64,000 nucleotides of DNA from Puia sp. (lineage in GTDB: Bacteria; Bacteroidota; Bacteroidia; Chitinophagales; Chitinophagaceae). The stretch spans positions 1 through 64,000 of the forward strand of contig JARLGZ010000104.1 of the NCBI GenBank assembly GCA_031292515.1, in the 5' to 3' direction. The translations under genes and the position numbers were made by a program. Positions 1 to 64,000 of the stretch are shown piece after piece (within the stretch, counting starts at the first letter, position 1; each line of letters begins with the position of its first letter). Under the pieces are notes generated by a model. That model was not told where the DNA came from. It did no database searches and saw only the letters and a program-made list of their open reading frames with translations.

Positions 1-88
1 AGCGTCCCGACGCGACCATTTTTAAAACTTCTTCCTTGAAGGAGGCATCATACTTTCTCCGCGTCTTTTTCGTGCTTTTTCCAGTCAT
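1..88 (-). CDS. IS3-family transposase OrfA, N-terminal part
   Basis: Twenty-nine codons are visible before the window edge, starting MTGKSTKKTRRKYDASFKEE. This is the start of the helix-turn-helix OrfA protein of IS3-family elements, which binds the element ends and supplies the N-terminal part of the frameshifted OrfAB transposase. It aligns with the copy B OrfA through the R-x-YDA-x-FK-x-EVLKMV-x-SGR signature. It is cut by the window edge, so nothing can be said about its integrity. Confidence 0.75.
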   Translation of the reverse strand, partial: MTGKSTKKTRRKYDASFKEEVLKMVASGR

Positions 89-139
89 TGTCTTGTGAAG
101 TTAAGCAAATTGACTGTCCGGATTTATTGGTGCATCTCA
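1..139 (-). mobile_element. IS3-family element, copy A, partial
   Basis: Only the orfA-side end of this element lies in the window. Its terminus, read from 139 inward, starts TGAGATGCACC and includes CGGACAG. This matches the terminal repeat of the next element (copy B) at conserved positions, including the ACGGACA/CGGACAG core. The orfA product differs from that of copy B, so the two are related but different elements. Three bases (GTT) separate it from copy B. Confidence 0.75.
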
Positions 140-156
140 GTTTGAGGTGGTTCGAA

Positions 157-1050
157 TTACACGGACACGAAATTCTCTTGGGTTAAACAATAATAATACT
201 TTTCTTCATAGGTCATCGGACTTTGATAATTGAGGGAGGAATGTAGGCGCTTGGTGTTGTAATACATTTCCATGTACTCAAATATCTCGGTGTGGGCATC
301 TTCAATCGTGTCAAAGATTCCATCCTGCAAGAGCTAGGCTTTGAAGCGGCTAAAGCAAGATTCCATGAAGGCATTGTCGTATGGATTATCTGCACGGCTC
401 ATACTCTGTAACAACTTATAGTCATCGATCAGCTTTCTAAAGTTATTACTGGCATACTGGCCGCCCCGATCAGAATGCACAATCAATCCTTTCGGTGGTT
501 TTCTTGTCCTCAAAGCCTTTTTAAAAGCCGTAGTGATCAGGGACTCTTGCATATGGTAATCCAGGTGCCAGCCAACGATCCTTCTGGAATATAGGTCCAT
601 CCAAACAGCCAGGTAGGCCCATTTACCACCCGCCAAAGGAATATAAGTAATATCGCCGACCCACACTTCATTGGGCTGTGTTGGCATGGTCCTGTCCAGA
701 AGCAGGTTAGGGCTAATGGTATAGGCGTGCCGGCTATCCGTAGTCTTAGGCACAAAGCTGCGAGGCTGGATGGCCTTTAGACCATGCTCTCGGAGCACCT
801 TTCCGGCCGTATAGCGGCTGACCCGGTTGCCAGCGGACCGCAGATCTTTGACTATACGCCGTGAACCATAGCGCCGCTTATTTTCTCTAAAGCTGTTAAT
901 GATCTTTTGCTCCATTACCTTGTCCTCATCTTTAGGTTGATGGCTGTTTCCAGACCGCCAGGCGTAATAACCGCTTCGGCTAACACCAAGCACCTGGCAT
1001 TGCAGTTGGCAGGGAAAATTGTCCTCATTTGACAGGATGAATCCATACAT
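157..1050 (-). pseudogene. IS3 transposase OrfB with in-frame stop
   Basis: OrfB is the DDE integrase-type catalytic protein of IS3 elements. The frame from 1050 to 157 codes for about 297 residues, normal for the family, but a TAG at 334-336 splits it after residue 238. Beyond the stop the same frame continues with recognisable C-terminal OrfB sequence (IFDTIEDAHTEIFEYM, then YNTKRLHSSLNYQSP), so one base change, probably GAG to TAG, explains the break. The first two catalytic acidic residues lie before the stop (GDITYIPL and HSDRGGQY); the catalytic glutamate (MESCFSRFKA) is just upstream of it. The truncated product lacks the last 59 residues. Confidence 0.85.
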
Positions 1051-1055
1051 CTCTG

Positions 1056-1355
1056 TTACTGCGGACGGCTGAAAATGCCCAAGGCTTTTTTTAAAATTTC
1101 TCGTTCCATCTCCAACTCCTTCACCCGTTTCTGAAGCGCCAGCTTTTCTTCGTCAAAGGCCAGTTCAGCCTTGTCCTTTTGTGTGGAATTGCCCTTCTTT
1201 GCCTGCTTTACCCAGTAATAGATCAGGTTGCTGCCAATTCCCAGTGATTGTGCAATTTCGGGCACAGAACGCCCGGATTCAACCATTTTTAAAACTTCAT
1301 TCTTGAAGTCCGCATCATACCTGCGTCGGTTCTCTTTTGGCTTTTTCGGATCCAT
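1056..1355 (-). CDS. IS3-family transposase OrfA
   Basis: This 99-residue protein has the OrfA layout: an N-terminal helix-turn-helix (about residues 10-55, with SVPEIAQSLGIGSNLIYYWVKQ) and a C-terminal leucine-zipper-like coiled coil (about 65-92, LALQKRVKELEMEREILKKA). OrfA binds the terminal repeats and represses or helps form the OrfAB transposase. The gene is full length and overlaps the orfB frame through the A7G slip site. It belongs to IS copy B. Confidence 0.9.
   Translation of the reverse strand: MDPKKPKENRRRYDADFKNEVLKMVESGRSVPEIAQSLGIGSNLIYYWVKQAKKGNSTQKDKAELAFDEEKLALQKRVKELEMEREILKKALGIFSRPQ
1085..1092 (-). promoter_or_regulatory. Programmed -1 frameshift site of IS3 copy B
   Basis: On the minus strand a run of seven A followed by G (AAAAAAAG) lies near the end of orfA. 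A -1 slip here moves from the orfA frame into the orfB frame, which stays open from this point to the orfB ATG at 1050. A-rich slippery heptamers of the A-AAA-AAG type are the usual site of OrfAB fusion in IS3 elements. No stem-loop was checked. Confidence 0.7.
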
Positions 1356-1406
1356 GATTAATCTCTAAATTTAAGAGATTTTTCTGTCCGTATAAATTAG
1401 GCCATC

Positions 1407-1919
1407 TCAGTTTACGCCAGCATGTTTTGACTGGAATAATCCTTTCCCTGTTCTCAATGCTTCCTTAACCGAATCCATTTCGACTTGATTCGATATTGCT
1501 GTAATCTTATCATCTATAAACCTATATCCTGCAAATTCTCTCTCCATAACCTTATTGAATTCTTCTCTAATGAAGAATATATCGATATTTGTTAGTCGTG
1601 CGATTTCCCATTGGGAGTTGAATTCAATAAAATCGTAGACCTCAGACCATTCATATTCGAAATATTTCTTTCTAACTATACCAAAGTCTTCGACATGATC
1701 GCCTGATCTTGTGTCTACCGGGAACTTATAGTATTCCTTCCATAAGTACTCAAAATAGCGGTCTAAAGCGCTTTTGACTGGATCTCGATACCGAGATATT
1801 TTTTGAATTAAATCAGAGGCGTAGACATTCCAAAGGCCAATTCTTAGATCGTCATCAATTGAACCAATCTGAAGTGTTTTCATGGAAGGCTTTAACCCTA
1901 TTCTTTGAGAGAAATTCAT
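1407..1919 (-). pseudogene. AbiJ-type abortive infection protein, truncated by IS
   Basis: The 170 codons match the AbiJ N-terminal domain 4 family as I know it: a start of the form MNFSQRIGLKP, LQIGSIDDDLRIGLWNVY, an EYEWSEVYDFIEF block and YRFIDDKITAISNQVEM followed by KEAL. Full-length relatives continue with a C-terminal HEPN-like domain. Here the frame stops at a TGA formed by the first bases of the IS3 terminal repeat (1409-1407), so that domain is lost and no continuation is seen on the other side of the IS. The local DNA is clearly more AT-rich than the chromosome to the right, as expected for an acquired defence gene. The family call rests on memory of the motif pattern. Confidence 0.7.
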
Positions 1920-2076
1920 TATAATGATTTAGGTGTTTTCTTGAAAGTTATAAAGGTACGTAATAAACTATGTGGTCTGAAATGTCAGACCCATAGAAAA
2001 TAGTCTGCCAACTATGGAAGTATCCAGGGGTGACACATGAATGTTTAACCGTAGTAAAATTCGAAAATCATTTTAA

Positions 2077-2119
2077 ATTCCGGTGATGGTAACCCCTCAT
2101 TCCGGGCATGATACCCCCC
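2077..2119. repeat. IS21 left-end terminal repeats (2 copies)
   Basis: Two tandem copies, ATTCCGG-TG-ATGGTAACCCC at 2077-2096 and ATTCCGGGCATGATACCCCC at 2099-2119, face inward. They match the inverted copies at the other end of the element and are probably transposase-binding sites. Confidence 0.7.
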
Positions 2120-2189
2120 TTTGAAGAAGACCCAAAAGAGAAAGAGCGTTTGAAGATTTCAAAGATAGGATTTGACCGTAAAATGGATG

Positions 2190-2915
2190 TTATTTTTTCT
2201 TACGGCGAGACTCTCCTTTTAATTCTATCCGGTGGCACCGAGCTGTCAATCTGTCCATAATGGCATCCGCTAGCGTAGGTTCATCGATGTAATCGTACCA
2301 GGCGGAGACCGGCAGTTGGGAGGTGATAATGATTGATTTTTTTGCGTAACGATCCTCCATCATTTGCAGCAGCGCCAGCTTAATATTTTTGTTGAGGTGC
2401 TGGATGCCAAAGTCGTCAAGGATAATCAATGGGATCTTTTCCAGTTGGTTCAGGAGCTTCATATAGCTTCCTTCCGTCTTAGCCATGATAATAGTTTCAA
2501 TCAGTCTGTTCATGTTAAAATAGCGGGTTTTAATGCCCATCAGGCAAGCTTGGCGACCAAGTGCGCACCCGACATGACTTTTACCGCAACCAGTGGAGCC
2601 GGTAATAAGAATATTTTCTCCTGCCCGCAGATAGTTTCCTTCCAGCAGGCTGCTCCAGGTAGTCTTGCTTAAATTCCGTTCGATACTGCACTCTATGTCC
2701 TGTGCAGTGGCATTAAACCGGAACCTGGCCGATTTTAGGAGTGTTTCCATGCGGTCATTGCTGCGATGGAGTTTTTCAGTCTGTAGCAGGTGCGCGATGA
2801 GCTCGTGGCCGTCCAGTTGCTGGTCAATGGGCAATTCAAGCTGGGAACGATAGCTGGCAGCCATTCCGGCTAATTTTAATTCCTGCATTTGCGCGATGGT
2901 CTGTGAGGTGTTCAT
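2190..2915 (-). CDS. istB: IS21-family helper ATPase IstB
   Basis: This 241-residue AAA+ ATPase helps the IstA transposase choose and capture target DNA. Walker A is visible at about residues 105-112 (GSTGCGKS), Walker B at about 166-170 (LIILDDF), and the conserved N-terminal segment QLDGHELIAHLLQTE precedes them. Length and motifs are those of an intact DnaC-like IstB. Its partner gene istA is broken, so the protein could act only with a related IstA supplied from elsewhere. Confidence 0.93.
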   Translation of the reverse strand: MNTSQTIAQMQELKLAGMAASYRSQLELPIDQQLDGHELIAHLLQTEKLHRSNDRMETLLKSARFRFNATAQDIECSIERNLSKTTWSSLLEGNYLRAGENILITGSTGCGKSHVGCALGRQACLMGIKTRYFNMNRLIETIIMAKTEGSYMKLLNQLEKIPLIILDDFGIQHLNKNIKLALLQMMEDRYAKKSIIITSQLPVSAWYDYIDEPTLADAIMDRLTARCHRIELKGESRRKKK

Positions 2916-2962
2916 TGCTTCTGAGATTTTATGAGTAATTAAAAAAAAGTGTCGGCGCTGGT

Positions 2963-3025
2963 GGGAGTATAGGATTGGTTGATCACAGCATTTTCGTCAT
3001 TCGGGGAGTAAAATCCTATGCTCCC
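2963..3025. repeat. Inverted repeat between istA remnant and istB
   Basis: GGGAGTATAGGATT at 2963-2976 is matched by AATCCTATGCTCCC at 3012-3025, 13 of 14 bases complementary with a 35-nt loop. It lies in the unusually long istA-istB spacer. Its role is unknown; a regulatory hairpin or the scar of another small insertion are both possible. Confidence 0.5.
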
Positions 3026-3093
3026 AACAGTGCAAGCCCGCGGCGGCGTCAGGCTGCTTGCTATCCGGCAAGTTTGCTGCGGTGTCTTCATCT

Positions 3094-3362
3094 CTATTTA
3101 TAATTTTCCGGTCCTCTGATATTGTGATGGACCGGCAATGGTGAGTTGTTCTCGTCAAAAAGTAATGGCTGATGATCTAAACCAGCCTCCAGGATGTTTC
3201 TGATCATTTTCAGTGTAGGCCTGGATACATTTGCCGCCCTCCGGCAAGCCGCTTCCAGGCGTTCTTTGCTGTATTTTCGATACAACAGGATCATGGCATG
3301 GCAGGCCTTGAAGTTCTGTTCCGGATAAATACTGCTGTGGATAATGCGGTCGGCTGCCTGCC
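3094..3362 (-). pseudogene. istA: IstA transposase, C-terminal remnant
   Basis: About 89 codons match the conserved C-terminus of IstA proteins: YPEQNFKACHAMI, then YSKERLEAACRRA, then IRNILEAGLD and a tail HHNIRGPENYK. The frame runs on from the IS66 end at 3363. Together with the 5' part beyond IS66 (about 222 codons) it accounts for roughly 310 of the 500 or so residues usual for IstA, so about 200 residues with the later catalytic acids are gone. Confidence 0.8.
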
Positions 3363-3452
3363 GTAAGCATTCGATCCGGGGCATGTTTGACAGGAGTACA
3401 AGACAAGTTACCTTTGCCTCAGAACGATAAAAGAAGTGAGAAGTTCTTTGAT

Positions 3453-5228
3453 TTAAGGATGTTGAGAAGCCGGGGCCGGTTTCCAATGGGAAGGCAATAA
3501 ATGGATGAGTTCATTAGCCGGGCAGTCGTGGATCCGGTTATATACATCATGCAGGTATTCGAAGGGATGAATACCATTCAGCTTGCAGGACTCCACCAGG
3601 GAATAGAAAAGGGCCGTCCTTTCTCCACCATGTTCATTACTGGCGAACAGGGAATTTTTTCTAAAAAGCGTTATCGGACGGATAGCTCTCTCCGTGCTAT
3701 TGTTGTCCGGATCGACTTGGCCATTTTGGGTAAATGCCTGGAGCTTGTCCCATTGATTCAACGCATAGACGATGGCCTTTACCAGCGGCGTTCCGGGAAC
3801 GTGTTGATCCTGCTGCGCCAGCAGCCAGGTTTTGATCTGATTCAGAAAAGGCACCGTGTACTTCTTGCGTAAAGCTAACCTTCCGTCGCTGTCCAGTTTC
3901 TTTTGCTGCGCATACGCTTCGATCTTGTAGACGATTGTAAAGAGCGTCAGCACTTCATCGGCCAGTGCCCGATTTTGTTGCTGCGCCTTTTTAAAACCCC
4001 GCCGGATATGGGCCAGGCACCCCGCCAAAGTGACTTCATCGGATGTGTTAAATGCCGCCGCATACGATGCCAGTGCATCGGTTTGCAATATTCCCTTAAA
4101 ATCTTTCAACACCTCCCTGGGGACAGCCTGTCCCCGGCCGGGATGGAACTCGAAGAGGATCAATTTTAGTTCTGTCGCCAGAAAGACCCATAGCCATCCG
4201 TTGGAGGCTTTGCCTGTCCCCTCATCATGCAGGTATTTAAGGGTCGTTTCATCCGCTTTAATATAGCCAGCCTGCTGGATGAGCTTCTTCAGCAGCTTTA
4301 GAAGGCGCTTCAGCTTCTTATAACAGACCTCTTCCCAGTGATCGACCGTGGAAGCCGCAAAAGTGACCCCTGTCATCCGTTTAAACCGCTGCAGCTGACG
4401 ATAATAGGGAACATAGTAAACGAACCGTTCGGTGTGCAGATGCGCCAGCAGGCCATTGCTCACCGTACCTCTTTCGATCATGCGCGGCAGGACCGGCGTA
4501 CACACGATCTTCTCCCCGTCAGCAGACCTGTATTGAAGATGCTCTTCGATCTTTTTGATCAACTGGCCGGGAATAAAATCCCAGTACTCCGATACCTTCT
4601 TTCCCATGGGTATCAGGCCGGTCTTATCTCCGGGATAGTCAAAGACTATTTTCTCGGTCCGGATATGGGAGGGGATCCCCCTTCTACCTGTATGGGCGCG
4701 ATGTCGCTTGTGCTTCCGGCTGCCCTTGAGGATGACGCTGGCTGCTTCTTCTGTTGTTACCGGTGCGGCGGCCTGCCCTATGATCGCTTCCAGCTCTGTT
4801 CTATCAAATTCCTCCCCCAGTGTCTGCTGAACGGCTGTCTGTACAGCGTCAGCCTCCGGAACATACCGTTCGCTCCTGGGTCCGAACAACACCGTCTGTA
4901 ATTCCTTTAACTGATAGCCTGTCTTAATACGCTCTTCCTCTTTGGATTGCAGCGCTGCAACCAGTTGTCGTAACTGCTCATTTTCCGCTTGCAATGCAGC
5001 AATTTGCCGGTCTTTATCGATGGTCCGATCCTGCTCAGCAGCCAACCACCGGGAAAGCTGCTGCTTTTCTGCTTTTACCTGTTCAAGGGAGAGGGTTTGT
5101 TCCTGAATGATCCTGCTAAAGACAGCCCGTTCCTGGGTGATTGTACCGGAGAGATCAGCCTGCGCTCGCTGCAAGGCAGCAATTTGCGAAAGTGCTTCGG
5201 GGAGCGTGTAGATAATGTCAGGCTTCAC
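3453..5228 (-). CDS. tnpC: IS66-family transposase TnpC
   Basis: This 591-residue DDE transposase has an N-terminal coiled coil (about residues 10-115), a zinc-binding or linker region, and the IS66 catalytic domain. The visible catalytic acids are in IKADETTLKYL (about 325), ILQTDALASYAAAF (about 385) and NSTERAIRPI (about 515). The C-terminal IS66 segment SLVESCKLNGIHPFEYLHDV is complete. It starts at 5228, shortly after tnpB, and ends 90 bp before the IS end. Confidence 0.95.
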   Translation of the reverse strand: MKPDIIYTLPEALSQIAALQRAQADLSGTITQERAVFSRIIQEQTLSLEQVKAEKQQLSRWLAAEQDRTIDKDRQIAALQAENEQLRQLVAALQSKEEERIKTGYQLKELQTVLFGPRSERYVPEADAVQTAVQQTLGEEFDRTELEAIIGQAAAPVTTEEAASVILKGSRKHKRHRAHTGRRGIPSHIRTEKIVFDYPGDKTGLIPMGKKVSEYWDFIPGQLIKKIEEHLQYRSADGEKIVCTPVLPRMIERGTVSNGLLAHLHTERFVYYVPYYRQLQRFKRMTGVTFAASTVDHWEEVCYKKLKRLLKLLKKLIQQAGYIKADETTLKYLHDEGTGKASNGWLWVFLATELKLILFEFHPGRGQAVPREVLKDFKGILQTDALASYAAAFNTSDEVTLAGCLAHIRRGFKKAQQQNRALADEVLTLFTIVYKIEAYAQQKKLDSDGRLALRKKYTVPFLNQIKTWLLAQQDQHVPGTPLVKAIVYALNQWDKLQAFTQNGQVDPDNNSTERAIRPITLFRKNSLFASNEHGGERTALFYSLVESCKLNGIHPFEYLHDVYNRIHDCPANELIHLLPSHWKPAPASQHP

Positions 5229-5284
5229 CTGACAAATATACTAATATATACTAACGTTAAATACTATGCGCTGATATTTTATTT

Positions 5285-5644
5285 TTATGACACCTGCCTG
5301 ATCGGCGACCGGCTGTACCGCTTCCGGTATCGGATCTCCACCCCTTCGAGCATTAAAAGCAGATCCTTCTTTTCCAACACCATCATTTTGACAGAGCTGT
5401 CATACACAGGTTTGCCAAAGCTCCCCCGCGCCAGGCGTTTATAATAGATGGCAAAGCCATCGACATCCCAGGCCAGCAGCTTAACCTGCGTGCGTTTCTG
5501 ATTAAAAAAGGCATAGATGGTCCCATAAAGAAAAGGGTCCTCTTTTATCTCATTGCAGACCAGACCTGACAATCCGTTAAAGCTCAGACGCATCTCTGAC
5601 GCTCCGGTCCACAATACGAGTCGGTATCCCGTTAACGACAACAT
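5285..5644 (-). CDS. tnpB: IS66 accessory protein TnpB
   Basis: A 119-residue IS66 Orf2 protein, needed for transposition but of unclear biochemical role. Typical motifs are RLSFNGLSGLV near residue 20, YGTIYAFFNQKRTQVKLLAWD at about 40-60, and GFAIYYKRLARGSF. The start codon lies 2 nt after the tnpA stop, which suggests coupled translation. Confidence 0.93.
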   Translation of the reverse strand: MLSLTGYRLVLWTGASEMRLSFNGLSGLVCNEIKEDPFLYGTIYAFFNQKRTQVKLLAWDVDGFAIYYKRLARGSFGKPVYDSSVKMMVLEKKDLLLMLEGVEIRYRKRYSRSPIRQVS

Positions 5645-5646
5645 AC

Positions 5647-5976
5647 TTATAATAGTGCTTTGAGATAGGCCGCATCGACCCGCTGATAAAAAATGATTCC
5701 CCGGTACTCCGCAAAGATCTCTCCCTGGCCTTGCTGTTCTCGTAAAACTGACAGATCCACTTGTGTAAAACCAGCCGGCGGAAAGGCTTGTTCTTTTGCC
5801 TGGTACTTCTTGCGCCAGTTGTAATAGGTCGCCTCCGATATCTGGTAGGCGGCCGCAAATTCTTTAACGGTGATATTGCCGGCCTCATCGAACTGGCGTA
5901 GAGCGGAAAATATCTCCTGTTCCTCTGCGCTTCCTCTACGGCGTCGGACAGACACTCCTCCTTTGGGTTGCTTCAT
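5647..5976 (-). CDS. tnpA: IS66 transposase accessory protein TnpA
   Basis: A 109-residue protein with a helix-turn-helix of the IS3/IS911-OrfA type (VKEFAAAYQISEATYYNWRKKYQ, about residues 37-60), the first gene of IS66 elements. The C-terminal part (FAEYRGIIFYQRVDAAYLKALL) is conserved in Bacteroidota IS66 TnpA proteins. It leads the tnpABC operon. Confidence 0.88.
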   Translation of the reverse strand: MKQPKGGVSVRRRRGSAEEQEIFSALRQFDEAGNITVKEFAAAYQISEATYYNWRKKYQAKEQAFPPAGFTQVDLSVLREQQGQGEIFAEYRGIIFYQRVDAAYLKALL

Positions 5977-6050
5977 GCTTTTACTTTTTCAATAAGCAAA
6001 GCTATGGCAGCCGTTGTCGACTACAAAGATGCCCCGGATCGAATGCTTAC

Positions 6051-6721
6051 GCCCCACCGGTATACTTAACCATCTCATTGACACTATGGGCAAAATCTGC
6101 CGTTTTTTGAGAAGGGACGGCCTCGCAGAAGATCAGGCCGCTAAAAGGCAATACACCAACGAAGACCTCGCAGACAATGACCTCACCTGTTAGGTTTTTA
6201 ACATAGGAAAGTTTATTACCGGCGTAATCCAACTGGGTAAACTCACCAGGGATGTATTCCCAGTGAAAGGCGGGATCGGTATCCTTCAGGTACTTGCGGA
6301 ACAGGTAACAATACTGGCTATACTGGTAGCCATCTGCATTATCCTGCAGGTACTCCATCCATAACAGTTGTTTGGTAACTCCCGTATCATGCAACTCTTC
6401 GGTAGCCTTCTTAAAATGGGTAATCAGGGCTTCAAAACGTTTGCCCCGGATCACGGTACAATCGTTGTTGTAAACGGCCGAAGCCAGCTCTTTGTCGCTT
6501 ACAGCGCTTGGGGCGGCTTCCGCCGGACTCATAGATTCGATCTTGCGCAGGTATTTTCTGACCGTCTTACGGCTAATACCCGTCCGACGGACGATTTCCT
6601 TTATAGGAACTCCGTCCTCTCTCAATTGCTGGACTTGTTTGATTTGATTCATATCAACTGTTTTTTGAGCCATTTTCCCCGTTTTAGGAGGGCAAAATGA
6701 ATACAAATAGCTCTGACGCAT
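6051..6721 (-). pseudogene. istA: IstA transposase, N-terminal part
   Basis: About 222 codons of IstA remain, from a probable start at 6673 or 6649 (6721 is the longest frame) to the IS66 junction. The helix-turn-helix (GVPIKEIVRRTGISRKTVRKYLRK) and the first catalytic aspartate block (FTQLDYAGNKL) are present. The frame breaks off after VKYTGG where IstA would continue towards its second catalytic aspartate; the stop is supplied by the IS66 end. IstA would bind the IS21 ends and catalyse strand transfer; this copy cannot. Confidence 0.85.
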
Positions 6722-6737
6722 TTGAAGTCTTCTCCAA

Positions 6738-6961
6738 GGGGGGTATCATGCTCCGGAATCAATGATTTTCCACAAAGAACAGAGGGGTTACCATGTGCCG
6801 GAATGACAGATCAGCAGAAAGATGCGGTAAGAAAAATACGGTAGGATTCGCATGGAAAATTGGAAGGCCCAGCGGGAGAAAAGCATCCTGTAGGGGGTGG
6901 GGGCATGCCCGGAATGAGGAGGTACCATAAAACGGTACGAGGGGGTACCATAGTCCGGAAT
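6738..6961. repeat. IS21 right-end terminal repeats (5 copies)
   Basis: Copies of GGGG-TAcCAT-N-CCGGAAT occur at 6738-6759, 6784-6804, 6893-6915 and 6941-6961, with a degenerate one at 6918-6938, all in one orientation and inverted relative to the left end. They occupy the 330 bp between istA and the SUKH gene, where no gene is seen. Confidence 0.7.
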
Positions 6962-7053
6962 CTATAAAAATCATCTTGATTCGAGTACAATTTTCATAAA
7001 ATATTTGGCGGCATTTAAAGCTAACTGTAAATTCACTGCAAGTTATTTAGACA

Positions 7054-7734
7054 ATGTCAAATATTAACGACCAGTTTTTCTTCGCATATCTATCGGCCTT
7101 CCAAAACAAAACGGTGTTCACCGCTAAAACACCTAGGGAAATGATGGCTTCGCCAGTTGATAAGGAAGGCTGGTTTACATGGAAAGTTCTAAAGGGCAAT
7201 ATTTCAAGGGAGGAATACAAGGAAATTGAAAACCAATTCAATGTAAAATTGCCGGATAGTTTCATTGATTGGCATCAATCATACTTTTTCCTAGGTGGCG
7301 ATTGTTCATTGGTAAGACTGCCTTACTCAAATCCTTTACAGCCATTGCAGGAGCTTAAAGCCGAACTTGACTGGCATATTCCAAAAAAGCTTGCTCCCCA
7401 AAAGATTTACGCTTTTGGTTCTGACGGAAATGATTCAGGGCCGTTGGTATTTGATGGACGTATTTCTACTAAAAATAATGAATTCCCGATCAGGGTCTAT
7501 GATGAAGACTTTGGAGGCACTTTAGAAGGATTAAGTGAAATAATATTTTCTTCCTTTTCGAAGTTACTTGAATGCATCACACACTACATGAACGAGTTGA
7601 AGACAAAACGAAATTATGAGATAATTCCCGAATTTTTTGAATTAGATCCCGAAGGCGCGGGTAAAACAGGTATTGATTATTGGCTACTTTGGGCAAGTGG
7701 TCTTCGGACTGAATTTGAGGAGTTCGGATATTGA
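7054..7734 (+). CDS. SMI1/KNR4 (SUKH) family protein
   Basis: The 226-residue protein has the SUKH fold signature: ISREEYKEIENQFNVKLPDSFIDWH near residues 49-70, followed by strands and a late GLSEIIFSSFSKLLE segment. In bacteria SUKH proteins commonly act as cytoplasmic immunity proteins against polymorphic nuclease or deaminase toxins. No toxin gene lies beside it, so it is an orphan here. The gene is AT-rich compared with the chromosome to its right and sits in the integrated element. A role in immunity is inferred from the family only. Confidence 0.75.
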   Translation: MSNINDQFFFAYLSAFQNKTVFTAKTPREMMASPVDKEGWFTWKVLKGNISREEYKEIENQFNVKLPDSFIDWHQSYFFLGGDCSLVRLPYSNPLQPLQELKAELDWHIPKKLAPQKIYAFGSDGNDSGPLVFDGRISTKNNEFPIRVYDEDFGGTLEGLSEIIFSSFSKLLECITHYMNELKTKRNYEIIPEFFELDPEGAGKTGIDYWLLWASGLRTEFEEFGY

Positions 7735-7839
7735 CTTTCGATATGTGAATATAATTTTAGTATCCGAATCCTTATGCTGGTTAATAAAATCAGGGAGCAG
7801 GTCGTCCAAATATACTCTGAAACAGAAAGCTAAAAAATT

Positions 7840-9069
7840 TCAAAAATTCACCAACGCCTTCGCATACTCCGCCTGCACCGCCAATTCAAATCCTGCAAAA
7901 TATTTCTCCGTAGTAGTGATACTGGCATGGCCCAGGGTTTGTTTTGCCAACGCCAGCGGCGCACCGCTCCGGACCAGGATCGTCGCAAAGGAATGTCGGG
8001 CAACATAGGTCGTCAGCTTTAAATCGAAACCCAACTCCTCCCCTAGCCCTTTCATCCAATCATTTACAAAATGGGTAAAAAGCTCGACTTTCAGACGAGC
8101 TGGTTCGGACTGATCGCGCGAATCCAGGATATCGAATAAATAGCCATTAAGATTCTTCGTTTGAGGTCTACCCCATTTCTCGATAAGGGCATTTATTTGA
8201 GCATTCCGGACAACAACGATATTTATAGGATTGTCCCGCTTTGTCCGTTTTGTCTTTTCCCGTTGAAAAGAGATCGCATCCCCGGAGAGGTTAGACCATC
8301 GGAGCCGGGCGATATCGGCCATATTCATACCATTACACAAATAGCTGAACATCCAAAAATCCTTTGCCTTTTCGAGCGATGAACCCGGCTCCGTCTTATA
8401 TTGAAAGATTTGCTTAATCTGGCTAATGTTCAGGGCGCGTTTCATACTTTGTCCGGCAGGAATGACATACTTCCTCCGGCCAAATGGGTAAAGCTCTGGC
8501 CTGACAACCCCGCTTTCAATGGCAATATTAAAAATCGTCCGTAAGGGGCGCAAATAGAATCCAACAGTGGTAAGAGACCGGCCCTTTCCCAGCATCCATT
8601 TTTCAAAGTCATTCAGGAACTCTTTGGTAATATCCTCAAACCGTAGCCGACCCGACCTGAAACGTTTCAGGGTGTTAGTGCTGTCCTGGTACGCTTTGGC
8701 CGTTCCAAACTGTTCATTTGCTTTGAGCTCTCCTATATAATTATTATAAACCGCTTCGACAGTTTGTTCCGCCGGTGCCTCCTTAAAGAATTCCCGCTCG
8801 AAGGTTGCGAAAGAAAAAGGGATAATCTTGCTAGAGAACTCGAATGCCTTCTTCTCGATTTCGGCCATGGCAATACGCATTTTCTGAAATTTGCCCTTTA
8901 CCTCCGGACTATTAATCACCTCCCATTGAGCCGGGGAGGCATCTAGGCCGGTAGCATAATATTTTCGTTCCCCTTTGTACGTGATCCGGAGTTTAAGGGG
9001 AAACCGGGAATCGGTTTTGATCCTCCGTATGTCGGGAACGATCTTCACATATACTTTATCCTGCTTCAT
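7840..9069 (-). CDS. Tyrosine recombinase (site-specific integrase)
   Basis: This 409-residue integrase has an N-terminal arm-type DNA-binding domain (about residues 1-90), a SAM-like core-binding domain (about 105-200) and a catalytic domain. Visible catalytic parts are the arginine in DIARLRW (about 258), ARHSFAT (HxxR-type box, about 357), GHAS (about 380) and the YF tyrosine region (TEKYFAGF). It is of the kind found in Bacteroidota mobile islands. Transcription points away from the attachment site at 9234-9276, 165 bp off, which makes it the likely enzyme for this element. Confidence 0.92.
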   Translation of the reverse strand: MKQDKVYVKIVPDIRRIKTDSRFPLKLRITYKGERKYYATGLDASPAQWEVINSPEVKGKFQKMRIAMAEIEKKAFEFSSKIIPFSFATFEREFFKEAPAEQTVEAVYNNYIGELKANEQFGTAKAYQDSTNTLKRFRSGRLRFEDITKEFLNDFEKWMLGKGRSLTTVGFYLRPLRTIFNIAIESGVVRPELYPFGRRKYVIPAGQSMKRALNISQIKQIFQYKTEPGSSLEKAKDFWMFSYLCNGMNMADIARLRWSNLSGDAISFQREKTKRTKRDNPINIVVVRNAQINALIEKWGRPQTKNLNGYLFDILDSRDQSEPARLKVELFTHFVNDWMKGLGEELGFDLKLTTYVARHSFATILVRSGAPLALAKQTLGHASITTTEKYFAGFELAVQAEYAKALVNF

Positions 9070-9233
9070 AAAATAAGGTTTAAAATTTGATACATAATTT
9101 GATACATGTTTTTGAAAAATGACCGTAATTATGCAGAAGCAATTTAAAATTAAAATTGACGCAAACCAATAAAAATGAGCGAATTACACGCAACTGTGCA
9201 TAACGGAAAAAGACTGGAAATGAGGTTGAAAAA

Positions 9234-9276
9234 TCTCTTAATCAGCGGGTCGACGGTTCGAACCCGTCCGGGGACA
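9234..9276 (+). tRNA. 3' fragment of tRNA-Lys(CUU): attachment site
   Basis: The sequence reads as the 3' half of a tRNA: anticodon loop CTCTTAA (9235-9241, anticodon CTT), anticodon stem 3' strand TCAGC, T arm GACGG-TTCGAAC-CCGTC (9252-9268), acceptor strand CGGGGAC and discriminator A. The preceding bases cannot form the 5' half, so it is not a functional gene. A 3' tRNA fragment next to an integrase is the usual product of integration into a tRNA gene; the intact tRNA-Lys should lie beyond the other end of the element, left of this window. Confidence 0.85.
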
Positions 9277-9280
9277 CAAG

Positions 9281-9308
9281 GCCGTCCGACGAAAGTCGGG
9301 GGGCTTTT
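9281..9308 (+). terminator. Intrinsic terminator after the tRNA fragment
   Basis: GCCGTCCGAC-GAAA-GTCGGGGGGC forms a roughly 10-bp stem with a GAAA tetraloop, followed by six T. It is probably the original terminator of the tRNA-Lys transcript, left on the chromosomal side when the element integrated. Confidence 0.75.
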
Positions 9309-9442
9309 TTATTTGGTAGCGGGCGAGCTGTTTGAGAGCCATTGAAGCCTCTCCTGCCGGTCATTTATCAAAATAACAAAATCTCTCATCAATATAATGG
9401 AGGTTTCGGGCGCCCGCATGAATTACCTTCAGGCGATCGATT

Positions 9443-11638
9443 ATGAAGAACATCCGTTTAATAGTTGCAATCCTTTTGATAGCGGGAAAATCAACCCCAG
9501 GCCGGGCTCAAAAAAACGCGCATCCCGCCGATCAGCCGCCTGTATTCAAAAACAGCTGGATAAAGCCGCCGGCGCACACCCCCAATGACGTTTCGATTGA
9601 CGGCCCCTTAATGGGCAATGGTGACGTAACGATGAGCGTGGGATATGGAGAAAACGGGTTACGCTACTACCTGTCGAAAAATGACTTTTGGCGATTGCGC
9701 TCGAAAGCGGACCACTTGTCGGGGCCGCGGGTGGTTGGGTACCTGGACATCCATATTGAAGGCCTTGATCATGCGGATTTTGCCGCCGAACAGATGATCC
9801 GGAATGGCGTTACGATCTGCCATCTTCGGAAGGGCGACCGGAAGGTAGTGGTGAAGTCCTGGGTGTCGGCCACAGAAAATCTTATTTTTATAGAATGCAG
9901 TACAACCCATCAGATGACGCCCCTTTCCGTTTCTTTGTCCGCGCCGGACAACAAACAGGCAGCGCTGAAAACCGGGAAAACAAATAATATATACTGGCTT
10001 ACCCGGGCTTTTGCGGACAGCGTCGATATACCCACCGAGGTGGCCGTCGCCCTCAGAATCCTTCATCGCCGCGACGATACTATCCGGGTTGTGCCCGGGA
10101 AAAAGTTGCTGATGGTCCTTGCTGTGGAAAGCAGGTTTCAGAAAGCGCAACCCCTGAGTTATGTATTAAATCGTGTAAAAGAACTCGATGACAATTCCAT
10201 TATCAAGTTGAAGCAAGACCATGACCATTGGTGGGATGGGTATTGGCGAAAATCCTCCGTGACCATGGAAGACATGGTGCTGATGAAAGCGTATTACCAG
10301 GGGCTTTATACAATGGCAGCCTGCAGTCGTGATCCGAAATTCCCCCCGGGGATCTTCGGATGGACCACAACCGATCGTCCGGCATGGAACGGCGACTATC
10401 ATCTGAATTATAATTTCGAGGCGCCATTTTATGGATAGTGTGCGGCGAACCGTTTGGAGCAGGGAAGGCCACATGACGGCCCGTTACTCGATTTTATACC
10501 CAGGGGAGGATGGTATGCGAAAAATGTAACCCACGCACGCGGAATTCTATATCCGGTCGGCATCGGCCCGCTGGGTATCGAAGTGACAAGAGATTTCCCG
10601 CTGGACGGGTATACAAAACAGGAAAGCGTGGAACAGGGAGGTTTGTTCTACGGGCAAAGATCCAATGCCGTCTACGGACTGGTAAATATGGCTCAGTATT
10701 GGCGATGCACCTATGATACCGCCTATGGGAAAAAGATATATCCCTATGTCCTGGCAGTGGTCAATTTTTGGGAGGACTATCTTCATTTCGAAAACGGCAG
10801 GTATGTCATTTATGAGGACGCCATTCAGGAAGGCACCGGAAAAGATAAAAACCCGATCTTATCGCTTGGACTCATCCGGAACGCCTTCGACCTGATCATC
10901 GACTTGAGCGATATGTTGAAAACCGATGCGCCCAGGCAGGCCAAATGGAAAGACATGCTGGACAGGCTCAGCGACTTCCCGGTGCAATGGCGGAATGGGA
11001 GGAAAATATTCAGGTATACCGAAGAAGGTGTCGATTGGTGGGATGACAATGGGCTGGGAATTCAGCATATTTATCCTGCCAATGCCATTACGCCGGGTAG
11101 CAATGAAGAATTGCTGACGGTGGCACGTAACACGATCGCTGAAATGCGTCGCTGGCAGGACTTGAATACGAGTAACAGTTTTTTCATGGCGGCAATCAGG
11201 GTTGGATATGACCCGTCCGAGGTCCTTGACGAATTGCACAAATACGCCCTGCATACGTATCCGAATGGGTTTCAATTGAACAACCCCCACGGGATCGAGA
11301 ATAGCTGCACCGTCGCCAATGCGCTCGATGAACTGCTTTGCATGAGTGCGGGAAACATCATCCGGTTGTTCGATGGCAGCCCGGCAGTAAAAAATGCGCG
11401 GTTTACAAACATAAGAGCCTGGGGAGCATTTCTGGTATCGGCGGAATTGAAAAACGGAATCGTAACGAAGGTCGACATTTTTAGTGAACAAGGAAGACCC
11501 TGCACCCTCGTCAACCCCTGGAAGGACCAGCAGGTGCGCCTGACAAGAAACGGGAGAGGGTCTGAGATTGTCAGCGGCTCGCGGCTATCCTTTTCGACCA
11601 GGCCCGGAGAACGGATTGGGCTGACACACCAAAAATAA
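9443..11638 (+). pseudogene. Secreted glycosidase (six-hairpin, GH95-like) with internal stop
   Basis: A signal peptide (residues 1-23) is followed by a glycoside hydrolase with a GPLMGNGD motif and a C-terminal (alpha/alpha)6-type region, resembling GH95-like or DUF5703 proteins. A TAG at 10436-10438 interrupts the frame after WNGDYHLNYNFEAPFYG. The same frame resumes directly with CAANRLEQGRPHDG and stays open to 11638, so one nonsense change splits a protein of about 730 residues. The only nearby restart is a TTG at 10454 with no signal peptide. Substrate is unknown. It may be a true pseudogene or a base error. Confidence 0.65.
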
Positions 11639-11696
11639 ACCATCCGGCGGAGCAGTATATAACCCACAATGCGATCTCTTTCAAAATAAACTGCGC

Positions 11697-14030
11697 ATGA
11701 ACGGCAACCTCCGGCTTGTGATTCTTTCAGCTATTTTCCTTTCTGCATGCTCTCATAAGGGGGATGACAAACAATCCGCGAATCCAGCCAATGGGCTTGG
11801 TCAAATAGTCTACCAGGACAAACCCTTTTTACAGGAGTATAGCGTAAAATATTATTTTCCGCAGGACCCAAAAAGGAACATATCTTCTTACCAGGTCGCC
11901 GCCGACCGGAATCACAATATACAAATTGCCGCATCCGGCAAATTGTTCGCCCCTTACAACGGACAATTTCTCATGCCGGGAGAACTAATCCCCGTGAGAA
12001 CTTACCGCTATATGCAAAATAGAAAAATTGCCGGTTTGATATCTTACCAAAATCAATTTGTTTATACCGACGATCATTCAATCTTTTCGAATGCGTGGGC
12101 AGGTTCTCTAAACAACCAGCATGGAATGCAGAAGCCGGCCCGCATGGCAGGCGGGAAGGACTTTGACTTTCTGATGGCAGACGATTCCCGTGTCGTTTAT
12201 TTCGATAAAAACGGAAAGAGCGGTTGGAGCACCCGTCTCCCGGGTGTCTTGTCCGTCAAATTTAACGCTGCAAAAGGCAGCTTCATCATTGTTACGCCGG
12301 ATTCATTGTGTGAGTTCCGCCCGGACGACCAAAAATTGGGGACCCTTTTTAAGGGCCACGATATCACCTGCGCAACTCCCGCCAAAGGAGGCGAAAAAAT
12401 AGTTCTGGGGACCCGGCAAGGTTACCGATGGCTGGATAGTTCGGGAAAGCCGGAAGGAGAGTTAGTAACCAGGGTACCCTGCCCGGAAATAACCGATGTC
12501 GAGGAGATAAAAGGTCAAATTTGGTTTGGTTCCACCCGCGGAGCCTATAGGCTGAATGAAGAAAATAAATACGATTACTATGCGTCCGAACGATGGCTGA
12601 CCGATAATAACGTTGTAGCTATTGCTCCGGGACCCCAGGAAAGCATCCTTGTCTTAACCAGGACAGGCTTAAGCCAGATTTTTTCCAGGAAGATGACCCT
12701 TCAGGAAAAAGCCATGGTTTTTGAGGAGCAGACGCGGAAATATCATATACGATATGGCTTTAGCTCCACCGGCGACGGGATGACGAACGGGAATATCTCT
12801 CAGATGACCTTGCAGGATTCCGATAACGACGGGCTCTGGACAGCCATGTATCTTGGCGGGCAGCTATTTCGTTATGCTGCTACAAAAGATCCCGAAGCCT
12901 GGGAAAATTGCAAGGAGGCCTTCATGGGATTTGAACGCTTATATGCGATCACAGGCGTCCCCGGCCTGCCGGCAAGGGCTTATGAAGTCGAAGGGTATGA
13001 ATCTTCCGGTTATACCAATGCGTTTAGCGAGCAGACGAGGGACCTGTTTGTGAAAAGCGGTTACGATGTGAAAAGCTCACCCTGGCGTAAAGGAACGGAT
13101 ACGGGATGGGTATGGAAATCGACTACCAGCAGCGATGAAATCGTAGGCCACTATTTTGCGCTTTCCCTTTTTGCGGATCTTGCGGACGACGTCCAATGGA
13201 AGAACCGGGCAAAAAAACTTCTAACCGGACTTTCCGAGCATCTCTATAAGAATAATCTCTACCTGGTTGACTGGAATGGGAAACCCACCACATGGGGCAA
13301 ATGGAATCCGGAATATGTCAACGGCTTTGCTCCGCAGGTAGGAGACAGGAAATTGACCTCCTCCAATGTTACCGGTTTTCTGCAGGCTGCCTACCATATT
13401 ACCAAAGACGAAAAATATAAGCAAAAGATCCTTGAGCTTTTTCAAAAAGACGGCTATCTTGAAAATCTGATGAGGCCGATGAAGGAAATCGGCAAGATCG
13501 AAGGATCAAAAACGGGGAAAGTGGAAAGCTGGTCTCAAATGCTTTCGGATGGATGGAACTATTCCGATGACGAAATGTACTTTTTGGGATATTGGTGTCT
13601 CTACCCCTATGCGCTTAATGATGAATTAAAAGCCAAATACAAAACTGCGATCCGGGACCACTGGGAAATGGTCCGGCAGGAGAAAGATCCCGTTTGGAAT
13701 TTCACATATGCCATGACCGGCGCCAGGGACTTTGACCTTGACGAATCGATCTGGTGGCTAAAAAAATACCCTCTCGATCTTACCTCGTGGAAAATCGAAA
13801 ACTCCAGGCGCCAGGATATCGATACGATACCGGAGAACTTCATGGGTCGTCACACAAAGGAAGCCATTTCTCCTTCCGAAGGGGTCGTTAAAAAACACAA
13901 TGGAACCCGTTTCCAACTGGATGAGGCCGGTAACGGACACAGCGTTGAAACCCCGGGCGACGTCTGGCTTTTACCCTACTGGATGGGGCGCTATCTCGGT
14001 GTCATATCTGCCCCGTCAGACGGCAAATAA
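11697..14030 (+). CDS. Lipoprotein with propeller and (alpha/alpha)-barrel-like regions
   Basis: A 777-residue lipoprotein (lipobox LSAC, cysteine at residue 18) begins 58 bp after the glycosidase pseudogene on the same strand. Residues about 40-330 look like a beta-propeller (repeated short strands with GTRQGYRWLD and FGSTRGAYRLNEE, like two-component-regulator propellers). About 340-770 is rich in Trp/Tyr and helices (MYLGGQLFRYAATKDPEAW, WSQMLSDGWNYSDDEMYF) in the manner of six-hairpin glycosidases. I do not recognise a named family. A surface role in polysaccharide handling is inferred from the neighbour. Confidence 0.6.
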   Translation: MNGNLRLVILSAIFLSACSHKGDDKQSANPANGLGQIVYQDKPFLQEYSVKYYFPQDPKRNISSYQVAADRNHNIQIAASGKLFAPYNGQFLMPGELIPVRTYRYMQNRKIAGLISYQNQFVYTDDHSIFSNAWAGSLNNQHGMQKPARMAGGKDFDFLMADDSRVVYFDKNGKSGWSTRLPGVLSVKFNAAKGSFIIVTPDSLCEFRPDDQKLGTLFKGHDITCATPAKGGEKIVLGTRQGYRWLDSSGKPEGELVTRVPCPEITDVEEIKGQIWFGSTRGAYRLNEENKYDYYASERWLTDNNVVAIAPGPQESILVLTRTGLSQIFSRKMTLQEKAMVFEEQTRKYHIRYGFSSTGDGMTNGNISQMTLQDSDNDGLWTAMYLGGQLFRYAATKDPEAWENCKEAFMGFERLYAITGVPGLPARAYEVEGYESSGYTNAFSEQTRDLFVKSGYDVKSSPWRKGTDTGWVWKSTTSSDEIVGHYFALSLFADLADDVQWKNRAKKLLTGLSEHLYKNNLYLVDWNGKPTTWGKWNPEYVNGFAPQVGDRKLTSSNVTGFLQAAYHITKDEKYKQKILELFQKDGYLENLMRPMKEIGKIEGSKTGKVESWSQMLSDGWNYSDDEMYFLGYWCLYPYALNDELKAKYKTAIRDHWEMVRQEKDPVWNFTYAMTGARDFDLDESIWWLKKYPLDLTSWKIENSRRQDIDTIPENFMGRHTKEAISPSEGVVKKHNGTRFQLDEAGNGHSVETPGDVWLLPYWMGRYLGVISAPSDGK

Positions 14031-14155
14031 ATCCTTTGTAAACGGCTTCGTCGGGGAACGTCTGAGGATGTTTACAATTCTTTTTCGACAACTTACATAT
14101 AAATACAATATGTTTGTTAAGGAACGAATCGTTTCTTAACTACTTAAACCTATTT

Positions 14156-15535
14156 ATGAAAAAGAATTTTATCATGCCATTGTCATGGCTTATCGTCATG
14201 TCAACAAGCCTCACAACAGCAATACATGCCCAATGGAGCCTTACCGGGAACGCAGGCACAAATCCCCCAACCAACTTTATCGGCACCACCGACTCCAAAG
14301 ACCTGGTCTTTCAAATCCTTAACCAGGTCTCGGGTGTGATCGATTATAATTTTCTAAATACGGCTTTGGGTTATCAATCCCAGCAGAATGTGACAACTCC
14401 AGGATCGTGCAACACGTCATTTGGATATCAATCCCTGACGACGTCCGGCGGACTTGACAATGCGGCATTTGGCGTAATTGCATTGCGTGGATGCACGACC
14501 GGGGGAGCCAATACAGCTACAGGATTTGCAGCCGGCTACAACATTACCACCGGGAATTACAACACTAGCCTGGGTTTTGCCGCCCTTCAAAGTGACTATA
14601 CCGGGTCTGATAATACTTCGGTTGGATCTTATGCGGATGTATCGGCCGACGGCTACACGAATGCAACCGCAATCGGGTATTCCGCCAGGGCCACCGGATC
14701 CAATATGATAAGGTTAGGGAACAGCTCCGTCACCAGCATTGGTGGATATTCCGGCTGGAGCAATATTTCCGATGGAAGGTACAAAAAGAATGTAAAGAGC
14801 AACGTGCCGGGCCTGGCTTTTATAAAGCAATTGCGGCCTGTCACTTATAACCTGGATGCCACTGCGATCGACAATATTCTTTCCCCGGCATCGCGACCCG
14901 GCCTTTCGCTTCCCCGCGGGAATGCAAAACCCGCAGACTTGTCCGCGCTTGAAAAAGGAGCGCTGAAGCAAAAGGAGCAAATTACCTATTCGGGTTTTAT
15001 CGCACAGGAAGTAGAGGCGACGGCTAAGAAGATGGGGTATGATTTCAGCGGAGTCGATGCGCCCAAAAACGACAAGGATCTATATGGCCTGCGATATGCG
15101 GACTTCGTCGTTCCCCTCGTCAAGGCGATGCAGGAGATAAGCGGCATCAATGATAGCCTGAAGACACAGATCAGCGACCTGCAATCGAAGAATGAAGAGT
15201 TGCAATTACAGATCAATAATATCCAGCAACAGATAAATAGCCTGAAAGCAGGGGCTACGATCAGGAGCAAGGCTTATTTAAAACAAAATACCCCTAATCC
15301 CTTTAACGCCGGGGCCGGCACGGTCATCGGCTATCACCTTCCCGGGGACGCAGCCAATGCACAGGTAGTGATAAGCGACGTGTCAGGACAAATACTAAAG
15401 GCGGTCGCACTCACCGATAGGGGCGATGGCAATATCAGCATCGCCGGAGGCAAGTTGAGTGCCGGAAGCTATTTCTATTCTTTGGTAGTGAACGGAACCC
15501 GGGTGGACACAAAACAAATGATGCTGACAAAATAA
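14156..15535 (+). CDS. T9SS-secreted surface protein with S74 chaperone domain
   Basis: From the ATG at 14156 a signal peptide (MKKNFIMPLSWL to HAQ) leads 459 residues. Residues about 50-200 hold YadA-head-like repeats (NTALGY, NTSFGYQSL, NTSLGFAAL, NTSVGSYA). A peptidase S74 / endosialidase-chaperone domain follows (SDGRYKKNVKSNVPGLAFIK near 205, later YADFVVPLVKAMQE), then a coiled coil (SLKTQISDLQSKNEELQLQI) and a type IX secretion sorting domain starting LKQNTPNPFN. Such proteins are expected to trimerise and be exported to the surface. The upstream in-frame start at 14114 would spoil the signal peptide. Confidence 0.85.
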   Translation: MKKNFIMPLSWLIVMSTSLTTAIHAQWSLTGNAGTNPPTNFIGTTDSKDLVFQILNQVSGVIDYNFLNTALGYQSQQNVTTPGSCNTSFGYQSLTTSGGLDNAAFGVIALRGCTTGGANTATGFAAGYNITTGNYNTSLGFAALQSDYTGSDNTSVGSYADVSADGYTNATAIGYSARATGSNMIRLGNSSVTSIGGYSGWSNISDGRYKKNVKSNVPGLAFIKQLRPVTYNLDATAIDNILSPASRPGLSLPRGNAKPADLSALEKGALKQKEQITYSGFIAQEVEATAKKMGYDFSGVDAPKNDKDLYGLRYADFVVPLVKAMQEISGINDSLKTQISDLQSKNEELQLQINNIQQQINSLKAGATIRSKAYLKQNTPNPFNAGAGTVIGYHLPGDAANAQVVISDVSGQILKAVALTDRGDGNISIAGGKLSAGSYFYSLVVNGTRVDTKQMMLTK

Positions 15536-15818
15536 CGATCCCTTTCAAATCCCTCAACTGGCCGCCTCACGGAATCGGATTCCTTCCGCAGAGTGTTCCG
15601 TCTCATTTGGACCTTCGTTTAGATACACCTTCACAGTGACCCTGTCGCAGGAGCAATATGAGGTCCATATGATCGCTATCCCCCCGACAGAAAGACAAAG
15701 ACCTTCAAAGTCAGATAGCGGCTTTCTTGAAACCATCTTTTTTTGCAGGATAGATATTTACGAACGTCGGAAAGAATAAATCTATAATCCGGCTTCGCCG
15801 TAGAATGAAAAGATACGG

Positions 15819-17018
15819 CTATCGTACGTTCCCGGGTTCCTGGCAGCGATCCGTAAAAAGCGGCTCCCCGTAGTCGGGATCCGTATTCTGATATCTCCCT
15901 TCCAGTATGCTCTGGCCGGCATTGGCCGGGTTATTGCCTTTTCCAAGCGGCCAGCTACCGCGCGTGTCCGCAATCCGGATGCCCCCGAGCGCGGCGACAC
16001 TCAATCCGAAATCCGTACAGTTGTTCCGGTTCAGGTTGTAAGACAACCGGTCGTATTGCTTCAGCAGATCGATGATTTTATAAAATCGCCGGTGCGAGAT
16101 AAACTTGCCCAGGACCTCGTCCCAATCATGCTGCACGTCGTCCTTAAAGGTGGCCGCCGATCCGGGATGAACAGGCGTGCCTGTGAAAAAATTAGTCTTG
16201 TGGGGATAGAAGCCGAAAGAACGCGTTACGACACTTTGATCTGCGTTGTATTTGATCAAGGTCACAAACATATGACCGACGTTGCTGATATGCGTGAACG
16301 CCTTTCTCCTGCCCGGAAGAGGCTGTTTCACCTGTAATATCAGGGCATAGGATTTCGCTTCTTTGCCATCGTTAAAAGAAGCCAGGATATCCGAGACCTT
16401 GACGGGTAAAGACTCGACCGGGGCTTTTTTACACAAACTGCCCTCGTCCGTGAATCTGCCGGCATACCGGGAAGAGTCGATCCCCGATAAACGCTCGTAA
16501 AAAGAACTATCGGCCAGCCAGTCTTCGCCGGGATCACCGATAAGATTGCTGCCCGCCTCTGCCAGTTCCCGTCCCTCCCCCGTACCGGGAACATCCGGAT
16601 AAAGAAAGACCGGAACCCGGAATCCGTATAACAAACCCGGATGTCTGTATTGCAATGCCTTGTAATAACATCTCATGGCCAGGGGATACAATTTCAGTCG
16701 CACCGAAAGATTGGCCAGATCCGAAAACAACCGATACCCGGCCCGGTGGGTCAGCGCGCCTCTTCTGACATGCGACAATCTCAGCAGACCGATGAGCGTC
16801 TCCCGCGAGTCATCTGCCTGACCATAGCGGGACCCGTCTTCGCGGATAACCGGGATCAGTTCATCCTGCCGATGGTAACCGACCGCCACCGGAAGCAACG
16901 AGTCTGCGCCGGGGACAGCTCCGGGATGCATGTCAGCCGCAAACACATTGCCGTGTGCCTGCGCAAGCGTAGCAGCACCCGCCAGAAATAATGCAACAAA
17001 TCTTCTAAAGGAATTCAT
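15819..17018 (-). CDS. Secreted protein, possible papain-like (Lnb/DUF4105-like) fold
   Basis: A 399-residue protein with a signal peptide (MNSFRRFVALFLAGAATLAQAHG). The C-terminal half has a conserved-looking pair, GHMFVTLIK (about 245) and NRNNCTDFGLSVAALGG (about 330), which recalls the His and Cys-Thr motifs of papain-like DUF4105 domains. This is a tentative resemblance. The region 15536-15818 downstream carries no convincing gene. The promoter at 17036-17066 carries the AGTCTAC-N7-GTAGAGT operator, so the gene probably belongs to the same regulon as susC at 51552. Confidence 0.55.
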   Translation of the reverse strand: MNSFRRFVALFLAGAATLAQAHGNVFAADMHPGAVPGADSLLPVAVGYHRQDELIPVIREDGSRYGQADDSRETLIGLLRLSHVRRGALTHRAGYRLFSDLANLSVRLKLYPLAMRCYYKALQYRHPGLLYGFRVPVFLYPDVPGTGEGRELAEAGSNLIGDPGEDWLADSSFYERLSGIDSSRYAGRFTDEGSLCKKAPVESLPVKVSDILASFNDGKEAKSYALILQVKQPLPGRRKAFTHISNVGHMFVTLIKYNADQSVVTRSFGFYPHKTNFFTGTPVHPGSAATFKDDVQHDWDEVLGKFISHRRFYKIIDLLKQYDRLSYNLNRNNCTDFGLSVAALGGIRIADTRGSWPLGKGNNPANAGQSILEGRYQNTDPDYGEPLFTDRCQEPGNVR

Positions 17019-17035
17019 AATACAGGTTTCGGATA

Positions 17036-17077
17036 CAATATTATAAAAGTATTATTAGTCTACAAAATAAGTAGAGT
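17036..17077 (-). promoter_or_regulatory. Promoter with AGTCTAC-N7-GTAGACT operator, site A
   Basis: On the minus strand TTTG (17066-17063), 19 nt and TAATATTG (17043-17036) fit the Bacteroidota -33/-7 pattern with one mismatch. The palindrome AGTCTAC-AAAATAA-GTAGAGT (17057-17077) overlaps the -33 box. The start codon of the downstream gene (17018) is about 18 nt past the -7 box, so the 5' untranslated region is very short and there is no polycysteine leader here. Confidence 0.7.
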
Positions 17078-17082
17078 AGTAA

Positions 17083-17943
17083 TTATCCATGCTTTTGCCG
17101 GAATAACCTGACAAGCCACCAGGTTGCTGCGGCAGAAAAAAGGTGTTTGAGGGTATGACCGCTGATCCAACCCGTTAAGGAAAACAGGCCCTGGTCAAAA
17201 TATTCGCAAACTTTCGCGATGACATACCAGCTCACCGCCCCCAGCAACAAAAGGACACCTCTATGATAGCCCCCGGGAGGGCCGTTTGTATTCGTGGAAT
17301 CCTTCACGACCGGATGCCCGGCTGCGTTCGACGGGTATAAAACGAAGAGCAAGGGGATGAGCAGCAGGGGGTAATATTGGACCACCCCATACCACCTCAG
17401 ATCACCCGCCCCCCGATGCTCCGTAAAAATCCACCACAGCACACTGCCCGTCCCTGCCAGGATGAAAGGCAGTAACAGAAGGGCGCCTATCCGTTCTCCG
17501 ACTGTCTCCGCAAAAGTGACCGATAAAACAGCCATAAAGACGACCGTCATAGGAAGCCGGTCGTAGACCAGCGTATCGTTATCCGGGCCGAGATGATAGT
17601 AGGCAGATCCGAAGCCCGTCAGCAGTATACCCAGGAACACGAGCGAATAGGTGACGACGAATACAGGCGCCAGTCTTCTTCTGTTACTGCCCCGGCCCTC
17701 GACCGCGTTTTTCAACTCCAGCAGCCCGATCAGCCCGACCGCAACAAAAGGGAGATTGCTGACCACATTGGCGAAATTTGGAATGCCCGCAATAACACGC
17801 GTGTCGGCAAAATGATGGTAAGCAGGCGACTGCGGGATCGGCCTCAACATGCATGCGAGGATAGCCACTCCAAGCGTAAACAGGCAGAGTATCAACGCCC
17901 TGCCGTCAAAATTTACCCCGTTATGCTCAGACTGAAATGCCAT
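17083..17943 (-). CDS. Ceramidase-like membrane protein (CREST superfamily)
   Basis: A multi-spanning membrane protein of about 286 residues from the ATG at 17943 (a longer frame starts at 17982). CREST/alkaline-phytoceramidase hallmarks are visible: YHHFADTR after the first helix, GFGSAYYHLGPDNDTLVYDRLPM with the SxxxH and D motifs, and the C-terminal GHTLKHLFSAAATWW with HxxxH. Family members are zinc-dependent membrane amidohydrolases of ceramides or related lipids, or receptor-like relatives; in Bacteroidota a sphingolipid or sulfonolipid substrate is conceivable. A TATTTTTG box at 17987-17980 supports the 17943 start. Confidence 0.75.
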   Translation of the reverse strand: MAFQSEHNGVNFDGRALILCLFTLGVAILACMLRPIPQSPAYHHFADTRVIAGIPNFANVVSNLPFVAVGLIGLLELKNAVEGRGSNRRRLAPVFVVTYSLVFLGILLTGFGSAYYHLGPDNDTLVYDRLPMTVVFMAVLSVTFAETVGERIGALLLLPFILAGTGSVLWWIFTEHRGAGDLRWYGVVQYYPLLLIPLLFVLYPSNAAGHPVVKDSTNTNGPPGGYHRGVLLLLGAVSWYVIAKVCEYFDQGLFSLTGWISGHTLKHLFSAAATWWLVRLFRQKHG

Positions 17944-17989
17944 TGCTCCCGTTTTAGGAGTTTGAAAATAGCAATTTATCAAAAATAAA

Positions 17990-18027
17990 TTTGCAATATC
18001 TACTTTAGTCTACTATATTTGTAGACT
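17990..18027 (+). promoter_or_regulatory. Promoter with AGTCTAC-N7-GTAGACT operator, site B
   Basis: Rightward TTTG (17990-17993), 20 nt and a perfect TATATTTG (18014-18021) form a Bacteroidota promoter. A perfect 7-7-7 palindrome, AGTCTAC-TATATTT-GTAGACT (18007-18027), is centred on the -7 box, a position at which a bound protein would repress. Transcription would begin just before the polycysteine leader reading frame at 18042. The site could also affect the divergent ceramidase-like gene. Confidence 0.8.
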
Positions 18028-18041
18028 TATAAAAATAAAAC

Positions 18042-18110
18042 ATGCATCAGCAAAGCACGTCATACGCCCGAAATATTCTGCAGCAGCCTCCCTGCTGTTG
18101 CTGTTGTTGA
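18042..18110 (+). CDS. Polycysteine leader peptide (22 residues)
   Basis: A reading frame of 22 codons starts at the ATG at 18042 and ends QQPPCCCCC followed directly by TGA. It lies about 15 nt downstream of the site B operator and 101 nt upstream of the dioxygenase gene. Five consecutive cysteine codons (TGC TGT TGC TGT TGT) just before a stop are the hallmark of a ribosome-stalling leader that senses charged tRNA-Cys; polycysteine leaders of this kind are known as cysteine-responsive attenuators in mycobacteria. A second such frame precedes susC at 51826-51927, which argues against chance. Confidence 0.75.
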   Translation: MHQQSTSYARNILQQPPCCCCC

Positions 18111-18143
18111 AGCCATTCCATACCGAAACAAGACACTTTTCAG

Positions 18144-18162
18144 GGAGAGACCGGCGTCCTCC
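18144..18162 (+). promoter_or_regulatory. Hairpin downstream of the polycysteine leader
   Basis: GGAG-A-GAC-CGGC-GTC-CTCC can fold into a 7-bp stem with one bulged A and a 4-nt loop, 34 nt after the leader stop. It could be part of an attenuator between the leader and the dioxygenase gene. No clear U-run follows, so termination is uncertain. Confidence 0.4.
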
Positions 18163-18211
18163 ACCACTTTTGTTACCCTCTTCATCACCTTTATTATAAT
18201 ACAACAATTTT

Positions 18212-19048
18212 ATGGGAACCAACATCACAAAATCTTTCCGATTCGACACAAAACCCAGCCGCACCCAATTAGACTACTTTGACCGCCACGGCATCATCCA
18301 GTTCAAACAATTCATCGGCAGGGATACCGTCAGACAGTTCCTGCAGGAGATAAAGTCTGTAGAAACCCACCTGATCGGCAAAGGCATCACCAAAGTGAAC
18401 GGCATCCCTTTGAAATTTGGCCGGGATACCGATGGCGCCCCTCTCATCCAACGGATCGCCTTCACTTCTCATTTTAGCCCCGTGCTCAGAAATTTCCTGC
18501 AGGACCCGCGCCTGCAGCTGCTTACCGGATTCCTCGGCGACTATTCCGGCCGGATAGGAGAAAACGAAAAAGACGGGCTCGTCGTCAACCAATATGTCAA
18601 TACAGGGGAAAGCGCTTTTAAGCAGCTGGGCTGGCATACGGATAGCCCGAGGGATCTTCTCCTCGGTTCCCGCATCATGCCCATGCTCAATGTAGGGCTG
18701 CATCTGGACGACTGCCCGAACGAAAACGGAGGCCTCCGCGTCCTCACGGGCACCCATCGCCAGGGTCTGTTCAGGCTGCTGTTCCGGAAGAAATATTTTG
18801 TGGACAACCGCCCCGACAAAGACGAAACAGGCTTCGAAATAGAAGCCGGCGACCTCACGGTACACGACGGCCGCCTCTGGCATAGGGTCCAACAGTCCCC
18901 GTTCGAAGGAGAGAAAAGCCGTCGCCGGGTCATGTACATCCCGATCATCACCGGCGCCTATCAGCCCAAAACGGCGGATAGCCCCACCCCCTTTTATCAC
19001 AAACTGGCAACCCTGAAATTAAACAGCTATCTCCGTCGAACCGCTTAA
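18212..19048 (+). CDS. Phytanoyl-CoA dioxygenase (PhyH)-family protein
   Basis: A 278-residue Fe(II)/2-oxoglutarate oxygenase-like protein. The metal site is visible as HTDSPRD (His and Asp, about residues 147-149) and HRVQQSPFEGEKSRRRVMYIP (distal His and the arginine that binds 2-oxoglutarate, about 229-245). The family hydroxylates diverse small molecules and lipids; some relatives cleave alkyl sulfates or sulfonates, which would suit its control by a polycysteine leader, but the substrate is not shown by sequence. It starts 101 nt after the leader peptide and is followed after 135 bp by the ThuA/PQQ gene on the same strand. Confidence 0.8.
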   Translation: MGTNITKSFRFDTKPSRTQLDYFDRHGIIQFKQFIGRDTVRQFLQEIKSVETHLIGKGITKVNGIPLKFGRDTDGAPLIQRIAFTSHFSPVLRNFLQDPRLQLLTGFLGDYSGRIGENEKDGLVVNQYVNTGESAFKQLGWHTDSPRDLLLGSRIMPMLNVGLHLDDCPNENGGLRVLTGTHRQGLFRLLFRKKYFVDNRPDKDETGFEIEAGDLTVHDGRLWHRVQQSPFEGEKSRRRVMYIPIITGAYQPKTADSPTPFYHKLATLKLNSYLRRTA

Positions 19049-19183
19049 CCGCCCCTATCACGGTACTCAGCCATAACGGCGCCCGGCATGGAATAACGAC
19101 GCGGAGACATTTTGCACAAACGTTTGTGTGCACCGGACGAATCAAAAAAGGCTACATTCATAGGATACAAAAATGTCCCCTGC

Positions 19184-22100
19184 ATGGTGTCTTTCCGCCC
19201 GTTACCGTTCCTCTCCCCGTTCCGCTCTTTGACGGCCTTCTTTCTTTCCGCCCTCTGGTTAGCCGGTTGCAGCAGCCGTCCCGGCAGCCCCCGTATCCTC
19301 GTCTTCACAAAGACCGCCGGATTTCACCATGAGAGCATCGCCTCCGGAGTGCCTGCCATCATAAAGCTGGGCGCCGAAAACGGGTTTACGGTCGATACGA
19401 CCTCTGACGCATCCTGGTTCCGGGAGGACAGCTTAGAGAAATATGCCGCGGTTGTCTTCCTTAACACAACGGGCAATATCCTGAACAACTACCAGGAAGC
19501 GGATTTCGAGCGGTACATTCAGGCCGGCGGCGGTTACGCAGGCATCCATGCCGCCTCGGACGCCGAATACGACTGGGGATGGTATGGCAGGCTGGTGGGC
19601 GGCTATTTCAACGGACATCCCGCCCCGCAGGAAGCCGTGCTCAACGTGATAGACAACACGCATCCTTCCACAAAATTCCTGCCCGCCACCTGGAAAAGAA
19701 CCGACGAATGGTATAATTTCAAAAAACTCAATAAAGACGTCCACGTGCTGCTGACGATCGATGAGAAAAGCTATCAGGGCGGCCGGAACGGAAGCCCCCA
19801 TCCCATGGTCTGGTACCACGACTACGACGGCGGCAGGGCCTGGTATACGGAACTGGGTCATACAGACGAATCATATACCGACTCGTTATACCTGAAACAC
19901 CTCCTGGGAGGCATCCTCTATGCCATCGGCGACAACAGGAAGCCGGACTACAGCAAGGCCACAACGCTCCGGGTTCCCGAAGAAGACCGTCTCATCAAAA
20001 CACCGCTGGTCAGGGGACATTTCTACGAACCTACGGAGATGACCATCCTCCCCAACCTCGACATCCTGGTGGCCCAGCGTCGTGGCGAAATCATGCTGTA
20101 CAAACACGACAGGAAGACGGTCACCCAGGCAGGCTTCCTGAACGTCTACTATAAGAAATATCATTCAAACGACAATGTGGAAGAAGGCTTGCTCGGCATG
20201 CAGGCAGACCCCGACTTCAAGGACAACCACTTCGTATATGTCTACTACAGTCCCTATGACAGCTCCGTAAACCGCTTATCGAGGTTTACATTCACAGGCG
20301 ACAGCATCGTCGCCCAATCGGAGAAGATCATCCTCCAGGTAGCCGCGGATCGCGAGATGTGCTGTCATACCGGCGGATCGATAGCCTTCGGCAACGACCA
20401 TCTGCTATTCTTGTCGGCAGGAGACAATACCAACCCCTTCGACGAACCCCATACTCCATTCCCCAGCGGCGGCTATGGCCCCATGGACGACCGGCCCGGA
20501 CACAGTCAATACGATGCCCGCCGCAGCGCAGGCAACACGAACGACCTCCGCGGCAAGATCATGCGGATAAAAATCAAACCGGATGGAAGCTATGAGATAC
20601 CGGAGGGCAACCTCTTCCCCAAAAATGAGCCGAAGGCCCGGCCCGAAATCTATGTCATGGGTGACAGAAACCCCTACCGGATCACCGTCGACAAAACCAC
20701 CGGCTACCTGTACTGGGGAGAAGTGGGACCCGACGCGCAGGACGACAGCCTCGACAGCCGGGGATCCCGTGGCTATGACGAGATCAACCAGGCAAGGGAA
20801 GCGGGATACTTCGGCTGGCCCCTCTTCGTAGGGAATAACTACCCCTACCACGCCCATGATTACGCCACGGGCAAGAACGGCCCCGCCTTCGACCCGGCAA
20901 AACCGGTCAACGAATCGCGGAATAATACCGGCCTGCGGGAACTGCCACCCGCCCGGGCCGCCTTTATCTGGTACCCCTATGCAGAGTCTCCCGACTTCCC
21001 GCAGGTGGGAAGCGGTGGAAGATGCGCCATGGCCGGGCCCGTCTATCACGCCTCCCTCTATCCCGAAGACACCCGGATGCCCGCCTACTATGACGGCAAA
21101 CTCTTCATCTATGATTGGACCCGCGGCTGGTTCAAAGCAGTGACCATGCTGCCCAACGGAGATTTTGACAAGATGGAACCCTTCATGGAACACACAAAAT
21201 TCAACGCCCCCTGTGACGCGGAAATGGGCCCGGACGGCAAATTGTATATACTGGAATACGGGAACGGATGGTATTCAAAAAATGCAGACGCAGGCCTCTC
21301 CAGGATAGATTTTAACGGAGGCAACAGACCGCCTGAAATAGACAGTTTCTCCGTCGACAGAAAATCAGGCGCGCTGCCGCTGAAGGTCACCGTCGCCGTA
21401 AAAGCAAAGGACCCCGAAAACAGCGCGCTGACCTATACCTGGGACCTCGGCGACGGCACAAAAGTGACGGGCGCCGCCACCCTGGAACACACCTATACGA
21501 AACCGGGGGAATACCCGGTTACCGTCACCGTCGCCGACGACGAAAAATCCACGACGGAAAGTGATACCCTCCGGGTGGTGGCAGGCAACGAAGCCCCTGA
21601 AGTGAGCATACGGATCCGGGGCAACCAGATGTTCTATTTCCCCGGCAATCCCGTGGATTATACCGTACATATCGAAGACCGGGATGACACAGCGACCACA
21701 AAAGACCTCAACGACCTCATGGTGACAGCAGACTATAAACAAGGCGATGATGACGCCCAACTCGGTGACCAATTCGTCAGCGAACTCATACTGGGAAAAA
21801 ACATGATGCTCTCCAACGACTGCAAAACCTGTCATAAGGTCAACGAGAAATCCATCGGACCCGCTTTCGAGTGGGTCGCAAAAAAATACGAGAAAGACCC
21901 CGATGCGGAAAACCATCTCGTGCAAAAGGTCAGAAACGGTGGCAGCGGCGTCTGGGGAGAAACATCCATGCCGGCCCATCCTTCACTGAAGGATGAAGAC
22001 CTGAAATTGATTATCGGATGGATACGCTCGCTGTCGTCTGGTAAAAATCCTTCCCTGCCCCAGACGGGCTCGCTGAATGCCACCCTCAACAAGCCCCTCA

Positions 22101-22618
22101 GGGACGACGGCATCCTGATCATCTCGGCAACCTATACCGATAAAGGGAATAACGGCGCCCGCGCACTGTCAGGCAGCCATACCCTTGCACTAAGAAACAA
22201 CCTCGTCTACCTGGATCACCTGACAAACATGCGAGGCTTTGCCAAATACCACATGACGAACAATGGCTACCTATCCGTGCCCCGGGAAAAAGGCTGGTGC
22301 AGCTTGCCGGGGGTCGACTTGTCGGCCATCAGGAAAATATCTCTCGCAGCCCAATGGGAGAAAGGCCCCGTCGCGGCCTTCTCTTTTGAGATCCGCCTGG
22401 ATAGCCCCGATGGAAAAAAGATCGGCAGCTACTCATTCGCAGGGCTACCCGAAACGGCAAAAACAGTCAACAAGCCCTTCCAGCAACTGTTCAGCATTCC
22501 GCTGGACGAGGTTAAGGACGGTAAACGTCATGCCCTATACATCGTGAGCAGACCCGATGGCCCCATAGAAGGGAAACAGGTCCTGGGTCTCTGGTATATG
22601 CTGTTCGGGATAAAATAA
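19184..22618 (+). CDS. ThuA / PQQ-type sugar dehydrogenase / PKD / cytochrome c lipoprotein
   Basis: From the ATG at 19184 a lipoprotein signal (ALWLAGC) heads 1144 residues; an earlier start at 19112 only adds 24 residues before it. Domains in order: ThuA (about 35-250, VFTKTAGFHHES, GGGYAGIHAASD), glucose/sorbosone-dehydrogenase-like propeller (about 275-710, GDRNPYRITVD, GEVGPDAQ), PKD (about 715-800, YTWDLGDG), a class I cytochrome c with CKTCH at about 880-884 and a distal Met in SMPAHPS, and a C-terminal beta domain (about 950-1144). The arrangement suggests oxidation of a sugar outside the inner membrane with electrons passed to the attached haem. Confidence 0.88.
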   Translation: MVSFRPLPFLSPFRSLTAFFLSALWLAGCSSRPGSPRILVFTKTAGFHHESIASGVPAIIKLGAENGFTVDTTSDASWFREDSLEKYAAVVFLNTTGNILNNYQEADFERYIQAGGGYAGIHAASDAEYDWGWYGRLVGGYFNGHPAPQEAVLNVIDNTHPSTKFLPATWKRTDEWYNFKKLNKDVHVLLTIDEKSYQGGRNGSPHPMVWYHDYDGGRAWYTELGHTDESYTDSLYLKHLLGGILYAIGDNRKPDYSKATTLRVPEEDRLIKTPLVRGHFYEPTEMTILPNLDILVAQRRGEIMLYKHDRKTVTQAGFLNVYYKKYHSNDNVEEGLLGMQADPDFKDNHFVYVYYSPYDSSVNRLSRFTFTGDSIVAQSEKIILQVAADREMCCHTGGSIAFGNDHLLFLSAGDNTNPFDEPHTPFPSGGYGPMDDRPGHSQYDARRSAGNTNDLRGKIMRIKIKPDGSYEIPEGNLFPKNEPKARPEIYVMGDRNPYRITVDKTTGYLYWGEVGPDAQDDSLDSRGSRGYDEINQAREAGYFGWPLFVGNNYPYHAHDYATGKNGPAFDPAKPVNESRNNTGLRELPPARAAFIWYPYAESPDFPQVGSGGRCAMAGPVYHASLYPEDTRMPAYYDGKLFIYDWTRGWFKAVTMLPNGDFDKMEPFMEHTKFNAPCDAEMGPDGKLYILEYGNGWYSKNADAGLSRIDFNGGNRPPEIDSFSVDRKSGALPLKVTVAVKAKDPENSALTYTWDLGDGTKVTGAATLEHTYTKPGEYPVTVTVADDEKSTTESDTLRVVAGNEAPEVSIRIRGNQMFYFPGNPVDYTVHIEDRDDTATTKDLNDLMVTADYKQGDDDAQLGDQFVSELILGKNMMLSNDCKTCHKVNEKSIGPAFEWVAKKYEKDPDAENHLVQKVRNGGSGVWGETSMPAHPSLKDEDLKLIIGWIRSLSSGKNPSLPQTGSLNATLNKPLRDDGILIISATYTDKGNNGARALSGSHTLALRNNLVYLDHLTNMRGFAKYHMTNNGYLSVPREKGWCSLPGVDLSAIRKISLAAQWEKGPVAAFSFEIRLDSPDGKKIGSYSFAGLPETAKTVNKPFQQLFSIPLDEVKDGKRHALYIVSRPDGPIEGKQVLGLWYMLFGIK

Positions 22619-22696
22619 AGGACGCCGGCTAATATCGCCCGATCCAGGAGAACTGTTCTTTATAGATCGCCTGTTTCTGCCGCCGGACATAATTTA

Positions 22697-22722
22697 AATC
22701 AGCCTGCGCACTCAGGCTGATT
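22697..22722 (-). terminator. Hairpin between convergent genes
   Basis: A perfect 10-bp stem with a 6-nt loop (ATCAGCCTG/CAGGCTGAT core) lies between the ends of the ThuA gene and the TMEM175-like gene. On the minus strand it is followed by TTAAATT, a weak U-run, so it more likely terminates the minus-strand gene. Confidence 0.5.
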
Positions 22723-22754
22723 AGAGCTTACCCACGCCCCGTTTGAACCGATCT

Positions 22755-23334
22755 TTATTGTTTACCGATCGTTTTCTCTATCCGGCGATCGGGAATAAAC
22801 CAGATCACGGCGACGACGATATAAAGGCAAAAAGCAATCCAGGAATTAAAAAAAGCGAGGACAATGCCCGTCGCGTATAACATGACCGATAGTTTTCCCT
22901 TCCGGTCTTTCCGCAGAGCTTTCGCCAACGCAGAATCGCTACCGTCATACTTTACCAGCAACGAAACCAGGATATTGTAGGAGATCCCATTCATGATCAG
23001 GATCACACCGTAGAGCACTACCGGCCATTTGCTAAAATGGTTCTCCCCCATCCAGTCCGTCACAAACGGCACCAGCGAAAGCCAGAACAGCAGATTCAGG
23101 TTGGCCCACAATGCCGACCCATTGATCTTTTGAACGGCATAGAGCATTATGGTGATGATTATTCCAATAGATGCCTACGTAGACAAAACTCAACACATAA
23201 CTCAAGAATACCGGCCAGAGCGGGACTAAATCGGAGATATGGTCCCCATGAGGAACCCTCAGCTCCAAAACCATGATCGTTATAATGATGGCCACCACCC
23301 CATCGCTAAAAGCCTCCAGGCGCCCTTTTTTCAT
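22755..23334 (-). pseudogene. TMEM175 (DUF1211)-family potassium channel, frameshifted
   Basis: The start MKKGRLEAFSDGVVAIIITI carries the FSDG selectivity-filter signature of bacterial TMEM175 potassium channels. The frame runs to GIYWNNHHH near 23162, where it leaves the family pattern. The next frame picks up exactly with MLYAVQKINGSALWANLNLLF and continues to 22755. One extra base (the A before ATG in CACCATAATG) separates the two, so a single-base insertion or a sequencing error breaks a normal protein of about 192 residues. Confidence 0.8.
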
Positions 23335-23394
23335 ATACCCCTAAAATAGGGGTTTTCCCCGACTATCAATACCTTTTCGCCGGGGCTCCGTCCG

Positions 23395-23757
23395 CTAATT
23401 TTTTTTTAGCCCGACGATACCGATCAATATCAGGCCCATATATACGAACTGGTAAAGGTTATAGCTCTCTTTGAATAATGTCATATCCAGGATCTTCACG
23501 CCCACCAGTGTGATACCCATCCATACCGCGAGAGCGGTCGACGCCGGAATCTCCTTCATAGCCTGGGAAAAGAAAATGATATTGCCCACGCCAAAGACGA
23601 TATAGCCCGCAAGCGGCACAAGTGCAAGGAGATCCTCCCTCCGGCGGAAGAGCTCATGCCAGGTGATGGCTTTCAACCTGCTCACCTGCAGGAATTTGAG
23701 CGAAAAAGTCCACAAGATCTCAAAAAGGGACGCGAGCAAAAGATAGATCCACGCCAT
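23395..23757 (-). CDS. Small multidrug resistance (SMR) family transporter
   Basis: From the ATG at 23757 (a longer frame begins at 23793, overlapping the upstream gene) the protein has 120 residues and four predicted membrane helices. The first helix, MAWIYLLLASLFEILWTFSLKF, has the conserved membrane-embedded glutamate of SMR proteins; a WMGITLVGVKI segment is also typical. Members exchange cations, guanidinium or lipid-linked substrates for protons. It lies 25 nt after the fatty acid hydroxylase gene and probably shares its transcript. Confidence 0.8.
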   Translation of the reverse strand: MAWIYLLLASLFEILWTFSLKFLQVSRLKAITWHELFRRREDLLALVPLAGYIVFGVGNIIFFSQAMKEIPASTALAVWMGITLVGVKILDMTLFKESYNLYQFVYMGLILIGIVGLKKN

Positions 23758-23782
23758 GCCGGAGGTTTTGTTCAAAAATAGT

Positions 23783-24700
23783 TCATTCCACATTCTTCCC
23801 GGCCGAAGCCGCCGGGGATGGGTTCGCAGCGGATCGCGCGGGTACCGGAGCCACGAGCCGCCGTACGGCCTGCACCAATCTCTGCCTGGATGAATGATAG
23901 GCTTTAAGCAACGGATGGCTGTTCATCAGCCGTTTCTCATCCATCCGCTTCACCGAGAAAAGATGCTGTACAAAATAATCCCGGGGATACGGATAATAGA
24001 GACCAAACTCCTCCGGTTTCACGTCGGGGAGATAGGCCGTTCCAAAAAGCCAGTCCCAGCAGGCAAACTTGGTCCCGAAATTGGCATAGAATACTTCCCG
24101 GTAGTTGGCATGATGCCATTGATGCATTTCGGGGCCGTTGATAACATATTGAAGCCTGCCCGAACGGACATTGATATTCGAATGAATATACATCCCCCAA
24201 ACCGCGTCTATCAGGGCTTTAATGGGTACGACCAACGGATTGGCGCCTAACAGGATGATCGGCGCAAATTCTACGGTCTGGTTGATCAGGATCTCTACTG
24301 CATGCGATCGGGACCCCGCCAGCCAATCGACTTCCTTGTTGGAATGATGCGCTTCATGCGTTCGCCAGAGCAACTTTGAGTGGTGTTGCCAGCGATGGAA
24401 CCAGTAGATATAGAAATCGTGTATGACCAGGAAGAACAATACCTGCCAGACAAGGGGCCAGGAGCCCACCAGCCGGAGAGAGGACAGATGCCAGGTCCTG
24501 TCCGCAGGCAGAATGATATAATCGAAGATGAATATCTTGAGGAAATAGCTTTGGATAAGGGTGTACCACACCAGGTCCACCCAAAAACCCTCGCGGAACA
24601 ACGGCAATCCCTTTGTATACGGATATTTTCTCTCAAGCCAGATGAATAATCCGACAAAAAACAAAAGGATAGCCGTGGTATAGTATACCAATGTCTGCAT
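23783..24700 (-). CDS. Sterol desaturase / fatty acid hydroxylase family protein
   Basis: A 305-residue integral membrane di-iron enzyme. The histidine boxes are plain: HDFYIYWFHRWQHH (about 94-107), HEAHHSNKEVDW (about 115), and MHQWHHANYREVFYANFG (about 190). Family members hydroxylate or desaturate lipids. It begins 27 nt after the NeuB-like synthase and may belong to that operon, but nothing in the sequence links it to the sugar. A second paralogue lies in the sulfatase locus (40286-41407). Confidence 0.88.
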   Translation of the reverse strand: MQTLVYYTTAILLFFVGLFIWLERKYPYTKGLPLFREGFWVDLVWYTLIQSYFLKIFIFDYIILPADRTWHLSSLRLVGSWPLVWQVLFFLVIHDFYIYWFHRWQHHSKLLWRTHEAHHSNKEVDWLAGSRSHAVEILINQTVEFAPIILLGANPLVVPIKALIDAVWGMYIHSNINVRSGRLQYVINGPEMHQWHHANYREVFYANFGTKFACWDWLFGTAYLPDVKPEEFGLYYPYPRDYFVQHLFSVKRMDEKRLMNSHPLLKAYHSSRQRLVQAVRRLVAPVPARSAANPSPAASAGKNVE

Positions 24701-24727
24701 AGATACCGGTTTGAATTGGATTCGTCC

Positions 24728-25666
24728 CTATCCGGCCTGAAGCTCGGTATTGGCGGCATGAAGTTCCGTTGCGGCCGCGAGACGTTCAGACCTGTGAATT
24801 CTCCGAAGTCTCTTCATCGCGCCCATCTCGCTTTCATACACCATTTTCACCCCGTCGCCAAGCGCCAGTTCCAGGTCACGGATATCCCTGACCAGCTTTT
24901 GCATACCCTGCGGCTCCACGGAAGCGGCGTGATCGGATCCCCACATCGCGCGGTCCAGCGTAAAATGCCTTTCCACAAAAAAGGCGCCCAGGGCAACCGC
25001 CGCAAGTGTCGTAGCCAGCCCGGTCTCATGCCCGGAATAACCGATAGGTGTCTCCGGGTAGAGATTCTGCAGGGTTTCTATCATGCGCAGGTTCAGTTCC
25101 TGCGGCTTACAGGGATAAGCGGAAGTAGAATGCGCGATCATCAGGTTGTCCGTTCCGAACTGGTGTACGGCATCGCGGATTTCATCCATCGTGGACATCC
25201 CGGTCGAGAGGATATAAGGGCGCCCGGTGTCTTTCACCTTCCGGATCAGGGCATGGTCCGTCAGGGACGCGGAAGCAAATTTGTATATACCCGGAGAAAA
25301 GGTTTCCATAAAGTCTACGGCTTCTTCGTCCCAGCAGGAGACGAACCAGTCGATACCCCTCTCCCGGCAATATTTGTCGATCGCTTCATACTCGTCATAC
25401 CCCAGTTCTACCATATGTCGATAGTTGATATAGGTCATACGGCCCCAGGGCGTATCCCTTTCCTGGTTCCATTGATCCTTCGGGGTACACAATTCGGGGG
25501 TGCGCTTCTGAAATTTTACAGCATCGCAGCCGGCCGTGACGGCTTCATCGATGAGTTTTTTCGCGATATCCAGGGAACCATTGTGATTGATCCCGATCTC
25601 GGCGATGATGTAAACTGGTTGTCCCCAACCGATGCTCCTGCTTTCGCTTACAGAAAAGGTTTTCAT
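24728..25666 (-). CDS. NeuB-family 3-deoxy-ulosonate synthase
   Basis: A 312-residue PEP-dependent sugar synthase of the N-acetylneuraminate synthase family. The TIM-barrel motifs are visible: IIAEIGINHNGSLDIAKKLI (about 18-38), DAVKFQKR, STGMSTMDEI, HSTSAYPC (about 185) and GYSGHETGL, then ERHFTLDRAMWGSDHAASVEP. It lacks the C-terminal SAF (antifreeze-like) domain of sialic, legionaminic and pseudaminic synthases. It should condense PEP with an aldose or its phosphate; the aldose is unknown. It is the last biosynthetic gene of the minus-strand operon, after the KdsC-like phosphatase. Confidence 0.88.
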   Translation of the reverse strand: MKTFSVSESRSIGWGQPVYIIAEIGINHNGSLDIAKKLIDEAVTAGCDAVKFQKRTPELCTPKDQWNQERDTPWGRMTYINYRHMVELGYDEYEAIDKYCRERGIDWFVSCWDEEAVDFMETFSPGIYKFASASLTDHALIRKVKDTGRPYILSTGMSTMDEIRDAVHQFGTDNLMIAHSTSAYPCKPQELNLRMIETLQNLYPETPIGYSGHETGLATTLAAVALGAFFVERHFTLDRAMWGSDHAASVEPQGMQKLVRDIRDLELALGDGVKMVYESEMGAMKRLRRIHRSERLAAATELHAANTELQAG

Positions 25667-25699
25667 TTGTTCACCGTTTTTTTGGGTTGATAAATACTG

Positions 25700-26218
25700 T
25701 TACATAGCTTTTTTGATGGTTATCAGCCATTCGGCAAATTCGCGGAAGGCGCCATAGCCGCCCATGCGGGAACAGGTATAGTCGACAATCGCACTCACGT
25801 CCGGCATCGCATCCTTCGGACAGGCGCTGACGCCCGCCTTCTTCAGCACTTGCAGATCGTTTACATCGTCCCCGATATATGCGATCTCCTCCCAGCGAAG
25901 GCCTTTCGCCGCCAATATCTCCTCCAACCTGCCACTCTTGTCTTTTATATCAAGATGCAGCTCTTTGATGGAAAGTTTCTCAGCCCGGCGGACGACGGAA
26001 GGCGATGTCTCGCCGGTGACAAAACCAGTGTCGATCCCGGCTTCCTTGCGCAGACGCTCCACCCCCATCCCATCACGGATCGAAAACCGTTTCATCTCTT
26101 CCCCTCGCTCCGAATAATAGACGCCGTTGTCCGTCAGCACGCCGTCCACATCGGTCAGCAGCAGTTTGATTTTTTTTGCCTTTTCCTTCAAATCCCCGCC
26201 GGTCTCATTTTTTTTCAT
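25700..26218 (-). CDS. KdsC-like HAD phosphatase
   Basis: A 172-residue HAD family IIIA phosphatase like KdsC, which dephosphorylates Kdo 8-phosphate. Motif I is LLLTDVDGVLTDNGVYY (nucleophile Asp at about 20), motif II is FVTGETS, motif III the lysine in IKDKSGRLEEI, and motif IV is YIGDDVNDLQVL (about 115-126). In this operon it probably removes the phosphate from the condensation product of the NeuB-like enzyme, whose gene starts 33 nt downstream. Confidence 0.9.
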   Translation of the reverse strand: MKKNETGGDLKEKAKKIKLLLTDVDGVLTDNGVYYSERGEEMKRFSIRDGMGVERLRKEAGIDTGFVTGETSPSVVRRAEKLSIKELHLDIKDKSGRLEEILAAKGLRWEEIAYIGDDVNDLQVLKKAGVSACPKDAMPDVSAIVDYTCSRMGGYGAFREFAEWLITIKKAM

Positions 26219-26355
26219 CCGTCAATTTTTATGCTTTTATGTTTATGGCTCGAATCATTCCGCCCCGCTCATGCCCGTCCCGTCTGCAGCTCACGCCATT
26301 CTTGTCCCGGTCGTCGCCGTTCCATCCGCAGTACATGCCACTCCCTTTGATCTCT

Positions 26356-27162
26356 TCAGATGGCTGTCCATCCCCCGTCCACCACCAGGTTGGCGCCGGT
26401 CATATAGGCCGATGCCTCACTCGCCAGGAATACGATCGCCCCTTTGTAGTCGGAAGCGCTTGCCATCCTGCCCAGCGGGGTCTTTGCCGCATAGTTATTT
26501 TTGAAATAGACCGCCTGGTCGTTTTCGACCCCGCCCGGAGAAAGCGCGTTGACCCTCACATTCCTGCCACCCCAATACGAAGCCAGGAATCTGGTAAATC
26601 CGATGACGGCGGATTTGGTCACCGGATAGGCGGGCGATTTAAAAAAAACCTGGCTACCCGTCTCATCCCGGTAGATCGACTGATCCGGCGCCACGATCCC
26701 GTACGTAGAGGCAATATTGATGATACTGCCCGATCCCTGTTCCGCCATGACGGTCCCAAAGAACTGGGAACAAAGGAATACCCCGCTCACATTGACCTGC
26801 CAGGACTTGTTCCAAAGGTCCAACGGGTAGTGTTCGAACATGGACTGCCTGCCCGCCAGGAGGGGGTCTTCGAATTTATCGTTGATCGCGGCGTTGTTCA
26901 CAAGAATGTCTATACGCCCGTACTTTCCCAGGATCTTCTTCCTCGCGGCCTCCAGTGAGGTCGGGTCCGAGACATCCAGGCCGAGACCGAGATGATTGTC
27001 CCCTTCCAATTGTCTTGTAACCGCGGTGGCCGTTGTCTCGTCCAGGTCCGCCACGACCACCTGCGCGCCGGCTTCGGCCAGGGCCTCGCAATGCATTCTG
27101 CCCAACAGACCGCAGGCCCCGGTGACGATAGCTACCTTATTTTTTAGTGAGAAGAGGTCCAT
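26356..27162 (-). CDS. Short-chain dehydrogenase/reductase
   Basis: A 268-residue classical SDR: NAD(P)-binding TGACGLLGRMH (about 15-25), NNAA at about 88, catalytic Ser in NIASTYG, and YPVTK (Tyr and Lys, about 184-188). The acidic DLDE after the second strand suggests NAD rather than NADP. It lies between the class III aminotransferase and the KdsC-like gene, and likely oxidises or reduces a hydroxyl or keto group of the sugar that the aminotransferase then modifies. Substrate not deducible. Confidence 0.88.
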   Translation of the reverse strand: MDLFSLKNKVAIVTGACGLLGRMHCEALAEAGAQVVVADLDETTATAVTRQLEGDNHLGLGLDVSDPTSLEAARKKILGKYGRIDILVNNAAINDKFEDPLLAGRQSMFEHYPLDLWNKSWQVNVSGVFLCSQFFGTVMAEQGSGSIINIASTYGIVAPDQSIYRDETGSQVFFKSPAYPVTKSAVIGFTRFLASYWGGRNVRVNALSPGGVENDQAVYFKNNYAAKTPLGRMASASDYKGAIVFLASEASAYMTGANLVVDGGWTAI

Positions 27163-27172
27163 GCCTGTTATA

Positions 27173-27212
27173 TTTTCGGGACTTGTTTTGGATTTTCGGG
27201 ACTTGTTTTGGA
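27173..27212 (-). repeat. Perfect 20-bp tandem duplication before the SDR gene
   Basis: TCCAAAACAAGTCCCGAAAA (minus strand) occurs twice without a mismatch at 27212-27193 and 27192-27173, filling most of the 64-bp spacer between the aminotransferase stop and the SDR start. It belongs to a set of spacer arrays in this cluster and the sulfatase cluster. Confidence 0.9.
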
Positions 27213-27226
27213 ACCTGTTTTCGGTC

Positions 27227-28567
27227 TCATACTTTCGAGACCGGTTTCATATTGAAATTGTTCACCTTCCGGAATACCGCTTCGACGGGAGTGCCCCGCA
27301 ACCTGGCAGCGACTTCTTTGGCGGCGACGGCCTCTTTCAACAGCGGCAATACGGCGCGGTAAGCTTTCAGGGTATACTCGATGTCCTCATCGGAATGACT
27401 AAAGCTCATATTGTGAAACCCCGACCAGAGGATCCCTTTTTTTATCAGCTCCTGCTGAACGAAGGATTTCAGCTCCAGGGGATTTCCGGCAGAGGCATCG
27501 AAACTCACCAGGGTGCGGCAGTCATAACCGGTACAGCGGGTATATCCGTCGATCCCGAGCTCCGCGGCCAGGGCGTTGTAGCCGTCCTTCAGCCTCCTTC
27601 CCTTTTCGGCGAGATAAGCGGGCACCTGCTTCTCGGTCATCTCCCGGATCGTTGCCACCGCGGCTGCCAGGGACAGGGCTTCGCCTCCGAACGTGGTGAA
27701 GAAGAAGACTTCTTCCTTAAAAAGCTCCATGATCTCTTTTCTGCCGGTCAGCAGGGAGACAGGCATCCCATTCGCAAAGGCCTTGGAATAGCAGGCCAGA
27801 TCGGCCGTGACCCCAAAATATTCCTGGGCTCCCCCTACCGCAATCCGGAAACCTGTCCACATCTCATCGAAGATCAGCAGCGTACCGTTGGCCTGGCAAA
27901 CGGCCTTCAACTCCTCCAGAAAATTATTCCGGGGCGCTTCAAATACGAAAGGCTCGAGGATCACGCAGGCCGTGTCCTCATCCAATGCAGCTTTTAAGGA
28001 GGCGATATCATTGTATTCGAAGGTCGCGCTGAGTTCGCGTATCTCTTCCGGGATTCCGCTGCTACGGCTGGTCACGGAGATATACCAGTCATGCCAGCCA
28101 TGATAGCCGCAACACAAAATCTTTTTGCGACCCGTATAAGCCCGGGCGACACGTACGGCTGCACTCGTCACATCGGCCCCCGTCTTGCTGATACGAATCG
28201 ATTCCGCATTCGGAATAACCTGGTGGATGAGTTCGGCCAGTTCGACTTCCAGCTCGTGCATCATGGAAAAAGTGATCCCATCCTTTAGCTGTGCAAGGAT
28301 CGCTTCGTCGACCCGTGGATAACAGTAGCCCAACGATAAGGGGCCGATCGCCATGTTATAGTCCAGGAACTCGTTGCCATCGACATCCCATACATGAGAA
28401 CCCTGCCCTCTCTTCAGATACTTCGGCGCCACGCCGCCTATATATTGTCCCGGCCCTTTGGCAAGCGTCTGCGTCACCGGCGTCATAATCTCCGCTGCGC
28501 GGCGATATAGATCCTCTGATGCCGTGATGACCGGAAAATCCTCGTTGAATGCTACTCTGTTAGGCAT
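27227..28567 (-). CDS. Class III aminotransferase (glutamate-semialdehyde-aminomutase-like)
   Basis: A 446-residue PLP enzyme of fold type I. Visible are the DGNEFLDYNMAIGPLSLGY start of the core, the cofactor site GYHGWHDWY (about 157), LIFDEMWTGFR with the PLP aspartate (about 239), and the Schiff-base lysine in CYSKAFANGMP (about 270). It resembles GSA aminomutase relatives used in sugar and antibiotic pathways. In this operon it probably puts an amino group on a sugar aldehyde or ketone made by the transketolase and SDR steps. Confidence 0.88.
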   Translation of the reverse strand: MPNRVAFNEDFPVITASEDLYRRAAEIMTPVTQTLAKGPGQYIGGVAPKYLKRGQGSHVWDVDGNEFLDYNMAIGPLSLGYCYPRVDEAILAQLKDGITFSMMHELEVELAELIHQVIPNAESIRISKTGADVTSAAVRVARAYTGRKKILCCGYHGWHDWYISVTSRSSGIPEEIRELSATFEYNDIASLKAALDEDTACVILEPFVFEAPRNNFLEELKAVCQANGTLLIFDEMWTGFRIAVGGAQEYFGVTADLACYSKAFANGMPVSLLTGRKEIMELFKEEVFFFTTFGGEALSLAAAVATIREMTEKQVPAYLAEKGRRLKDGYNALAAELGIDGYTRCTGYDCRTLVSFDASAGNPLELKSFVQQELIKKGILWSGFHNMSFSHSDEDIEYTLKAYRAVLPLLKEAVAAKEVAARLRGTPVEAVFRKVNNFNMKPVSKV

Positions 28568-28632
28568 AGTTTATGGTTAAATTTTCTCAAAATATTCTAT
28601 ACGTCGCTGCCGGACACCCGGCTTCTCAGGCT

Positions 28633-29538
28633 CTATAAGAGCTCCGCCAGATCTCCGGCTATCGTTTCCGCCAGGCGTTCGGGTGTAAAGCCTTCCGTCT
28701 CCAGCACCTCATTCAGCATGCCCGCTTTGAACCAGCGCTCCTTCAGCCCCAATGACACCACTTCGGCAGAGACCCGGTGCTTCAAAAACGTTTCGGCAAC
28801 TATCGAGTACAACCCTCCTGTCTGCAGATGATCCTCTATGATAAAGATTCTGCCACCCGACTGTGCGCATCGCAGGATACAGGCCTCATCTACCGGTTTC
28901 AGCGAACGCATATTCACAAGCCCGACGGATAATCCCCGCTGTTCGAGCAGTTCCTTTGCCAGCAATGCATTCCCGAAGAGGAAGCCATAAACGAGGAGGG
29001 TGCAATCCGATCCTTCCGAGATGACCTCCGCCCGGCCGGGGTCGTAGTCACGGTGTGTATAAATGCCTTTTTTATGATTGATGCGGGTATAGGAAGGAGA
29101 CTCCGATGCCCAGATACCGGGCAGCATACGGAGCAGATCATCCTCATCTGCCGGACAGTAGACTTCCATCCCGGGTATTCCCCGCATAATCGACACGTCC
29201 TCTATGGACTGATGCGTAGGTCCATTGCCATCGGAGAGAAATCCGGGGATATACCCGCTCAATTTGACGGGCAAATGCGCAATCCCGATGTCGGTGCGGA
29301 TGAATTCAAAGGCCCGCATCGTCAGAAAAGGAGCCAGGGCGTGAATAATGGGTTTGCGCCCGCGTAATGCCAGACCGGCCGCCATCCCCACCATCGTCTG
29401 TTCGGTGATGCCCGTGTCGACGAAACGGTTTCCCAATATCTTTGGAAGCGTCCGCACCAGGGCCCTGTTCTCGGCCGTCATCACCACAATGCGTTCATCG
29501 GCTTTCGCCGTTTCGATCAACAATTCCTCGTACCCCAT
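28633..29538 (-). CDS. Transketolase-like protein, C-terminal subunit
   Basis: A 301-residue protein with the pyrimidine-binding domain (FVDTGITEQTMVGMAAGLALRG, about 38-60, with the activating glutamate) and the C-terminal transketolase domain (about 170-295, SLKPVDEACI and FIIEDHLQTGG). It pairs with the N-terminal subunit encoded just upstream to make a split transketolase. Split transketolases occur in sugar and secondary-metabolite clusters, where they move a two-carbon ketol unit between sugars. Confidence 0.92.
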   Translation of the reverse strand: MGYEELLIETAKADERIVVMTAENRALVRTLPKILGNRFVDTGITEQTMVGMAAGLALRGRKPIIHALAPFLTMRAFEFIRTDIGIAHLPVKLSGYIPGFLSDGNGPTHQSIEDVSIMRGIPGMEVYCPADEDDLLRMLPGIWASESPSYTRINHKKGIYTHRDYDPGRAEVISEGSDCTLLVYGFLFGNALLAKELLEQRGLSVGLVNMRSLKPVDEACILRCAQSGGRIFIIEDHLQTGGLYSIVAETFLKHRVSAEVVSLGLKERWFKAGMLNEVLETEGFTPERLAETIAGDLAELL

Positions 29539-29586
29539 TTTTTTCTGTTTATCCCTTAATTCAATCTTTACCGTCCCAAATTTTCA

Positions 29587-29607
29587 CTCACTACTCACTA
29601 CTCACTA
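29587..29607 (-). repeat. Heptamer repeat (TAGTGAG x3) at a stop codon
   Basis: Three exact copies of TAGTGAG (minus strand) run from 29607 to 29587. The first TAG is the stop codon of the transketolase N subunit, so the array forms the start of the spacer before the C subunit gene. Confidence 0.85.
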
Positions 29608-30537
29608 CCTCACCACCAGCGTCTCCGATTCGATCCGCGCATGAACATTGCCATGAAGCTCCTCCAGCAATTCCCGTATTTCCGCATCGGAAAAGGCGCA
29701 GAACCATCTGTCGGCGCGCGCTTCGATACTGGGAAGCCCCCTTCCCCTCACCGTGTCTGCAATGATGATATTCACTTTTCCCTTTTGCATCGGCAGTTCT
29801 TCAAAAGCGGCCCCCAACGCTTCGAAGTCATGCCCGTCGATCCTGCGGACAGCGCATCCGAAGGCCCTGAACTTGTCCTCCAGCGGTTCCAGCGGCACCA
29901 GTTCCTCGGTCCTGATATTCGCCTGGAATTGATTGCGGTCTACTACCAGGGTGAGGTTATCGAGTCCGTAGGCGTTCGCCACCAGCAGGGTCTCCCAGAC
30001 GCTCCCTTCATTCAGTTCTCCGTCTCCTGTGATGACGACGACCCGGTTGTCTCCTCCACCGATCCTGCAATCCAGCGCGACGCCGCTTGCTACCGCCGGG
30101 AGATGGCCCAGCGAGCCTGAATGGAACTCCACACCGGGTATATTCGTATTCGGATGCCAGTAAATGGAATCGCGGGTTGAAAGATGATTTTTAAGGCGGT
30201 CCTTGTCCAGCCATCCCATTTCCACCAACGTCCCATACAAGGCAGGCACATCGTGCCCCTTCGACAAAAAGAGGTAGTCTCTGCCGGGGTTTTTACGCCG
30301 GGAAATACTTTTCTCATCCACGCCCGCCGGGTTCCCGCCCCTCTCTTTTCCCGGTCTCAGGAATTCGGCATACAGATAGACCATGATTTCGACGCAGGAC
30401 AACGATGCGCCTATAAAACAGCCGCCGCCTGCCGAAAGACGGATAATATGTTCCCTGACCTTCAATGCGATCGACTTCAGCGCCTCCGGGGAAGATGTCT
30501 CAGTGGAAATCCCGCGACCAGTTTCGTTTTTGTCCAT
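29605..30537 (-). CDS. Transketolase-like protein, N-terminal subunit
   Basis: A 310-residue thiamine-diphosphate-binding subunit. The TPP motif is clear: VVITGDGELNEGSVWETLL followed by VVDRNQFQ (about 168-205). Other family marks are FLSKGHDVPALY (about 100) and GSLGHLPAVASGVAL. With the downstream C subunit it would form a complete enzyme. Its presence between a cytidylyltransferase and an aminotransferase, rather than with central carbon genes, points to a dedicated biosynthetic role. Confidence 0.92.
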   Translation of the reverse strand: MDKNETGRGISTETSSPEALKSIALKVREHIIRLSAGGGCFIGASLSCVEIMVYLYAEFLRPGKERGGNPAGVDEKSISRRKNPGRDYLFLSKGHDVPALYGTLVEMGWLDKDRLKNHLSTRDSIYWHPNTNIPGVEFHSGSLGHLPAVASGVALDCRIGGGDNRVVVITGDGELNEGSVWETLLVANAYGLDNLTLVVDRNQFQANIRTEELVPLEPLEDKFRAFGCAVRRIDGHDFEALGAAFEELPMQKGKVNIIIADTVRGRGLPSIEARADRWFCAFSDAEIRELLEELHGNVHARIESETLVVR

Positions 30538-30567
30538 AGTATATTTTGACTTGTACCCTCATTGATT

Positions 30568-30684
30568 TTTCCTCACTTTCAAACTTTCGCCGCTTGCGAC
30601 TTTCCTCACTCTCAAGCATTCCTGACTCTCAAACTTTCCTCACTTGCGACTTTCCCCGCTATCAAACTTTCCTCACGCTCAAAG
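30568..30684 (-). repeat. Array of seven 16-17-nt repeats before the transketolase genes
   Basis: Seven units fill the spacer and overlap the last 6 bp of the cytidylyltransferase gene. Five follow GTTTGAgAGTGAGGAAA (17 nt) and two follow GTCGCAAGTGAGGAAA (16 nt). The boundaries are 30568, 30585, 30601, 30618, 30635, 30651, 30668. Each unit carries a GAGG Shine-Dalgarno-like block, and most contain the start-stop string GTG-AGG-AAA-GTT-TGA. Confidence 0.85.
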
Positions 30685-31503
30685 CCCTCTCTCTAAAATC
30701 TTCGTTTTATCGGCCGTAATCGTTTTTAACTCATCGAGATGTTTTCGATACCAGTTTACACCCGCCCATTGGTGATTGATCAGGAACAGATCCGGTCTTT
30801 CCTCCAAAAGCCTCAGGATATCCTCTAAACCGAAAAGCGGGTTGACGGGGTACAGTGCTTCGAATACCGAGCGGATAAATGCATAGTCTTCCTCGTAGTC
30901 GATCGTGAAACGATGGTGCATCGACAGGTCATCCCCTCCCTCCATCCCTATATTGCCGATCCTGAATTCCGCAGGACGCTCCCACAGGTAAGGGGTCGTA
31001 TGTTCCCGCTCGAAAGGCCGCGTGGCATTCTTCCACGCCCGCTCCAGGGCCGAAAAGCTCATCACCTCCACATCATTCCCATCGGGATAGGTGGCCGGGT
31101 GAAGATTGCTGACATAGTCATATTCACCTTCCCGCTCCAGGTAGTGCCCGATCACCCGATCGATGACGACCGGGTCGATGAGGGGGCAATCGCTGGGGAT
31201 TTTGACGACGATAGTAGCTTCATACCGGCAGGCGGCCCGGTAATGCCTGTCCAATACGTCGAGGGGCTCCCCGGGAAAACAGTCCAGCCCATATTGCCCG
31301 CAAATCTCCCGGACCCTGTCGTCTGCCTTTTCGTGAGTCGTGGCTACGACCAGGCTTCCATAAAGCCGCGAGGCCTGGATGCGTTCCGCTTGTCTTACGA
31401 AGAGAGGTCTTCCCAGCAAGGGCCTTAAGACCTTATCAGGCAATCGCGAAGAACCCCTTCGTGTCTGCATGATGGTCAATATGGAATGTCTTGTTCCGTT
31501 CAT
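30679..31503 (-). CDS. SpsF-like cytidylyltransferase
   Basis: A nucleotidyltransferase of about 274 residues from the ATG at 31503, which overlaps the upstream glycosyltransferase stop as ATGA. The N-terminus has the CMP-sugar synthetase pattern, IMQTRRGSSRLPDKVLRPLLGRPL (about 9-32), with PSDCPLIDPVVIDRV (about 110). SpsF and acylneuraminate cytidylyltransferases activate 3-deoxy-ulosonic acids as CMP sugars. It fits as the activation step after the NeuB-like synthase and KdsC-like phosphatase. The longer frame from 31587 lies inside the upstream gene and is not favoured. Confidence 0.85.
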   Translation of the reverse strand: MNGTRHSILTIMQTRRGSSRLPDKVLRPLLGRPLFVRQAERIQASRLYGSLVVATTHEKADDRVREICGQYGLDCFPGEPLDVLDRHYRAACRYEATIVVKIPSDCPLIDPVVIDRVIGHYLEREGEYDYVSNLHPATYPDGNDVEVMSFSALERAWKNATRPFEREHTTPYLWERPAEFRIGNIGMEGGDDLSMHHRFTIDYEEDYAFIRSVFEALYPVNPLFGLEDILRLLEERPDLFLINHQWAGVNWYRKHLDELKTITADKTKILERGL

Positions 31504-32531
31504 CCGGCCGCATATTTTAACACAGGCAATGAATAATCCAGCAGGAACTCCTCGCCGTTGCCGGCGAAATCGATATAACGACGGCATATATCGGCGATTT
31601 GATCGGCCGAAGAGCCTCCGTTCTGTATGGGCGCCAGCTTTTTCAGCTTATCCACGTCGAAATAGGAATGTACTTTTTTTCCGAGGGCGATCCCTATATA
31701 AACGACCGTAGAGTATTGGGTGATCAGTTCTTCACAGTTGGCGATCATGTGCTCCGTATTTCCCTCGGTGTAGATCAGGGTCCCGGAAGGCGTCCAGTTC
31801 TTTATCTCGGCGACCGCCCGCTCTTTTTGTTCGTTGGGATGTAATTTAAAAAGCAGGGGCCTTCCTCCGGCGATCTGTACGCAACGCCCGATAAATTGTT
31901 CCCTGTCATCCTTACGGAACGTCTCCCGGATATCCGAAGTGGCTACCATGACATACCCCGAACGGGGAAAGTCGTTTTTCAGCAACGATTCCGCGTTATC
32001 GTAATTGGGTATACCGGTTACAATTATACGCGATGAATCCGTCCCGAGAGCGGCAAACTGCTCCTTGTATCCTTGTGAAGCCGCGCAGTAGATATCGCAT
32101 TTATTGCTTGCCCCGTTAAAAGCTGTGTTCATAGCCATATAAGCCGGTAACCCGATGGCGCGGGAGAATTTCGCCCATGGAGTAACAGGATCCGTCATTC
32201 CTTCCTGTACCCAGATCGTCTTGCCGGCCCGCAACTCCCTGGTGACCAGGAGGTCGGTACAGAGGATGACGAGATCATACTCATGACGATAGACCGATCG
32301 GGCATAATCGTTACGCAGCCAGTTCCTTCGCAAATAGAGGTCGCCCCGCTTCCTGAATTCTCCGGAAAGGATGGTATGATCAAGCAGACCGGTCTTTACA
32401 ACAGCCTTGATAACGGGATGAGTGCTGTATAGCTGACTAAAGAAGCACTCGAAGTCAGGGAGCCTCGATGCAATCTGGTGCATCTGGCTGGTCTGGTTTG
32501 GCGAACCGATTATAAAAAGTATCTTCTTCAC
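31500..32531 (-). CDS. GT-B-like glycosyltransferase
   Basis: A 343-residue protein with two Rossmann-like halves: MKKILFIIGSPNQTSQMHQI at the N-terminus and a second half with RPLLFKLHPNEQKER (about 225-240) and a late SSADQIADIC segment. The KLHPNE string recalls the HP motif of CMP-Kdo and capsule transferases of the GT-B fold and of CDP-glycerol transferases. It is translationally coupled (ATGA) to the cytidylyltransferase, so it may transfer the CMP sugar made by this operon. Family placement is tentative. Confidence 0.6.
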   Translation of the reverse strand: MKKILFIIGSPNQTSQMHQIASRLPDFECFFSQLYSTHPVIKAVVKTGLLDHTILSGEFRKRGDLYLRRNWLRNDYARSVYRHEYDLVILCTDLLVTRELRAGKTIWVQEGMTDPVTPWAKFSRAIGLPAYMAMNTAFNGASNKCDIYCAASQGYKEQFAALGTDSSRIIVTGIPNYDNAESLLKNDFPRSGYVMVATSDIRETFRKDDREQFIGRCVQIAGGRPLLFKLHPNEQKERAVAEIKNWTPSGTLIYTEGNTEHMIANCEELITQYSTVVYIGIALGKKVHSYFDVDKLKKLAPIQNGGSSADQIADICRRYIDFAGNGEEFLLDYSLPVLKYAAG

Positions 32532-32618
32532 AAGAATAACAGTACCGGATAAAAAGCCTGAGCAAAAAAGACTACCGTTATTACAAAGTATTGGAGGAGA
32601 AATACCGATCCCTGTGAT

Positions 32619-32662
32619 CAGCTCTGTCCAACCCTTGTAATTTCAATAGGTTAACAGAGCTG
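32619..32662. repeat. Inverted repeat upstream of the sugar operon
   Basis: CAGCTCTGT at 32619-32627 is exactly matched by ACAGAGCTG at 32654-32662, with a 26-nt loop. It lies in the 205-bp spacer upstream of the glycosyltransferase. It may be an operator or leader structure. No convincing -33/-7 pair was found beside it. Confidence 0.5.
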
Positions 32663-32736
32663 CAAGTTTGCATATAAATTATAAATCCTGAACGGGGATT
32701 TCGAAAGGTTACAATAAGTTAATATTAGCCGGCCGA

Positions 32737-34131
32737 TCATTTTTCGTCCTGGAGACAGTAGATACCGGCCTCGCATGCGTTGGCAGCAATGACTTTGGCC
32801 CTGTGCTTATCGGGGTAATAGTAATCCAGGGTCTCTGCGCGCAGGCTCTCCCGCTCAAAGCCGGCCTGGCCGTAACGATAGTTATTCGAATAGGCATAGA
32901 CCATTCCGCAGAAGAGGATGATGACGGTCCATAGAATGTTTTTTTCCATCAGCTTCCTGAAGGCAAGGAGGAATACGATGGCGGCCAGCAGGTGCGGATA
33001 GATCAGGTATCTGCTTGCATAAAATATCTGTGTCGAGCTCCTGATCAGCGCGACTAACCCTTCGGTGACGACCACGAATCCCAACAGGCAAAGAAGAGGC
33101 AACAGATGCTTGCTGAAGAGCGCCTTGTTTCCATAAGGCAGGCAGAGGAACAAAAGGACCACAACCCCTATCCCATAGAAGAGGCTGTATTCCGGGAAAT
33201 GGAAATGAGCGCCGGTCATCTGAAAGAAATAGGGAACGGCGGTCGAAAGGGCGATGACCTGTTTGGGACCCGCCACCGGAGCCGGCGAAACATAATGGTA
33301 GAAATACAGGGGGGAGAAGATGAGAAGAACGGTAAAGCTCGTGGCGATCTTCCATTTGTCTTTCGAAAACAGCGTAAATATGGCCACCAGGAGGGCGCCG
33401 GGGATGCCGTTGCCACTCGAAAAGATACAGAGGAACTGGAAAATCGCGGCCGGGATGAGCCACTTCCGCTGCTCCAGGCTATAGAAATACAGGGTGAGCA
33501 GGAACAGCATCACGATGCCGAAATTCTGCAGGCTCGTCATGGAGACGGCGCCGTTCTCGTAGCTGCTCGGGTCAAAGATGCATAAGCCCCACACAAATGC
33601 GATAAAATTCCAGTATTTAGGGATCCATCGGCGGATAAAGTGAACGGAGACCAGGAAGATCACAATCAACTGCAGGTCGCCGATAAAAATAAGATTTCGG
33701 AAGTTAGCCTTCCCCGTTAGAGTATAATAAAATACCGTTAGCAGCCGGGTCGAGAGGATACGGTGTTCGTTATGCTGCCGGAAAAGAAGAGCGGCCTTTT
33801 CAAAAAAGGAATGTGCATGGCTGAAATCCGTCAGGAAGACCAGGATGGCGTCATAATCATCTTTGATAGGCGCGTTGGCGGCATATTGGCCGACGAGCAT
33901 AAAATAAAAAAGAGCAGGAATAAAAACCCATGCGTTAAGCAGGTAATGGGCTCCCCTGAATGGCAGGGATAATGATTTGCCTGACCCGGCAGCGGCCTCT
34001 TGCTTCGTGATCACGGTTTTGTCCTTCTTAATCGTGGTCTTGTCCTTTTCAACCACAGCCCTGTCCTTGTTATTCGAAGGGTTCGACTTGCCTTGTTTGT
34101 CTTTCTGTGTTTTTTTCTGAGTCGACGGCAT
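32737..34131 (-). CDS. Polytopic membrane protein, GT-C-like
   Basis: A 464-residue protein with a lysine-rich cytoplasmic N-terminus (about 1-50) and about ten to eleven hydrophobic helices. After the first helix come APIKDDYDAILVFL and QHNEHRILSTRLL, acidic and basic loop motifs like those in GT-C lipid-sugar-dependent glycosyltransferases. I do not recognise an exact family. It lies upstream of the sugar operon on the same strand, 205 bp away, so it may decorate or assemble the same glycan. Assignment is by general appearance. Confidence 0.5.
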   Translation of the reverse strand: MPSTQKKTQKDKQGKSNPSNNKDRAVVEKDKTTIKKDKTVITKQEAAAGSGKSLSLPFRGAHYLLNAWVFIPALFYFMLVGQYAANAPIKDDYDAILVFLTDFSHAHSFFEKAALLFRQHNEHRILSTRLLTVFYYTLTGKANFRNLIFIGDLQLIVIFLVSVHFIRRWIPKYWNFIAFVWGLCIFDPSSYENGAVSMTSLQNFGIVMLFLLTLYFYSLEQRKWLIPAAIFQFLCIFSSGNGIPGALLVAIFTLFSKDKWKIATSFTVLLIFSPLYFYHYVSPAPVAGPKQVIALSTAVPYFFQMTGAHFHFPEYSLFYGIGVVVLLFLCLPYGNKALFSKHLLPLLCLLGFVVVTEGLVALIRSSTQIFYASRYLIYPHLLAAIVFLLAFRKLMEKNILWTVIILFCGMVYAYSNNYRYGQAGFERESLRAETLDYYYPDKHRAKVIAANACEAGIYCLQDEK

Positions 34132-34296
34132 ATTAAATTTATTCGAAATATTCGCAATGGGCCGACCCGAAGATAAAATAAATTATCTTTCCGTCATCCA
34201 TTTCGCCGTTTCGGGCAACCGATTACCGGCCCGGGAATACCGGGAAGTCATGGTCGCCTGTTATGAAGCGAATATTTGCCATTCGCAGGTTGCCTT

Positions 34297-34740
34297 TTAC
34301 TCGGCAGGCGTGTCCCGGTCGGCGAACCATTTAAACGACCAATAGCCGTTGCCGACAACCAGGAATAGGATCAAGAGCAGCAGGACCAGGATGGAGAGCG
34401 ATAGCTCGGAAAAGGGACGAAAGACTTCTCCCGAATTGATAAGGAAGACGGCTCCCAGCAAGATAGGTATCTGGATCAGGCAGGCAAAGCGGGTGAGCAT
34501 GCCTAACACCAGCAATACGCCACCCAGCAGGTGCGCAAAGGCGATGTAATTGCTGATCATGACCAGCGAAAAGGAGCCAAAGGAGGATTTACGGGTCATC
34601 AGGTTGAGCATTTCACCCATGTTGTTGAGGAACTCCACGCCTTTGTAGCAGAGAAAGACGCCAAGTCCCACACGTATGATATCCAGCCATTTGGGGTGAT
34701 GTGTGTCGCCCCAATGTTCGACGCGTTGAACGATATTCAT
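34297..34740 (-). CDS. DoxX-family membrane protein
   Basis: A 147-residue protein with four membrane helices. DoxX marks are IIRVGLGVFLCYKGVEFL (about 20-37), the central AHLLGGVLLVLGMLTRFACL, and LINSGEVF. DoxX proteins are linked in various species to quinone, thiosulfate or redox functions, with no clear role in most. It is transcribed with no obvious partner; the 165 bp to the next gene show nothing. Confidence 0.85.
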   Translation of the reverse strand: MNIVQRVEHWGDTHHPKWLDIIRVGLGVFLCYKGVEFLNNMGEMLNLMTRKSSFGSFSLVMISNYIAFAHLLGGVLLVLGMLTRFACLIQIPILLGAVFLINSGEVFRPFSELSLSILVLLLLILFLVVGNGYWSFKWFADRDTPAE

Positions 34741-34810
34741 ATGCCAAAATTTTGGTGAAGAAATTCGACCTGTCCGACAAGAGAAAGAACCTCACTAAAT
34801 ATACAAAAAT

Positions 34811-35500
34811 TTATACATACAACAAAAAATCAAATACCGCCGGCGCCCTTGCCCCGGACCCTATAACCTGGCCCGCAGGTCCTTCCGTTTCATGGACCAT
34901 CGACGCCGCGGGGCCCTTTATCCAACCCTTGTATTCTTCGATTGCCTGCAGGCGCCCCGGTTCGCTGATATACCCGCTCTTCAGGACCTGGATACCCCTC
35001 GTTTCGGCAACCGTCGACCAGATGCCCGCTTTTTCCGCAAAGTCCGGGTCTCCGCGTCTATGCGCTTCATCCGCGGGAATGCTTTCAATGGCGTGATACC
35101 CCTGTTTCTCGAAATGACCGGGCAGGTGGTCAGCCATTTCGTTGTCCATACCCGCGTCGGCACGCCAGTCCAGGAAGGCCTCCTGGAAACGGCCCATGCT
35201 CCGCGGCGGAGGCGGCAGCCATGGTAGCACACGCGCCGAAACGACGAGGTAGAAGGGTTGGTCCGGTCGATAGCCGAACAGATCTGCCTCGATCAATTCC
35301 AGGTTGTGAAGCGAAGAATATTGCGCGTGGCCTTTCGCGATCAGGTGGTCGCTGCTGTCAATCCCGGTAACATGGCCGTGTTCGCCTACCCATTCGGCGA
35401 TCCCTGCCGTAATGGCGCCCGTTCCGCAACCGATGTCCAGCACGCGAATGCCCGTTTTCTGCAGGGCAATGATCGTCCGGAGTTTCGGGAACGACGCCCC
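34811..35500 (-). pseudogene. Class I SAM methyltransferase, decayed
   Basis: The frame contains a clear methyltransferase motif I, RVLDIGCGTGAITAGIA, and a family-typical C-terminal part, GRFQEAFLDWRADAGMDNEMADHLPGHF (position about 35160). Between SARVLPWL and PPPPRSM some 30 residues found in relatives are missing, an in-frame deletion. The N-terminal part is also absent: homology starts about where the upstream FGE gene ends, and the open frame runs on into that gene without a proper start. I take it for a remnant. The C-terminal tail also looks altered. Confidence 0.65.
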
Positions 35501-36756
35501 TACCGGCCACTTACACACCGGAACCCCACATGTTCCATCCCGCTGTCTTCCGTGCTCTTCATCCTGCGGGAGACCCGGTAACCCGTGCAGTAACTCTCGT
35601 TGCACAGGAAAGATCCACCGCGAATGACACGCTTGACGGCATAAGGCTCATCCGGGTCGTAGCTCCTGGCCGGCCCCTGCGGATCTCTTACCCCGCCGGC
35701 TTTGCTTGTTTCGGAGTAGTACTGATTATTATAATAGTCGGCACACCATTCCCATACATTCCCGGCCATATCGAAAAGCCCATACCCATTGGGGTCGAAA
35801 GAACCCACGGGTGCGGTAGAATAATATTTGTCGGCCACCGTATTCTTGTCCGGGAAATGTCCCTCCCAGAAATTGCCTTTTGGTTTCCCCGAACCGACAG
35901 GTTCGTTGCCCCAGGGATAGATATTGTCCCTTAGTCCGCCACGGGCGGCGTACTCCCATTCGGCCTCCGTGGGTAAGCGCTTACCCGCCCATTTGCAATA
36001 GGCCTGCGCGTCGTACCAGGAGACATGCACCACCGGGTAGCGTTCCTTGCCCCGGATATCGCTGCCAGGCCCCTGCGGATGTCTCCAGCTGGCGCCTTTC
36101 TTCCAGGCCCACCACTGGGTATAATCGTTCAACGCCACAGGATGATCGGGCCTGGCAAAAACCAGCGAAGCGGGGACCAGCAGGCTCGGGTCGGGTTGCT
36201 CCGTTCCGGGCGGAAGCTGCTTTTTTAACTCCTCCCAGTCCGGTTTGCGTTCCGCGGTCGTTACATACCCCGTAGCCTTTACAAATGCAGCAAACTGCGC
36301 GTTTGTCACCTCGGTGATATCGATCCAGAATCCGCTGACCGAGACCTCGTGCTTCGGATATTCGTCCTCCGATGCCTGTTTGTTGTCGGCGCCCATTCTG
36401 AAGTTTCCACCGGCAATCCACACCATTCCCCGATGCGCCGCTGCTTCCGCGGCCGAGGGGATGGCCGCAGCAGCTGTAGCGGAACGCTCACCGGTACCCG
36501 TGACTGCGCTTGCTTCCGTCGATTCGCCCGTGCCTCCCGGCAATTTCAGGGAAGGAAAGGGAGCCGCAACCGTCTTTGCAAAACGGGAAGGAATATTCGA
36601 CTCGCAGCAAATGGCTTTTTTCCCGGCGGTAGCCTGCACCCTATCTGCCGGACCGGTTGCATCCTTATCCGAGGCCCGGTCCTTGCAGGATAACGCTGCA
36701 AGGACGATCCCGAAAAACAAATATTGTAAGGGTATCCTCCCCGGTTTCAATTTCAT
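35500..36756 (-). CDS. Formylglycine-generating enzyme, lipoprotein
   Basis: A 418-residue lipoprotein from the ATG at 36756 (lipobox ALSC, Cys 24). The FGE-sulfatase domain spans about 105-415: GMVWIAGGNFRMGAD, GFWIDITEVTNAQFAAF, KRLPTEAEWEYAARGG, YGLFDMAGNVWEWCADYY and FRCV. The copper-binding active-site cysteine pair is visible in GGSFLCNESYCTGYR. This enzyme oxidises the sulfatase-motif cysteine to formylglycine, so it should mature the three neighbouring sulfatases, all of which carry C-x-P-T-R. The longer frame from 36804 comes from the repeats just upstream. Confidence 0.93.
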   Translation of the reverse strand: MKLKPGRIPLQYLFFGIVLAALSCKDRASDKDATGPADRVQATAGKKAICCESNIPSRFAKTVAAPFPSLKLPGGTGESTEASAVTGTGERSATAAAAIPSAAEAAAHRGMVWIAGGNFRMGADNKQASEDEYPKHEVSVSGFWIDITEVTNAQFAAFVKATGYVTTAERKPDWEELKKQLPPGTEQPDPSLLVPASLVFARPDHPVALNDYTQWWAWKKGASWRHPQGPGSDIRGKERYPVVHVSWYDAQAYCKWAGKRLPTEAEWEYAARGGLRDNIYPWGNEPVGSGKPKGNFWEGHFPDKNTVADKYYSTAPVGSFDPNGYGLFDMAGNVWEWCADYYNNQYYSETSKAGGVRDPQGPARSYDPDEPYAVKRVIRGGSFLCNESYCTGYRVSRRMKSTEDSGMEHVGFRCVSGR

Positions 36757-36800
36757 ACACTCATTTTTTTCATACGCTCTTTTTTCATACGCTCTTTTTT
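36754..36800 (-). repeat. Repeat array that duplicates the FGE start region
   Basis: On the minus strand AAAAAAGAGCGTATG occurs twice (36800-36786 and 36785-36771), followed by a diverged third unit AAAAAAATGAGTGTATG (36770-36754) whose ATG is the real start. Each unit ends in an ATG, in frame with the gene for the first two, so the array offers alternative starts. Confidence 0.8.
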
Positions 36801-36819
36801 TCAAGCACTCACCTTTTGC

Positions 36820-37881
36820 TTAGAAATGCTTCAATTCCCCGATGGCCAACGCATTCTCCCCCGCTACCGCGTATACGAGATACATTCTACCTTCTTCTTC
36901 GAATAAATAAGGATCGCGAAGTTCACGGGTCTTCCCGTAAAAAAGCCCAGGTTTCGATACCGTGACAGGCAATTGCCCGCCTTCATAATCTTCCGTCGGC
37001 GAAACCACGGTAACGGGGCTGTTAGCCGTCCAGCTATTCCAATCGTCGTTGAGAACAATGCGTGATACTACAATCCTTTCCGGGGCGTCGCCGATGCGAC
37101 TGTAAAATACAAACAGGGTGTCTCCCCTGAGTTTCACGGCGGCATGTCTCAGATAGTTGGACTTGTCCTGTATGCCCCTGAAGGGGTTGGGCCCCGCTTC
37201 AAAAGCCGAAACGCCGTCTTTGGACCTGGCCAGCAGGCCGGCACGCGATATCGAATACCAGGAGTCCTTGTACCGGAAGACCCGGAAATAAGAGTAGCCC
37301 AGGACCGTCGAGTCGGCGGTAAAATGGATGCCATCCTTTGAGACAGCCCGCAGGGAATACTGTCCCTTATAAGGGCCCTTTTCGATCGGACAGTGGAAAT
37401 AGAGGATCAGTTGCCTGCCCGCATCATCCACCAGCACATCAGGCGAAGCCACATGCGTCACGCCGTCTTCCGAGGTCTCGGCGCCTTCATGTCTCACACT
37501 GACGCTGTTAACGGCATCAGGCAGGCCCGTTTCACAGGTCTTGCAATCGCTCAGCTGCAAGGTTCCGGGGGCATAGATCCTCCACGGCCCCTCCAATTTG
37601 TCAGCATAAGCGAGACGAATATATTTCCCTTTGTGATGAGCGAAATACAGGTAGTATTTCCCGAGCCGGTGAGGCAGCCAGTCCGGCGTCTTTATCAGCG
37701 AAGGACCGTTGATATCGTCCCCATCGGCCCCCTTCAGCAACTCCGCCCGGATGATGGGATTGTTGGTCAGGCGTTTGAACGAGACCGTATCCTGTGCATA
37801 CACCGCATTCCTGGAAAGACAAAGCAGACCCGCTGACAGGCAGAAGATACGGAAACTGATCGCTATTTTCGATAAATTCAT
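36820..37881 (-). CDS. Secreted five-bladed beta-propeller protein (GH43/GH32-like)
   Basis: A 353-residue protein with a signal peptide (ending AVYAQ, about residue 29). Recurrent strands such as KYYLYFAHHKGKYIRLAYAD, THVASPDVLVDDAGRQLILYFH and TRELRDPYLFEEEGRMYLVYAV follow the five-bladed propeller pattern of GH43-like glycosidases, including the RDPYLFEE signature. The exact activity is not evident. Placed between a sulfatase and the FGE gene, it may act on the carbohydrate part of a sulfated substrate. Confidence 0.7.
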   Translation of the reverse strand: MNLSKIAISFRIFCLSAGLLCLSRNAVYAQDTVSFKRLTNNPIIRAELLKGADGDDINGPSLIKTPDWLPHRLGKYYLYFAHHKGKYIRLAYADKLEGPWRIYAPGTLQLSDCKTCETGLPDAVNSVSVRHEGAETSEDGVTHVASPDVLVDDAGRQLILYFHCPIEKGPYKGQYSLRAVSKDGIHFTADSTVLGYSYFRVFRYKDSWYSISRAGLLARSKDGVSAFEAGPNPFRGIQDKSNYLRHAAVKLRGDTLFVFYSRIGDAPERIVVSRIVLNDDWNSWTANSPVTVVSPTEDYEGGQLPVTVSKPGLFYGKTRELRDPYLFEEEGRMYLVYAVAGENALAIGELKHF

Positions 37882-37926
37882 GGATGATCGGTTGTCTCTG
37901 AATAATAAATAATAGGCTGCCTCTTC

Positions 37927-40206
37927 TTAATTTTCATTCTGCTCCACAACAACGCTCTTCACACGGCCATCAAAAGCGCCGGTGCCCGGATAGGCCCTTG
38001 TAACAGGCGAATTCAGGTCTCTCCCGACACTGATGCCTTCTCCCGCAACGGAGGCGAGGTAACGCGCCCGCTTGCCGATCTTCGACTGCCCGGCCGGGAC
38101 CCCGTTGACGGACAAGGACACCGAACCTGAGTCCGCGAAAACCACTTCTACAGTATTCGTCCCCGGAACCAGCGTCTGCGGAGAGGCGATCGTCGTCTCT
38201 TTGACACCATCGGTCAGCGTGTAGTAGAGGCTTCCGTCCTTCAGATAGAGGCTGGTGCCGCCCAGCAGGCCCCCGTTGGCGAAGATGACGCCGCCCTTCG
38301 AGCCTGCGGGCAATTCGACGGCAGCCGTGATTTTCACCGGCCCCTTCCCGATTTCGATACGGGTCTTTATCGAAGTCCCCTCGTAGATGATTCTGCGGGG
38401 CCTGATCTCCGGCGGGGGCACACCGGCCATATAATTTTTCAACGGGTATACATTGTAGGCCAGGGCAAGGCTGTCAAACAGAGTCTTCAACTCCTCCAGC
38501 TTCTGCGGATATTTTGCAGCCACATCCCGGGTCTCCGTCCAGTCTTCGTTCAGGTTGTACAGCTCCCACTTGTCCTTATCAAAGGGAGCCGGGCTGAAAT
38601 TGACATCGGTGATCCCTTTCTCGTTGAAAGTGTTGCGCGGATGATAGACGGCCGCCTTCCAGCCGTCTTTGTAGATGGACCTTCCGCCATGCAATTCATA
38701 GTATTGTACCCGGTGACGGGTAGGCGCCTGCGGATCTTTGATCGTATACACAAGACTGATGCCCTGGAAAGCCCGCTGCGGGTATCCGTTGATAACATCC
38801 GGGACTTTGATGCCCGCCAGTTCGACGGTCGTAGGGAGGATATCGACGATATGGCTGTATTGGGTACGGACCGTATTCTTCTCGCCGATCCCGTTCGTAT
38901 AATGTATGATCAGCGGATTGTGGGTAGCCCCCTCGGAGTTCGCATCGCTCTTCCAGTAGCGGAAAGGGGTATTGCATGCCTGCGACCAGCCCAGCGGATA
39001 GTTCGGATAGGAATATTCGGTACCGATCTTGTCGTATTGGCTAAGCTGGAAGGCGATGTCCTCTCCCTGGGACTTGTCCGCAAATCCTGTCGTGCCTGTA
39101 TAGGTCCCCTCCTTGCTGCCTCCGTTGTCCCCGATCATCAGGAAGATCAGGGTATTGTCGAACTGGCCGATCTGCTTCAGGTAGTTCACGATCCTTCCCA
39201 CTTCGTAATCGGTATAAGACAGGTAAGCGGCATAGACTTCCATGAAGCGGGCGAATACTTTTTTCTCGTCTGCGCCCAGCGATTCCCAGGCTTTTACGCC
39301 CGTCTGCCGGGAAGGAAGGGCAGCCCCTTTAGGAAGCAGTCCCAGGGCCTGCTGACGCCGAAAGACCTCTTCACGGTATCTGTCCCAACCTCCGTCAAAC
39401 TGACCCTTGTACTTATTGATCCAGTCGGCGGGCACATGATGCGGGGCATGCGTCGCGCCCGGGGCGAAATACAAAAAGAAAGGCTTATCCGGGTCGGCGG
39501 ATTTTTGATTGGCTATATAAGAAATCGCCTTGTCGGTAAGCAGCTCATTCAGGTGCCTGGTATTGGGCTCGATATCGACCGGGTTATTCTCTTCGATCAG
39601 TTGCGGATGCCACTGGTCGGTGAGACCGCCGATAAAACCATAAAAATGTTCGAAACCGCGTCCCGTCGGCCACCGATTATAGGGACCGGCTGCCGTCACA
39701 TCCTTAGGATGGGTCGAATGCCATTTACCCAATGCAAACGTATTGTAGCCATTCTCCTTGAATATCTCCGCGACGGTGCCGGCTTCAAAAGGGATATCAC
39801 CGGAGTAACCCGGTGTGCCGATCCCTAACTCGGCATGATGCCCCATCGCTACGCTGTGCGAATTACGCCCGGTCAGCAGCGCCGCCCGCGTGGGGCTGCA
39901 GATGCCCGTTGTATGGAAATTGGTATACCGGATCCCGTCATTGGCCAGGCTGTCGAAATTGGGTGTCTGTATCAGGCCCCCGAATGAAGAGCTGGCCCCA
40001 AAACCCACATCGTCGATGAGGATCCATAAGACATTTGGCGCACCTTTTGGCGCCCTGACCCTTTCGGTCCAGGACTGCTGCGTGGTCTCGATGGTTTTCC
40101 CGATCTTGCCCTCAAACTTCCGGACCGGGTCATATTGCGCAAAGACGGACAAAGGCGCCCACCCGGTCGCAATCACTGCCGCTGCAAAGAGGATCTTCGT
40201 TCTCAT
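37927..40206 (-). CDS. Arylsulfatase A (periplasmic, C-terminal extension)
   Basis: A 759-residue type I sulfatase with signal peptide (to FAQ, residue 24). The metal site begins ILIDDVGFG (Asp 65-66), and the formylglycine motif is CSPTR at 103-107 in GICSPTRAALLTGRN; GKWHS (about 170) is also present. After the sulfatase core a beta-rich extension (about 575-759) follows, which the two paralogues lack. It hydrolyses a sulfate ester; the overall pattern is close to bacterial arylsulfatases such as AtsA. It begins 79 nt after the fatty acid hydroxylase gene. Confidence 0.93.
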   Translation of the reverse strand: MRTKILFAAAVIATGWAPLSVFAQYDPVRKFEGKIGKTIETTQQSWTERVRAPKGAPNVLWILIDDVGFGASSSFGGLIQTPNFDSLANDGIRYTNFHTTGICSPTRAALLTGRNSHSVAMGHHAELGIGTPGYSGDIPFEAGTVAEIFKENGYNTFALGKWHSTHPKDVTAAGPYNRWPTGRGFEHFYGFIGGLTDQWHPQLIEENNPVDIEPNTRHLNELLTDKAISYIANQKSADPDKPFFLYFAPGATHAPHHVPADWINKYKGQFDGGWDRYREEVFRRQQALGLLPKGAALPSRQTGVKAWESLGADEKKVFARFMEVYAAYLSYTDYEVGRIVNYLKQIGQFDNTLIFLMIGDNGGSKEGTYTGTTGFADKSQGEDIAFQLSQYDKIGTEYSYPNYPLGWSQACNTPFRYWKSDANSEGATHNPLIIHYTNGIGEKNTVRTQYSHIVDILPTTVELAGIKVPDVINGYPQRAFQGISLVYTIKDPQAPTRHRVQYYELHGGRSIYKDGWKAAVYHPRNTFNEKGITDVNFSPAPFDKDKWELYNLNEDWTETRDVAAKYPQKLEELKTLFDSLALAYNVYPLKNYMAGVPPPEIRPRRIIYEGTSIKTRIEIGKGPVKITAAVELPAGSKGGVIFANGGLLGGTSLYLKDGSLYYTLTDGVKETTIASPQTLVPGTNTVEVVFADSGSVSLSVNGVPAGQSKIGKRARYLASVAGEGISVGRDLNSPVTRAYPGTGAFDGRVKSVVVEQNEN

Positions 40207-40210
40207 ATTT

Positions 40211-40268
40211 CGTTTACTCCCTCGTTTTTTCGTTTGTTCCTTCGTTTTTCATTTACTCTTTGATTTTT
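40211..40268 (-). repeat. Degenerate 19-20-nt repeats before arylsulfatase A
   Basis: Three units at 40211-40230, 40231-40249 and 40250-40268 follow the pattern AAAAACGArGGArcAAACG on the minus strand. They fill most of the spacer between the fatty acid hydroxylase stop and the sulfatase start. Confidence 0.7.
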
Positions 40269-40285
40269 CTTTCGGTAGATTATTG

Positions 40286-41407
40286 TTATTGCAAATGATA
40301 GGGACGGATGGGATGAACCGGGGCGCCGGACACAAAGTCTTCCTCTTCCCGGATTTCATGCCCTTGCCCCCGGTATTCCCCGGCCGGCAGCTCGTCTCCA
40401 ACCATCGGCCCGTTCAACGAGAGTTCGCTGCCCGGCTTCTTCGATTTGAAGATCGGCCAGAGGAATTGCGCATACCACTCTTCCTGTTTGTAGTGTTTGA
40501 TGCCAAAACTAACGGGGTATTGACGGGTGATGATCCCTGTCTTAAAGAGCACGTCCCATAGAAAGAACATGTTGCCGAAATTGCCTTTGTAATTACCCAC
40601 TCCGTCATCCGCGGTATCGGCATGATGGGCATGGTGTGTGGCAGGCGTGGAGATCAGCCTCTCCAGGACCCAGGCCGCGGGATGAAGGGCCTTATATTTA
40701 TAGAAGGGCTTGTCCCAGGGAATGCTGGAATGTGCGCTCAGCGTAATCAGCGATTTGACCCCGGTTACAAACAGGGCCGCATATCCCAGACCCATATAGG
40801 TCAAGGCTGCCGTCAGATAGATCTGTGAAAAGAATACCGTATAGATCACGTTCTGCCGGCTGGCCATCGCCATGCCCATATAAGGCGCCGAATGATGGGT
40901 GCGATGGAAACGCCACAGCCAGGGTACCTGGTGATGCAACCGGTGGTACCAGTACTGGGTCAGATCATCCGCGATCGCTATGATGAGGAAGGCCCACCAG
41001 AAGGGCACCCAGGAGAAAACATTCCTGGCCCCCGGGAGAATATAAGGCAGGAGGGCCAGGGTGAAATACGTCGTGAGAGGCCGCAGGATCACCTTGGGAA
41101 TGATGAAGCAGGCGATATCCAGGATCCGCTCATTGCGGCTCCACTTGTTCTCATAGAGCCGGAAGGCGAACTCGACGATACCCAGGACCACCATGATCGC
41201 CGGCAAACCCCAGGTCCCCAGGTTTGTAAAGACCGCTTGCAGCACCGGCCAGGTGTGGATCGGCTTCAAGGCGACGGGATTCTTCCAGGGCTGTTCCCCG
41301 GTGATGCGGAGCCAGGCGAATAGCAGGACGACCGGGAGTGCGTAGATGACCAGGCTGATCGTCCCATCCCTCAGGATTTTCGAAGCCACCTCTTTTTTTA
41401 TTTTCAT
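40286..41407 (-). CDS. Sterol desaturase / fatty acid hydroxylase family protein
   Basis: A 373-residue membrane di-iron enzyme with five or so helices and three histidine boxes: DLTQYWYHRLHHQ (about 150), WRFHRTHHS (about 165) and HHAHHADTADDG (about 263). It lies between sulfatases B and A with tight spacing, so it is part of the organosulfate operon. A lipid or sterol-like sulfated compound as substrate would explain the pairing with sulfatases, but this is inference. It is distinct from the paralogue at 23783-24700. Confidence 0.88.
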   Translation of the reverse strand: MKIKKEVASKILRDGTISLVIYALPVVLLFAWLRITGEQPWKNPVALKPIHTWPVLQAVFTNLGTWGLPAIMVVLGIVEFAFRLYENKWSRNERILDIACFIIPKVILRPLTTYFTLALLPYILPGARNVFSWVPFWWAFLIIAIADDLTQYWYHRLHHQVPWLWRFHRTHHSAPYMGMAMASRQNVIYTVFFSQIYLTAALTYMGLGYAALFVTGVKSLITLSAHSSIPWDKPFYKYKALHPAAWVLERLISTPATHHAHHADTADDGVGNYKGNFGNMFFLWDVLFKTGIITRQYPVSFGIKHYKQEEWYAQFLWPIFKSKKPGSELSLNGPMVGDELPAGEYRGQGHEIREEEDFVSGAPVHPIRPYHLQ

Positions 41408-41425
41408 ATCATGAATTTTTATCGT

Positions 41426-41542
41426 TTAAAATGCGTGCTGTATGAGCTTCAGCCCATAATAAAAGATGAGGAGAGGGATGACTACCAGGAGAATCCCGAC
41501 CAGGATCTTTTTCACCAATAAAATAATGTCCTGTAAAATCAT
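41426..41542 (-). CDS. Small membrane protein (38 residues)
   Basis: A short frame from the ATG at 41542 encodes MILQDIILLVKKILVGILLV and continues VIPLLIFYYGLKLIQHAF to a TAA at 41426. The hydrophobic stretch of about 20 residues forms one membrane helix, with Lys on both sides. It sits 15 nt after the sulfatase B stop and 18 nt before the fatty acid hydroxylase start, the spacing of an operon gene. No family is recognised. It may anchor or assist the neighbouring enzymes. Confidence 0.6.
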   Translation of the reverse strand: MILQDIILLVKKILVGILLVVIPLLIFYYGLKLIQHAF

Positions 41543-41557
41543 AGCATTGAACTTTTA

Positions 41558-43432
41558 TTATTTGATAGGCCCCTGTGTATCGCTGCCGTTCGGGTGATGT
41601 ATTTTTTTATCATAGACGTCGTGCCAGTCGATCAACGGGTAGAGATGGTTCTTCTCTGCCTGTTCGTCGAATACCTTCTTTAGCTCGGCCAGTTTCGCAG
41701 GGTATTTTTTGGCCAGGTCGACGCGTTCGTTGAAGTCGGTGTTCAGGTCGTACAATCCCCAGACATCTTCATCAAAACTCTTGTCGGGAACCGGCGCCCC
41801 TTCCTTGAAATCGAAGTCCACGTTGTCGGGATGATGCGCGGCTTCCGCCTTCCATCCGTTGTAGTAGATGGAACGGGATCCGAAAATATAATAGTGCTGT
41901 ACCACGTGCCTTGATGCTGCTTTGGCATCATTAAAGGAATAAGCCAACGAAGTCCCCTGGATGCTGTCCTGGGGAACATTGCGGATAGTCGCGGGAAACC
42001 GGATCCCGGCGATCTCCAGGGTCGTCGGCAAAACATCTATCACATGCCCGTATTGAGTGCGGATGCCGCCCTTGTCTTTGATCCCTTTCGGATAGAAAAC
42101 AATGAGGGGGTTATGAGTGCCGCCTTCGGCATCCGCATCCTGCTTCCATTCCCGGAAAGGAGTATTGGCGGCCTGTGCCCAGCCCAGGGGATAGTTAGTC
42201 GTTGCGGCGGCCGTGCCGATCGAATCTATATCTTCCAGGTTCTTCTTCAGGTAGTCGGCTTCCGATTTCTTGCGGGCGGAATTGGTTCTGGGTTCGATGA
42301 CGCCTTCAAAAGTGCCTTCCTTGCTGGCGCCGTTGTCGCCGATCATCACAAAGACGATCGTGTTTTCCAGCAGGTTGTTTTCACGCAGGTAGTTGATTAA
42401 CCTGCCTATCTGGAAGTCGGTATAGGTCAGATAGCCGGCATAGACTTCCATGAAGCGGGCAAACAGTTTCTTCTGATCGGCCGATAGCGAATTCCATTCC
42501 TGTACCCTTGGATTGCGGGGAGGCAGTTGAGCGTATGCGGGAACGACGCCAAGCTTCTTCTGGTTGGCTAACACCCTTTCCCGGAAGGAATCCCAGCCCT
42601 CGTCGAAATGTCCTTTATACTGGTCGCTCCAATACTTGTCGACCTGGTGCGGAGCATGGGTCGCGCCGGGCGCATAATAAAGGAAGAAGGGTTTGCCGGG
42701 CGCCGTTTTTTCCTGGCGGGCGATATAGCTGATCGCTTTATCGGTGATCTGCTCATTCAAATGCCTCCCGTCCGGGGTGACATGCGCGTTGTCTTCCACC
42801 AGGTCGGGTTTATACTGATCGGTTTGGGAGCCCAGGAATCCGAAGTTGTGATCGAAGCCCTTACCGCTCGGCCAGTGATCAAAGGGACCTACATCCGTTG
42901 CTTCTTCGTCGGGTGTCAGCCCATACTTACCTACCGTAAAAGTATTATAACCATTGTCCCGAAGGATTTCCGCGATGGTACCGTCGTTGGAAGGAATCCG
43001 TCCGTCATAGCCGGGAAAGCCCGCCGACATGGCGATATGCGAAAATCCGCCTTCATGTACAAAATGACTATTTCGTCCTGTCAGCAACGCGGATCTCGTA
43101 GGGGCGCATATCGCCGCCGTGTGGAAATTCGTATACCGGAGACCATTGTTTGCGAGACTGTCGAGTGTCGGCGTGCGAATCACGCCACCGAATGGCCCGG
43201 CAGCGCCGTATCCCACATCATCCAGCAGGATCCAGACGATATTGGGAGCTCCTGCCGGAGCCTTGTCAGGCTGGGCCCACCACTCTTTTGAATCCGCGAG
43301 CGTTTTACCGATGACGCCCTCGTAAGGCTGCTGCGTATAAGATGGACTGGACTGCTGCGCAAGCAGGGCCGTATGTGTAAAGCTGCCGGCAGTCAGCAAT
43401 ATTACCATAATCGATCTCGTAGATTTCATCAT
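41558..43432 (-). CDS. Arylsulfatase B (periplasmic)
   Basis: A 624-residue type I sulfatase with a signal peptide (to LLAQ, residue 26). Metal-site aspartates lie at 71-72 (WILLDDVGYG) and the formylglycine motif CAPTR at 109-113. VGKYGLTPDEEATD replaces the GKWH pattern of many sulfatases; the basic residue after GK differs from paralogue A. It is closer to sulfatase C (shared TDQYKPDLVEDNAH-type segment and similar length) than to A, so B and C probably arose by duplication. Confidence 0.93.
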   Translation of the reverse strand: MMKSTRSIMVILLTAGSFTHTALLAQQSSPSYTQQPYEGVIGKTLADSKEWWAQPDKAPAGAPNIVWILLDDVGYGAAGPFGGVIRTPTLDSLANNGLRYTNFHTAAICAPTRSALLTGRNSHFVHEGGFSHIAMSAGFPGYDGRIPSNDGTIAEILRDNGYNTFTVGKYGLTPDEEATDVGPFDHWPSGKGFDHNFGFLGSQTDQYKPDLVEDNAHVTPDGRHLNEQITDKAISYIARQEKTAPGKPFFLYYAPGATHAPHQVDKYWSDQYKGHFDEGWDSFRERVLANQKKLGVVPAYAQLPPRNPRVQEWNSLSADQKKLFARFMEVYAGYLTYTDFQIGRLINYLRENNLLENTIVFVMIGDNGASKEGTFEGVIEPRTNSARKKSEADYLKKNLEDIDSIGTAAATTNYPLGWAQAANTPFREWKQDADAEGGTHNPLIVFYPKGIKDKGGIRTQYGHVIDVLPTTLEIAGIRFPATIRNVPQDSIQGTSLAYSFNDAKAASRHVVQHYYIFGSRSIYYNGWKAEAAHHPDNVDFDFKEGAPVPDKSFDEDVWGLYDLNTDFNERVDLAKKYPAKLAELKKVFDEQAEKNHLYPLIDWHDVYDKKIHHPNGSDTQGPIK

Positions 43433-43495
43433 TTTTATTTTAAGTGATTTTTGAAAGCCTCATTCTTCCGGCGTATTCCGGATCATACCCGCTGT

Positions 43496-45349
43496 TTAAT
43501 GCGGAAGGACAATCTTCGCCTTCGGATTGATTCTCCTCTTCAAGACATCGTCCCAGTCGATAAACGGATAGATATTATATTGTTTAGCCTCCTGGTCAAA
43601 AAGCACCTTCAACGCCGCCAGTTTCCCTGGGTATTTTTTTGCCAGGTCGATGCGCTCGTTGAAATCCTCATTCAGGTTGTAAAGCTCCCATACGTCTTTG
43701 TCATAATCGGCGACGACAGGCGCCTTGCCCGTAAGGACATTTGCCTCATCGATAAAATCGGGATGATGATAGGTCTCCGCCTTCCAGCCGTCCTTATAGA
43801 TCGACCGGGATCCGAAAATATAGTAGTATTGGTCGGTATGCCGGCTGGCTGCTTTTGCGTCCGCAAAAGAGTAGACAAGGGAAGTGCCCTGCACGGAATC
43901 CTGGTGGATGCCACGGATGTATTCCGGTAGTTTCACACCCACGAACTCGGCCGTCGTTGGCAGCAGGTCGATCACATGACCATATTGATTCCGGATCCCT
44001 CCCTTGTCTTTGATCCCCTTCGGATAAAAGACGATCAGGGGATTGCGGGTACCTCCTTCGGCATTTGCATCCTGTTTCCAGTATTTGAAAGGGGTATTGG
44101 CTGCCTGCGCCCAACCCAGTGGATAATTCGCCTCTACGCCGGACGGGGTACCGATCGCATCGATCTTGTCGAGATTGTACCGGATTGCCTCCTGGTCAGA
44201 CAGCGGCTTGCTGAACAGGCTTCGGTCGATATCACCGTGGAGGGTTCCTTCCTTGCTCGCGCCATTGTCACCAATGACGATGAAGACGACCGTATTGTCG
44301 AGCTGGCCGATCTGTTTCAGATAGTTGATTAATCTGCCGACCTGAAAATCGGTATAGGTCAGATAACCCGCGTACACTTCCATGAAGCGTGCGTATAATT
44401 TCCTTTCCTCTGCCGGGAGCGTGTTCCAGGCCTTTATATATTCGTTACGGGCAGGAAGCTGCGCATTGGCGGGGACGAGCCCCAGTTTCTTCTGGTTGGC
44501 AAGGACCTTCTCGCGGTAAACATCCCAACCCTCGTCGAACTTTCCTCTGTAGGGATTGCTCCAGGAGGTATCCACCTGGTGCGGTGCATGCGTGGCGCCT
44601 GGCGCATAATAGAGAAAAAAGGGTTTGTTCGGAGCCGCTTTCTTTTGGCGGGCTATATAGCTGATCGCCTTGTCGGTGATCTGTTCATTCAGATGACGTC
44701 CGTCCGGAACGACATGGGCATCGTCCTCCACGAGATCGGGCTTGTATTGATCGGTCTGGGAACCCAGGAATCCGAAGAAATGTTCAAATCCCTTTCCGCT
44801 GGGCCAGTGATCGAAGGGTCCGGCATCCGTGGCTTCTTCATCGGGTGTCACCCCGTATTTGCCGACGGCAAAGGTATTGTACCCGTTGTCCCGAAGTATT
44901 TCGGCAATCGTTCCTTTTGTGGAAGGCAGGTGTCCGTCCCAGCCGGGGAAGCCCGCCGACAGGATCGAATGCGAAAAACCGCCTTCATGCACGGAGTGGT
45001 GGTTGCGACCCGTCAGCAAAGCGGCGCGGGTAGGCGCGCAAATACCGGCCGTATGAAAATTTGTGTACCGGAGACCATTAGCTGCCAGACTGTCAAAGAC
45101 GGGCGTGTTGATGAGCCCCCCGAAAGTATGCGTAGCGCCGAATCCTACATCATCGAGCAGGATCCAAACGACATTGGGCGCTCCGGGCGGCGCCTTTACC
45201 GGCTCCGGCCACCATTCTTTGGAATCCGCAAGCGTTCTCCCGACGACACCCTGGTAAGGCGGCTCGGGCGGTGGCGGCGTAGTCTGGGCGGAAGCCTGGG
45301 CGGCCAGGATGACCGTCAGCGCAAAAAGAGAAATTTTTCTGATGTACAT
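43496..45349 (-). CDS. Arylsulfatase C (periplasmic)
   Basis: From the ATG at 45349, which gives a proper signal peptide (MYIRKISLFALTVILAAQASA), the protein has 617 residues. A frame open to 45502 would add residues from the spacer. Aspartates 66-67 (WILLDDVGFG) and CAPTR at 104-108 mark the active site. Like B it has VGKYGVTPDEEATD in place of GKWH. It is the first sulfatase of the operon, 67 bp after the PstS-like gene. Confidence 0.93.
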   Translation of the reverse strand: MYIRKISLFALTVILAAQASAQTTPPPPEPPYQGVVGRTLADSKEWWPEPVKAPPGAPNVVWILLDDVGFGATHTFGGLINTPVFDSLAANGLRYTNFHTAGICAPTRAALLTGRNHHSVHEGGFSHSILSAGFPGWDGHLPSTKGTIAEILRDNGYNTFAVGKYGVTPDEEATDAGPFDHWPSGKGFEHFFGFLGSQTDQYKPDLVEDDAHVVPDGRHLNEQITDKAISYIARQKKAAPNKPFFLYYAPGATHAPHQVDTSWSNPYRGKFDEGWDVYREKVLANQKKLGLVPANAQLPARNEYIKAWNTLPAEERKLYARFMEVYAGYLTYTDFQVGRLINYLKQIGQLDNTVVFIVIGDNGASKEGTLHGDIDRSLFSKPLSDQEAIRYNLDKIDAIGTPSGVEANYPLGWAQAANTPFKYWKQDANAEGGTRNPLIVFYPKGIKDKGGIRNQYGHVIDLLPTTAEFVGVKLPEYIRGIHQDSVQGTSLVYSFADAKAASRHTDQYYYIFGSRSIYKDGWKAETYHHPDFIDEANVLTGKAPVVADYDKDVWELYNLNEDFNERIDLAKKYPGKLAALKVLFDQEAKQYNIYPFIDWDDVLKRRINPKAKIVLPH

Positions 45350-45416
45350 TATCGTGATTGAAAAGGTTATCAATAGCGTTATAAACGATGTTTTAAAAAA
45401 AGAAAGGAGGAGAACC

Positions 45417-46364
45417 CTAACGAACAGATATATCTGATACGATCTGTCGCTGGTCCACCAGGGTCTCCTTGCCAGGCACCAGGAAACCATATTCGTGATC
45501 ATACTGCTGGCCGTCCGTCAGGATCCATTGCAGAAAGTCCGCGAGCTCCCTATTGGAACTGGTACGGGAGAATATCACATTGACATTCTCGACCAGCAAA
45601 TGCCGGTTGTATGCTTTTTCAGCAAAAGCAATCACCTGGTCCAGGTCACCATAGAAGTTCTCCCAGGAATCTATTTTTCCGTCGCCGTCCAGGTCCAGCG
45701 GGATGATGGCGATGCTATCCAGCGGTTTGCGGGTTTTGAGATCGTAGAGGAAACCGAGGTTGTTATAGGAGATGCCGTTCGTATCTCTGATTACGGCCTC
45801 CAGCAGATCCTGGTCGTCTCCCTTCACGCCGATCCCTTTGATGTCCTTTTGCTGGCTGCCAAAATGATTGGCAAAGGCGCGGGAAGCGCAGGCGGATTTC
45901 TCCCGTTTGTAGACGGCGAAATGATAGGCGGAAGGGATCGGATCCGTTCCGTGATTGTCCGCAAAATAAATCTGCCTGAAGTCGGCATCGGAAAACCCCT
46001 TCGCTTGCAGGGCCGCGACGTCGCTCCGCCGGCTGCTCACGACCGGCAGCTGCAGATAGCGGTTCAGGATCACCGAAGTCTGACCTTCCTTCACGTCACT
46101 GGACGCGAGCCTGTGCGAGGCAATTACGAGATCGGCGCTGTCGGCAGGGATGCGACTATCCAACAGAATGGTAATGCCCGGATGCAAACGGGTGTATTCT
46201 TCGATCCATTTCCGGAAGATCGGGTGCACGAGCCGGGTGCCGGTGACACGTAAGACCCGGGTACCCCCTCTCCCGGAGACTCTGGCAGGATTCGATCCCG
46301 GCTGTTGCCCGGCGACCACCAGGAGGCCCAACAGACCTGCAACCGAGAACAGTATTTTTTTCAT
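45417..46364 (-). CDS. PstS-like periplasmic substrate-binding protein
   Basis: From the ATG at 46364 a signal peptide (MKKILFSVAGLLGLLVVAG) leads a protein of 315 residues of the phosphate-binding type. Motifs are VTGTRLVHPIFRKWIEEYTRLHP, SDVKEG, and a late AYNRHLLVENVNVIF with a final FLQWILTDGQQYDHEYGF. No ABC permease or ATPase gene is near. The 52 residues upstream in the open frame derive from an 18-nt repeat array. Its place between susD and sulfatase C suggests binding of a sulfate or phosphate ester, or an oxyanion, delivered by SusCD. Confidence 0.75.
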   Translation of the reverse strand: MKKILFSVAGLLGLLVVAGQQPGSNPARVSGRGGTRVLRVTGTRLVHPIFRKWIEEYTRLHPGITILLDSRIPADSADLVIASHRLASSDVKEGQTSVILNRYLQLPVVSSRRSDVAALQAKGFSDADFRQIYFADNHGTDPIPSAYHFAVYKREKSACASRAFANHFGSQQKDIKGIGVKGDDQDLLEAVIRDTNGISYNNLGFLYDLKTRKPLDSIAIIPLDLDGDGKIDSWENFYGDLDQVIAFAEKAYNRHLLVENVNVIFSRTSSNRELADFLQWILTDGQQYDHEYGFLVPGKETLVDQRQIVSDISVR

Positions 46365-46422
46365 ATAAGTGTTTTTATTTCTTAAAAAAATCTTCACACG
46401 TCCCGATACCATGCTCTTTTCG

Positions 46423-46512
46423 AAGTGTTTCCTCTCTTCCAGGTGTCTCCTTTTTTCCGGGTGTTTTCTCTTTTCCGGGTGTTTTCTCTCCTGCAAGTGT
46501 CTTCTCCGGGGA
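46423..46512 (-). repeat. Five 18-nt tandem repeats before the PstS-like gene
   Basis: Units start at 46423, 46441, 46459, 46477 and 46495 on a GGAAAAGAGAAAACACCC theme (minus strand). The unit length is a multiple of three, so translated it would read (H-P-E-K-R-K) repeats. The array ends about 60 nt upstream of the true start at 46364, in the spacer after susD. Confidence 0.85.
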
Positions 46513-46628
46513 TGCACAGAAGGGGTTGTCCCTTCTGTCGCGACGCATTAGAGGCCTCAATCACCCTGTGCCATTTTCCACCCGGAAAGCGGGCGATTGA
46601 GGCCGTCCACAGGACGATCGGGTCCGGA

Positions 46629-48218
46629 TCAGTCCCAACCCGGATTCTGTTGAAAAGCCGGGTTACGGTCGCCATACAGATCAATCTCCGTCTGCGGTAT
46701 CGGAAACAAGGTGTCCTTTAGGGTGGCCGCCGATTTGGGATTCCCGTGCATACTGAGCACGGACTGGAGATAATATTGTCCAGGGCCCAGATCGGTCCTC
46801 CTGACGAGATCAAACCAACGCTGGCTCTCCTGGATGAACTCCTTGCGGCGTTCCGTGAAGACGGCATCCCTGAAACCGGACTGGCTCAGCCCTGACAAAT
46901 CGTAGGTGTGGTCCGTATAGTTGCCACCTGAGGTATAAGAATTATAGGCCCTGGCCCTCACGATATTGATAGCCGTATAGGCATCCGCCGTAGGGCCGCC
47001 ATTCAGCTCGTTCAGCGCTTCCGCATACAGCAGCAGGACTTCGGCGTAACGGATCACCGTGTAATTGATCTTGCTGTTGGCGCCCTGGTTACCCTGCAGG
47101 GCGGTGACAAAGCCCGTGCTCTGGTCGACGAATTTCAGGAAGTTGAAAAAAGGCCAGTTCACCTGTTTGCCCGTCGACTGGTTGAACAGAGAATCGTAGA
47201 AAGTGGCGTTTCTCCGTTGATCCGTCACGTCGAAGATCTCCACGACGGTACTGTCGGCAGGAATATCGCTGGTATACGCAGAATTGCTCCAGGTGAAAGA
47301 GCTGAGGTTTTGGGTGCTGGTAAATCCCCCTGCGGTGCCGTTAAACTGGGCGGAAAACACATGCTCCTTCCCGTTTTTAGTAGCTGCCTGGAAGGCATCG
47401 GAGAATTTCGGGAAGAGGTCATATCCATAGTTTCCCGTAGTGGCCGCTTGCAGACCGGCAGTCCCGGAAGTGATCACCTTCGAAAGCTCCGTGACGGCAT
47501 CTGTCCAATCCTGTCGCTGAACATAGACCTTTGCAAGCAGGGCGTGCGCCGCGCCACTGGTCACCCTTCCGACATTGGCCCCGGTATAGGATGCCGGCAG
47601 GTTGACCGCGGAATCCAGGTCGGTGACAATCTGTGCGTAGATAGAATCCCTGGAGGTTCTGCTGACCAGCGTGTTTGCACTGGAGATAGACCCCGCGTCA
47701 TGCAATACCAGGGGAACAGGGCCAAATAACCTTACCAGGTCGAAATAATACAAAGCCCTGATAAACCTTGCTTCCCGGACCAGGTTGATTGCCGAATGTG
47801 CAGGATCGACAAACTGTGAGGCGGGAATGGCGGGGATCCGGTCGATGGCGATATTAGCCTTGTCGATACCCCAGTATAATTGCGCATAGATTTTGTGAAC
47901 GCGGTCATTCGTACTGACATAAGTGGCAGTCCCCAAGGCCCGCACGTCGGGGTTTGTATTCGAAGGACTATAGACCTGGTTGTCGCTGGGGTTGTCGACC
48001 AGCAGGTTCAAATTCCTGCCGTAAATAGGGAAGTCATTATTGACATCGGTGGTCAACGTACTGTAAACGGCCGTTACCGCAGCCACGGCATCACTCTGGG
48101 TCTGGTAGAAGTTCCCGGGTGTAAGGCTGCCCTGCGGGCTCTCGGACAGTTTCTGGCAGGAGGACAAGACGGTAGCTCCCGCGAGAAAAGTATATAAAAT
48201 CGAATGGATTGTTTTCAT
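46629..48218 (-). CDS. susD: SusD/RagB-family outer membrane lipoprotein
   Basis: A 529-residue SusD-like lipoprotein (lipobox LSSC, Cys 21). The family signature LSESPQGSLTPGNFY follows, the TPR-like core contains ADRIPAIP-type and ARFIRALYYFDLVRLFGPVPLV (about 149-170), and the C-terminal SusD part reads RYAEVLLLYAEALNEL and RRKEFIQESQRWFDLVR. It binds the substrate on the cell surface and delivers it to SusC, whose gene ends 61 nt upstream. A sulfated compound is the inferred ligand. Confidence 0.95.
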   Translation of the reverse strand: MKTIHSILYTFLAGATVLSSCQKLSESPQGSLTPGNFYQTQSDAVAAVTAVYSTLTTDVNNDFPIYGRNLNLLVDNPSDNQVYSPSNTNPDVRALGTATYVSTNDRVHKIYAQLYWGIDKANIAIDRIPAIPASQFVDPAHSAINLVREARFIRALYYFDLVRLFGPVPLVLHDAGSISSANTLVSRTSRDSIYAQIVTDLDSAVNLPASYTGANVGRVTSGAAHALLAKVYVQRQDWTDAVTELSKVITSGTAGLQAATTGNYGYDLFPKFSDAFQAATKNGKEHVFSAQFNGTAGGFTSTQNLSSFTWSNSAYTSDIPADSTVVEIFDVTDQRRNATFYDSLFNQSTGKQVNWPFFNFLKFVDQSTGFVTALQGNQGANSKINYTVIRYAEVLLLYAEALNELNGGPTADAYTAINIVRARAYNSYTSGGNYTDHTYDLSGLSQSGFRDAVFTERRKEFIQESQRWFDLVRRTDLGPGQYYLQSVLSMHGNPKSAATLKDTLFPIPQTEIDLYGDRNPAFQQNPGWD

Positions 48219-48279
48219 TGTTAAATTTTTTTTAGATCAACAGATTGCCTTGACAAATTTGCCCTAGCCGATCGACAGG

Positions 48280-51200
48280 CTAGAATGTTACATTGACGCC
48301 GACCGTATAGGTGCGGTAATTGGGATAGATACCATAGTCGATCCCTGGTTGCAGATTGTTCTGATCGTAAAAGTTTGCTTCCGGATCCAAACCCCTGTAA
48401 TGCGTAATGGTGAACAGATTCTGCGCGGACACATAGATCCTGATCTGTTTGGCCAGGATCTTCGAAGCCAGGTCCTGCGGGAAATTGTAGCCCAGCGTGA
48501 CGTTCTTCAACCGGATATAAGACCCGTCTTCGATATAGATATCCGCCACCTGCACGACCGGCGCGTTGACGACTTTGGGATATTTACCCTTGGGGTTGGC
48601 GACCGAATCCCAGCGATCCAGCAGTACCGTAGATACATTGCTGGTCGTGGTCGTCTTCTCCAGCTGTTGCTGCAGGAGATTGAAGATCTTATTCCCGAAT
48701 GAACCCTGGAGGAAGATGGACAGGTCGAAATTCCGGTATGTGAAGGTGTTGTTGAAGCTGGCCGTGAACTTAGGCTGGGCGCTTCCCAGGTTATGTTTGT
48801 CGGCAGTCGTCACTACACCATCGCCATTATAGTCCACATATTTCCTGTCCCCGGTCTGCTGGGACACCCCGGCGAGTTTTGCCACGGATTTGGATCCATA
48901 GACATCGGACGTGGTCAGCAGCCCGTCGGTGCTATACCCCCAGAATGTTCCCACCGGCAAACCGACTTTGACGATCACGGGCGATACCTGTCCCGTAGGA
49001 GCTACCGGGGAGAACGAAGAACTGGGCCCCAGGCTGAGCACTTTGTTCGCATTCTTTGCGTAGAGCAGGGTCGATTTCCACACAAACTCCTTAGTTCGGA
49101 CGTTGACGGTATTCAAGCTCAGTTCCACCCCCTTGTTCTCCAGGCTTCCTATATTCTCCGAGGCCGAAGCATACCCCGTCGAAAGGGGTATCAACCCGGT
49201 ACCGGTGATGAAGAGATTCGTGGTCTTCTTATAATAGGCATCGGCCGTCAAACTGATCCGTTTGTCGAGCAAACTCGCGTCAAACCCTCCATTGTACTGG
49301 GTAGTGGTCTCCCAGGTCAGATCGGGATTGGACAATTGCGAAGGCGACAAGCCGTTGACGGCAGTCAGCGGGCTGCCCAGATAATAACCGGCTGAAGTGA
49401 TGGTCGCAATGGAGCTGTAGGCAGGGAAATTCGCATTCCCGGTACTGCCGGCCGTCAACCTCAGTTTCAGGTTGTCGATGGTCTTGGACAACGGTTCGAA
49501 GAATCCCTCGTCGGATATATTCCAGGATACGCCGAGAGCAGGAAAGAATCCCCATTTCTTGTTGACACCAGCCGGCGAAGCTCCGTCGGCCCTTCCGGAT
49601 AAGGTCACATTATAGCGATGCTCGAAGGAGTAAGACACTCTTCCCAAATAAGAATTTCTAATCTGTTTAGCCTCTCCCGATCCGGTGACCTTATTGATGG
49701 TGGCACTATAAAGATTGTTATAAGTAGTAGCGTCCGAAGGGAAGGACTGCCCGGCCAGGAATGTATTTTCCGATTTCTGGTATTGCGTGGTATAACCCGC
49801 CAATGCGTCGAGGAAGTGCTTGCCGCCGATAGCATGCGACCAGGCCAGGGTATTCTCATTCAGCCAGCTCAGATAATTAATATTGCCTACAGAACCGGAC
49901 CCCGTGATCGTCCCGCCGTTGTTGCCCGCGCTGGTATACGAGGGAGCGTAGTAATTCAGCTTCGTCGTCAGCAGGTCCGCGCCGATAGTCGACTTCAGCG
50001 TGAACTCGCTGCTCAGCTTGTATTCGCCCGCCAGGTTGCCCAGGACATGGGTCAGCCTGGTCTGGTTGATTATTGAAATGATGTCTTTGATCGAATTGTC
50101 TCCGAATTGCTGGCCGCTGATCGTGTTCAGCGTCGGGTTGATGGCAGGTTGCGGGGTCGTGTTGAAGCTCCCGTCGGCATTTCTGACGGTCTGCAGGGGA
50201 TTGTTCAGATAGAGGCTGGAATACGCATTGCTGAACCCGATATCATTATAGGCACTCCCCGTCAGCTTGTCTTCGACGGAATTGCTCCCGAAGATGCTGG
50301 TATTGATCTTGAAGTTTTTCGAGTAATTCTTTTCGTAGTTGAATCGAGCCGAATACCTTTTAAAATCCGTGCCCAGCACAATCCCTTTCTGATCGAAATA
50401 ATTCCCTGAAATGGAATACCGGGACTTGTCATCGCCGCCGTAAAGCGTTATCTGGTGATTTTGTAAAAATCCCGTCCTCTGCGCAGCGGCCGGCCAGTTG
50501 CCATTTACACCGGCAGCCCCAAGCGAATCGATGAGTTTCTTATTAGCGGCCAGTCCTGACTGGATGGTGGGCGTTGCCTTATAGAGATCGTCAAACAGTT
50601 TGGCCCATTGCTCCCCGTTCATGACGGAAAGCTGTTTCGCCGTCTGTTGCGTGCCATAAGATCCGCTATAGGAGATATTATTGCTGTTCCGGGTGCCTCT
50701 CCTGGTAGTAATAATCACCACCCCGTTGGCGCCACGGCTCCCGTAAATCGCGGTCGCCGATGCATCCTTCAACACATCGATGGTCTCGATGTCGGCGGGG
50801 TTGATGGTCGACAAACCGTTCGAACTTGCCCCGGTTACGGAAGGAACGGTCCCGGAGGAAGGCGCCAGGTTGGTAAGGCTATTATCGTTGTAATAGATGA
50901 ACCCGTCGATGACATACAGGGGATCATTTCCAAAACTCAGCGAATTGCCTCCGCGGATACGGATGGTGGCCGTTGCCCCGGGCTGACCGGAACTTTGGCT
51001 GACGACCACGCCGGCAACGGCGCCCTGCAGGAGGTTGTCGAAGGAAGAGGAAGGCCGGGCCAGGAGTTCCTTGGGCACAGAGGCGACAGAACCCGTCACA
51101 TCGCTTCTTCTTTGTGTCCCATACCCGACCACGACCGCTTCGGTAAGGGAGGCATTCCCTCCCTTCAACTGGATGAGAATATGTCCATAACTGTCGACGG

Positions 51201-51552
51201 GGATCTCGACGCCCTGGTACCCCACATAGCTGACGATATATACCAGCGGGACCCGCTGACCGGTTATGAATTTGAACTCTCCGTCGTTATTGGTGATCAC
51301 CTCGTGCGTGGTGCCTTTGATGTGTACGACCGCGCCCGCCAGAGCTTCCTTAGTTTTTTCATCGATGACCCTTCCCCATAACGACACGTTAGCCGTCTGA
51401 GCCTTCGTATGCCCGGCGGAAATGAGGGTGAGAAACAGAGACGCGAAAAGAGCGTTTGCCCAGCCGGAGGCTGCATGACGGAACCTTAATCGGCTTTTAA
51501 TAACAGTTAGTTTGGTCGAGGTATTTTTTACATACCTTTGAAGTAGATTCAT
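48280..51552 (-). CDS. susC: SusC/RagA-family TonB-dependent receptor
   Basis: A 1090-residue outer membrane transporter: long signal peptide (about 1-52), a carboxypeptidase-regulatory-like domain (about 55-130), TonB-box-like TEAVVVGYGTQRR, the plug (SFDNLLQGAVAGVVVSQSSG, ATAIYGSRGANGVVIITTR) and a 22-strand barrel ending in VGVNVTF. It imports a substrate bound by SusD using TonB energy. It leads the organosulfate operon. Upstream lie a 400-nt leader with a polycysteine reading frame, a promoter and the operator site C, a pattern suggesting sulfur control. Confidence 0.95.
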   Translation of the reverse strand: MNLLQRYVKNTSTKLTVIKSRLRFRHAASGWANALFASLFLTLISAGHTKAQTANVSLWGRVIDEKTKEALAGAVVHIKGTTHEVITNNDGEFKFITGQRVPLVYIVSYVGYQGVEIPVDSYGHILIQLKGGNASLTEAVVVGYGTQRRSDVTGSVASVPKELLARPSSSFDNLLQGAVAGVVVSQSSGQPGATATIRIRGGNSLSFGNDPLYVIDGFIYYNDNSLTNLAPSSGTVPSVTGASSNGLSTINPADIETIDVLKDASATAIYGSRGANGVVIITTRRGTRNSNNISYSGSYGTQQTAKQLSVMNGEQWAKLFDDLYKATPTIQSGLAANKKLIDSLGAAGVNGNWPAAAQRTGFLQNHQITLYGGDDKSRYSISGNYFDQKGIVLGTDFKRYSARFNYEKNYSKNFKINTSIFGSNSVEDKLTGSAYNDIGFSNAYSSLYLNNPLQTVRNADGSFNTTPQPAINPTLNTISGQQFGDNSIKDIISIINQTRLTHVLGNLAGEYKLSSEFTLKSTIGADLLTTKLNYYAPSYTSAGNNGGTITGSGSVGNINYLSWLNENTLAWSHAIGGKHFLDALAGYTTQYQKSENTFLAGQSFPSDATTYNNLYSATINKVTGSGEAKQIRNSYLGRVSYSFEHRYNVTLSGRADGASPAGVNKKWGFFPALGVSWNISDEGFFEPLSKTIDNLKLRLTAGSTGNANFPAYSSIATITSAGYYLGSPLTAVNGLSPSQLSNPDLTWETTTQYNGGFDASLLDKRISLTADAYYKKTTNLFITGTGLIPLSTGYASASENIGSLENKGVELSLNTVNVRTKEFVWKSTLLYAKNANKVLSLGPSSSFSPVAPTGQVSPVIVKVGLPVGTFWGYSTDGLLTTSDVYGSKSVAKLAGVSQQTGDRKYVDYNGDGVVTTADKHNLGSAQPKFTASFNNTFTYRNFDLSIFLQGSFGNKIFNLLQQQLEKTTTTSNVSTVLLDRWDSVANPKGKYPKVVNAPVVQVADIYIEDGSYIRLKNVTLGYNFPQDLASKILAKQIRIYVSAQNLFTITHYRGLDPEANFYDQNNLQPGIDYGIYPNYRTYTVGVNVTF

Positions 51553-51633
51553 GTTAATGATGTTTTGTCGTTAATGTAATCACGATGAAGACCGGTAAGT
51601 GATTGGCGTTACTGGACTGGTCTCATCCATTGT

Positions 51634-51666
51634 CCCGGTAAGAAGAAATTTTTACCGGGTTTTTTT
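51634..51666 (+). terminator. Perfect stem-loop and T-run in the susC leader
   Basis: CCCGGTAA (51634-51641) and TTACCGGG (51652-51659) form an 8-bp stem followed by seven T on the plus strand, the form of an intrinsic terminator in the direction opposite to susC. In the susC transcript the same bases form a hairpin preceded by A7. Its CCGGTAA arm could instead pair with a second TTACCGG copy at 51591-51597, about 40 nt closer to susC. Confidence 0.6.
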
Positions 51667-51825
51667 ATTCTCGTCTTTTAGTCATTGCCGGTTAGCTTTT
51701 TTATGATGTGATCGATGGCATGTATACGCCTTGCCTCATACTCCGCAAGGAGAGCATGGACAAGCAATACCACATTTATATTTATGAATGATTAGTGTGA
51801 AGGGGGACACGGGTAGATAGAAATG

Positions 51826-51927
51826 TCAGCAACAACAGCAGCACTCTTTCAGCAGAATACCACCGTAAAAACCCTTTCGGGGGACCGGTTTGAAGGGTGA
51901 AAGCAAAGCAGCGGATTGGATACCCAT
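51826..51927 (-). CDS. Polycysteine leader peptide (33 residues) upstream of susC
   Basis: A frame of 33 codons from the ATG at 51927 begins MGIQSAALLSPF and ends GGILLKECCCCC followed by TGA at 51828-51826. Five cysteine codons in a row directly before a stop are repeated from the leader upstream of the dioxygenase (18042-18110), although the rest of the two peptides differs. It lies about 36 nt downstream of a perfect promoter -7 box and about 270 nt upstream of the susC start. It likely acts as a cysteine-sensing attenuator for the susC operon. Confidence 0.75.
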   Translation of the reverse strand: MGIQSAALLSPFKPVPRKGFYGGILLKECCCCC

Positions 51928-51962
51928 AATGCAATTATTGTTAAAGTCTGTTATTGATACCG

Positions 51963-52003
51963 CAAATATAAATTAAAATATTAGTCTACCAAATTAGTAG
52001 GTA
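51963..52003 (-). promoter_or_regulatory. susC promoter with AGTCTAC-N7-GTAGACT operator, site C
   Basis: On the minus strand TTTG (51993-51990), exactly 19 nt and TATATTTG (51970-51963) form a consensus Bacteroidota promoter. AGTCTAC-CAAATTA-GTAGGTA (51983-52003) overlaps the -33 box, with the left arm identical to sites A and B and the right arm diverged at the end. Transcription would start near 51956, about 30 nt before the polycysteine leader. Confidence 0.8.
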
Positions 52004-52056
52004 ATTATTTTTCCGGTTTTTGACCGTTCCCGGGGCTGCAGGGAGGCAGAGGGCGT

Positions 52057-52620
52057 CTAGGTCAGGTAACGGCGAAGGATCCAGGATACATTATAAAGGA
52101 TGAAACCGATTACCAGGAGCGCATGGAACCGAGGCTTGCTTGCCCGTATGGCAACCCCGCAAAGGACAAAGAGGACAGCGTTGCGTAGCAGGTATTCGGT
52201 TCCCAGGCTCTGCAGATAAGAGGTTCCCTTTAGCAATGTATCCCCGATATCGACGAGGAAGGTGGCGCCCATCAAGGCAAAAAACCATTTACGACGGGAG
52301 TAGAAATATTCACGGTAGCCGCCGTAATCCCTGAGGTCGTCGGGGAAAAGCAGGGAACAAAGCACATAAAAGAGGATGATGTAAAAGATGATAAAGATAT
52401 AGGACAAAAAAGTCCATTCCCTGATCCTTTCCAGGTTGAACTCCCACCACCAGAAATAGATCAGTTGAAGAAACACGAAAAACGCCCAGAGCAGATGGAC
52501 CCAGTACGGTTTATTGCGCCCGGGATGTTCGATGATCTTCGCCACTCCCTTTAGCAGGTGGGCGATGCTCAGGCTCAAAATAAAACCGATGACCATCCGT
52601 ATATGCGCGAACTTATCCAT
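52057..52620 (-). CDS. Integral membrane protein, unknown function
   Basis: A 187-residue protein with about five to six hydrophobic helices, starting MDKFAHIRMVIGFILSLSIAHLLKG. Trp-rich FFVFLQLIYFWWWEFNLER lies in the second to third helix. I do not recognise the family. It is divergent from the DUF6159-like gene at 52711, and the 90-bp region between them contains AT-rich bases but no clear promoter pair. Its stop lies only about 50 bp from the susC promoter region. Confidence 0.7.
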   Translation of the reverse strand: MDKFAHIRMVIGFILSLSIAHLLKGVAKIIEHPGRNKPYWVHLLWAFFVFLQLIYFWWWEFNLERIREWTFLSYIFIIFYIILFYVLCSLLFPDDLRDYGGYREYFYSRRKWFFALMGATFLVDIGDTLLKGTSYLQSLGTEYLLRNAVLFVLCGVAIRASKPRFHALLVIGFILYNVSWILRRYLT

Positions 52621-52710
52621 AACCTAAGTTAAACATTTATGCTAAATGAAGGAATCGCCTATTTCCTTTGTGGTAAGGTAAGTTTCGTATATTAGCGCAA
52701 ACTTATCCTC

Positions 52711-53538
52711 ATGAGATTTTTTTCACGCCTCACCAGGGGATGGCAAATCTGCCTGAGCAGTTTTGCCATCCTGAACGAGAATAAACGGCTGATCCTCTTC
52801 CCGCTCTTGTCGGGCCTCTCCCTCCTGCTGATCTCCGGAACCTTCGCCACGGCGCTCTTCGGCGTGACCGGCTGGAGCTTCGATTGGACCCGGATAAAAG
52901 AGATACGCATAAACTATGGGATCCTCTTTGGCTATTATCTCGTCACCTATTTTATACTCGTGTTCTTCAATACGGCCCTGATGTATTGCGCCAGGTCCTA
53001 TTTTAAAGGCGGGAAAGTCTCCGTCGCCGAGGGCCTGCATTTCAGTCTCGGCAGGATCACCGCGATTTTGTCCTGGTCGGTCTTCGCGGCTACCATTGGC
53101 TTTTTGTTAAAGCTCATCCAGGAGAACGTGGGCTTTTTAGGAAGGGTCTTTACGAATACCGCCGGTATCGCCTGGAGCATAGCCACCTTTTTTGTGGTGC
53201 CCGTGATCGCCTATGAGAACGCTGGTCCGCTTCAGGCCTTCAAACGATCCGCGGAAATCATGAAGCAAAAATGGGGAGAAAGCCTGGGCGCCACTTTCAG
53301 CTTCGGACTCATTCAGTTCACCGCCATCCTGCTGATCGCCACTCCCCTGCTGATCATAGGGTTCCTCATAAACGTGTACGCAGGCCTATTCCTGGCGGCG
53401 CTCGGCTCCATCTTTGTCATTTCGGCGATGGGCGCAGCGCAGATCATCTTTATCAGCGCCGTATACCATGATGTGAACGGCGGCCCGGCGAGACGTTTCA
53501 ACAGGCAACTCGAGCAGCCGCTCTTCGTCCATAAATAG
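52711..53538 (+). CDS. DUF6159-like membrane protein
   Basis: A 275-residue protein with about six membrane helices. The start LTRGWQICLSSFAILNENKRLILFPLLSG and the middle YENAGPLQAFKRSAEIMKQKWGESLG match the glycerophosphoryl-diester-phosphodiesterase-membrane-domain-like proteins placed in DUF6159. The function is unknown. It is a single gene with no operon partner; downstream is a long spacer. Confidence 0.7.
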   Translation: MRFFSRLTRGWQICLSSFAILNENKRLILFPLLSGLSLLLISGTFATALFGVTGWSFDWTRIKEIRINYGILFGYYLVTYFILVFFNTALMYCARSYFKGGKVSVAEGLHFSLGRITAILSWSVFAATIGFLLKLIQENVGFLGRVFTNTAGIAWSIATFFVVPVIAYENAGPLQAFKRSAEIMKQKWGESLGATFSFGLIQFTAILLIATPLLIIGFLINVYAGLFLAALGSIFVISAMGAAQIIFISAVYHDVNGGPARRFNRQLEQPLFVHK

Positions 53539-53971
53539 TGTCAATGGAATGGAGAGCGGAAGGAGGCACGGCCCGAACGCATCAGGCCGGGAAGGATGCG
53601 CGCTATGCTCATATTTCTTATAAGGATCTTGTCCAGCAACCGGCTGCCATGGCCATAAAGCAGCCTTCTTTTGACCCGTATCAGGGGAACGACCCGGGAT
53701 ATCCTGCTAAATGTGCCTGTCATGAGTTTCCGGCGATTTCTCCTTGTCCGGAAAGGATTGGGTTGAGATAGCATTCTGTTTGGCATACTCGTTCGATTTT
53801 ATCATTGAAAAGGTTCGGCCGGATCCTACCATTTTTCTATGCAATCTCTCTGCCAGATTTAGAGCCGGCCTCCGGGACCCTCGACGCCGATCCGGCCGCT
53901 GCACAATCTCCGCCCCCGTCGCATCGTTAACACAGCAGAAGACAACAGAATTGTTAAAATCAGCCCGAGAA
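53539..53971. other. Spacer without a supported gene
   Basis: About 430 bp separate the DUF6159-like gene from the MarR promoter. Short open frames exist on both strands but none resembles a known protein, has a good start context, or is favoured by operon structure. I see no repeat or hairpin of note. Confidence 0.5.
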
Positions 53972-54016
53972 TTTGCCCTGACCGGGGAGAATCGTAAATT
54001 TATAAGGCTAACTTAT
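53972..54016 (+). promoter_or_regulatory. Promoter and operator of the MarR-MFS operon
   Basis: TTTG (53972-53975), exactly 19 nt and TAAATTTA (53995-54002) give a near-consensus Bacteroidota promoter. It is followed at once by the inverted repeat ATAAG-GCTAA-CTTAT (54002-54016), which overlaps the -7 box and start point. This is a likely autorepression site for the MarR protein encoded 31 bp downstream. Confidence 0.6.
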
Positions 54017-54046
54017 TAGTTTTCTTTATTAAAATGGTGATTTTTC

Positions 54047-54502
54047 ATGCCGAGCCCCAACGATAGTTCCCTTGAACTGGCCCCCGCGATACGGACGGCC
54101 GTTTCCAGGCTGATGCGGCAATTCAAAAAGAAGGGACGGAATGCCGCCCTGTCGATGACGGAACGATCGACCCTGGGAGCCTTGGACCTGTATGGTACCC
54201 TGCTGCCGTCCGAACTGGCGGAAATGGAAAAAATCACCGCGCAGTCGATGACGCAAATCCTGAATAACCTGTCGGGGCTGGGTTATATCCAGAAGAAGAC
54301 TTCTGAACAGGACAAACGAAAAGTGTTCATTTCCCTGAGCACGATGGGCAGGGCCGCTCTGGCGGAAATACGTCATGAGACCATCGAGTGGCTGGCAGGA
54401 GCCATGACCTCATTGTTAACAGCAAAAGAAATGGAGGTGCTGAAAGAAGCCGCCCCGATCCTGTATAAACTGGCGGACTTCAACGGCTCCCCGGTTGTGT
54501 AA
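54047..54502 (+). CDS. MarR-family transcriptional regulator
   Basis: A 151-residue winged-helix regulator. The recognition part is clear: LSMTERSTLGALDLYG, PSELAEMEKITAQSMTQILNNLSGLGYIQKKTSEQDKRKVFISLS (about 56-100, helix-turn-helix and wing). MarR proteins repress transporter genes until a small molecule binds. The MFS gene starts 1 nt after its stop codon, a typical regulator-pump operon. It probably binds the inverted repeat at 54002-54016. Confidence 0.93.
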   Translation: MPSPNDSSLELAPAIRTAVSRLMRQFKKKGRNAALSMTERSTLGALDLYGTLLPSELAEMEKITAQSMTQILNNLSGLGYIQKKTSEQDKRKVFISLSTMGRAALAEIRHETIEWLAGAMTSLLTAKEMEVLKEAAPILYKLADFNGSPVV

Positions 54503-54503
54503 A

Positions 54504-55862
54504 ATGTCTATCTTTCATTCTTTAAAATATCGCAACTACCGTTTATTCTTCTATGGGCAATCTGTCTCGCTGATCGGCACCTGGATGCAAAAAGTAGCCG
54601 TGAGCTGGCTCGTTTACCGGCTTACTCATTCCGCTTTTTTGCTTGGCGTCGTCGGCTTTGCCAGCCTGATACCCTCCCTCGTACTTTCTCCTTATGCAGG
54701 AACCCTTACTGACAGACATGACCGCTATCGCATCCTGCTCGTGACCCAGGTGGCCTCCATGCTGCAGGCCGGAGCGCTGGCACTCCTGGTATGGACCCGG
54801 GATTTTAATATCCACTGGCTTGTATGGCTGAGCCTCCTGCAGGGGATCGTCAACGCATTCGACAATACGGCCAGACAGTCGTTGATGGTCGAGCTCATCG
54901 AGGAAAAAAAAGACCTGCCTAACGCGATCGCCCTCTATTCTTCGATGGCCAATTTTGCGAGACTGCTGGGGCCGGCCCTGGCTGGCATCCTGTTAAGCAC
55001 GCTGGGAGAAGATTTTTGCTTCTTCGCGAATTTCGTAAGCTATATAGCCGTGCTGGCATCGCTGTTAATGGTCCGGTTGAAGAAATCGCCCCTGCCGAAA
55101 AAAGAAGACAATATCTGGGATGGCCTCCGGGAAGGCTACATCTACCTGGAAAACTCTCCGGGCCTCCTCTCTCTGATCATCCTGCTGGCCGCTTGCTCGC
55201 TGCTCGTCATTCCCTTTAGTACCCTGATGCCCGTATTCGCAAAGGACCTCTTCAGGGGCGACGCCAAAACCTTTAGCTGGTTCGAAAGCGCAGCCGGTCT
55301 GGGTGCGTTGCTGGGCGCCGCGTTTATGGCGGCCCGCGGCGCAGGCGGAAAACTCATCAAATTGATGATCGGCTCCGGGATCCTGTTCGGCTTCAGCCTG
55401 ATCCTGCTTTCCACCTCCCGCCTCCTGCCCCTTTCGCTCTTGTTCATGATGGCCGCCGGCATGGGCATGATGATACAGACCTCTTCGATCAACACCTATA
55501 TTCAAACGCATTGCTCCCCGGCCATGCGCGGCCGCATCATCAGTTATTACCTGATGGCTTACCAGGGCCTCTTCCCATTGGGAAGCCTGCTGACGGGCGC
55601 CCTGGCCAATCACGCAGGCGCCCGGGTGACGGTAGGGGTAGAGGGTTGCCTGGGTATCGCTTCGACCGTGCTGTTCCTCCTCTATAAGAAAAAGTATATC
55701 AACGCGCTCACGGCAAGAAGGTATACCGCTGATTTTACAGGATATGCAAAAGAAAGCGGCAAGATCCCCGGTACCGGAACGCAAGACCGGTGCCGGCTAC
55801 CGGTCTGTCCACCGGAAGACAAAAAGCCCCCCGTTTTACCAGGGGGCTCTTTTCGATTATAA
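54504..55862 (+). CDS. MFS transporter (DHA3/EntS-like)
   Basis: From the ATG at 54504 a 452-residue, 12-helix major facilitator starts MSIFHSLKYRNYRLFFYGQS. The DHA3-type marks are GTWMQKVAVSWLVYRLT, LSPYAGTLTDRHDRYRIL (motif A) and QGIVNAFDNTARQSLMVEL. Family members export drugs or siderophores. Translation is probably coupled to marR. The final 25 or so residues are low-quality sequence over a terminator, so the natural stop may once have been earlier. Confidence 0.9.
   Translation: MSIFHSLKYRNYRLFFYGQSVSLIGTWMQKVAVSWLVYRLTHSAFLLGVVGFASLIPSLVLSPYAGTLTDRHDRYRILLVTQVASMLQAGALALLVWTRDFNIHWLVWLSLLQGIVNAFDNTARQSLMVELIEEKKDLPNAIALYSSMANFARLLGPALAGILLSTLGEDFCFFANFVSYIAVLASLLMVRLKKSPLPKKEDNIWDGLREGYIYLENSPGLLSLIILLAACSLLVIPFSTLMPVFAKDLFRGDAKTFSWFESAAGLGALLGAAFMAARGAGGKLIKLMIGSGILFGFSLILLSTSRLLPLSLLFMMAAGMGMMIQTSSINTYIQTHCSPAMRGRIISYYLMAYQGLFPLGSLLTGALANHAGARVTVGVEGCLGIASTVLFLLYKKKYINALTARRYTADFTGYAKESGKIPGTGTQDRCRLPVCPPEDKKPPVLPGGSFRL
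55825..55853 (+). terminator. Terminator inside the end of the MFS gene
   Basis: AGCCCCC (55825-55831) and GGGGGCT (55842-55848) form a 7-bp stem with a 10-nt loop, followed by CTTTT. It would terminate the marR-MFS transcript and lies within the last codons of the MFS reading frame; it could also work for the convergent gene, which has A5 on that side. Confidence 0.75.
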
Positions 55863-55900
55863 AAAAAAGTAGAAAGGTCTTCGATCGGTTCGGGTAGTCG

Positions 55901-57019
55901 TCATACCCGTAAAAAGACTTTTTTCTTATACATGAAATACAGAAAAGCCCATTTGACGGCGATATAGCAAAACGCCATCACGACTATGTTATAGGGATCT
56001 CCCACCAGTTGGCCCAGCCATTCGAAAAATCCCTGCGTGGCATATTCCCAATCGATAAAATGCCCCGAAAGATAAATCAGGATCGAGTTCATGCCGATGA
56101 CCGAAAAGAAGAAAGCCCATTTCTTATACGCCTTTACATCGATGACGTAATAAAACAGGGAGAGCAGCAGGAGGCTGATACCGCCTACTTCCAGTACAAA
56201 GGAGCTGGTCCATAAATTCTTGTTGATGGGAAACACAAGGTTCCAGATCTGCGCCAGGACCAGGAAGATGACACCGGTGATCGCCAGCCGGGCCACCTTG
56301 CCCACCTGCGTCAGGGGACTATTCTTCAGGAGATTGCCGGCCATGATCCCCAACAAACCGGTAGCTATCGCTGGAATCGTGGAAGTCAGGCCCTCAGGGT
56401 CATGGTTGCCAAGATACAACCTGCCGGGCATTACCAGCCTGTCGATATAAGAGGCAAAATTACCCGCCTGGGTGAGGTCGCCACGTTGAAATCCCGGTGC
56501 GGAATTGAATAGCAGCAGCAGCCAATAACCGATCAGGATGCCGCAAAACCAGAGGATCTGCGCACGTTCTTTTGTATAGAGATAAATGATGTTGGCAAAC
56601 ATATAAGCCAGCCCGATCCTTCCCAATACGCTGCCGTAACGCACATCGGACCAGGGCCGCAGGTGCAGCCCATTGTTATAAATGATACCCAGCAGGACCA
56701 GCACCAGACCGCGCCGGATTACCCGAAGCAGAAGCTTCTTTCTCGGTTCCCCTTTCTCCAATTGCCTGCCTACCGAATAAGGGGTGGCCACCCCTGCCAT
56801 AAACAGGAACATGGGAAAGATCAGGTCATAAAAATGGAATCCATTCCAGGCAGGATGCGTAAACTGTTCTGCGATAGTCTTCCAGAAGGGAGAGCCGGTG
56901 GCCATGGCGAGCGTGTGAAAGATCTCTTCGCCACCCATGATCCAAAACATATCGAATCCTCTCAAAGCATCTAACGAATAAAGCCTTTGCGGTTGTTGTA
57001 GAGTAGTAGGTTGTAGCAT
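55901..57019 (-). CDS. DUF5009 / HGSNAT-like membrane acyltransferase
   Basis: A 372-residue protein with about ten helices. It begins with RLYSLDALRGFDMFWIMGGEEIFH, and the FYDLIFPMFLFMAGVATPYS block (about 62-82) follows; both are typical of bacterial relatives of heparan-alpha-glucosaminide N-acetyltransferase. These are thought to acetylate sugars across the membrane. A late GMNSILIYLSGHFI is also characteristic. No partner gene is adjacent; the next gene on the right is divergent. Confidence 0.88.
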   Translation of the reverse strand: MLQPTTLQQPQRLYSLDALRGFDMFWIMGGEEIFHTLAMATGSPFWKTIAEQFTHPAWNGFHFYDLIFPMFLFMAGVATPYSVGRQLEKGEPRKKLLLRVIRRGLVLVLLGIIYNNGLHLRPWSDVRYGSVLGRIGLAYMFANIIYLYTKERAQILWFCGILIGYWLLLLFNSAPGFQRGDLTQAGNFASYIDRLVMPGRLYLGNHDPEGLTSTIPAIATGLLGIMAGNLLKNSPLTQVGKVARLAITGVIFLVLAQIWNLVFPINKNLWTSSFVLEVGGISLLLLSLFYYVIDVKAYKKWAFFFSVIGMNSILIYLSGHFIDWEYATQGFFEWLGQLVGDPYNIVVMAFCYIAVKWAFLYFMYKKKVFLRV

Positions 57020-57307
57020 GAGTAATTTTGGTATTCATAAAAATAAGGAATTATCACAGAGACAACATAATTTATTTAGTCATATATAATTGCCCGACAT
57101 ATGATTGTCCCGGCCGCCTCCTATTCTTTTAGAGCTTTCTTTTTGAACTTTATACCCGCTTTCTTCCATTTTTTTTAATGCCCTTTATACAGGTTCCCCG
57201 AACCCTTTCATGAGTCCCCATGATCCCTGACCCCATTTTCACCGGAAAATGATTCCAAAAAATTGCCGGAAAAATTTGGACCGTCCGGATTTATTTACAA
57301 CCTTAGC

Positions 57308-57331
57308 AGTGTATTACTTACTTAGTACACT
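57308..57331 (+). promoter_or_regulatory. YtrA-type operator upstream of the ABC operon
   Basis: AGTGTA-N12-TACACT at 57308-57331 is a 24-bp imperfect palindrome, 12 bp before the ATG of the first ABC gene. It resembles the operators of YtrA-subfamily GntR repressors, and such a regulator is encoded inside this operon at 59100-59471. The region 57020-57307 to its left holds no gene; no complete promoter pair was identified. Confidence 0.7.
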
Positions 57332-57343
57332 AAATCACTAATC

Positions 57344-58176
57344 ATGGTAAGCATCCGCGGGCTCCATTTTACCTATCGCCGGAAACCCGTCTTCTCCGGG
57401 CTCAACCTCGAACTCAGTTCGGGCAATATATACGGGCTGCTCGGCAGCAACGGGACCGGAAAATCCACCCTGTTGAGAAATATCGGCGGCCTCCTGTTTC
57501 CCCAAAAAGGCAGCATCGATGTCCTGGGCCATACGCCGGGGAAAAGGACGCCCGCATTCCTGGCGAAGACTTTCCTCGTGCCGGAAGAATTCTACCTGCC
57601 CCCGTCAGGATCGATGAATGGGTAAAGTACAGTTCCCCCTTTTATCCGCAATTCAGCAGGGAACAGTTCGACCGGGGACTTTCCGAGTTCGGGATCTCAC
57701 AGGACGGCAGGCTGGATGAAATGAGTTACGGCCAGCGTAAAAAAGCCCTGATCGCCTTCAGCCTCGCTGCCAACACCGGTCTGCTGCTGATGGACGAACC
57801 CACCAATGGGCTCGATATCCGCAGCAAAAGCCAATTCCGCAAAGTGATGGCCGGTTCCCTGGATGAGAACAAATGCATCGTGATCAGCACCCACCAGGTA
57901 AAAGACCTGGAAAACCTGATCGACCGGGTCATCATCATCGATGAGGGCAGGATCCTCTTCAACCAGACCCTGGAAGCCATTTCCCAGAAACTGTCTTTCC
58001 GGTTGTCCTTCGACGTGGAAGAAATGGCTCAGGCCCTATACAAAGAGAGTTCCCTGAAGGGCAACGCATTGATCCTGCCCAATACCGACGGAGAAGACAG
58101 CCGGCCGGACCTGGAAATGCTTTACAAGGCCGTTACGCTGGACGGAGAAAGAATAAATGCAATTTTCATGGACTGA
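57344..58176 (+). pseudogene. ABC transporter ATP-binding protein, frameshifted
   Basis: Walker A is GLLGSNGTGKSTLLRNIGG (about residues 31-50). The frame then breaks at FYLPP, in a run of five C (57599-57603). The next frame carries on in family style (RIDEWVKYSSPFYPQF), then the signature MSYGQRKK, Walker B LLLMDEPTNGLD and the H-loop STHQ. One missing C explains the break of a 277-residue ATPase. The protein would energise the permease of the next gene. It may be a real mutation, a slippage-type switch or a sequencing error. Confidence 0.85.
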
Positions 58177-58238
58177 TCGCTATTACGGAACCGGATGTGA
58201 TTGCAGGATTAAAACAACGACAAAAAAATAAAAGACCG

Positions 58239-59081
58239 ATGAACCAAATTTTTGATCTGTCAAGATGGTGGAAACTGGTGACCCTTCATTGGGTACAGAA
58301 CCGTAAGCGGTACCTGCTTGCAATCCCTGCCATCGCCGGCTTGCTGCTTGCCTGGTATATTTTCCTTTTCGTCATAGACCGGTACAGCCCGATAGATCCC
58401 TTTTCGCAGTACACGTCGTACTACTGCGGTCTTTATTTTGCAGGCTGTCTCTACGCCAGTATGATCTTTTCCGAACTGGGCAATCAGCCACAGGGCATCG
58501 GATACCTCTCCCTGCCTGCTTCTCATTTTGAAAAATTGCTGTGCGCCCTGCTTTTTTCGGTTGTTCTCTTCTTTACCGTATTTACGATCGTCTTCTATCT
58601 CATCGATATTCCAATGGTGCAGTTTTCAAATCGCCTGATCGAACAGGAACACCGGGTTTATCAGGATACCGGGATACCGATCGGGCCCGTAACGGTATAC
58701 AATGTATTTACCGGCGAGGGAGGCCCCCCCACCGACAGGATCTATCATGCCCTGCTGCTGGCGTATTTCGCCATTCAATCCGCCTTCATATTGGGATCCG
58801 TCTATTTCACCCGGTACTCTTTTATTAAGACCACGGTAGCCGTTCTGTTTATCGTCTTCGGATACCTGCTCTTCGAAATGAAGATATTGAATAGCACCCT
58901 CCCGGCCGGCTGGAATATCGAATTGTTCATGGGCTGGCGACAGGATTACGGCCGGGGGAATGTCTATTATGTCAATTTGCCGTCCTGGGCAGCAACGATC
59001 GTCGGTTTCGTTTTCAGATTTTGCCTGCCTTTTATTTTTTGGCTGATCACATATTTCCGTTTAAAGGAGAAGGAAGTATAA
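58239..59081 (+). CDS. ABC transporter permease-like membrane protein
   Basis: From the ATG at 58239 a 280-residue protein has about six helices, with long hydrophobic blocks such as YLLAIPAIAGLLLAWYIFLF and LLCALLFSVVLFFTVFTIVF. No soluble domain is seen. Position after an ABC ATPase gene and before a GntR gene makes it the partner permease of the type found in YtrA-regulated ABC operons. The frame opens upstream at 58197 but the later ATG has the better context. Confidence 0.75.
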   Translation: MNQIFDLSRWWKLVTLHWVQNRKRYLLAIPAIAGLLLAWYIFLFVIDRYSPIDPFSQYTSYYCGLYFAGCLYASMIFSELGNQPQGIGYLSLPASHFEKLLCALLFSVVLFFTVFTIVFYLIDIPMVQFSNRLIEQEHRVYQDTGIPIGPVTVYNVFTGEGGPPTDRIYHALLLAYFAIQSAFILGSVYFTRYSFIKTTVAVLFIVFGYLLFEMKILNSTLPAGWNIELFMGWRQDYGRGNVYYVNLPSWAATIVGFVFRFCLPFIFWLITYFRLKEKEV

Positions 59082-59099
59082 GGGATTAAAATCATCACT

Positions 59100-59471
59100 A
59101 TGCAGTTCAGAGAATCACAAGCTATATACCTGCAAATCGCGGACTTCGTATGCGAGAAGATCCTGCTTAAAGAATGGCCGCCCGGCGAACGGATCCTTTC
59201 CGTGAGAGAACTGGCCGTTCAACTGGAGGTAAACCCGAATACGGTCATGCGTACTTACGAATTTCTTCAGCAGCAGGAAATCATCTTTAATCAGCGGGGC
59301 ATCGGTTTCTTTGTCGCACCGGCAGCCATCAAGAATGCAACCCGCTACCGGAAGGAGGCCTTTATCGAAAAAGACCTGCCCCAGGTGTTCAGGAATATGT
59401 TCCTTTTGAACATGGAGACGGAAGAATTCATGGCCAGGTACGAAAAATATAAAAAACTTAATTTCTCCTAA
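59100..59471 (+). CDS. GntR-family regulator, YtrA subfamily
   Basis: A 123-residue protein with an N-terminal GntR winged helix (AIYLQIADFVCEKILLKEWPPGERILSVRELAVQLEVNPNTVMRTYEFLQQQEII, about 8-65) and only a short C-terminal helix region, the mark of the YtrA subfamily. Such proteins dimerise and repress ABC-transporter operons of which they are part. The palindrome AGTGTA-N12-TACACT upstream of the operon is its likely operator. Confidence 0.93.
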   Translation: MQFRESQAIYLQIADFVCEKILLKEWPPGERILSVRELAVQLEVNPNTVMRTYEFLQQQEIIFNQRGIGFFVAPAAIKNATRYRKEAFIEKDLPQVFRNMFLLNMETEEFMARYEKYKKLNFS

Positions 59472-59474
59472 GAT

Positions 59475-60308
59475 ATGAAGACCAGCAATAAACTGATACT
59501 ATTCTTTTTTATCTCGGCGGTCGCTATTTTCGGCGCCATCCACCTGGCTTTGTTCGCCAACTACCGGAAAGGAGCTATCCATACCAGAAAAGAAATCGAA
59601 CAGGCGCGGCTTACCCGTTTTCCCATGCAGACGCCAAAATGGCTGTCATTGAAAGGGCATTTGCATGTCACTATTATTCCTTCCGATAGCTTCTATATCG
59701 AGCTCAACAAAGATTTCGAGGGAGTCGGTTACAGTCAGGAAGGAGATTCCCTTGTGATCACCGGTATCCTGAGAGGCGACAGGAACCCGCACGGCTCCTG
59801 GAATGAATACTGGAATCTTCCGCCGGTGAATGTCTATTCCCCCGGTCTGGACGGTATCCGTGCGGAAAACTGTTACCTGGCGCTTTCCAACGAAAAGGAC
59901 AAACCCGGCCTGGCGGCATCCGTGCTGCTGAAAAACGCCCAACTGTGGATCGGCGCGTTTGACCCTATAAAAGATTCCGTGTTTGGCAGGGAGACTTTCG
60001 ATTCTTTATTCATCGACGAAGTCAACAGCAATGTCGGCATCAACCGCCAATCCGTAGTCCATAGCATTTCCGTCCGGCTCGATGATGTATCGGAGATCAT
60101 CGACCGCTTTTCCCGAATCGATACCGGTGAGATCGCCGCCGGCCGCTATTCAAAAATATGTATGACGGCGGCTAACTTCAATAGGATCAGGGTTGGCTTG
60201 ACTGCAGAAGGGAATGCAGGCAGGGCGACCGGCCCCTGGAAACAGCTGCCCTTATCGATAAAGCAATCTGTGATTGTCGGTCTCAGGGATTTGAACCGTG
60301 AAAAATGA
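59475..60308 (+). CDS. Membrane-anchored beta-rich protein, unknown function
   Basis: A 277-residue protein with an N-terminal membrane helix (LILFFFISAVAIFGAIHLALF, about 8-28) and a beta-rich outer part with repeated short strands (LHVTIIPSDSFYIEL, SLVITGILRG, ENCYLALSNEKD, LWIGAFDPI). This is reminiscent of the DUF2807 beta-helix type, without a secure match. It starts 4 nt after the GntR stop, so it is translated with the ABC operon. Its role there is unknown. Confidence 0.65.
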   Translation: MKTSNKLILFFFISAVAIFGAIHLALFANYRKGAIHTRKEIEQARLTRFPMQTPKWLSLKGHLHVTIIPSDSFYIELNKDFEGVGYSQEGDSLVITGILRGDRNPHGSWNEYWNLPPVNVYSPGLDGIRAENCYLALSNEKDKPGLAASVLLKNAQLWIGAFDPIKDSVFGRETFDSLFIDEVNSNVGINRQSVVHSISVRLDDVSEIIDRFSRIDTGEIAAGRYSKICMTAANFNRIRVGLTAEGNAGRATGPWKQLPLSIKQSVIVGLRDLNREK

Positions 60309-60378
60309 AAGATTGACGCGATGAACGCGAAGGGAAACACGAATAACAAACAAAACACAAACATAAAAACATGATATT

Positions 60379-61266
60379 ATGCAATTAACAATTAAAGGGC
60401 TCTCCAAGACCTATTCCAATGGTGTAAAAGCCCTGCAGGATGTCTCGCTGACCCTTACAAACGGCATGTTTGGCCTGCTCGGCCCGAACGGCGCGGGCAA
60501 ATCCTCCCTGATGCGCACCATCGCCACCCTGCAGGAAGCCGATAGCGGCAGCATCTTCCTCGACGGACTGGACGTACTGAAAGAGAAGACCCGGGTGAGG
60601 CAGCTGCTCGGCTACCTGCCCCAGGAATTTGGCGTCTATCCCCGGATATCCGCCGAACAGATGCTGGATCACATCGCCCGGTTGAAAGGCGTGCTGCAGG
60701 ATGGCGAAAGACGGGACCTGGTGCAGGAACTGCTGAACAAGGTCAATCTGTCCAAAGACAGGAAAAGGAAACTGGGGACTTTTTCCGGGGGGATGAAACA
60801 ACGCTTCGGGATCGCCCAGGCCCTGATCGGCAACCCCCGGCTGATCATCGTCGATGAACCCACGGCCGGTCTCGACCCTGCGGAAAGAAACCGGTTTTAT
60901 AACCTCCTCAGCCATCTCGGGGAGAACACCATCGTCATCCTCTCCACGCATATCGTCGAAGACGTGAGTACCCTTTGCTCGAATTTCGCCATCATCTGCC
61001 TCGGGGAAGTCCTTTACACGGGCACACCGGACGAGGCCATCGCCGGGATGGAAGGCCGGATCTACAGCAAATCGATCCCCTTCTCCTCCGTCGGAGAATA
61101 CCGCGAAAGCTATAACCTCGTCTCGACCCAGTTGAAATCCGGCAACCTCTATATCCGCATCCTCCACGAATATGACCCGGGGAATGGCTTCGTGGCCAGC
61201 CCGCCCAACCTGGAAGACGTCTACTTCAGCAATATCGCGACAAGGGTGCGGGTAGACACCTTATAA
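60379..61266 (+). CDS. ABC transporter ATP-binding protein
   Basis: A 295-residue ABC-2-type ATPase: Walker A FGLLGPNGAGKSSLMRTIA (about 30-48), Q-loop YLPQEFGVYPRI, signature TFSGGMKQRFGIAQAL (about 135), Walker B LIIVDEPTAGLDP (about 155) and H-loop STHIVED. It is the second ATPase of the operon and, unlike the first, is intact. It probably works with the permease-aminopeptidase protein encoded next, which starts 141 bp downstream. Confidence 0.95.
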   Translation: MQLTIKGLSKTYSNGVKALQDVSLTLTNGMFGLLGPNGAGKSSLMRTIATLQEADSGSIFLDGLDVLKEKTRVRQLLGYLPQEFGVYPRISAEQMLDHIARLKGVLQDGERRDLVQELLNKVNLSKDRKRKLGTFSGGMKQRFGIAQALIGNPRLIIVDEPTAGLDPAERNRFYNLLSHLGENTIVILSTHIVEDVSTLCSNFAIICLGEVLYTGTPDEAIAGMEGRIYSKSIPFSSVGEYRESYNLVSTQLKSGNLYIRILHEYDPGNGFVASPPNLEDVYFSNIATRVRVDTL

Positions 61267-61407
61267 TCGTCGGTATCCGGCCGCCCCTCGTTTACCGATC
61301 TCAATCTGTTTAAAAAACGGACTGTTTCAAAAATTTATCCGGCACGCCGGCCACCACCCTATTGTCCTATTCCCTGATCTCTTATCACGAATCATAAATC
61401 TCCCGCT

Positions 61408-64000
61408 ATGTTCTGGCAAATATTCCTTTTCGAACTCAAATACAGGCTAAAAAGACCCGCAGCCTATGTCTATTTTTTTTGCTTCTTTTTCATGGCCTTT
61501 ATGTCCTTTGCCCATGGTGCGCTGCCTGTGGTGGAAAAGGAGTTCTACAATGCACCGGCCATGCTGGCCCTCTACTCCAGCATGACCAGTATTTTTATGA
61601 TGCTGGCAAGTTCGGCGATCATGGGAGTGCCCTTGTACAGGGACATCGAGTACAATACCAAAGATTATTATCTCTCCTATCCGATCACGAAACCAGGCTA
61701 TTTCTGGGGCCGCTTCCTGGGATCCTTCTTCTTCGTGGCGTTGATCGGCAGCGCGGTATTCTGGGGCGCCTATGCGGGAACCCTGGCGGGGCCTGCTTTC
61801 CGATGGTCATCCAAAGCGAACTACCTGCCCTTTCATTTCTATGATTACCTCCACCCCTATCTGAATATTGTCCTTCCGAATATCTTTTTTACATCCGCCC
61901 TGTTTTTCGGGTTGGTAGCCATCTTCCGGAATGTCAAAGTCATCTATAGCAGCGGTATCTTCCTGTTCCTCGGCTATATCATCAGCAACTTTTTCTTCCA
62001 TCATAGCGCGACCAGTATGACTGTGATCTACCTCTCCGATCCTTTCGCCTTTATCCCACTCAGGATGACGACAGGGCCCCTTTCGCCCGAAGCCCTGAAC
62101 GGTTCTGTGATCCATATACAAGGTCTGTTGCTGGCCAACCGGATCTTATGGACGGCTATCGGTGCACTCATCCTGCTGGGAACCTATCTGCGATTCAGCT
62201 TCGAGCGCTTTTTCAGCGGATCGGCCGGACAAAAAAAAGAACCCGTCCAAAACGACCGGCTCCCCGGAAAGATGCAAAATGGCTTACAATCGGCACTGCA
62301 GATCCGGTTCACGGGAGACTATATCCGTAAGATCCTCTATAACCTGACCCGGATCGAGATTATCAATATTGTTCGTGACAACTACTTCTGGATCATCCTG
62401 ACCGGAGGACTGGGTTTTCTCGGTTTCCTGTTCTGGGTCTCTTTTACGCCCTACGGGGTGCCCGATTTTCCCCGGGCAGCCTTCTTCATGGACGTCTATA
62501 GAGACAATTTCGGGTTCTTTCTTTTTTTCATCATCACCTTCTATACCGGTGAGACCGTCCACCGGGAACGAATCACGCGTTATGCTTTTATCAACGATTC
62601 GCTGCCGCCGCCCAACTGGGTGCTGGGAAGCGCAAAAGTCCTCAGCCTGCTTGCCCTCGCCTTATTCCTGGCAATCGTGCCCGTTTTGCTGGGCGTCATC
62701 GTACAGATCCTCAAAGGATATCACTCATTCAATTTCCCCGTTTACTTTACCAGCCTTTTTGTGGTGAATATACCCACCCTGATCGAAATGGTCCTGTTCT
62801 CTTATGTTATCCAGATGATCGTCAGCAATAAGTTCGCGGGCTATGGCATCGGGATCGGGATCTATGTGCTGATGGCCATGGTCAACAACCTGGGCTACTT
62901 CACCTACCTTTTATTGTTGTACGGGAATACCCCCAGTGTCCTCATATTCGACATGGACCGGGCCGGTCATATGCTGAAACCTTTGCTATGGTTTCATGGT
63001 TATTGGCTGCTGGCGGGTTGCTGTCTGTTGGTTATTGCAGCCTTATTCTTCAACCGGGGAACGAACAACAGCTTTAAAGAGCGCCTGCGCCTGGTTAAGG
63101 AGAGGTGGCGGGGTGGCTTGCGGGTGGCCTCCTTGTTCCTGCTGGCTGGATTTCTGGTTGCCGGAGGCTATATCTATTACAATGTCAGCGTGCTCAACGT
63201 CTATCTCACAAGAAACGAGCATCGCCTCCGGGGAGCCATGGCTGAAAAGCAATTGAAACAGTACGAAAGACTGCCCTTTCCAACTGTCACGCGTCTCCGC
63301 CTCCGGGCCGACCTGTTCCCCGGGGAGCAAAAGGAGCTGGGGCAGGCCTGGATCACAATCAGGAACAATACGACAATTCCCATCGATACGCTGCTGATGG
63401 ACGGAGACAACCTGACGGACTATTCGCTGACTTACCAGGGCCAACACCTCTCTTACAGTTGCCCCCTGTTCTTTCCCCGCGGAAAATTCAATTTTCTGAG
63501 GCCGGCTGTCGACCCTTCCGAATACCGTTTATATATCCTGCCTGCCGCGTTGCTACCGGGCGACACCGCGCAGCTCGAAATCCGGTCCCTGGTCGAACAC
63601 CGGGGTTTTCAGAATAACTTTTACGCCGGCAACCTGTTACACAACGGCCTTGTCTACACCGGCGGTCTGCCCGGACTGGGCTATGATGACGATGAAGAGA
63701 TCGGCAATAACGATATCCGGAAGGAATATGGCCTGGCGCCAAAAGGCGAGCCACCGCTCATTGCCCATGATGACCCCCGCGAGAGCCGTCGCCTGGACGC
63801 CAGCCCCACCAGCGGCCTGACACAGCTCGACATCACCGTCAGCACCTCGGGAGATCAGTGGGCGATCGGCCCCGGCAAACTGGATAAGGAGTGGCAGGAA
63901 GGAGACCGCCATTATTTTCATTATGCGCAACAGGGACCCGGTATGTATCCCCCGTTTGCCATTCTCTCGGCCAGGTACGCACGAAAAAAAATCCTGGTAC
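61408..64000 (+). CDS. ABC-2 permease fused to (probable) M1 aminopeptidase, partial
   Basis: An ORF of 864 codons from the ATG at 61408 (MFWQIFLFELKYRLKRPAAY) runs to the window edge without a stop. The first 600 or so residues hold many hydrophobic helices in two ABC-2-like blocks (HGALPVVEKEFYNAPAMLALY, GVPLYRDIEYNTKDYYLSYPI). From about 610 a periplasmic soluble part begins, which matches the region before the M1 metallopeptidase domain in Bacteroidota permease-aminopeptidase fusions. The HExxH motif would lie beyond the window, so the peptidase part is inferred. The upstream ABC ATPase is its likely partner. Confidence 0.8.
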   Translation, partial: MFWQIFLFELKYRLKRPAAYVYFFCFFFMAFMSFAHGALPVVEKEFYNAPAMLALYSSMTSIFMMLASSAIMGVPLYRDIEYNTKDYYLSYPITKPGYFWGRFLGSFFFVALIGSAVFWGAYAGTLAGPAFRWSSKANYLPFHFYDYLHPYLNIVLPNIFFTSALFFGLVAIFRNVKVIYSSGIFLFLGYIISNFFFHHSATSMTVIYLSDPFAFIPLRMTTGPLSPEALNGSVIHIQGLLLANRILWTAIGALILLGTYLRFSFERFFSGSAGQKKEPVQNDRLPGKMQNGLQSALQIRFTGDYIRKILYNLTRIEIINIVRDNYFWIILTGGLGFLGFLFWVSFTPYGVPDFPRAAFFMDVYRDNFGFFLFFIITFYTGETVHRERITRYAFINDSLPPPNWVLGSAKVLSLLALALFLAIVPVLLGVIVQILKGYHSFNFPVYFTSLFVVNIPTLIEMVLFSYVIQMIVSNKFAGYGIGIGIYVLMAMVNNLGYFTYLLLLYGNTPSVLIFDMDRAGHMLKPLLWFHGYWLLAGCCLLVIAALFFNRGTNNSFKERLRLVKERWRGGLRVASLFLLAGFLVAGGYIYYNVSVLNVYLTRNEHRLRGAMAEKQLKQYERLPFPTVTRLRLRADLFPGEQKELGQAWITIRNNTTIPIDTLLMDGDNLTDYSLTYQGQHLSYSCPLFFPRGKFNFLRPAVDPSEYRLYILPAALLPGDTAQLEIRSLVEHRGFQNNFYAGNLLHNGLVYTGGLPGLGYDDDEEIGNNDIRKEYGLAPKGEPPLIAHDDPRESRRLDASPTSGLTQLDITVSTSGDQWAIGPGKLDKEWQEGDRHYFHYAQQGPGMYPPFAILSARYARKKILV

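Follow-up and report, generated by a model that had tools for sequence, protein, structure and literature searches.

Introduction

The attenuators of the trp, his and leu operons combine a run of regulatory codons with a terminator and an antiterminator arm. Poly-Cys leaders are known in Actinobacteria, where those of mycobacteria were reportedly the subject of experimental work by Canestrari and colleagues in 2020. Ahead of sulfur genes of mycobacteria, Propionibacterium and Bifidobacterium, the excerpted text of Seliverstov et al. (2005; PMC1262725) predicts leader peptides that have Cys runs near the stop codon and lack terminators, and suggests an involvement of Rho; a later paper, in its excerpted part, refers to the mycobacterial experiments (PMC9094748, citing Canestrari, 2020). 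Leader-peptide attenuation before amino-acid operons has been described in Flavobacterium psychrophilum, with cysteine unnamed in the excerpt concerned (PMC9723704). For Bacteroides, excerpts of one paper describe the DonS family, cis-antisense RNAs of PULs, and also short ORFs within long 5' UTRs (PMC7366714).

Here we describe a poly-Cys leader ORF upstream of a susC-susD-sulfatase operon in Puia sp., found in a window of 64,000 nt (the whole stretch of DNA that was analyzed). The original prediction knew of no Cys leader described for a SusCD-sulfatase locus, and our literature search agreed: among the matches listed, from a literature with most subscription journals outside it, no published poly-Cys leader came from Bacteroidota, and none stood on a SusCD locus. 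The comparisons below suggest, with a rough probability of 0.85, that the ORF is the gene of a cysteine-sensing attenuator peptide for an organosulfate-scavenging SusCD/sulfatase operon, and that it is one of a set of Cys leaders before sulfur genes in its family.

Results

The leader ORF and its promoter

The original prediction placed a 33-codon frame, opening with ATG and closing with five Cys codons and TGA, about 36 nt behind a promoter box and inside a long susC leader. The frame is present exactly as described on the minus strand (51927-51826), the distance from the end of the TATATTTG box to its ATG measured 35 nt, and its stop codon lies 273 nt from the susC ATG (Table 1). Together with the TTG 19 nt upstream, the box forms what we take to be the Bacteroidetes promoter arrangement. 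The leader region gave no match in Rfam at E values up to 1.

Table 1. Positions in the window of the leader ORFs, their control elements and the genes that follow them
Feature	Position	Strand	Remarks
Poly-Cys leader ORF, MGIQSAALLSPFKPVPRKGFYGGILLKECCCCC	51826..51927	minus	33 aa; kept in most orthologues
TATATTTG box, Bacteroidetes-type -7	51963..51970	minus	TTG 19 nt upstream of box
Palindromic operator candidate ACCTACTAATTTGGTAGAC	51984..52002	minus	2 mismatches to GTCTAC-N7-GTAGAC; overlaps promoter TTG; kept in orthologues
Spacer, leader stop to susC ATG	51553..51825	minus	273 nt; susC ATG at 51552
Putative cis-antisense RNA, 3' region	51599..51666	plus	conserved loop GTGATTGGCGTTAC at 51599-51612; intrinsic terminator at 51634-51666
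susC, TonB-dependent receptor	48280..51552	minus	
susD	46629..48218	minus	
PBP-like protein	45417..46361	minus	PBP_like_2 below cut-off; distant relative in L169 ABC operon beside cysH
AtsA-like sulfatase, CAPTR motif	43496..45502	minus	true start probably within ORF
Sulfatase, CAPTR motif	41558..43432	minus	
Fatty-acid-hydroxylase family protein	40286..41407	minus	
Sulfatase, CSPTR motif	37927..40206	minus	
FGE-sulfatase domain protein, sulfatase-modifying factor family	35500..36804	minus	
Exact palindrome GTCTACTATATTTGTAGAC	18008..18026	plus	spans TATATTTG box of second leader
Second poly-Cys leader, MHQQSTSYARNILQQPPCCCCC	18042..18110	plus	
PhyH-family dioxygenase	18212..19048	plus	downstream of second leader

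Both strands of the 7.34-Mb genome together hold seven sites at which four Cys codons (CCCC) are followed by TGA or TAA, so that, by our own arithmetic, the chance of meeting one in a given 450-nt stretch of one strand is about 2e-4. We examined 110 distinct CCCC-stop sites of this genome and its relatives, namely those in L001-L050, in L218-L277 and in the window, a count made without the later sites of order-level genomes and of separately fetched stretches. Accidental frames are common among them, with 75 of the 110 falling within ORFs of 150 aa or more; 17 others were intergenic without an ATG and 18 were intergenic with an ATG frame. Fourteen of these 18 precede cysH (nine), a sulfatase susC (four) or PhyH (one, in the window), and the remaining four have no assigned target. 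All nine cysH genes (L033, L041, L227, L234, L236, L240, L257, L273 and L277) were confirmed by tblastn, the CysH match in L240 being split over two pieces. As a background, we took 325 genes encoding 200 aa or more, from loci most of which had been retrieved for other purposes. An uncovered CCC leader lay within 300 nt of nine of these genes (two further matches overlapped long ORFs). Six of the nine were targets already known, two were new members with sulfur-related genes or an exact palindrome, and the last (L163) was put down to chance. Accidental frames in longer ORFs notwithstanding, a chance ORF or a trinucleotide-repeat artefact is exceedingly improbable for the susC leader, given its position, promoter, conservation in orthologues, mixed TGC and TGT codons and association with sulfur genes.

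Summed over six hand-picked close leader pairs (at least 78% identity), changes at codon positions 1, 2 and 3 numbered 23, 17 and 45, a third-position excess for which a binomial estimate, with alignments at the protein level, gives about 1e-4. In more divergent cysH leader pairs there was little or no such excess (e.g., 10/7/9 and 8/7/8). In close pairs, this excess points to selection on the peptide. Together with the conserved Cys run, it would agree with a peptide that is a product in its own right, such as a small metal- or thiol-binding protein, instead of acting in cis as a leader. We consider such a product very unlikely, as leaders before cysH, susC and PhyH have little in common beyond the Cys run, remain directly upstream of the same genes and, in Saprospiraceae-type genomes, come with a terminator and an antiterminator arm that matches it.

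Conservation of the leader with the susC locus

A search of 33 genomes of the genus, together with the contig-end locus L175, gave 11 susC orthologues, defined as having at least 50% identity. The original prediction had named loss of the Cys run at a retained locus as evidence against itself, and conservation in relatives with the same operon is also what an attenuator would call for. The run was kept, at three or more Cys, in eight of the 11 orthologues (e.g., MQPTTAHTTYSSKAIILKSLYSGMLLKICCCC and MKYLSRYKSFSSKAISNESLYGGILLKECCCC), was reduced to CC in one and had gone with the leader in two. The shortened leader ends ERCC directly before its stop codon, and the closer orthologue leaders share a YxG(I/M)LLK block ahead of the Cys run. 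The two loci without a leader (G014 and G022) retained the palindrome and the promoter box. At a twelfth locus (G004; L306, 2674-3081), which is apparently decaying, the palindrome and the antisense hairpin were found with a SusC match of only 37 residues and no Cys leader. The leader is therefore not essential to the locus, having been lost in two of 11 orthologues, reduced to CC in one and being absent at the susC-fragment locus.

None of 19 distant susC homologues (33-37% identity) had a Cys run of three. One distant susC, at 38% identity, has a leader ending AGCCGCC, and downstream of this susC lie two sulfatases and a gene for FGE. Downstream DNA was fetched for eight orthologue loci; susD and one or more related sulfatases were present at every one of these, and FGE at six. 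In eight comparison SusC loci there was no sulfatase match, with a weak FGE match about 13 kb away in L331.

The palindrome and the antisense strand

Of 38 leaders scored for the palindrome GTCTAC-N7-GTAGAC, 27 had a copy with no more than two mismatches, either in the 110 nt upstream of the ATG or just beyond it. L234, L277 and L183 were scored as misses, a two-mismatch palindrome being found beyond the scored stretch in each, and the palindrome was absent from both Pontibacter leaders and from four of the five Saprospiraceae-type leaders. A TAnnTTTG box starts 10-60 nt upstream of the leader ATG in 29 of the 38. Because a reversed-pattern control outnumbered the real pattern in most genomes, whole-genome palindrome counts are no evidence, and significance was judged against shuffled versions of the stretch upstream of each leader. 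The genome of the window has a palindrome upstream of a SAM riboswitch (RF00162, 67.5 bits) and the gene for a PLP enzyme of Cys/Met metabolism (L296, about 3007-3435). Other one-mismatch palindromes were near genes without an evident sulfur role; in the window, GTCTACAAAATAAGTAGAG (17058-17076, one mismatch) lies between a ceramidase-like ORF and a 399-aa ORF.

The plus-strand terminator opposite the susC leader consists of CCCGGTAAGAAGAAATTTTTACCGGG followed by seven T, and points away from susC; the original prediction had left it unmentioned. It was present in nine of the 11 best susC matches (L178-L188) and in none of the next 19, with changes on both arms that preserve pairing. The loop pattern gave 10 matches in 39 genomes, of which eight were at susC orthologues, one at the susC-fragment locus (G004) and one in G028, where the stretch fetched held no SusC match. 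A riboswitch-like reading of the susC-leader hairpins was dropped, as the terminator is antisense and the matches to the loop pattern are as just described. Judged by its sequence, the plus-strand region (51599-51666) is a candidate DonS-like antisense RNA, and if it is expressed, the operon would have three controls in the palindrome, the leader and the antisense RNA.

Control could lie with the palindrome, its regulator and the antisense RNA, leaving the leader as a dispensable remnant. This would agree with the persistence of palindrome and promoter in the two leaderless orthologues, with the palindrome at the susC fragment, with the confinement of the antisense terminator to the best susC matches and with an Rrf2-family gene that adjoins cysH in one Flavobacterium. 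Most orthologues nevertheless keep the leader, and leaders also precede other sulfur genes, making a remnant quite unlikely.

Cys leaders before other sulfur genes

The window's second leader, with its palindrome (18008-18110, plus strand), also precedes a large ThuA/GSDH protein. We examined 20 of 36 PhyH matches: a CCC leader was present at the seven highest-scoring loci, the window's included, with GTG as its start codon in one case, and at none of the remaining 13.

In the same genome, the cysH-cysD-cysN-methyltransferase operon starts with MIIPSSLSNLYVSFCCSNTCCCC, 60 nt ahead of cysH. The scan of cysH in named genomes comprised 37 loci, with L117 left out. A CCC leader was found at 10 of the 36 loci examined and none with CCC at the other 26, the Cys frames of L096-L098 (within a long upstream reading frame) and that of L109 (CCC, no start codon) being uncounted. 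The ten leaders belong to four Chitinophagaceae MAGs, two Saprospiraceae MAGs, two Pontibacter species and two MAGs labelled only Bacteroidetes; by best-segment identity among full-length matches, the closest named cysH locus was that of a Chitinophagaceae MAG (L111, 83%). A sample of the phylum contained a close CysH in 45 of 148 genomes. When 30 of its 46 CysH matches were examined, four (own genome included) had a CCC leader and one had a tandem Met/Cys pair, and within the window's family three of four had such a leader. By these counts the trait is patchy in the phylum. Flavobacterium sp. SM15 (L094, 3600-4000) has two tandem Met/Cys-rich leaders before cysH, each followed by a hairpin and a T-run, and L345 has a similar tandem pair.

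Transport and uptake loci are also found behind such leaders. In L169 (6797-12245), an operon of PBP, two permeases and an ATPase lies behind a leader ending QACCCCN, and is followed by cysH with its own leader ending CCCFICCSCCI. From this arrangement, the PBP-like family may handle sulfate or a similar anion. In L324 (5960-15335), an exact palindrome and MTPTIQLTSCCC stand before SusCD, an amidohydrolase, a luciferase-like monooxygenase and an amino-acid permease. Luciferase-like monooxygenases include sulfonate-cleaving enzymes.

The sulfatase operon

The solved structures closest to the first sulfatase are arylsulfatases, including 4cxs and 1hdh (E values 2e-66 to 2e-65; 2.4e-65 for 1hdh). 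We take 1hdh to be AtsA of Pseudomonas aeruginosa, an enzyme under sulfate-starvation control. Outside the genus, a search with the PBP-like protein turned up a single closely similar locus, which has a sulfatase and FGE and, in the stretch concerned, no susC. Cys-type sulfatases and an FGE-type factor in one operon are fitting for sulfur scavenging. In an attenuator, the codon run should match the amino acid made or salvaged downstream, and here five Cys codons stand before a sulfatase operon in a genome whose cysHDN genes have a Cys leader as well.

Terminators, spacers and hairpins

Neither strict nor relaxed scans found an ordinary sense-strand intrinsic terminator in the susC spacer, where a classical attenuator would have one. 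There was likewise none in 12 scored Chitinophagaceae-type cysH spacers (L273 was left out of spacer and terminator scoring, as an overlapping ATG had been picked). Saprospiraceae-type leaders (from L089, L091 and L092, of which L092 has no label beyond Bacteroidetes) had an intrinsic terminator in five of five cases, against 4 of 73 control stretches; the five precede cysH or a second PAPS-reductase-like gene. In L089 and L092 this second, divergent gene lies upstream of cysH and has its own Cys leader and terminator. In these leader ORFs the Cys codons are followed by CCGAAGCGGC, a near-copy of the 3' arm of the terminator. A ribosome stalled on Cys would free CCGAAGCGGC to pair with the 5' arm, and a ribosome reading on would cover it. 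Minimum-energy folds favored the terminator each time, also when the stalled ribosome was modelled.

The first 45 nt of the window's spacer have a C fraction of 0.36 and a G fraction of 0.04, placing it among the most C-rich and G-poor extremes (1.2% of 162 controls reach it). Genus cysH spacers had a mean C minus G of 0.243, against 0.032 in 90 control stretches (p = 1.2e-5, n = 8); for susC spacers C-richness was weak to marginal (p = 0.054, n = 10). The read-out that we favor is Rho-dependent termination, which a ribosome stalled on the Cys codons would block, with translational control as its main rival.

Under translational control, the leader would also sense cysteine, with the position of the ribosome freeing or hiding the start region of susC or cysH instead of deciding transcription termination. 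The distance from leader to cysH is short and nearly constant (52-63 nt in the eight genus loci measured) and holds no terminator, as in the mycobacterial poly-Cys leaders that are predicted, in the excerpted text, without terminators (PMC1262725). On the other hand, the susC spacers range in length from 50 to 273 nt, no shared long-range pairing of the Cys codons with the susC start emerged in eight individual folds, and Saprospiraceae-type and Flavobacterium relatives have terminators. We regard translational control as a serious possibility that falls somewhat short of even odds.

A hairpin with the Cys codons as its 3' arm fits five of six aligned close susC leaders (L184 does not) and, in the window's leader (L178), has a lower energy than its shuffles (z of -3.88). 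Across 28 representatives, the mean z was -0.81 with p ≤ 0.1 in 10 of 28, a modest enrichment. The relaxed terminator scan flagged the Cys-codon hairpins of L178, L175 and the PhyH locus L138, and weak hairpins at the PhyH loci L142 and L143. With the U-rich tail UUGUUGCU, this hairpin might itself bring about weak termination or pausing, and a ribosome stalled on those codons would keep it open. Its stem is rich in wobble pairs with few G-C pairs, its U tract is interrupted, it is absent from the stricter scan and it is only modestly enriched across leaders, so we think such a terminator unlikely.

Discussion

Conservation of the leader, together with its recurrence before other sulfur genes, means that its reading as a cysteine attenuator is well supported by comparison. 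This had been the central inference of the original prediction, and it is supported by the orthologues, the copy before cysHDN, the anatomy of the Saprospiraceae-type leaders and the sulfatase/FGE operon. In the mechanism that we propose, a regulator at GTCTAC-N7-GTAGAC would gate transcription, which would start just past the TATATTTG box, and a ribosome would immediately translate the short leader. When Cys-tRNA is plentiful, the ribosome would pass the Cys codons, stop and leave, and the C-rich RNA behind it would allow Rho termination, or a fold would block translation. With little Cys-tRNA, it would stall on the Cys codons and open the hairpin whose 3' arm they form; the stalled ribosome would shield the RNA, the operon would be expressed and sulfate esters would be harvested during the sulfur shortage. 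We infer from sequence comparison the translation of the leader in vivo, its response to cysteine and the sign of that response, and the read-out through Rho or translation in this lineage. The leader thus probably lets the cell turn on sulfur scavenging when cysteine is short.

More broadly, we think it reasonably probable that a cysteine-attenuator regulon extends across the family, in which certain SusCD loci scavenge sulfur and not carbon. It would include sulfatase, monooxygenase, dioxygenase, ABC-transporter and cysHDN genes, with a common palindromic operator and poly-Cys leaders unrelated in sequence, read out by an intrinsic terminator in some families and, elsewhere, by Rho or translation. 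The usual view of SusCD sulfatase loci is that they gain carbon from glycans, and the Cys-codon leader speaks for sulfur here. A short Cys-ending ORF just past TAnnTTTG, often with GTCTAC-N7-GTAGAC, offers a signature for sulfur-scavenging operons. The leaders also form a natural series, one sensor with and without an intrinsic terminator, which makes the missing read-out step directly testable.

The components of the locus can each be set beside a known system. The first sulfatase has AtsA (1hdh) among its nearest relatives of solved structure and carries a Cys-type active-site motif, but it sits in a SusCD operon behind a Cys leader. As in the DonS family, an antisense hairpin and terminator overlap the susC leader, here in this susC group only; the difference is that this leader is shared with a Cys-codon ORF, and that the RNA here is a putative one. 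The Saprospiraceae-type cysH leaders share the layout of the trp, his and leu attenuators, and the Flavobacterium Met/Cys leaders have hairpins and T-runs, whereas the window's leader and the scored genus leaders are without a terminator. The likeness in layout to the actinobacterial poly-Cys leaders lies in a short upstream ORF, Cys codons near its stop, sulfur genes next and no intrinsic terminator. Those leaders belong to another phylum, and here TAnnTTTG starts 10-60 nt ahead of the ATG (29/38), often with the palindrome. Unlike the actinobacterial set, the leaders described here also precede SusCD/sulfatase and dioxygenase loci.
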